DNA of 18,707 bases from Clostridiales bacterium UBA735 (GTDB lineage: Bacteria > Bacillota > Clostridia > Oscillospirales > Oscillospiraceae). The stretch is from positions 1 to 18,707 of the forward strand of contig DBLB01000059.1 of assembly GCA_002298695.1 (NCBI GenBank), written 5' to 3'. Shown piece after piece: positions 1 to 18,707 of the stretch. Made by a program: the position numbers and the translations under genes. Each line of letters begins with the position of its first letter. Position 1 is the first letter of the stretch. A model generated the notes under the pieces. That model was not told the origin of the DNA. It did no database searches and saw only the letters and a list, made by a program, of their open reading frames with translations.

Positions 1-70
1 ACTTTTTATTGCCCCACTGGGTACCTGCCACATGGCGCAGCTTCGTGATGTCCAAGGCGGAGCGCGTCAC
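1..70 (-). CDS. Possible 5' end of an unrecognised gene, cut by the window edge
   Basis: Downstream of the last UroD-like gene, an open frame with a GTG at 70 runs off the left edge. Its readable part includes ALDITKLRHVAGTQWGNKK, which looks protein-like (mixed charged and hydrophobic residues, no stop). The GTG lies 27 bases after the preceding stop codon, so the gene would be co-transcribed with the catabolic operon. The upstream bases give only a weak SD (GGAA). I do not recognise the family from this fragment. The frame is the same as that of the preceding gene, so a chance open stretch after the stop is the main alternative. Confidence is low. Confidence 0.3.
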   Translation of the reverse strand, partial: MTRSALDITKLRHVAGTQWGNKK

Positions 71-97
71 TGCGGTTCCAGGGCGCTTTTGCGGGGA

Positions 98-1156
98 TCA
101 GTTCATTTTCCAGGCATGGCCGGCCTCGACCATGGCGCGGACATTTTCCACAGGCGCATCGACGGCGACCTCGCAGCCGCTGCCGAGGCAGAAACGTGCG
201 TGGTTGCGGGCGGCGATCTCCATGGTGGCGCGGGCCTCGGCCTGCACCTGCTCGGGCGTGCCGAGATAGATGGTCGTTGCGGGATTCAGATTGCCCATCA
301 GGCAGACCTTGTTGTTGACCGTTTTGCAGAGCCAGTCGAAATCCATCTTGCTGTCGACGATCATGATGTCGCAGCCGGTGTCCGCCATGAGCGGCGAGAC
401 GAGCGAGTTGTTGCCGCAGATGTGCAGCAGCTTGAGGAAATCGTGCTCGGGCTTCAGCTGGTCCATGGCCGCGAAGAACTTGCGCTCAAACGGCCAGGCA
501 TACTTTTTGTAGATCGTCGGGGAGATCATATTCATGGACGCCAGAGAATCGGCGTTCTGGATGATGTCCGCGCCGGACTGCACGCAGGCCGTGGCAAAGC
601 GGATAAGCGTATCGGTGCAGATGTCGATCATGTGCAGCAGATACTGCTGGCTCTCCTCGTCCTCCTCGACCTCGGCAGCCATGATGGCGGTGAGGAAATT
701 CTCCAGCCCCATCAGATGGCCGGCAATGGTGAACGGGCCGGTGCCGCAGGCGCGGATGGCAACCTCGCCCTGATAGTGCTCGTGCAGAAGGCGGACAGCG
801 TCGATGTAGACGGGCATGCGCCCCTCTTCAACGTCCGGGACACGGAGCTTCTCCACGTCGGAAAGCTCCTTGACAGGCACATCCAGCACAGAGGGCAGCG
901 CCTCTTTGTGCAGCTGGGTCTTCACGCCGAGCGCCTCGCAGATGTAATACTGCTCGGACTGGACGTTGACGGTGTCCTGTCCGGTTTTGTCGCGGCCGAT
1001 CTGCTGGGCCCTGGCCATGGTGGCGGCATCGGTATAACAGTCGCCGATGGCATAGCCGGAGTGGCGCAGGCAGAAATTTCCGTCATACGGTGTGACCGGG
1101 CAGCAGTCCGGCCTGCCGCCGCGCACGGCGGCGAAAACTCTTTCTCTTCCAGTCAT
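98..1156 (-). CDS. UroD-like protein 1 (MtaA/CmuA-like methyltransferase superfamily), H-x-C...C type
   Basis: A 352-residue single-domain protein of the uroporphyrinogen decarboxylase superfamily (COG0407), opening with MTGRERVFAAVRGGRPD, the usual start of this group. It carries His245-x-Cys247 (in LLHICGNN) and Cys328 (in LGSGCE). This matches the His-x-Cys...Cys zinc site of MtaA/MtbA-type methylcobamide:thiol methyltransferases, in which zinc activates the methyl-accepting thiol. The N-terminal substrate-binding motif of true HemE was not seen. The ATG is preceded by AAAGGAGT at suitable spacing, 33 bases after dctM, so it is the distal gene of the TRAP operon. Of the three UroD-like proteins here, it alone keeps the complete metal site. 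The role inferred is methyl transfer linked to the imported substrate. No corrinoid protein is visible in the window, so the acceptor is unknown. Confidence 0.85.
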   Translation of the reverse strand: MTGRERVFAAVRGGRPDCCPVTPYDGNFCLRHSGYAIGDCYTDAATMARAQQIGRDKTGQDTVNVQSEQYYICEALGVKTQLHKEALPSVLDVPVKELSDVEKLRVPDVEEGRMPVYIDAVRLLHEHYQGEVAIRACGTGPFTIAGHLMGLENFLTAIMAAEVEEDEESQQYLLHMIDICTDTLIRFATACVQSGADIIQNADSLASMNMISPTIYKKYAWPFERKFFAAMDQLKPEHDFLKLLHICGNNSLVSPLMADTGCDIMIVDSKMDFDWLCKTVNNKVCLMGNLNPATTIYLGTPEQVQAEARATMEIAARNHARFCLGSGCEVAVDAPVENVRAMVEAGHAWKMN

Positions 1157-1189
1157 GGGATCATACTCCTTTGCAGCGGGAACCCGGCG

Positions 1190-2455
1190 CTATTGCACCA
1201 GACTCGGAATGAACATCACAAGGTCGGGAATGAAAATCAGAAGCAGCAGCACAATGGCCAGCAGCGCATACCATGGAACCATTTCGACGGTCAGCTCTTC
1301 GATGCTCAGACCCGTGACCTTCGAGAGAATGAACAGGACCGTGCCGACCGGGGGCGTGATGGTGCCGATGGACATGATGATAGCGATCAGCACGCCGAGA
1401 TAGACCGGATCGATGCCGAGCAGCTTCACAACGGGAAGCATGATGGGCACAGTCGTGAGAATGATGGCAGTCGTCTCCATGATCATACCGAGGAACAGGT
1501 AGATGGCCGTGATGATCAGGAGCATGACGGTCTTGTGCGAGGTGATGGCAGAGATGGCTGCGGCGACCGCCTGCGGGACCTTGGCAAACGTCAGGCACCA
1601 GCCGAAGATCGAAGCGGTGGAGACGATGACCAGGATGACGCCGCTGGTGAGGGCCGTCTCCCAGAGGATGGATGGGATGTCCTTCCAGCTGATGGTCTTG
1701 TAGACGAAGATGCCGCAGATCAGCGCATAGACGGAGGCGATGGCGCCGGCCTCGGTCGGCGTGCAGATGCCGCCGAGAATGCCGCCGATGATGATGATCG
1801 GGGTGATCATGGCCCAGATGGCCTCTTTGAACGTACTCCAGAGGTTCTTCCAGCTGAAGCGGTCGCTGCGCGGATAATGGCGCTTGAGCGAGTAGATCGC
1901 AACGAGGCCCATTTCGGCCAGCGCAATGATAAGGCCCGGGATCACGCCGCCGAGGAACAGCCTGCTGATGGACACCTGGGCGGTGATGCCGTACATGATC
2001 ATGACCGTGGACGGCGGGATGATCGGACCGATGACAGAGGAGGCCGCCGTGACGGCGGTCGAGAACTTGATGTCATAGCCGTGGTCGGTCATGGCCTTGA
2101 TCTCGATCGGGCCGAGGCCGGCCGCGTCGGCAATGGCGGTACCGGACATGCCGGCGAAGATCGTGGAGGCAAAGACATTGACGTGGCCCAGGCCGCCGGG
2201 CAGAGGGCCGACAATGCTGTTGGCAAAGTTGAAGATCTTGCTGGTGATGCCGCTGCGGTTCATGATGACGCCGGCCAGAATGAAGAACGGCGCAGCCATG
2301 AGGCCGAAGTTATCCAGGCCGACGGCAAAGCGCTGCGCAAACGTTTGCAGCGAAATGGCATGCTCGGCAAAGAACGACAGGCCGGTCATGCCGAGCGCAA
2401 AGGAGATCGGCATGCCGAGCGCAATGAGGACAAACAGGACAAGAATCAGCGTCAT
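1190..2455 (-). CDS. dctM: TRAP transporter large permease DctM
   Basis: The 421-residue large membrane subunit of a tripartite ATP-independent periplasmic transporter, the channel-forming, ion-coupled part that moves organic acids across the cytoplasmic membrane. About a dozen hydrophobic segments cover the protein. Family features include the N-terminal LGMPISFALGMTGL, an FFILAGVIMN stretch, PIIPPSTVMIMYGI near the middle and the late TITPPVGTVLFI. The length is standard for DctM. Its ATG overlaps the dctQ stop as ATGA, which indicates translational coupling, and a UroD-like gene starts 33 bases downstream. The neighbouring KDG-pathway genes suggest a sugar-acid or related carboxylate substrate, but permease sequence alone does not identify it. 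Confidence 0.95.
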   Translation of the reverse strand: MTLILVLFVLIALGMPISFALGMTGLSFFAEHAISLQTFAQRFAVGLDNFGLMAAPFFILAGVIMNRSGITSKIFNFANSIVGPLPGGLGHVNVFASTIFAGMSGTAIADAAGLGPIEIKAMTDHGYDIKFSTAVTAASSVIGPIIPPSTVMIMYGITAQVSISRLFLGGVIPGLIIALAEMGLVAIYSLKRHYPRSDRFSWKNLWSTFKEAIWAMITPIIIIGGILGGICTPTEAGAIASVYALICGIFVYKTISWKDIPSILWETALTSGVILVIVSTASIFGWCLTFAKVPQAVAAAISAITSHKTVMLLIITAIYLFLGMIMETTAIILTTVPIMLPVVKLLGIDPVYLGVLIAIIMSIGTITPPVGTVLFILSKVTGLSIEELTVEMVPWYALLAIVLLLLIFIPDLVMFIPSLVQ

Positions 2456-2943
2456 TTGCTTTCGCCTCCTTTGCCAAAACTCCGGATCGTCAGGACGATC
2501 TGCCGGACAGAATAAAGCGTATACAGCACGCCGCCGATGCAGGACGGCGCGTAAAAGACGTTTTTATGGTAGCCGAGGCTGGTCATGAAGTCCATGGAGG
2601 TAGCCTTCGTGAACTGATAGCCGTAGACGGCGAGCACCACGCCGAACGCGGCGATGGCGAGATAGATCAGAATGGTCAGGATCTTTTGCAGCACCTTGGG
2701 CAGACGCTTGAACAGCACCTCGATATACGGGTGCTCCATCAGGCGGATGCCGGCGGCGGAGGAAAGAATGACGCACCAGACGGTGGCCAGACGGGCGAAT
2801 TCTTCGGACCAGGCGCAGGGGAACTTGAAAATGCGGGACAGCACCTCGATGAGGATCAGCAGCACCATCACGCCCATCAGCAGGGCGGAAAGCGCCTTGA
2901 GGACCTTCAGCAGAAGCTCGTCCGCTTTTTGCAGAATCTTCAT
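2452..2943 (-). CDS. dctQ: TRAP transporter small permease DctQ
   Basis: The 163-residue small membrane subunit of the TRAP transporter, with four hydrophobic segments and the conserved WSEEFAR sequence after the first one. It pairs with DctM to form the membrane complex. I start it at the ATG giving MKILQKADELLLKV because GAAGGAGA lies just upstream (2948-2955). A longer in-frame extension to 3024 would read through the inverted-repeat element and is rejected. The stop overlaps the dctM start (ATGA). The 251-base gap to dctP is unusually long for this operon and contains hairpins, so permease expression may be uncoupled from binding-protein expression. Confidence 0.93.
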   Translation of the reverse strand: MKILQKADELLLKVLKALSALLMGVMVLLILIEVLSRIFKFPCAWSEEFARLATVWCVILSSAAGIRLMEHPYIEVLFKRLPKVLQKILTILIYLAIAAFGVVLAVYGYQFTKATSMDFMTSLGYHKNVFYAPSCIGGVLYTLYSVRQIVLTIRSFGKGGESK

Positions 2944-2966
2944 AAAGTCTCCTTCCGTATTCGGTA

Positions 2967-3128
2967 GGGTGTATTCTTCCAACTGACGATGCGACCGGCG
3001 GCGAGGCATTTTCGCGCTGCGCAAGACATTTTTTCGCAGGAATCCTGACGTATTTCAAGGAAAAATGGTGCAGCGCAGCACGAAAAGGCCCGCTGTCCGG
3101 GTGCGTTGGGCGTTGGAAGAATACACCC
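2967..3128. repeat. 162-bp imperfect palindrome with 17-bp perfect terminal inverted repeats
   Basis: GGGTGTATTCTTCCAAC (2967-2983) is exactly reversed and complemented at 3112-3128. The two arms keep pairing further in, in register and without gaps: CCGG at 2995-2998 with 3097-3100, GGC at 3005-3007 with 3088-3090, a 14-base block at 3009-3022 with 3073-3086 (13 of 14 match), and TTTTTC at 3030-3035 with 3060-3065. The element fills most of the dctP-dctQ spacer and ends just before the dctQ SD. It could be a MITE-like insertion, a dispersed palindromic unit, or a long RNA hairpin acting in the operon mRNA. No clear target-site duplication was seen. Confidence 0.7.
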
Positions 3129-3131
3129 CTC

Positions 3132-3159
3132 GGACGCCGCATCCGCAGATGCGGCGTCC
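3132..3159 (-). other. Strong hairpin downstream of dctP (mRNA end-stabiliser or processing site)
   Basis: GGACGCCGCATC at 3132-3143 pairs perfectly with GATGCGGCGTCC at 3148-3159 around a 4-base loop. It lies 35 bases after the dctP stop and beside the 162-bp palindrome. On the minus strand it is followed by GAGGGGTGTAT with no U-tract, so it does not look like a full intrinsic terminator. Such hairpins after binding-protein genes commonly protect the upstream message. That role here is inferred. Confidence 0.7.
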
Positions 3160-3194
3160 CATTGCTCAGCTCAGTTTGCGGAATTTGGCAGGAG

Positions 3195-4319
3195 TTACTT
3201 CGTGAAGCCGGTGAAGGCGTCGTAAACTTCCTGGCCCCAGTTGTCCATCCACTGTTCGGCGACGGGCTTCGTGGCGTCCATCCACTCGGTGATGTCGAGC
3301 TCGGTGACGGTGACGCCCTTGGCCTCCATGTCCTCGATCATCTTGTTGATGCTCTCGTCGCGGAGCTCCTTGTGGTACTCGCCGGCCTCAACGACGGCCT
3401 CGTTGAACGCGGTCTGCTCTTCGGCGGAGAGGGAATTCCACACGTCGGCGTTCATCATGACGTACTGCACATACATCATGTGGTTGGTCAGCGCAAGATA
3501 CTTGGCCGCTTCATAGTAGCCGCCGGTGTAGAGCGAGTCGACCGGCATTTCCAGGCCGTCGATGACACCCTGTTCCAGCGCAGTGTAGCATTCGGTCATC
3601 GGCAGGGAGATTGGCAGCGCGCCATATGCGGCCCAGGTATCGACATAGAGCTGGTTGCCGGCAGGAACACGGATCTTCATGCCCTTGAGGTCGGCCAGAC
3701 AGGTGACGGGCTTGACGGTCAGCAGCTCACGCGGGGCCTGTGCCCAGCCGTAGAGCGTGTGGATGTTGGCGGCCGCTTCCACAGGGTCGTTGATGTATTT
3801 CTTACCGAGCTCGCCGTTCAGAACGGCCAGCATGGTGTCCTCATCGGAGAACGTGAAGTTGGAGACGGGCAGGTTCGCCGCAGCGACATAGGAGCCGTAC
3901 ACACCCGCGCCGAGCGCAGCCATGTCGAGAGAACCGGTGGAGCACATGTCGCGCAGCTCGGTCTCGGTGCCGAGCGTGCCGTCGGCAAAGACGTCGACCT
4001 CGATGCCGCCGCCGGTCTTTTCCTTCACGAGCTCCGCCATCTTCTGCAAAGACTGCTCAACGGCGGTGCCGGTGGAGTGATTGGTGGCGACCTTCAGGAC
4101 AAGGGTCTTCTCGCGGGTGGGCGCGACGGTATCGGCGGTCTCGGTGTCGGCGGTGTCCGCCGCAGTGTCGGTGCTGGTGGTCGTGTCGGTCGTTTCCGCG
4201 GGCGCCGCGTCGGCGGGCTGGGTATCTGCGGTATCGGTTTTCGCGGTGGAGGCGCAGCCTGCAAACAGGCTGAGCGTCAGGATGAGTGCCAGAAGAAGAG
4301 TCGGAATTCGCTTTTTCAT
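3195..4319 (-). CDS. dctP: TRAP transporter substrate-binding lipoprotein DctP
   Basis: A 374-residue extracytoplasmic binding protein of the DctP family. The ATG giving MKKRIPTLLLALILTLSLFAGC is chosen because AGGAGG precedes it and a lipoprotein signal peptide follows (lipobox LFAGC, lipidated Cys22). Residues 23-70 form a Thr/Asp/Ala-rich linker that tethers the domain to the membrane. The mature domain has KVATNHSTGTAVEQ near its start and LKGMKIRVP with Arg217, the position of the conserved arginine that binds the substrate carboxylate in this family. YTALEQGVIDGLE is also typical. It delivers an organic acid to DctQM, encoded downstream. The gene is bracketed by hairpins at 3132-3159 and 4342-4377. 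The ligand is inferred to be a sugar acid or derivative from the neighbouring KDG-pathway genes. Confidence 0.95.
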   Translation of the reverse strand: MKKRIPTLLLALILTLSLFAGCASTAKTDTADTQPADAAPAETTDTTTSTDTAADTADTETADTVAPTREKTLVLKVATNHSTGTAVEQSLQKMAELVKEKTGGGIEVDVFADGTLGTETELRDMCSTGSLDMAALGAGVYGSYVAAANLPVSNFTFSDEDTMLAVLNGELGKKYINDPVEAAANIHTLYGWAQAPRELLTVKPVTCLADLKGMKIRVPAGNQLYVDTWAAYGALPISLPMTECYTALEQGVIDGLEMPVDSLYTGGYYEAAKYLALTNHMMYVQYVMMNADVWNSLSAEEQTAFNEAVVEAGEYHKELRDESINKMIEDMEAKGVTVTELDITEWMDATKPVAEQWMDNWGQEVYDAFTGFTK

Positions 4320-4341
4320 AGTTTTTCCTCCTAATTTATTT

Positions 4342-4377
4342 CCACACTCTGCGCTGGGAAGACGCAGAGGAGCGTGG
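4342..4377 (-). other. Hairpin in the dctP leader
   Basis: CTCTGCG at 4347-4353 pairs with CGCAGAG at 4363-4369. An outer CCAC/GTGG pair (4342-4345 with 4374-4377) closes the structure across an internal loop. It sits in the 97-base gap between UroD-like gene 2 and dctP, just before the dctP SD. There is no U-tract, so it is not an evident terminator. It may mark a 5' processing or stabilising site for the dctP segment of the mRNA. Confidence 0.5.
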
Positions 4378-4416
4378 CAGAATGGATCTTGGCGCAAGGG
4401 GCGGAAAACGGGGCGC

Positions 4417-5466
4417 TCAGATATGGCGGCAGCGCTCGGCGGCGCGGAAATAGGCTTCGACGTTGGCCAGCGGGACGTCCTTGCCGACGCCGTTGGACGG
4501 GGCGATGATGAACCGGCCGTTCGTGCCGAGGATCGACGTGACCTCGGCAACGTTGGCCTCGACCTCCTCCGGCGTGCAGAACGGAAGCACCGACTGGTTG
4601 CAGATGCCGCCGAAGAAGGACAGCCGGTCGCCGTAGGCAGCGGCGAGCTCCTTCATGTTCAGCGCCTTAGGCTGGATGGGGTTGAGGACGTTGACGCCGA
4701 TCTCGATCAGATCGCCGATGATCGGCATGATCGCGCCGCAGCTGTGGTGGATGACCGGCAGCCCGGCATCGCGGTAGACGGCGATGATCTTCGCCAGACG
4801 CGGCTTGATGAACTTGCGCCAGATGTCCGGCGACATGATCATGGACGTCTGGGTGCCGTAGTCGTCGACGGTACGGCCGCAGTTGACGCCGATGGAAATG
4901 CAGCGCTTGGCGAGCTTCACATGGAAGGCTGTGATCTTATCGAGCAGCTCGTTCAGCAGATCCTCCTCCAGATAGAAGTCGGTCATCAGGTTTTCAAAGC
5001 CGCGCAGCATGTACGCGCGCTCGAACAGCGTGCAGAAGTGGTAGGACGTAACAATGTGCGTCTGGCTGTATTTGCCGACGATGTCCGTCAGGTAGTCCAG
5101 ATAGCCGGGGGCCCAGGGATCCGGGAATTTGTAGTGCTCAAAATTCTCCCAGTCCTCGAGCGGATGGCGGACGTAGTAGAGATCCTGCGTGGTATCCCAG
5201 TCGACGTCCCACTCGTCGGTGATGATGCGCGTGCTGGTGTCCTTGGTCTTCAGGCGCAGCGTCGCGCCGTTCATGTAGCCGTAGAGGACGTGGTTTTCAA
5301 AGAAGGGCAGCAGCTCCAGATCGCTGACATTGGAAATGCCCTTCGTGGCGAGAAACGCCTTGAGGCCGCTGCCGGAAAAATCGCACTGGATCGGCAGCAT
5401 GTCGATGTCCTGCCCGAAGGCACAGCGGGTAAAGCGCTCCCGCGGCGTCAGTTTTGCTCCGCTCAT
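4417..5466 (-). CDS. UroD-like protein 2, H-x-C type lacking the last metal cysteine
   Basis: A 349-residue uroporphyrinogen-decarboxylase-superfamily protein. I start it at the ATG giving MSGAKLTPRERFTRC, which has GAGGTG upstream and lies two bases after the preceding gene's stop; an in-frame start 16 codons earlier would overlap that gene. It has DDYGTQTSMIMSPDIWRKF at about 201-219 and His241-Ser-Cys243 in the metal-site loop. At the third ligand region the sequence is APSNGVG, with Asn325 roughly where UroD-like protein 1 has Cys328. It may therefore bind metal differently or act on another substrate. The family includes methyltransferases and many uncharacterised members next to sugar-catabolism genes. 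It is co-transcribed between UroD-like gene 3 and dctP. Exact reaction unknown. Confidence 0.85.
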   Translation of the reverse strand: MSGAKLTPRERFTRCAFGQDIDMLPIQCDFSGSGLKAFLATKGISNVSDLELLPFFENHVLYGYMNGATLRLKTKDTSTRIITDEWDVDWDTTQDLYYVRHPLEDWENFEHYKFPDPWAPGYLDYLTDIVGKYSQTHIVTSYHFCTLFERAYMLRGFENLMTDFYLEEDLLNELLDKITAFHVKLAKRCISIGVNCGRTVDDYGTQTSMIMSPDIWRKFIKPRLAKIIAVYRDAGLPVIHHSCGAIMPIIGDLIEIGVNVLNPIQPKALNMKELAAAYGDRLSFFGGICNQSVLPFCTPEEVEANVAEVTSILGTNGRFIIAPSNGVGKDVPLANVEAYFRAAERCRHI

Positions 5467-5468
5467 AC

Positions 5469-6536
5469 TCACACCTCGATCGGATAATGGCCGTATTTGC
5501 GCGCCGCCTCGCACATGGCGTAGACGTTGCGGTTGGGAATGTCGTCATGGACGCTGTGGTCAGACCCAAGGCAGTAGCCGCCGCCGGGCGCAGCCTTGTG
5601 GATGCAGTCCTTGACCATGGCGTCGATGTCCTCCTCCGTGCCGGAGACGAGGACGCCGACATTGTCGATGTTGCCGAACAGCGTCAGCTTGTCGCCGTAG
5701 CGGGTCTTGATGTCGCCGATCTCCATGTCGGCGCAGCGCTGGATGGGGTGCAGACCGTCGATGCCGCAGGCGATGATCTCGGGGATGAGCTTGGCGATGT
5801 TGCCGTCGCTGTGCAGGATCATCTTCAGGCCGAGCTCGTCGGCCACGGCCTTGATGCGCTTGAGCTGCGGGGCCATGAACTCGCGGAACGTCTCCGGAGA
5901 GAACAGCGGCGCCTGCGTGGAACCGTAGTCGTCGGAGTAGATGAGCGCGTCGACGCCCATCTTGGCCATGCGGCGCGAGCAGGCGATGGCAAAATCGGTG
6001 CAGGCGGTCAGGGCCTCATGCACGACGTCGGGATCCGTGTAGAACATGCACAGAAATTCTTCCATGCCGAACAGCTGCCACGCAGCCGAGAACGGGCCGC
6101 GCATGTTGCCGATGACGCCCATGCCGTAAGCTTCGGCGCGGCGCAGGCACTCGGCCAGGCCGATGTAGCGGAACTCGGCCTCGGGATCTGGCATTTTGTA
6201 GCCTGCCCAGTCGTCCGCGCTCTCCAGCGGCGACTTGATGCCGGCGTCGATGGGCCAGGTATTGGGGTCGGACTTGCGGGTGATGCCCCACTCGTCGACG
6301 TAGATCGTGTCGACCTCTTCCTCAGGCGGGAAGCCCGCGACGCCGGGGATGGGAATGAAAGCGAAATCGTAGCCCATCTTGTGGCTGAGCTCGATGACAC
6401 TCACCGGGTCGAAGGTCTTGGGAATGAAGCCGAATTGCTCCTGGAAGATGTGCCGGCTGTAGACGCATTCAAACACGGGAACCATATCCGGCTCCTGATG
6501 GTTGAGCGCGCAGTGCAGACGTTCGCGTCCTGTCAT
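5469..6536 (-). CDS. UroD-like protein 3, H-x-D type without metal cysteines
   Basis: A 355-residue protein of the same superfamily, starting MTGRERLHCALNHQEPDMVP. The ATG has a strong AGAGGAGG SD, 42 bases after kdgK. Around 201-219 it reads SDDYGSTQAPLFSPETFRE, like UroD-like protein 2. The metal-site loop is LHSDGN, with His242 and Asp244 replacing His-x-Cys. The third-ligand region is LGSDHSVHDD, with Asp326 or His327 where a cysteine is expected. It is thus a divergent paralogue, not a recent duplicate of the others. The N-terminal half keeps the TIM-barrel pattern. It could be an enzyme with a hard-ligand metal site, a lyase or isomerase, or a methyltransferase with a different methyl source. 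Function not assigned. Confidence 0.83.
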   Translation of the reverse strand: MTGRERLHCALNHQEPDMVPVFECVYSRHIFQEQFGFIPKTFDPVSVIELSHKMGYDFAFIPIPGVAGFPPEEEVDTIYVDEWGITRKSDPNTWPIDAGIKSPLESADDWAGYKMPDPEAEFRYIGLAECLRRAEAYGMGVIGNMRGPFSAAWQLFGMEEFLCMFYTDPDVVHEALTACTDFAIACSRRMAKMGVDALIYSDDYGSTQAPLFSPETFREFMAPQLKRIKAVADELGLKMILHSDGNIAKLIPEIIACGIDGLHPIQRCADMEIGDIKTRYGDKLTLFGNIDNVGVLVSGTEEDIDAMVKDCIHKAAPGGGYCLGSDHSVHDDIPNRNVYAMCEAARKYGHYPIEV

Positions 6537-6578
6537 AGTAATTTCCTCCTCTGATGTCCTGATATGATACGGCGCGGG

Positions 6579-7604
6579 TCAGCGCTGGACGCGCCCGGTG
6601 CCGTCTCCCCCCATGAGTGTTTCCACGCTGGAAACGGATACGCGGTTGAAATCTCCGGAAATGCTGTGCTTCAGGCAGGAAGCGGCCGCGGCGAATTCCA
6701 GTGCGGTCTGCCTGTCTTCGTAGTGGTTCAGGCCGTAGATCAGCCCGCCGGCAAAGCTGTCGCCGCCGCCGACGCGGTCCACGATGTCACGGATCTCGTA
6801 CTTTTTCGAAACATAGAAGTGTTCGCCGTCATTCAGGCACGCGGCCCAGCCGTTCCAGTCGGCGCTGTGGCTTTCGCGCAGCGTGATGGCGATGAGCTTC
6901 ATATTCGGATAGGTCTCGAGGACCTTGCTGCCAAGCGCACGGTATTTTTCACGGTCGAGCTCGGCGGATCCGACGTTCACGTCGACCGTGATCCCCAGGG
7001 ATTTCTGCACATCCTCTTCGTTGGCAATGGCCACATCGACATAGTTTGCAAGCTCCCGCATGACCTCGCCGGCGGTTTTGCCGTATTTCCAGAGGTTTTT
7101 GCGGTAATTGAGGTCGCAGGAGACGGTAATGCCGCGCTGTCTGGCCTCGCGGACGGCCTCGAGCGAGAGGCGCATCGCCGATTCGCTGATGGCCGGGGTA
7201 ATGCCCGTGATGTGGAACCACCCGACGCCCTCAAGCGCCTTGTCCCAGTCGATGTCGCCGGGCGCGGCGAGCGCGATGGAGGAGTTGGCGCGGTCGTAGA
7301 CGACCTTGCTCGGCAGCTGGTTCGCGCCGGCCTCCAGATAGTAGATACCCATGCGCCCCGGGCCGCGGAGGATCCTTCCGGTGCCGACGCCGAAATAGCG
7401 GAGCTCCCGGATGCAGCAGTCGGCAATGTCGTTTTCGGGCAGAACGGTCAGAAATTCCGCGTCCATGCCGAAGTTGGCAAGCGAGACGGCCACATTGGCC
7501 TCGCCGCCGCCGAACGTCGCTTCCAGCGTGGGAGACTGGAAGAACCGCTCGCAGCCGGGCGTCTTCAGGCGGAGCATGATCTCGCCGAATGTCAGAACTT
7601 TCAT
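6579..7604 (-). CDS. kdgK: 2-keto-3-deoxygluconate kinase (PfkB family)
   Basis: A 341-residue ribokinase/PfkB-family sugar kinase. It begins [17 protein letters not shown] and has [16 protein letters not shown] at 31-46, the substrate-side motif typical of KDG kinases. The C-terminal PfkB signature is [17 protein letters not shown] at about 276-292, with catalytic Asp282 in the anion hole. It should phosphorylate 2-keto-3-deoxygluconate with ATP to KDPG, which the adjacent aldolase then splits. The SD AAGGAGG includes the stop codon of the aldolase gene, so the two are tightly coupled. Related PfkB enzymes use other sugars, but the aldolase neighbour strongly supports KDG. Confidence 0.92.
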
Positions 7605-7617
7605 CGTGTGTGCCTCC

Positions 7618-8574
7618 TTATTTTTGCAGCAGGTGGACGGCGAAGCCGCCGAAGTCTTCCTTCAGATACACGGCGATCAGACGCCCGCCCTTGTATTTGG
7701 CCGTTTCCATGTCGCACGCAAAGCCGCGCCGTTCAAGCTCTGCCATGGCCAGCTCGACGGAGTTCGTGCGGATGGCGATGTGGCCGTGTGTGCCGAGGTA
7801 CCTTGATTTCATGACCTCGATGCTTCCGGAGGCGAAGTTGGAGGAAGCGCCCTCCTTCACCGGAAGATCGAACGCGCGGCAGAGCGTTTCGCAGAGCGCG
7901 AGCGACGCCTCACCGTTTTCGCAGTTCACGCCGATGTGCGCCACCTCAAAGCCGAGCGCAGCCGCTCTGGCCTGCCGGCAGAGGTCGGTGATCTTTTCAA
8001 AGTTTCCGGCGGCGATGTCCGCCTTCGGGCAGACCCAGCTGCCGCCGACGGCGTGGACAAACGGCGCGGCGAGGAATTCTCCGAGGTTCTGGCCGTTGAC
8101 GCCGCCGGTCGGAATGAATTTGACGCCGCCGAACGGGCCGGACAGGGCCTTCATCGCGGCCAGACCGCCATAGATGTTGGCGGGGAAGAACTTGAGCACG
8201 TGCAGGCCGTAGCGCTGCGCGGCAAGAATTTCCGTCGGGGTGACGCAGCCGGGCGTAACGGCCACGCCGTGCTCTACGCAGTGGCGGACAACTTCTTCGT
8301 TGAAGCCGGGCTCCACGATGAACTGCGCGCCGCAGTCCAGCGCGGTGCGGCACTGGTCGAGCGTGTTGACGGTGCCTGCGCCGACGAGCATTTCGGGGCA
8401 CTGCCCGGCGACGGCACGGATGGCGTCGGCCGCAGCCGCGGTGCGGAACGTGATCTCCATCACGTCAACGCCGCCGGCCAGCAGCGCGCGGGCCGTGGGG
8501 ACGGCGTCTGCGGCGTTGTCCAGCACAACAACGGGGACAATGCCGCAGCGGAGCATGCGATTCAGAGCATCCAT
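7618..8574 (-). CDS. eda: KDPG aldolase fused to a C-terminal VOC (glyoxalase-fold) domain
   Basis: A 318-residue protein, about 100 longer than a standard KDPG/KHG aldolase. Residues 1-205 are the class I aldolase: Glu40 in [13 protein letters not shown] at 65-69, the Schiff-base Lys128 in [11 protein letters not shown], and TGGVN at 156-160. It cleaves KDPG to pyruvate and glyceraldehyde-3-phosphate, and may also act on 4-hydroxy-2-oxoglutarate. Residues about 208-318 form a VOC-type half, with His213 in VAHIGVN, Glu253 in GSIEVM, His265 in GHIAIRTNS and His314 near the end, which could bind a metal. The SD TGAGGAGG overlaps the stop of the upstream gene. The VOC part may be catalytic, for example an epimerase acting on the imported acid, or only structural. 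Confidence 0.92.
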
Positions 8575-8585
8575 GGCGCGCCTCC

Positions 8586-9641
8586 TCAGTCAAACAGGGG
8601 CAGCGGAAGCCCGGTTTCTTCGGCCAGCGCCCGGATGGACTGCTCGACCTCGGGCGGCAGCGTGATGCCCTCCGCGCTGGCCTTGCGCTGCTTTTCCCAT
8701 TCGATCTCGCCCGGGACGAAGATCTTGCCGCCGGCCGCGGTGGGCGCGGCATGGAGCTTTTCGCTCAGCGCCTCCACGCGCTCGGCAACCGGCTGCTCCA
8801 TGCCGAACAGCGCCGGGTTGATCGCGATGAACACGTGGCTGACGTTGTTTTTCTTTTCCGGTTCGAAGCACCAGCTGACGATCTCGCCGCTGGCGCTCGT
8901 CGGGCCGCCGGAGAGAATGGCGGTCAGCAGCTCGACAAGGACGGCCAGGCCGTAGCCCTTGTGCGCGCCCATGGGCTGCATGGCGCCCTCCTCGGGGTAG
9001 TGGCTGGGGTCGGTGGTGGGCAGGCCGTCCTTGTCCACGATCCAGGTGGGCGGGATCTGGCGGCCGTCCTTGCGGGCCTGTACGACCTTCAGCGAGGCGA
9101 CGTTGCTCAGCGCGATGTCGAGAAAGACGCTCGGCTCGCTGACAGACGGTGCGGCGTAGGCCACGGGGTCATTGCCGAGCACCATGCCCTTTGCGCCGGG
9201 GATGGTCATATTGGGATCGACATTGCTCATGGCAAGGCCGATCATGCCGCGCTTGGCGGCCATGTTGACATAGTAGCTGGCCGCGCCGAAGTGGCAGCTG
9301 TGGCGCACGGTCACAAGCGCAATGCCGGACTGCGCAGCCTTGCCGCAGGCAAGCTGCATCGCCTTGCAGGACGTCACCATGCCGAGCGCGTTGTGCGCGT
9401 CGGCGACGGCGTAGGCCGGGCCTTCGGCCACGATCTCAAATTTTCCGTGCAGGTCGAGGCCGCCGACGGCCGCCTTGTGCAGATAACCCGAAAGATTTTT
9501 GCTGCCGTGGGTGTGCAGGCCATAGGCGTCCGTTTCCGTCAGAACGTCGGCTGCCATTGCGGCCTCGGCGGCATCCATGCCGGCGCGGCACAGCGCATCC
9601 CGGCAGAAGTTTTTCAGATCAGAAATATGAATTTTGCTCAC
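8586..9641 (-). CDS. Ldh2-family NAD(P)-dependent oxidoreductase (malate/lactate/2,3-diketogulonate reductase type)
   Basis: A 351-residue member of the Ldh2/YlbC/DlgD family, which interconverts 2-hydroxy acids and 2-oxo acids with NAD(P)H. Family features are THGSKNLSGYL with His45 as the likely catalytic residue, GMVTSCKAMQLA at 87-98, HFGAASYY at 117-124, KGMVLGNDPVAYAAP and MGAHKGYGLA. The start codon is GTG (MSKIHISDLKNF) with GAGAGGG upstream; an out-of-frame ATG nearby runs straight into a stop. It is the first gene of the operon, after a leader of roughly 150 bases. In this context it probably oxidises or reduces a sugar-acid intermediate on the way to KDG. The exact substrate cannot be read from the sequence. 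Confidence 0.9.
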   Translation of the reverse strand: MSKIHISDLKNFCRDALCRAGMDAAEAAMAADVLTETDAYGLHTHGSKNLSGYLHKAAVGGLDLHGKFEIVAEGPAYAVADAHNALGMVTSCKAMQLACGKAAQSGIALVTVRHSCHFGAASYYVNMAAKRGMIGLAMSNVDPNMTIPGAKGMVLGNDPVAYAAPSVSEPSVFLDIALSNVASLKVVQARKDGRQIPPTWIVDKDGLPTTDPSHYPEEGAMQPMGAHKGYGLAVLVELLTAILSGGPTSASGEIVSWCFEPEKKNNVSHVFIAINPALFGMEQPVAERVEALSEKLHAAPTAAGGKIFVPGEIEWEKQRKASAEGITLPPEVEQSIRALAEETGLPLPLFD

Positions 9642-9752
9642 TGTTGCATCCCTCTCTCACATATCAGTCGGTCCCGATCAGGCTGTGTGCACGGCAGCCG
9701 GGCCGTTTGCAGGTTTTCCGGCAGACGGCGCCTCTGAGACGCTTCCCATAAT

Positions 9753-9785
9753 TCCGTATATACGAACATTATTCTTATATCCGGA
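9753..9785. promoter_or_regulatory. Two similar near-palindromes, candidate operators of the IclR-type regulator
   Basis: TCCGTATATACGAA (9753-9766) contains the perfect 10-base palindrome CGTATATACG. Its neighbour at 9772-9785, read on the minus strand, is TCCGGATATAAGAA and matches it at 12 of 14 positions. The centres are 19 bases apart, and both lie just downstream of the predicted -10 region of the catabolic operon. Binding there would block transcription. Assignment to the divergent IclR-family protein is inferred from position only. Confidence 0.5.
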
Positions 9786-9824
9786 TTATAGTTCAAAGAT
9801 ACCATTTGACGCACTTGTTGTCAA
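9785..9824 (-). promoter_or_regulatory. Predicted promoter of the catabolic operon
   Basis: On the minus strand TTGACA (9824-9819) is followed after 17 bases by TATCTT (9801-9796), a 6/6 and 4/6 match to the sigma-A consensus. A perfect TATAAT also occurs at 9790-9785, but at a poor distance from any good -35. The -35 hexamer lies in the small palindrome GTTGACAAC. The leader to the GTG start would be about 150 bases. Confidence 0.55.
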
Positions 9825-9939
9825 CATAGAATTGTGAGATTTGTCGAATCTATGAAAAAGGGCAGACAGTGTTTGTGCAAATTTACAGGGAATACGCGGT
9901 TTTAATTGCATCGAATCCTGCAAAAATTTTCACGGATAT

Positions 9940-9968
9940 TTGACTTTACCGGATCCGTCCGCTATAAT
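9940..9968 (+). promoter_or_regulatory. Sigma-A promoter of the IclR-family regulator
   Basis: TTGACT (9940-9945), a 17-base spacer and a perfect TATAAT (9963-9968) lie 37 bases before the TTG start. This is one of the best promoter matches in the window. CACGGATATTTGAC (9931-9944) overlaps the -35 and weakly resembles the candidate operators, so autoregulation is possible. Confidence 0.8.
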
Positions 9969-10005
9969 AGTGGAAAAATGTGATAAATCGAACGGGGTGT
10001 AACGG

Positions 10006-10797
10006 TTGCATTTGAACAACACGCTGCTGAAAACGATGTCCATCCTCCGGCTTCTGGCCGGACAGGAGGAGGGGCTGACGCTGACAGAGATCTGCGAGGC
10101 GCTCTCCCTGCCCAAAAGCTCGGCCTTTGATATTTTGCAGACGCTGGCCCACGAGGGCTATCTCGAGATCAGCGGCCGGCGCACGCCGGCTTACCATCTG
10201 GGGCTGGAAGCGTTCCGCATCGGCAGTGCCTATCTCAACAGCGTGGATCTGAACAGTGCGGCAGCGCCGATCCTCTCTTCGCTCTGCCAGGAGATCAACG
10301 AGACCGTCTTCATGTCGGTGCGCAGCGGCGCGCACGACCTGGTGTACGTGCTGAAATACCTGTCGCAGTCGGAGCTCCAGACGGTCTCCACCGTCGGCAC
10401 GGTGCGCGGCCTGCTCGAAGTGGCGATGGGAAAGGCCATTCTGGCCGCCCTGCCGAATGCGCAGGCGCTCGAGGCCGTGACGCCGGATATGTACCAGAGC
10501 TGCAGCGTCGCCTCCATCCGCGACCCGGCGTCGCTGATCGACTTTCTGGACGAGGTGCGGTACGTGGGCTACGTCGTGGACGGGACGAGCGAAAACTCCT
10601 TCCCTGTCCGTCCGGTGGCCGCACCGATTCTGGATGCAAACAACACAGTCCTCGGAGCGGCGAGCGTCGTGTCCGTCTCAGCCTGCAACTCCGACGAACG
10701 GCTGAAGGAGCTCGGCGGGATCATCCAGCGGACGTCGCTGCAGATCTCGCAGCGTCTCGGCTATCTCGGAGACGATTTGTACGCGCAGGCCCGGTAG
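10006..10797 (+). CDS. IclR-family transcriptional regulator
   Basis: A 263-residue regulator with the IclR layout: an N-terminal winged helix-turn-helix (about 1-65, with LTLTEICEALSLPKSSAFDILQTLAHEGYLE) and a C-terminal effector-binding domain (about 75-250). The start codon is TTG (protein MHLNNTLLKTMSILRLL), with GGGGTG six bases upstream; a second TTG two codons later is also possible. The effector domain includes GTVRGLLEVAMGKAILAALP and SENSFPVRPVAAPILDANN, typical of the family. It is divergent from the catabolic operon, so it is probably the local regulator, sensing the substrate or a KDG-pathway intermediate. IclR proteins may repress or activate. The gene ends at a bidirectional terminator. 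Confidence 0.95.
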   Translation: MHLNNTLLKTMSILRLLAGQEEGLTLTEICEALSLPKSSAFDILQTLAHEGYLEISGRRTPAYHLGLEAFRIGSAYLNSVDLNSAAAPILSSLCQEINETVFMSVRSGAHDLVYVLKYLSQSELQTVSTVGTVRGLLEVAMGKAILAALPNAQALEAVTPDMYQSCSVASIRDPASLIDFLDEVRYVGYVVDGTSENSFPVRPVAAPILDANNTVLGAASVVSVSACNSDERLKELGGIIQRTSLQISQRLGYLGDDLYAQAR

Positions 10798-10809
10798 GAG
10801 TTCAAAATA

Positions 10810-10851
10810 AAAGCGCACCGCGGAAGCTTTCAGCTTTGCGGTGCGCTTTTT
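10810..10851. terminator. Bidirectional intrinsic terminator between convergent genes
   Basis: GCGCACCGC (10813-10821) pairs with GCGGTGCGC (10838-10846). The plus strand continues with TTTTT and the minus strand with TTTTATTTT, so it can end both the iclR-type and the exonuclease transcripts. The exonuclease stop codon (10830-10832) lies in the loop, so its last codons form one arm of the stem. Confidence 0.85.
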
Positions 10852-11804
10852 GGTGCTGGTTTTTTCCTGCGGCGCCGCGGACGGCGGCGGGGCGCGGAAG
10901 CAAGCTTTTCATAGGCAGTGTTCAATTCCTCGCTCGGCTCATAGACGAGACGGTTGACGCGAAGCGTGCCGTCGTTTGCTGGCACGAGGCGGACGCGGAG
11001 ATAAAATTCCCCGTCCTCCGGGCAGGAGGCCATCGTAAAGAAGCGGCGGCCCGGCTGGGAATACCACTTCCCGGCGTGCATGGAACAGCCGCAGACCGGA
11101 CAGAGATTGTCCCGCCCGCTCATGGCGGCGAGCGCCTGCTGCTTGTCCGCGAAGCCGTGGTGGACACTGCGGGCAATACAGCCGGGCAGCTCCGCGCCGT
11201 GGAATCCGTTTTCGTGGTCGCGCAGCGACTGCTCATAGGCGGCGATGCCGTCCGCAAGGTTCAGCCGCGCACAGATGAGCGCCGTGTGATACGCGTCGCC
11301 GAGCGCGTCGTGCGCCGGGCGGCTCGGTTCGATGTGCATAAGCTCCAGCGCGGTCTTCAGCGCCTTCTGGTTGCTCGAACCGTCGGTCTGCGCGTTGAAG
11401 ATCAGCTGCGCGTTGTACCAGCGATCCGCCCAGCCGGACTCCATGCCGTGGACGGCGAGATTTTCCCGCAGCACCGCGATATCGTCGAATCCCCAGGTCA
11501 GGATCGTAATCCCCTCGCCGCACCATGCGCGGAACTGCGCAATGGCCTCGGCAAAGGGAATGCCATGCTCGCGGAGCACGCTGTCACGGATGCCGGTGAG
11601 CTTGGCGACCTTGCTGTTCATTTTTTTGAAGTATTTCGGCCGGATCAGCACCTGAAATTCGTCTCCGACCTCCTGCGCCGCGCTCATGCGTACCGCGCCG
11701 ATCTGCACGATCTCGCCGCGCATGGGACTCGGCAGCGGCTGCCGCGCCGCGCTCGAACCAGGCCATGCCTGATTCCACTCCATATCCAGAATGATGTACT
11801 GCAT
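10830..11804 (-). CDS. DEDDh 3'-5' exonuclease-family protein with a C-terminal cysteine cluster and basic tail
   Basis: A 324-residue protein. The ATG giving MQYIILDMEWNQ is preceded by AGGGAGAGAG; a longer in-frame extension upstream is rejected. The N-terminal half is a DnaQ/ERI1-like exonuclease fold with all five residues: Asp7 and Glu9 in LDMEW, Asp107 (or 108) in WGFDD, and His155 and Asp160 in HDALGDAYHTAL. It should bind two metal ions and remove nucleotides from the 3' end of DNA or RNA. Residues 225-251 contain CPVCGC and a later CPEDGE, a possible zinc-binding knot. The last 20 residues are Arg/Lys-rich, which suggests nucleic-acid contact. It is related to sporulation-inhibitor KapD-like and ERI1-like exonucleases. 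Substrate unknown; monocistronic. Confidence 0.85.
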   Translation of the reverse strand: MQYIILDMEWNQAWPGSSAARQPLPSPMRGEIVQIGAVRMSAAQEVGDEFQVLIRPKYFKKMNSKVAKLTGIRDSVLREHGIPFAEAIAQFRAWCGEGITILTWGFDDIAVLRENLAVHGMESGWADRWYNAQLIFNAQTDGSSNQKALKTALELMHIEPSRPAHDALGDAYHTALICARLNLADGIAAYEQSLRDHENGFHGAELPGCIARSVHHGFADKQQALAAMSGRDNLCPVCGCSMHAGKWYSQPGRRFFTMASCPEDGEFYLRVRLVPANDGTLRVNRLVYEPSEELNTAYEKLASAPRRRPRRRRKKPAPKSAPQS

Positions 11805-11833
11805 AATCTCTCTCCCTCTGTCGTTCAAGGGAT

Positions 11834-11862
11834 ATCGTACCACAATCCCGGCCCAGTGTAAA
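11834..11862 (-). promoter_or_regulatory. Promoter of the exonuclease gene
   Basis: On the minus strand TTTACA (11862-11857), a 17-base spacer and TACGAT (11839-11834) form a good sigma-A promoter about 30 bases before the ATG at 11804. No equally convincing promoter was found for the divergent amidase gene in the same 108-base gap. Confidence 0.65.
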
Positions 11863-11912
11863 CAAAAATTCCTGTCCGGCATAGGCTGAACAGAAAAGGA
11901 GCGATGATTTTT

Positions 11913-12677
11913 ATGCCATTTTTATTTCTCAGCCCATCCACACAGGATTTCAACCCCTACGTCACAAACGGCAACGAGCAATTCTGGATGAACCGCATCG
12001 CCGACGAAATGGAACCGTATCTGCGCGCCTCCGGCATCAATTTCACGCGCAACAATCCCGCCGGGAGCGCCGCGCAGTCTATCCGCGATTCCAACGCCGG
12101 GGACTACGACTTCCATCTGTCCCTGCACTCGAACGCCTCGCCGGAGGCCAGCGCAGGCCGCGCGCGCGGCGTCGACATCTACTACAGCCCGATCAGCGAA
12201 CCGGGTCTGCGCATGGCGACAATTATCGTCGATAACCTCAAGCCCATCTATCCGCTGCCGGACAAGGTGCGGGCGCTGACAACAGTGACGATCGGCGAAG
12301 TGCGGCGGACGCGGGCCCCGGCAGTGCTCTGTGAGCTCGGCTACCACGACAACGTCGAGGACGAAGCCTGGATCACCGGAAACGCGGAACCCATTGCCGC
12401 AGCGCTGGCCGAATCCGTCTGCGAATACTTCGGCCTCCCCTTCCTCCGGCCAGCCGAACGGCGCGAGGGCACCGTCGTCCTGACCTCCGGCGCGCTGAAC
12501 CTGCGCGCCGCGCCGAGCTACGCCGCGCCGGTGTATCTTCAGATTCCGAACGGTGAGACCATCACCGTCTGGGGCGAATACGACAACTGGTACGTTGTCG
12601 AGTACGACGGCACCTTCGGGTATGTCCGCAGCGAATACCTCCGCCTTTCCGGCGAGACCGTCATCCAGCCGCGCTGA
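11913..12677 (+). CDS. N-acetylmuramoyl-L-alanine amidase (Amidase_3-like) with a C-terminal SH3b domain
   Basis: A 254-residue protein starting MPFLFLSPSTQDFNPYV. This ATG is preferred over the one at 11904 because AAAAGGAG lies only two bases before the earlier ATG. Residues 1-176 resemble zinc amidases that cut the bond between muramic acid and L-alanine of peptidoglycan: Glu22, FHLSLHSNAS with His72, and LCELGYHDN with Glu131 as the likely catalytic base. The usual first zinc histidine (DPGHGG) is absent; the equivalent stretch is LSPSTQDF. Residues about 187-247 form a bacterial SH3 domain (LNLRAAPS, GETITVWGEYDNWYVVEYDGTFGYV) that usually binds cell wall. There is no obvious signal peptide, so export or an intracellular (spore-related) role is unclear. 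Confidence 0.85.
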   Translation: MPFLFLSPSTQDFNPYVTNGNEQFWMNRIADEMEPYLRASGINFTRNNPAGSAAQSIRDSNAGDYDFHLSLHSNASPEASAGRARGVDIYYSPISEPGLRMATIIVDNLKPIYPLPDKVRALTTVTIGEVRRTRAPAVLCELGYHDNVEDEAWITGNAEPIAAALAESVCEYFGLPFLRPAERREGTVVLTSGALNLRAAPSYAAPVYLQIPNGETITVWGEYDNWYVVEYDGTFGYVRSEYLRLSGETVIQPR

Positions 12678-12696
12678 ATCTCTGTCCCCGGCGTTC

Positions 12697-12760
12697 CGAC
12701 ACACAGCCAGCGCCCCGGAGCACTGCTCCGGGGCGCGCAGCGTGTCGAAAAAGTCTTTTC
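12697..12760 (+). terminator. Terminator-like hairpin after the amidase gene
   Basis: GCGCCCCGGAGC (12710-12721) pairs perfectly with GCTCCGGGGCGC (12725-12736). CGACAC/GTGTCG (12697-12702 with 12742-12747) can close a larger outer stem. The tail GAAAAAGTCTTTT contains only a short, delayed T-run, so termination strength is uncertain. Confidence 0.55.
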
Positions 12761-12776
12761 GCCCCGCTGCCCGTCC

Positions 12777-12807
12777 AGATTTTCAAACTTGAAAAGTTTG
12801 AAAATCT
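12777..12807. repeat. AT-rich perfect palindrome (14-bp arms)
   Basis: AGATTTTCAAACTT (12777-12790) and AAGTTTGAAAATCT (12794-12807) pair completely around GAA. The base composition differs sharply from the surroundings. It could be an operator, a repeat unit or part of a terminator cluster. Confidence 0.65.
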
Positions 12808-12821
12808 GTCTGATTGAACGC

Positions 12822-12844
12822 GAAGGGGGCTTTTTGCCCCCTTC
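12822..12844. terminator. GC-rich hairpin with a T5 loop
   Basis: GAAGGGGGC (12822-12830) pairs with GCCCCCTTC (12836-12844) around TTTTT. There is no U-tract after it, so the terminator role is tentative. Confidence 0.4.
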
Positions 12845-12900
12845 TCCATTCCCCCGCTGCTCTATCTCAGAGCTGCATTTCATGGCTTTTGCAGCCTCAA

Positions 12901-12930
12901 CGCCCGCCATCCGGCGGGCGTTTCTATTTC
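12901..12930 (+). terminator. Intrinsic terminator before the envelope operon
   Basis: CGCCCGCC (12901-12908) pairs with GGCGGGCG (12913-12920) and is followed directly by TTTCTATTTC. It is the best plus-strand terminator in the spacer and insulates the downstream operon. Confidence 0.7.
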
Positions 12931-12956
12931 GTCCCGCGCACGTTCCTGACTGCGTG

Positions 12957-12985
12957 TTTACTTTTCCGCGTCCTTGTGGTACAAT
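12957..12985 (+). promoter_or_regulatory. Promoter of the dlt-like envelope operon
   Basis: TTTACT (12957-12962), a 17-base spacer and TACAAT (12980-12985), with an extended -10 TG at 12977-12978. The first gene starts 27 bases later, after GAGGAG (12999-13004). Confidence 0.8.
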
Positions 12986-13012
12986 AAGTGATCATAATGA
13001 GGAGTGTGCCCT

Positions 13013-14533
13013 ATGCAGAAAAACGTGCTGGAATATCTGGAAGCCTCCGCGCAGCGCTGCCCGGAAAAGATCGCCTTTGCCGACGGCGCACGCAGCTTTA
13101 CGTATGCGCAGCTGCTCGCCAGCGCCAAAGGTCTTGGCACACATCTGGCCGGAACGGCCCCCTGTCTGCGCCGCCCCGTCGCGGTACTCATCGGCCGCAC
13201 TGCGGAGAGCATCGCGGCCATGCAGGGCGTGCTCTACGCCGGCGGCTGTTACGTCCCGATCGACGACCACATGCCGGAGGCGCGTATGCGCAAGATCTTC
13301 GAACAGGTACGCCCCGCCGCCATCGTCTTTGCCGAGGCCAACCGCGCCGCGGCCGAGCTGGTCGCCGACTGCGCGCCGCTCGTTTTCATGGAGGATGGCT
13401 TTCAGACCAAACCTGACGAGGCGCTCCTCACTGCCCTTCGCGAACAGGTCATCGACCTCGACCCGCTCTATCTGCTCTTCACCTCCGGCTCCACCGGCAC
13501 GCCCAAGGGCATCGTCATCCCACACCGCGCGATGATCGACTTTGCCGACTGGATGAGCGAATTCTGCGGCTACACCGAGGACGATGTCTTCGGCAATCAG
13601 GCGCCGTTCTATTTTGACCTCTCCTGCAAGGACGTCTACCAGACGCTCCGCCTCGGCGCGACGTGCCGCATTTTTGATAAGAAATTCTTCACCTTCCCGA
13701 TGCTCCTGCTGCAGGAGATGGAGCGGGCGGGCGTCACCGCCATCAACTGGGCGACCTCAGCGTTCCATCTCGTCGCCAGCTCCGGCGCACTCGAAAAATA
13801 CGCGCCCACCACATTGAAAAAGGCCGCCCTCGGCGGCGAAGCGCTCCAGGCGCGCTACGTCAACGCCTGGAAGGCCGCCGTCCCCGGCCTCTCGGTCGTC
13901 AATATGTACGGCCCGACGGAGACGACCGTCGACTGTACCGCCATACACCTCACGCGCGACTATCGCGACGACGAAGCCATCCCCATCGGCACGGCCTGCC
14001 GCAACATGCAGATCCTGCTGCTCGGCGAGGACGGCCAGCCCGTTGAGCCGGGTCAGCCGGGCGAGATCTGCGTCCGCGGCACCGGCGTTGCCAGCGGCTA
14101 CTTCGGCGACCCGGAAAAGTCCGACGCGGTCTTCATTCAAAACCCCTGCAACCCCTACTTCCGCGACATTCTCTATAAAACAGGCGACCTCGCCGTCCAG
14201 CGCGAGGACGGTCTGCTCTACTTCCTCTCCCGCCGCGACGGCCAGATCAAGCACATGGGCTATCGCATCGAGCTCGGCGAAATTGAGGTCGCCCTGCACA
14301 GCGTCCCCGGCATCCGCGCCGCCGCCTGCCTCTTCGATCAGTCGCGCGACCGCATCCTCTGCATCTATGCCGGTTCGCCCGACAGTGCGGAGCTGGCGAA
14401 AGCCATGCGGAAGCTTGTGCCGAAATACATGCTCCCGAACATCTATGAAAAGCTCGACGCGCTGCCCTACAACGCCAACGGCAAGATCGACCGGGTGCAG
14501 CTGAAGGAGCGATACCTGCATGCAGAAAATTGA
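13013..14533 (+). CDS. DltA-like amino-acid adenylation enzyme (carrier-protein ligase)
   Basis: A 506-residue ANL-superfamily adenylating enzyme starting at the ATG eight bases after GAGGAG (MQKNVLEYLEASAQRCP). Core motifs are complete: TSGSTGTPKG (157-166), NMYGPTET (297-304), YKTGDL (388-393), a hinge near DGQIKHMGYRIELGEIEVAL, and Lys491 in NGKIDR. It should activate an amino acid as adenylate and load it on the carrier protein encoded two genes downstream. NQAPFYFDLSCKDVYQ (195-210) matches DltA around its substrate-binding Asp. The CGE triplet of characterised DltA is GGE here (Gly274). D-alanine is the default expectation, but that substitution could change selectivity. The 3' end overlaps the next gene by 14 bases. 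Confidence 0.9.
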   Translation: MQKNVLEYLEASAQRCPEKIAFADGARSFTYAQLLASAKGLGTHLAGTAPCLRRPVAVLIGRTAESIAAMQGVLYAGGCYVPIDDHMPEARMRKIFEQVRPAAIVFAEANRAAAELVADCAPLVFMEDGFQTKPDEALLTALREQVIDLDPLYLLFTSGSTGTPKGIVIPHRAMIDFADWMSEFCGYTEDDVFGNQAPFYFDLSCKDVYQTLRLGATCRIFDKKFFTFPMLLLQEMERAGVTAINWATSAFHLVASSGALEKYAPTTLKKAALGGEALQARYVNAWKAAVPGLSVVNMYGPTETTVDCTAIHLTRDYRDDEAIPIGTACRNMQILLLGEDGQPVEPGQPGEICVRGTGVASGYFGDPEKSDAVFIQNPCNPYFRDILYKTGDLAVQREDGLLYFLSRRDGQIKHMGYRIELGEIEVALHSVPGIRAAACLFDQSRDRILCIYAGSPDSAELAKAMRKLVPKYMLPNIYEKLDALPYNANGKIDRVQLKERYLHAEN

Positions 14534-15308
14534 AGCCTTCGCACAGGCCGCCGGGCTGCTCGGCGCCCAGCTCCGCCGCGGCGTCGTCACCAACAGCTTC
14601 CTCACCGCCGCCGACTGTGACCGCGAGGCCAAGACCGGCCTCTACGTCTACGAGGCCGACGGCGAGCTGCTCGTCTTCCGCGACCGGGGGACCCATTATA
14701 TCCTGAACTTTTTCCTGCAGCAGGGCGCGCGTCCCGCGCTGCCGGAGCTTTCAAAGCCCGTCGTCACCGAGCTGGCCTACCGGCCCAAGGATGCCGACGT
14801 GATGCGCACCGCGGCGGCCTATTTCCGCGCGATCGGCTTCAGCGAGGTGCTGCGCCGGACGCGCCGCACCCGCGCCGCCGCGCCGATCCCGCAGGAAGCG
14901 GGCGCGTTTGCCGCGCGGGAAGATCGATTTGATGCGGTCGACGCCTTCCTGCGCAGTCAGTTTTCGCGCTGGACCGGATGTCTCCCTACAGAGGCCGCGC
15001 TGCGTGCCGCGCTGGGCGCGGGACAGATCTTATGCGCCGAAGACGGGCACGGGATCTGTGGCCTGCTGCACTTTGCGCCGGGCCGCGCCGCGTCGGAGCT
15101 CCGGCATCTCGCCGTCCGCGAGGACTGCCGCCGCCAGGGCGTGGCAAATGCGCTGTTTGACGCATATATGGCCGCGACCGTCGGGCAGAAAAGCCTTGTC
15201 TGGGCGCGCACAGGAAATGAAGCCGCCGAACGCTTCTACGAATCACACGAATACCGGCCCGACGGATGGGAATCCATCGTGCTGCAATATGGAGGAACCG
15301 AACAATGA
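14520..15308 (+). CDS. GNAT-family acetyltransferase-like protein inside the dlt-like operon
   Basis: A 262-residue protein. The C-terminal part (about 155-262) has the GNAT core: LRHLAVREDCRRQGVANALF, where RRQGVA (204-209) is the acyl-CoA pyrophosphate loop, followed by NEAAERFYESHEY. The first 150 residues are less clear and could be a degenerate second GNAT fold. Its ATG overlaps the adenylation gene by 14 bases with AAGGAG upstream, and its stop overlaps the carrier gene (ATGA), so it is expressed in step with both. Classical dltABCD operons do not contain such a gene. It may acylate the carried amino acid, the acceptor, or a precursor made for the pathway. The substrate cannot be inferred from sequence. 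Confidence 0.85.
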   Translation: MQKIEAFAQAAGLLGAQLRRGVVTNSFLTAADCDREAKTGLYVYEADGELLVFRDRGTHYILNFFLQQGARPALPELSKPVVTELAYRPKDADVMRTAAAYFRAIGFSEVLRRTRRTRAAAPIPQEAGAFAAREDRFDAVDAFLRSQFSRWTGCLPTEAALRAALGAGQILCAEDGHGICGLLHFAPGRAASELRHLAVREDCRRQGVANALFDAYMAATVGQKSLVWARTGNEAAERFYESHEYRPDGWESIVLQYGGTEQ

Positions 15309-15532
15309 GAGAACAGATCATCGAGATTTTGACCGAAATCTGCCCCGGCGTGGACTTTGAACAGGAGACCGCCCTGATCGACGACGGCCTGATCGACTCG
15401 CTCGACATCGTCGCTGTTGTGACCGATCTGATGGATACGTTTGACGTCCAGCTCGGCGTGGATGACCTGACGCCGGAGAACTTCAACTCCGTCGACGCCA
15501 TCTGCCAGCTCATCGAGCGCGCACAAGGCTGA
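15305..15532 (+). CDS. DltC-like acyl/aminoacyl carrier protein
   Basis: A 75-residue acidic carrier protein with Ser32 in GLIDSLDIV as the 4'-phosphopantetheine attachment site. Length and the DSLD motif match DltC and small ACPs. The start at the ATG within the ATGA overlap is chosen because GGAGG lies nine bases before it; a longer frame from 15266 has no SD. It should accept the activated amino acid from the adenylation enzyme as a thioester and present it to the MBOAT protein at the membrane. Its stop overlaps the MBOAT start (TGATG). Confidence 0.93.
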   Translation: MREQIIEILTEICPGVDFEQETALIDDGLIDSLDIVAVVTDLMDTFDVQLGVDDLTPENFNSVDAICQLIERAQG

Positions 15533-17073
15533 TGGCATTCACATCCGCCGCGTTCGTCGGGCTGACGGCCCTGTCCGTCCTGCTCTACTACGCCCTGCCG
15601 AAGCGCGTGCAGTGGTGCGTGCTCCTGCTGGCCAGCCTGGCCTTCTATCTCGCGGGCGGCGTGAAGAGCATCGTCTGGCTGGTGCTGATCATCCTCATCA
15701 CGTGGACAGCCGGGCTGCTCCTCGGGCGGCAGAACGCAAAAACGCCCGCCGATAAGACTGGAAAGGCCGCCATCCAGCGCCGCAAGAAGCGCATCTCCGC
15801 CCTCTGCGCGGTCTGCTGCTTCGGGCTGCTTTTCGCGATGAAATACTGGAATTTCACGCTGGAGCTGCTGCCCGCGGCACTGGGTTCACACATCCCACGC
15901 TGGGATTTTCTCGTGCCGCTCGGCCTGTCGTTTTTCATCTTCCAGTCGATGAGCTACGTCATCGACGTCTACCGCAGCAAGCAGGTATGTGAGAAAAACG
16001 TCCTGAAATACGCACTTTTCGTCTCCTTTTTCCCGCAGATGGTGCAGGGCCCGATCAGCCGCTACGGACAGCTCGCCCCGCAGCTGACGGCAGAGCGCGA
16101 TCTTTGCTGGGCGGATCTTCAGGCGGGCCTCCAGCTCGCGCTCTGGGGCTATTTCAAAAAGCTCGTCATTGCAGACCGCGCCGCAGTTCTGGTCAACAAC
16201 GTGATTTCCGAGAACTGCCCATACGGCGGCGCCGTGATCGCGATGGGCATTTTCTTCTACTGCATCCAGCTCTATTGCGACTTTTCCGGCGGCATCGACA
16301 TCACCCGCGGCGTCGCGCGCCTGTTCGGCATCGACATGGTGCCCAATTTCCGCCGTCCGCTGTTCGCCACGTCCCTGACCGACTATTGGCGGCGCTGGCA
16401 CATCACGCTGGGCAGCTGGATGCGCGACTATGTGTTCTACCCGCTTTCCCTGTCGAAGTCGTTCGGAAAGCTCGGAAAATGGGCCAGAAAGCACCTGAAG
16501 GGCACACCCGGCAAGATCTTTGCGACCTCCGCCGCGACGTTCATCGTCTATCTGATCATCGGCATCTGGCATGGCGCAAACTTCCGCTACATCGCCTTCG
16601 GCCTCTGGAATGGCACGCTCATCACGGCCTCTCTGCTGATGGAGCGGCGCTTCCTCTCGTGGAAATCGGCGCTGCGCATCAACGACAAGTCCACGGGCTG
16701 GCGCATCTTTATGACCACGCGCACGGCGCTGCTTGTCTTCATCGGTCGCTACTTTACACGCGCGCCGCGCCTGACCGTCGTATTTTCTCTGCTGAAAATC
16801 ACGGTGTTCCGCCCGAATTTCGGCGAATTGCTGCATAAGATCCTGTCGCTCGGCCTGACGGCGGGCGATCTGCTGATCGTCGCGGTGGGCATCCTGATTG
16901 TCCACACGGTGGAGTTCTTTGAAGAACGCGGCACGGACGTCCGTGGCTGGCTCAACGCGAGAAAATCGTCCGTACAGGTGCTGATCCTGCTGGCTTCCCT
17001 GCTGATTTTGGTCTTTTTCGGCATTTTCCGCAGCGGCTACATCTCATCCGAATTCATCTACGGGCAGTTCTGA
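15532..17073 (+). CDS. MBOAT-family membrane O-acyltransferase (AlgI/DltB type)
   Basis: A 513-residue polytopic protein of the membrane-bound O-acyltransferase family. It has SYVIDVYRSK (141-150), FFPQMVQGPISRYGQL (166-181), the conserved TDYWRRWHITLGSWMRDYVFYPL (283-305, His290), and GIWHGANFRYIAFGLWNG (344-361) with His347 as the catalytic histidine. The length and these sequences look closer to AlgI/PatA-like proteins than to the roughly 400-residue DltB. It should move an acyl or aminoacyl group from the carrier protein across the membrane to an outside acceptor. The start overlaps the carrier gene by one base (TGATG) with only a weak SD, so translation is probably coupled. The acceptor could be teichoic acid or an exopolysaccharide. 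Confidence 0.93.
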   Translation: MAFTSAAFVGLTALSVLLYYALPKRVQWCVLLLASLAFYLAGGVKSIVWLVLIILITWTAGLLLGRQNAKTPADKTGKAAIQRRKKRISALCAVCCFGLLFAMKYWNFTLELLPAALGSHIPRWDFLVPLGLSFFIFQSMSYVIDVYRSKQVCEKNVLKYALFVSFFPQMVQGPISRYGQLAPQLTAERDLCWADLQAGLQLALWGYFKKLVIADRAAVLVNNVISENCPYGGAVIAMGIFFYCIQLYCDFSGGIDITRGVARLFGIDMVPNFRRPLFATSLTDYWRRWHITLGSWMRDYVFYPLSLSKSFGKLGKWARKHLKGTPGKIFATSAATFIVYLIIGIWHGANFRYIAFGLWNGTLITASLLMERRFLSWKSALRINDKSTGWRIFMTTRTALLVFIGRYFTRAPRLTVVFSLLKITVFRPNFGELLHKILSLGLTAGDLLIVAVGILIVHTVEFFEERGTDVRGWLNARKSSVQVLILLASLLILVFFGIFRSGYISSEFIYGQF

Positions 17074-17082
17074 GGAGGACCT

Positions 17083-18707
17083 ATGAACGCAAAAAAATGG
17101 GTGCTGACCTTCCTGCTGCTCGCGCTGGTGCTGGCGCTGGGCCTCGCGGCGTTCAACTACGTCACCGACCCGTTTGGGGCCTTCGGCGACAGGTTTTTGA
17201 ACTGGTTCTCCTATGACGAGACGAACAACCCGCGCGTCGCCAAGATCAGCTATCTCGAGCAGCACCACGAAGAATACGATTCCTACATTCTGGGCTGTTC
17301 TTCGACCAGTTCGCTGCAAGTCTCGGACTTTAACGAACTTTACGATGCAAATTTCTATAATTTAATCATGTATGGCGCGGACATGCGCGACTGCGAAAAG
17401 ATCGCCGATTACCTGATCGAGCACTATGAGGTCAAAAACCTCGTCCTGAACGTCTACCTCGACAACGGCTTTACCTACGACGACGAGACGGACCGTCTGA
17501 CGCGCAATCTGCATTACCTAACCGATCCGGACACGTCCGCGCTGTCATTTTACACGCGCTATCTGTTCTGCGACCCGCGCTACGGCCTGAGCAAGCTCAA
17601 AAACCTGCGCAATGACCGTCTGCTCCCGCAGAGCTTCGACGTATTTAACGAGGCCACAGGCGAATATGACAAGCGCGTGCGCGACGTCGAACCGATCGGC
17701 AGCATGGAGTCCTATCTCGAGGCATACCCCGTCTTTGCCGACTATCCGAAGACCGGCGATTTTACGCTCGGCCAGACCGAAAACTGCATGCGCTCCGTCG
17801 CCGCGATCAAAGAGCGCTGCGAGGCAGCGGGCGTGAATCTGGTCGTAATCACCGCCCCGGTCTACATCGACTATTTTCAGAATTTTCAGGCCGAAGATGT
17901 GGCAAATTTCTATGCATCCCTCGCAAAAGTCACTGATTTCTGGGACTTTTCGTGCAGCAGCGTGAGCTGCGAGCCGCGTTATTTCTACGACGCGACGCAC
18001 TTCCGCAACGCCGTCGGCAGCATGATCGCCGCGCGCATTGCGGGCGACGATTCCGTCTACATCCCGGGCGATTTCGGAACGTATGTCACGGCGGACACGC
18101 CGGCGTCCTATTTCACGGATGTTTTAAGCGCGCAGCCCCTCCCGGAGTCAGACATCTGCACCGACGTCCCCATCCTGCTCTGGCACAACCTCGCGGAGGA
18201 GGCCAGCGGCGACGTGACGATCTCGGTGGACACGTTCCGCGCACAGATCGAGGCGCTGCATGACGCCGGCTTCGAAACCGTCTCGCTGCAGCAGCTCTAT
18301 GACTACGTTCATTATGGCACGGAATTGCCCGAAAACCCGATTTTGCTGACGTTTGACGACGGGTATCTGAGCAACTACGAGTATGCCTACCCCATTTTGC
18401 GGGAATACGGCATGCAGGCGACGATCTTCGCCATCGGCGTCTCCATCGGAAAAGATACCTACAAGGGCACCGATCATGCGATGACGCCGCATTTCGGCGC
18501 AGCCGAGGCGCGGGAAATGGTTGCCTCCGGCCTGATCTCCGTGCAGAGCCACACATATGACATGCACCAGTGGCCGCCGTTCGAGGACGGGAGCACGCAG
18601 GTGCGCGAGACCATGCTTCCCTTCGTCGGCGAGTCCGATGCCGATTATGAGGCGGCGGTCGAGACCGATTTCGCCGAGAGCCGCGCAGCCATCGAAGCCA
18701 TCACCGG
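17083..18707 (+). CDS. Membrane-anchored SGNH (DltD/AlgX-like) domain fused to a polysaccharide deacetylase, 3' end outside the window
   Basis: An open frame of at least 541 residues, starting at the ATG after AGGAGG and nine bases beyond the MBOAT stop. Residues 7-27 form a signal anchor, so the rest should be outside the membrane. Residues about 28-325 form an SGNH-hydrolase-like domain with LGCSSTSS (70-77, likely nucleophile Ser73 or Ser74) and DATH (303-306), the C-terminal Asp-x-x-His pair, as in DltD and AlgJ/AlgX partners of MBOAT proteins. From about 360 follows a NodB-type deacetylase: DVPILLWHNL, LTFDDGY (422-428) and SHTYDMH (489-495), the metal and catalytic motifs of PgaB/IcaB-like enzymes. 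It may finish acyl transfer and also remove N-acetyl groups from the same glycan. Confidence 0.88.
   Translation, partial: MNAKKWVLTFLLLALVLALGLAAFNYVTDPFGAFGDRFLNWFSYDETNNPRVAKISYLEQHHEEYDSYILGCSSTSSLQVSDFNELYDANFYNLIMYGADMRDCEKIADYLIEHYEVKNLVLNVYLDNGFTYDDETDRLTRNLHYLTDPDTSALSFYTRYLFCDPRYGLSKLKNLRNDRLLPQSFDVFNEATGEYDKRVRDVEPIGSMESYLEAYPVFADYPKTGDFTLGQTENCMRSVAAIKERCEAAGVNLVVITAPVYIDYFQNFQAEDVANFYASLAKVTDFWDFSCSSVSCEPRYFYDATHFRNAVGSMIAARIAGDDSVYIPGDFGTYVTADTPASYFTDVLSAQPLPESDICTDVPILLWHNLAEEASGDVTISVDTFRAQIEALHDAGFETVSLQQLYDYVHYGTELPENPILLTFDDGYLSNYEYAYPILREYGMQATIFAIGVSIGKDTYKGTDHAMTPHFGAAEAREMVASGLISVQSHTYDMHQWPPFEDGSTQVRETMLPFVGESDADYEAAVETDFAESRAAIEAIT

What the first reader, a model, noticed from the sequence alone, without database searches (positions are those of the whole stretch)
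98..9641. TRAP/KDG operon with three UroD-like proteins: candidate pathway for an O-methylated or otherwise unusual sugar acid
Seen: one directional run of TRAP genes, KDG kinase, KDPG aldolase and an oxidoreductase, interleaved with three UroD-superfamily genes. Known: MtaA/CmuA-like members transfer methyl groups, whereas ordinary hexuronate operons use isomerase, reductase and dehydratase genes, none of which is visible here. Inference: the imported acid carries a group, such as the O-methyl of 4-O-methylglucuronate, that the UroD-like proteins remove before entry to the KDG route. No corrinoid protein or reactivase lies in the window, so the methyl acceptor is missing or encoded elsewhere.
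Basis: partly seen in the sequence, partly recalled or inferred. Interest (0 to 1): 0.75.

Follow-up and report, generated by a model that had tools for sequence, protein, structure and literature searches.

The report
Sugar-acid operon with three methyltransferase-like proteins
A bacterial gene set for importing and breaking down a sugar acid carries three proteins related to enzymes that move methyl groups with vitamin B12, which suggests, untested so far, that the bacterium strips methyl caps from sugars before using them.

Summary
The UroD proteins are not HemE; their nearest solved relative is the corrinoid methyltransferase MtaA. Each has its own conserved site: UroD1 HxC..C (zinc/thiol type), UroD2 HxC with N for the third Cys, UroD3 HxD..DH. 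The window holds no corrinoid protein and its genome is not available, but all 8 UroD2-bearing genomes found encode a free-standing corrinoid protein and a RACE reactivase on other contigs, and at least 6 of 8 a methyl-THF transferase. That fits an acceptor in trans, though RACE alone is common (50-58% of sampled genomes). UroD2/UroD3-clade pairs also recur around a rhamnose-isomerase-like and a rhamnulokinase-like gene beside ABC transporters in two other genomes, and corrinoid proteins adjoin or share clusters with UroD2-like genes in three. Best reading (0.55): an O-demethylation module for a methylated sugar acid that uses a shared corrinoid hub. 4-O-methylglucuronate is one candidate (0.2). 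No activity has been shown.

The parts
98..1156 (-). UroD1: URO-D superfamily, MtaA-like, complete HxC..C site (H245, C247, C328)
   Evidence: Pfam PF01208 221 bits; TIGR01463 208.3 bits, cut-off 235.4; site invariant in the 120 listed of 185 homologues
1190..2455 (-). TRAP large permease DctM
   Evidence: PF06808 9.8e-122
2452..2943 (-). TRAP small permease DctQ (start chosen by me)
   Evidence: PF04290 6.8e-23
3195..4325 (-). TRAP solute-binding protein DctP (start chosen by me)
   Evidence: PF03480 4.6e-63
4417..5466 (-). UroD2: URO-D superfamily, H241xC243, N325 where MtaA has its third Cys, extra C289
   Evidence: PF01208 1.9e-26; H, C and N in 61 of 62 core homologues (one gap), C289 in 60 of 62; model pLDDT 94.2, best solved match 4ay7
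5469..6536 (-). UroD3: URO-D superfamily, H242xD244 and D326-H327; 2 bases before UroD2
6579..7604 (-). PfkB sugar kinase, KDG-kinase type
   Evidence: PF00294 5.7e-25; NF041633 kinase half 484.5 bits (cut-off 700 is for the fusion)
7618..8574 (-). KDPG/KHG aldolase with a C-terminal glyoxalase-like stretch
   Evidence: PF01081 1.9e-63, TIGR01182 above cut-off; PF00903 sub-threshold in residues 205-318
8586..9641 (-). Ldh_2 family alpha-hydroxy/keto acid oxidoreductase
   Evidence: PF02615 4.7e-104
9796..9824 (-). promoter-like site upstream of the run (TTGACA-17-TATCTT, extended -10)
   Evidence: consensus match only
10006..10797 (+). divergent IclR-family regulator
   Evidence: PF01614 4.9e-26, PF09339 7.2e-16

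Best explanation
The operon imports a sugar acid that carries an O-methyl group (inferred), removes the methyl with a UroD-fold pair, UroD3 and UroD2 acting as the donor-specific methyltransferase (inferred), and feeds the freed acid through KDG kinase and KDPG aldolase to pyruvate and glyceraldehyde phosphate (follows from the families). The methyl goes to a free-standing corrinoid protein encoded elsewhere, kept active by a RACE protein and unloaded onto tetrahydrofolate by an 'IIGEKINGSIP' methyltransferase (genes shown in relatives, roles inferred). UroD1, with the complete MtaA-type site, is the likeliest second methyl-transfer partner, with a thiol or the corrinoid protein (inferred). 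One reason for the clustering: a methyl on O4 of KDG would block the retro-aldol step of Eda, so it would have to go before that step (chemical inference).
For: UroD1-3 score far below the HemE cut-off and best against MtaA-type models. The nearest solved structure is MtaA 4ay7, by sequence for all three and by fold for UroD2 and UroD3. Conserved, distinct sites. UroD3 lies in 7 of 8 UroD2 loci and UroD1 in 5 of 8, in MAGs titled Lachnospiraceae, Oscillospiraceae, Clostridia and Treponema; UroD3 and UroD2 are directly adjacent in 5 of 8 and in the window. The core UroD3 (66) and UroD2 (62) hit lists share 14 contig lengths, 0.35 expected by a simple jitter; the first 27 UroD1 hits share 4 with UroD2. 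Corrinoid protein and RACE in 8 of 8 of these genomes. In G003, G004 and G006 the only PF02607 match and the only RACE match are neighbours, with no UroD or MT II relative beside them by BLAST, while the URO-D search hit its ceiling of 10 matches. MT II in at least 6 of 8, beside the corrinoid protein in G002 and G005. Among 195 genomes of the G004 family, RACE is in 100 of 120 with URO-D and 14 of 75 without. UroD2/UroD3-clade pairs flank RhaI-like and rhamnulokinase-like genes in L101 and L109. A UroD2-like gene directly precedes the corrinoid gene in G001 and G008, and L097 holds ABC, URO-D and corrinoid genes within 12 kb. CODH/ACS gamma subunit in the 3 genomes where a candidate was scanned.
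Against: No activity has been shown for any member. The window's genome is not held, so the trans partners are unproven for this organism. RACE alone is common: 114 of 195 and 150 of 300 genomes in two family samples, though 1 of 14 control genomes. PF02607 is in 9 of 14 controls. 20 of 120 URO-D genomes have no RACE match; one of them, G075, has at least 10 URO-D matches, including a UroD1 relative of 51% identity. These are drafts and kinship was not corrected for. UroD2 and UroD3 lack the full zinc site of MtaA. HemE structures follow MtaA closely in the fold lists. Among the 8 loci only L002 shares the kinase and none the aldolase by BLAST; carbon genes and transporters vary.
Confidence: 0.55

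Rival explanations
1. The UroD proteins are corrinoid-independent enzymes of the URO-D/MetE fold that act on the sugar acid itself (lyase, isomerase or thiol-dependent step), and the corrinoid genes of relatives serve other substrates.
For: No PF02607 or RACE match on the contigs that hold the eight UroD2 loci; UroD2 and UroD3 lack the MtaA site; 20 of 120 URO-D genomes without a RACE match. The missing dehydratase or isomerase step could be theirs.
Against: URO-D and RACE co-occur strongly; the models that score best are methyltransferases; UroD2-like genes adjoin or cluster with corrinoid genes in G001, G008 and G423.
Confidence: 0.22
2. As the best explanation, but with 4-O-methyl-D-glucuronate from glucuronoxylan as the specific substrate (a sub-case of it).
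For: O4 methylation would block the aldolase step (inference); UxaC in 6 of 8 relatives (7 of 14 controls); several relatives are termite-gut MAGs by recalled bin names, a wood diet; G006 has a GH67 gene.
Against: GH67 in only 1 of 8 (GH115 not searched); no uronate isomerase or dehydratase in the window; a carbohydrate-type ABC transporter in L004, and by gene size or sequence start in L003 and L006, suggests another import form.
Confidence: 0.2
3. The trio handles a methyl-sulfur or methyl-selenium compound, like the Mlp proteins of type 1 mlp clusters, and sits in a sugar operon by chance.
For: Three UroD paralogues as in many type 1 clusters (PMC10418091, Results part 1 and Discussion read); UroD1 has the thiol-type site.
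Against: No corrinoid or RACE gene in the window, unlike type 1 clusters; transporter and sugar-gene context recurs in other loci. Orthology with Mlp1-3 was not tested.
Confidence: 0.06

Closest known systems
MtaA, methylcobalamin:coenzyme M methyltransferase (PDB 4ay7)
   Same: URO-D fold; UroD1 keeps the HxC..C positions; top solved match of all three by sequence and of UroD2 and UroD3 by fold
   Different: 18-21% identity in the UroD2/UroD3 fold alignments; UroD2 and UroD3 have other residues in the site; bacterial sugar-acid operon
UroD-superfamily donor methyltransferases CdmB, OdmB, VdmB, MtvB, MtoB (PMC13222342, passages read)
   Same: UroD-superfamily enzymes that move a methyl to a corrinoid protein; zinc is not always needed; that paper also counts partners encoded elsewhere in the genome
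   Different: substrates are aromatic methyl ethers or haloalkanes; not compared by sequence here; no sugar operon in the passages read
Type 1 mlp gene clusters (PMC10418091, Results part 1 and Discussion read)
   Same: several UroD paralogues that act as a set
   Different: carry their own corrinoid protein and RACE and are tied to methyl-S/Se; the window has neither gene
Rhamnose operon (RhaI, rhamnulokinase) and hexuronate/KDG operon
   Same: transporter, regulator, kinase and aldolase or isomerase
   Different: canonical operons lack UroD genes (recalled); the RhaI-like and kinase genes beside UroD pairs score below their family cut-offs (L101 498 of 531 and 429 of 528; L109 486 and 390)

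Membership tests
Corrinoid-dependent methyltransferase system (MT I, corrinoid protein, MT II, activating enzyme) | URO-D-fold methyltransferase-like protein | tested here: met
   (the fold is shared with HemE, so this is necessary, not sufficient)
Corrinoid-dependent methyltransferase system (MT I, corrinoid protein, MT II, activating enzyme) | Free-standing corrinoid protein and RACE in the same genome | tested here: inconclusive
   window genome not held; present in 8 of 8 UroD2-bearing genomes found
Corrinoid-dependent methyltransferase system (MT I, corrinoid protein, MT II, activating enzyme) | MT II (methyl-THF:corrinoid type) in the same genome | tested here: inconclusive
   not testable for the window; Pterin_bind match in 7 of 8 relatives (13 of 14 controls, so not specific); MT II identity by NCBIfam for 3 and by BLAST or N-terminus for 3 more
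Corrinoid-dependent methyltransferase system (MT I, corrinoid protein, MT II, activating enzyme) | Measured methyl transfer | not testable with these tools
   needs enzyme assay
MtaA/CmuA family (TIGR01463) | score over the curated cut-off 235.4 | tested here: not met
   208.3, 74.4, 125.2 bits for UroD1, 2, 3
MtaA-type zinc/thiol site | HxC and a third Cys in UroD1 | tested here: met
   120 of 120 homologues examined; zinc ligands of MtaA are recalled and placed by the alignment
MtaA-type zinc/thiol site | HxC and a third Cys in UroD2 and UroD3 | tested here: not met
   UroD2 N325; UroD3 D244 and D326-H327
HemE uroporphyrinogen decarboxylase (TIGR01464) | score over cut-off 302.95 | tested here: not met
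   89.5, 20.2, 33.5 bits
Type 1 mlp gene cluster | corrinoid protein and RACE in the cluster | tested here: not met
   none among the 16 window proteins scanned; the window ends 97 bases beyond UroD1, so genes further on are not seen
Type 1 mlp gene cluster | orthologues of Mlp2 and Mlp3 | not tested
   Mlp sequences were not fetched
Canonical hexuronate operon | uronate isomerase, reductase and mannonate/altronate dehydratase | tested here: not met
   no UxaC or dehydratase family match in the 16 window proteins scanned; Ldh_2 is a possible reductase

The most novel reading that the evidence does not exclude
There is an unrecognised class of anaerobic, corrinoid-dependent sugar O-demethylases. 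A two-protein UroD2/UroD3 module is plugged into different sugar operons (sugar acid with KDG kinase, rhamnose-type sugar with RhaI and rhamnulokinase), each member fitted to one methylated sugar, and all share a single corrinoid protein, RACE and methyl-THF transferase encoded elsewhere, so that gut anaerobes feed sugar methyl caps into one-carbon metabolism and acetogenesis.
Probability: 0.35. Interest if true: 0.85.

Novelty: new variant of a known kind. Interest (0 to 1): 0.62.

Why it matters
O-methylated sugars cap plant and algal glycans, and oxygen-dependent removal is known (both recalled). My searches of the open-access library found no paper on corrinoid demethylation of sugars (listings). 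If UroD pairs do this, many 'uroporphyrinogen decarboxylase' genes of gut anaerobes (1772 and 684 hits at E 1e-3 for UroD3 and UroD2) could gain a testable role, and one corrinoid protein serving many substrate-specific enzymes would be an unusual hub design.

Tried and rejected
HemE function: rejected by scores. Own-genome searches: the window's genome is not held. The 8-of-8 corrinoid/RACE result as proof: base rates of RACE are 58% and 50% in two samples, so it is weak taken alone. 4-O-methylglucuronate as a firm claim: GH67 in 1 of 8, so lowered. MTTB as the user of the corrinoid proteins: MTTB only in G007, 1 of 8; MtaB (PF12176) was not searched. Type 1 mlp membership: cluster feature not met in the window, orthology not tested. 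Transporter linkage of distant UroD2 relatives: of the 8 non-core matches lie directly beside ABC transporter genes (Peripla_BP_4 sugar-type binding proteins in 2 of the 6, the rest called sugar-type from layout) and 2 (L033, L034) do not; no chance model was run. LarC/LarE as operon partners: in L001 they are convergent with UroD3, so not in one transcript. L097's second UroD does not fall in the UroD3 clade. Paper searches gave nothing specific on methylated sugars and UroD. Not measured: corrinoid-protein base rate in the family samples, GH115, URO-D counts above the ceiling of ten per genome, branch supports of the tree.
Full report
Observation. The minus-strand run at 98-9641 is as described: Ldh_2, KDPG aldolase, PfkB kinase of the KDG type, UroD3, UroD2, TRAP DctP-DctQ-DctM, UroD1. 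The aldolase has an extra 114-residue C-terminus with a weak, sub-threshold glyoxalase match. No corrinoid protein or reactivase was found among the 16 of 17 called window genes that I scanned; the window ends 97 bases beyond UroD1, so the end of the operon may not be in view.

Conservation of the set. One scan of genome contigs with the UroD2 alignment gave 8 loci. UroD3 is in 7 of 8 (L008 ends at a contig edge, inside DctM) and UroD1 in 5 of 8. UroD3 and UroD2 are directly adjacent in L002, L003, L004, L005 and L007 and in the window. TRAP genes accompany the set in L001, L002 and L008. L004 has a carbohydrate-type ABC transporter and a BNR protein; L006 has a similar set by sequence start, with its BNR gene confirmed, plus oligopeptide-type ABC genes; L003 looks the same by gene sizes only. 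Ldh_2 is in L001 and L007, the kinase in L002, the aldolase in none. In L005 a LarA-type protein lies further along on the same strand (44 bits); in L001 a LarC-type gene is next to UroD3 but convergent. Core UroD2 and UroD3 hit lists share 14 contig lengths.

Partners in trans. In the 8 genomes, a free-standing corrinoid protein (open frame of 270 aa or less) and a RACE match are present in 8 of 8, on contigs other than those of the UroD2 loci. Pterin_bind proteins occur in 7 of 8, which is not specific. The 'IIGEKINGSIP' methyl-THF:corrinoid transferase is over the NCBIfam cut-off in G001, G002 and G006, found by BLAST in G003 and G004 and by its N-terminus in G005; G008 has only the Pfam match and G007 none. 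It is next to the corrinoid protein in G002 and G005. In G003, G004 and G006 the only PF02607 match and the only RACE match are neighbours with no UroD or MT II relative beside them by BLAST (no other methyltransferase type was tested there), while the URO-D search reached its ceiling of 10 matches. In G001 and G008 a UroD2-like gene (34% identical) directly precedes the corrinoid gene, with LacI-type regulators and an RbsA-like ABC gene nearby by eye. The CODH/ACS gamma subunit is over its cut-off in G002, G003 and G007, the three that were scanned.

Base rates. RACE is in 114 of 195 genomes of the G004 family and 150 of 300 sampled from the G005 family, and in 1 of 14 control genomes, so 8 of 8 is modest support. 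Within the 195, RACE is in 100 of 120 genomes with URO-D and 14 of 75 without (Fisher p 1e-19, kinship not corrected). Twenty URO-D genomes have no RACE match, including G075 with at least 10 URO-D matches, one of them a 51% relative of UroD1. UroD2 is rare: with the profile at E 1e-60, 6 of 195, 2 of 300 and 4 of 397 genomes, of which 4, 1 and 1 are core members.

Link to sugars beyond the window. Of the 8 non-core UroD2 matches, six lie directly beside ABC transporter genes and two do not. Two of the six have sugar-type Peripla_BP_4 proteins next to them; the others are called sugar-type from their layout. In L101 (G001-family sample) and L109 (G004-family sample) the order is ABC transporter, UroD2-clade protein, RhaI-like isomerase, UroD3-clade protein, rhamnulokinase-like kinase (the ABC genes of L109 by eye). 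A FastTree of 80 proteins, midpoint-rooted, supports not inspected, places these UroD proteins with UroD2 and UroD3. In L097 (G423) ABC genes, a UroD2-like gene, two further URO-D proteins outside the UroD3 clade and a corrinoid protein (62.5% identical to a Treponema one) lie within 12 kb, with one gene on the other strand just before the corrinoid gene.

Mechanism. The simplest account is a donor-specific methyltransferase (UroD3 with UroD2) that moves an O-methyl group of a sugar acid to a shared corrinoid protein, with RACE and a methyl-THF transferase completing the cycle. The kinase and aldolase then give pyruvate and glyceraldehyde phosphate. If the methyl is on O4, its removal before the aldolase is required by the chemistry. 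The roles of UroD1 (thiol-type site) and Ldh_2 are open. None of these steps is shown by experiment. 4-O-methylglucuronate is a reasonable candidate, but the GH67 and operon data do not single it out.

Literature. PMC10418091 (Results part 1 and Discussion read) describes UroD-type Mlp clusters for methyl-S/Se with their own corrinoid protein and RACE. PMC13222342 (passages read) states that the UroD superfamily holds donor methyltransferases for aromatic ethers and chloromethane, some without zinc, and counts partners found elsewhere in the genome. All other papers were seen as search listings only. In the open-access library my ten searches found no paper on corrinoid demethylation of sugars.

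The statement that L097 is the only corrinoid link was dropped, since G001 and G008 also have one; LarC is now told as convergent, the ABC calls and the 'no methyltransferase' statement are limited to what was scanned, and G075's UroD1 relative was added.

Noticed in passing
window 13004-18707 (+): A dlt-like set: AMP-binding enzyme (13004-14533), GNAT acetyltransferase (14520-15308), an 88-aa acyl-carrier-like ORF (15266-15532, not scanned), MBOAT (15532-17073), then a long protein, DltD-like at its start by eye, with a polysaccharide deacetylase domain, that runs off the window.
   Followed up: partly
window 7618-7962 (-): C-terminal 114 residues of the KDPG aldolase resemble a glyoxalase/VOC domain below the Pfam cut-off; role unknown.
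   Followed up: partly
L101 9139-14048; L109 7676-12623: UroD2/UroD3-clade pair around a RhaI-like isomerase and next to a rhamnulokinase-like kinase, same order in two family samples: candidate operon for a methylated rhamnose-type sugar.
   Followed up: partly
L002 9748-10767; L050 3813-4850; L099 4749-5702; L108 7639-8553: CobW-family GTPases (L002 by Pfam, the others by sequence start) lie in regions with UroD genes; possible metal supply for them.
   Followed up: no
L097 10148-11419; L104 219-1475; L105 11402-12658: Proteins of about 420 aa, alike by eye, recur beside or near UroD genes; the two that were scanned (L097, L104) have no NCBIfam match and a sub-threshold or no Pfam match.
   Followed up: no
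L005 7415-8808; L006 11125-11625: UPF0047 protein near UroD genes in two loci, with a TIM-family protein in L005.
   Followed up: no
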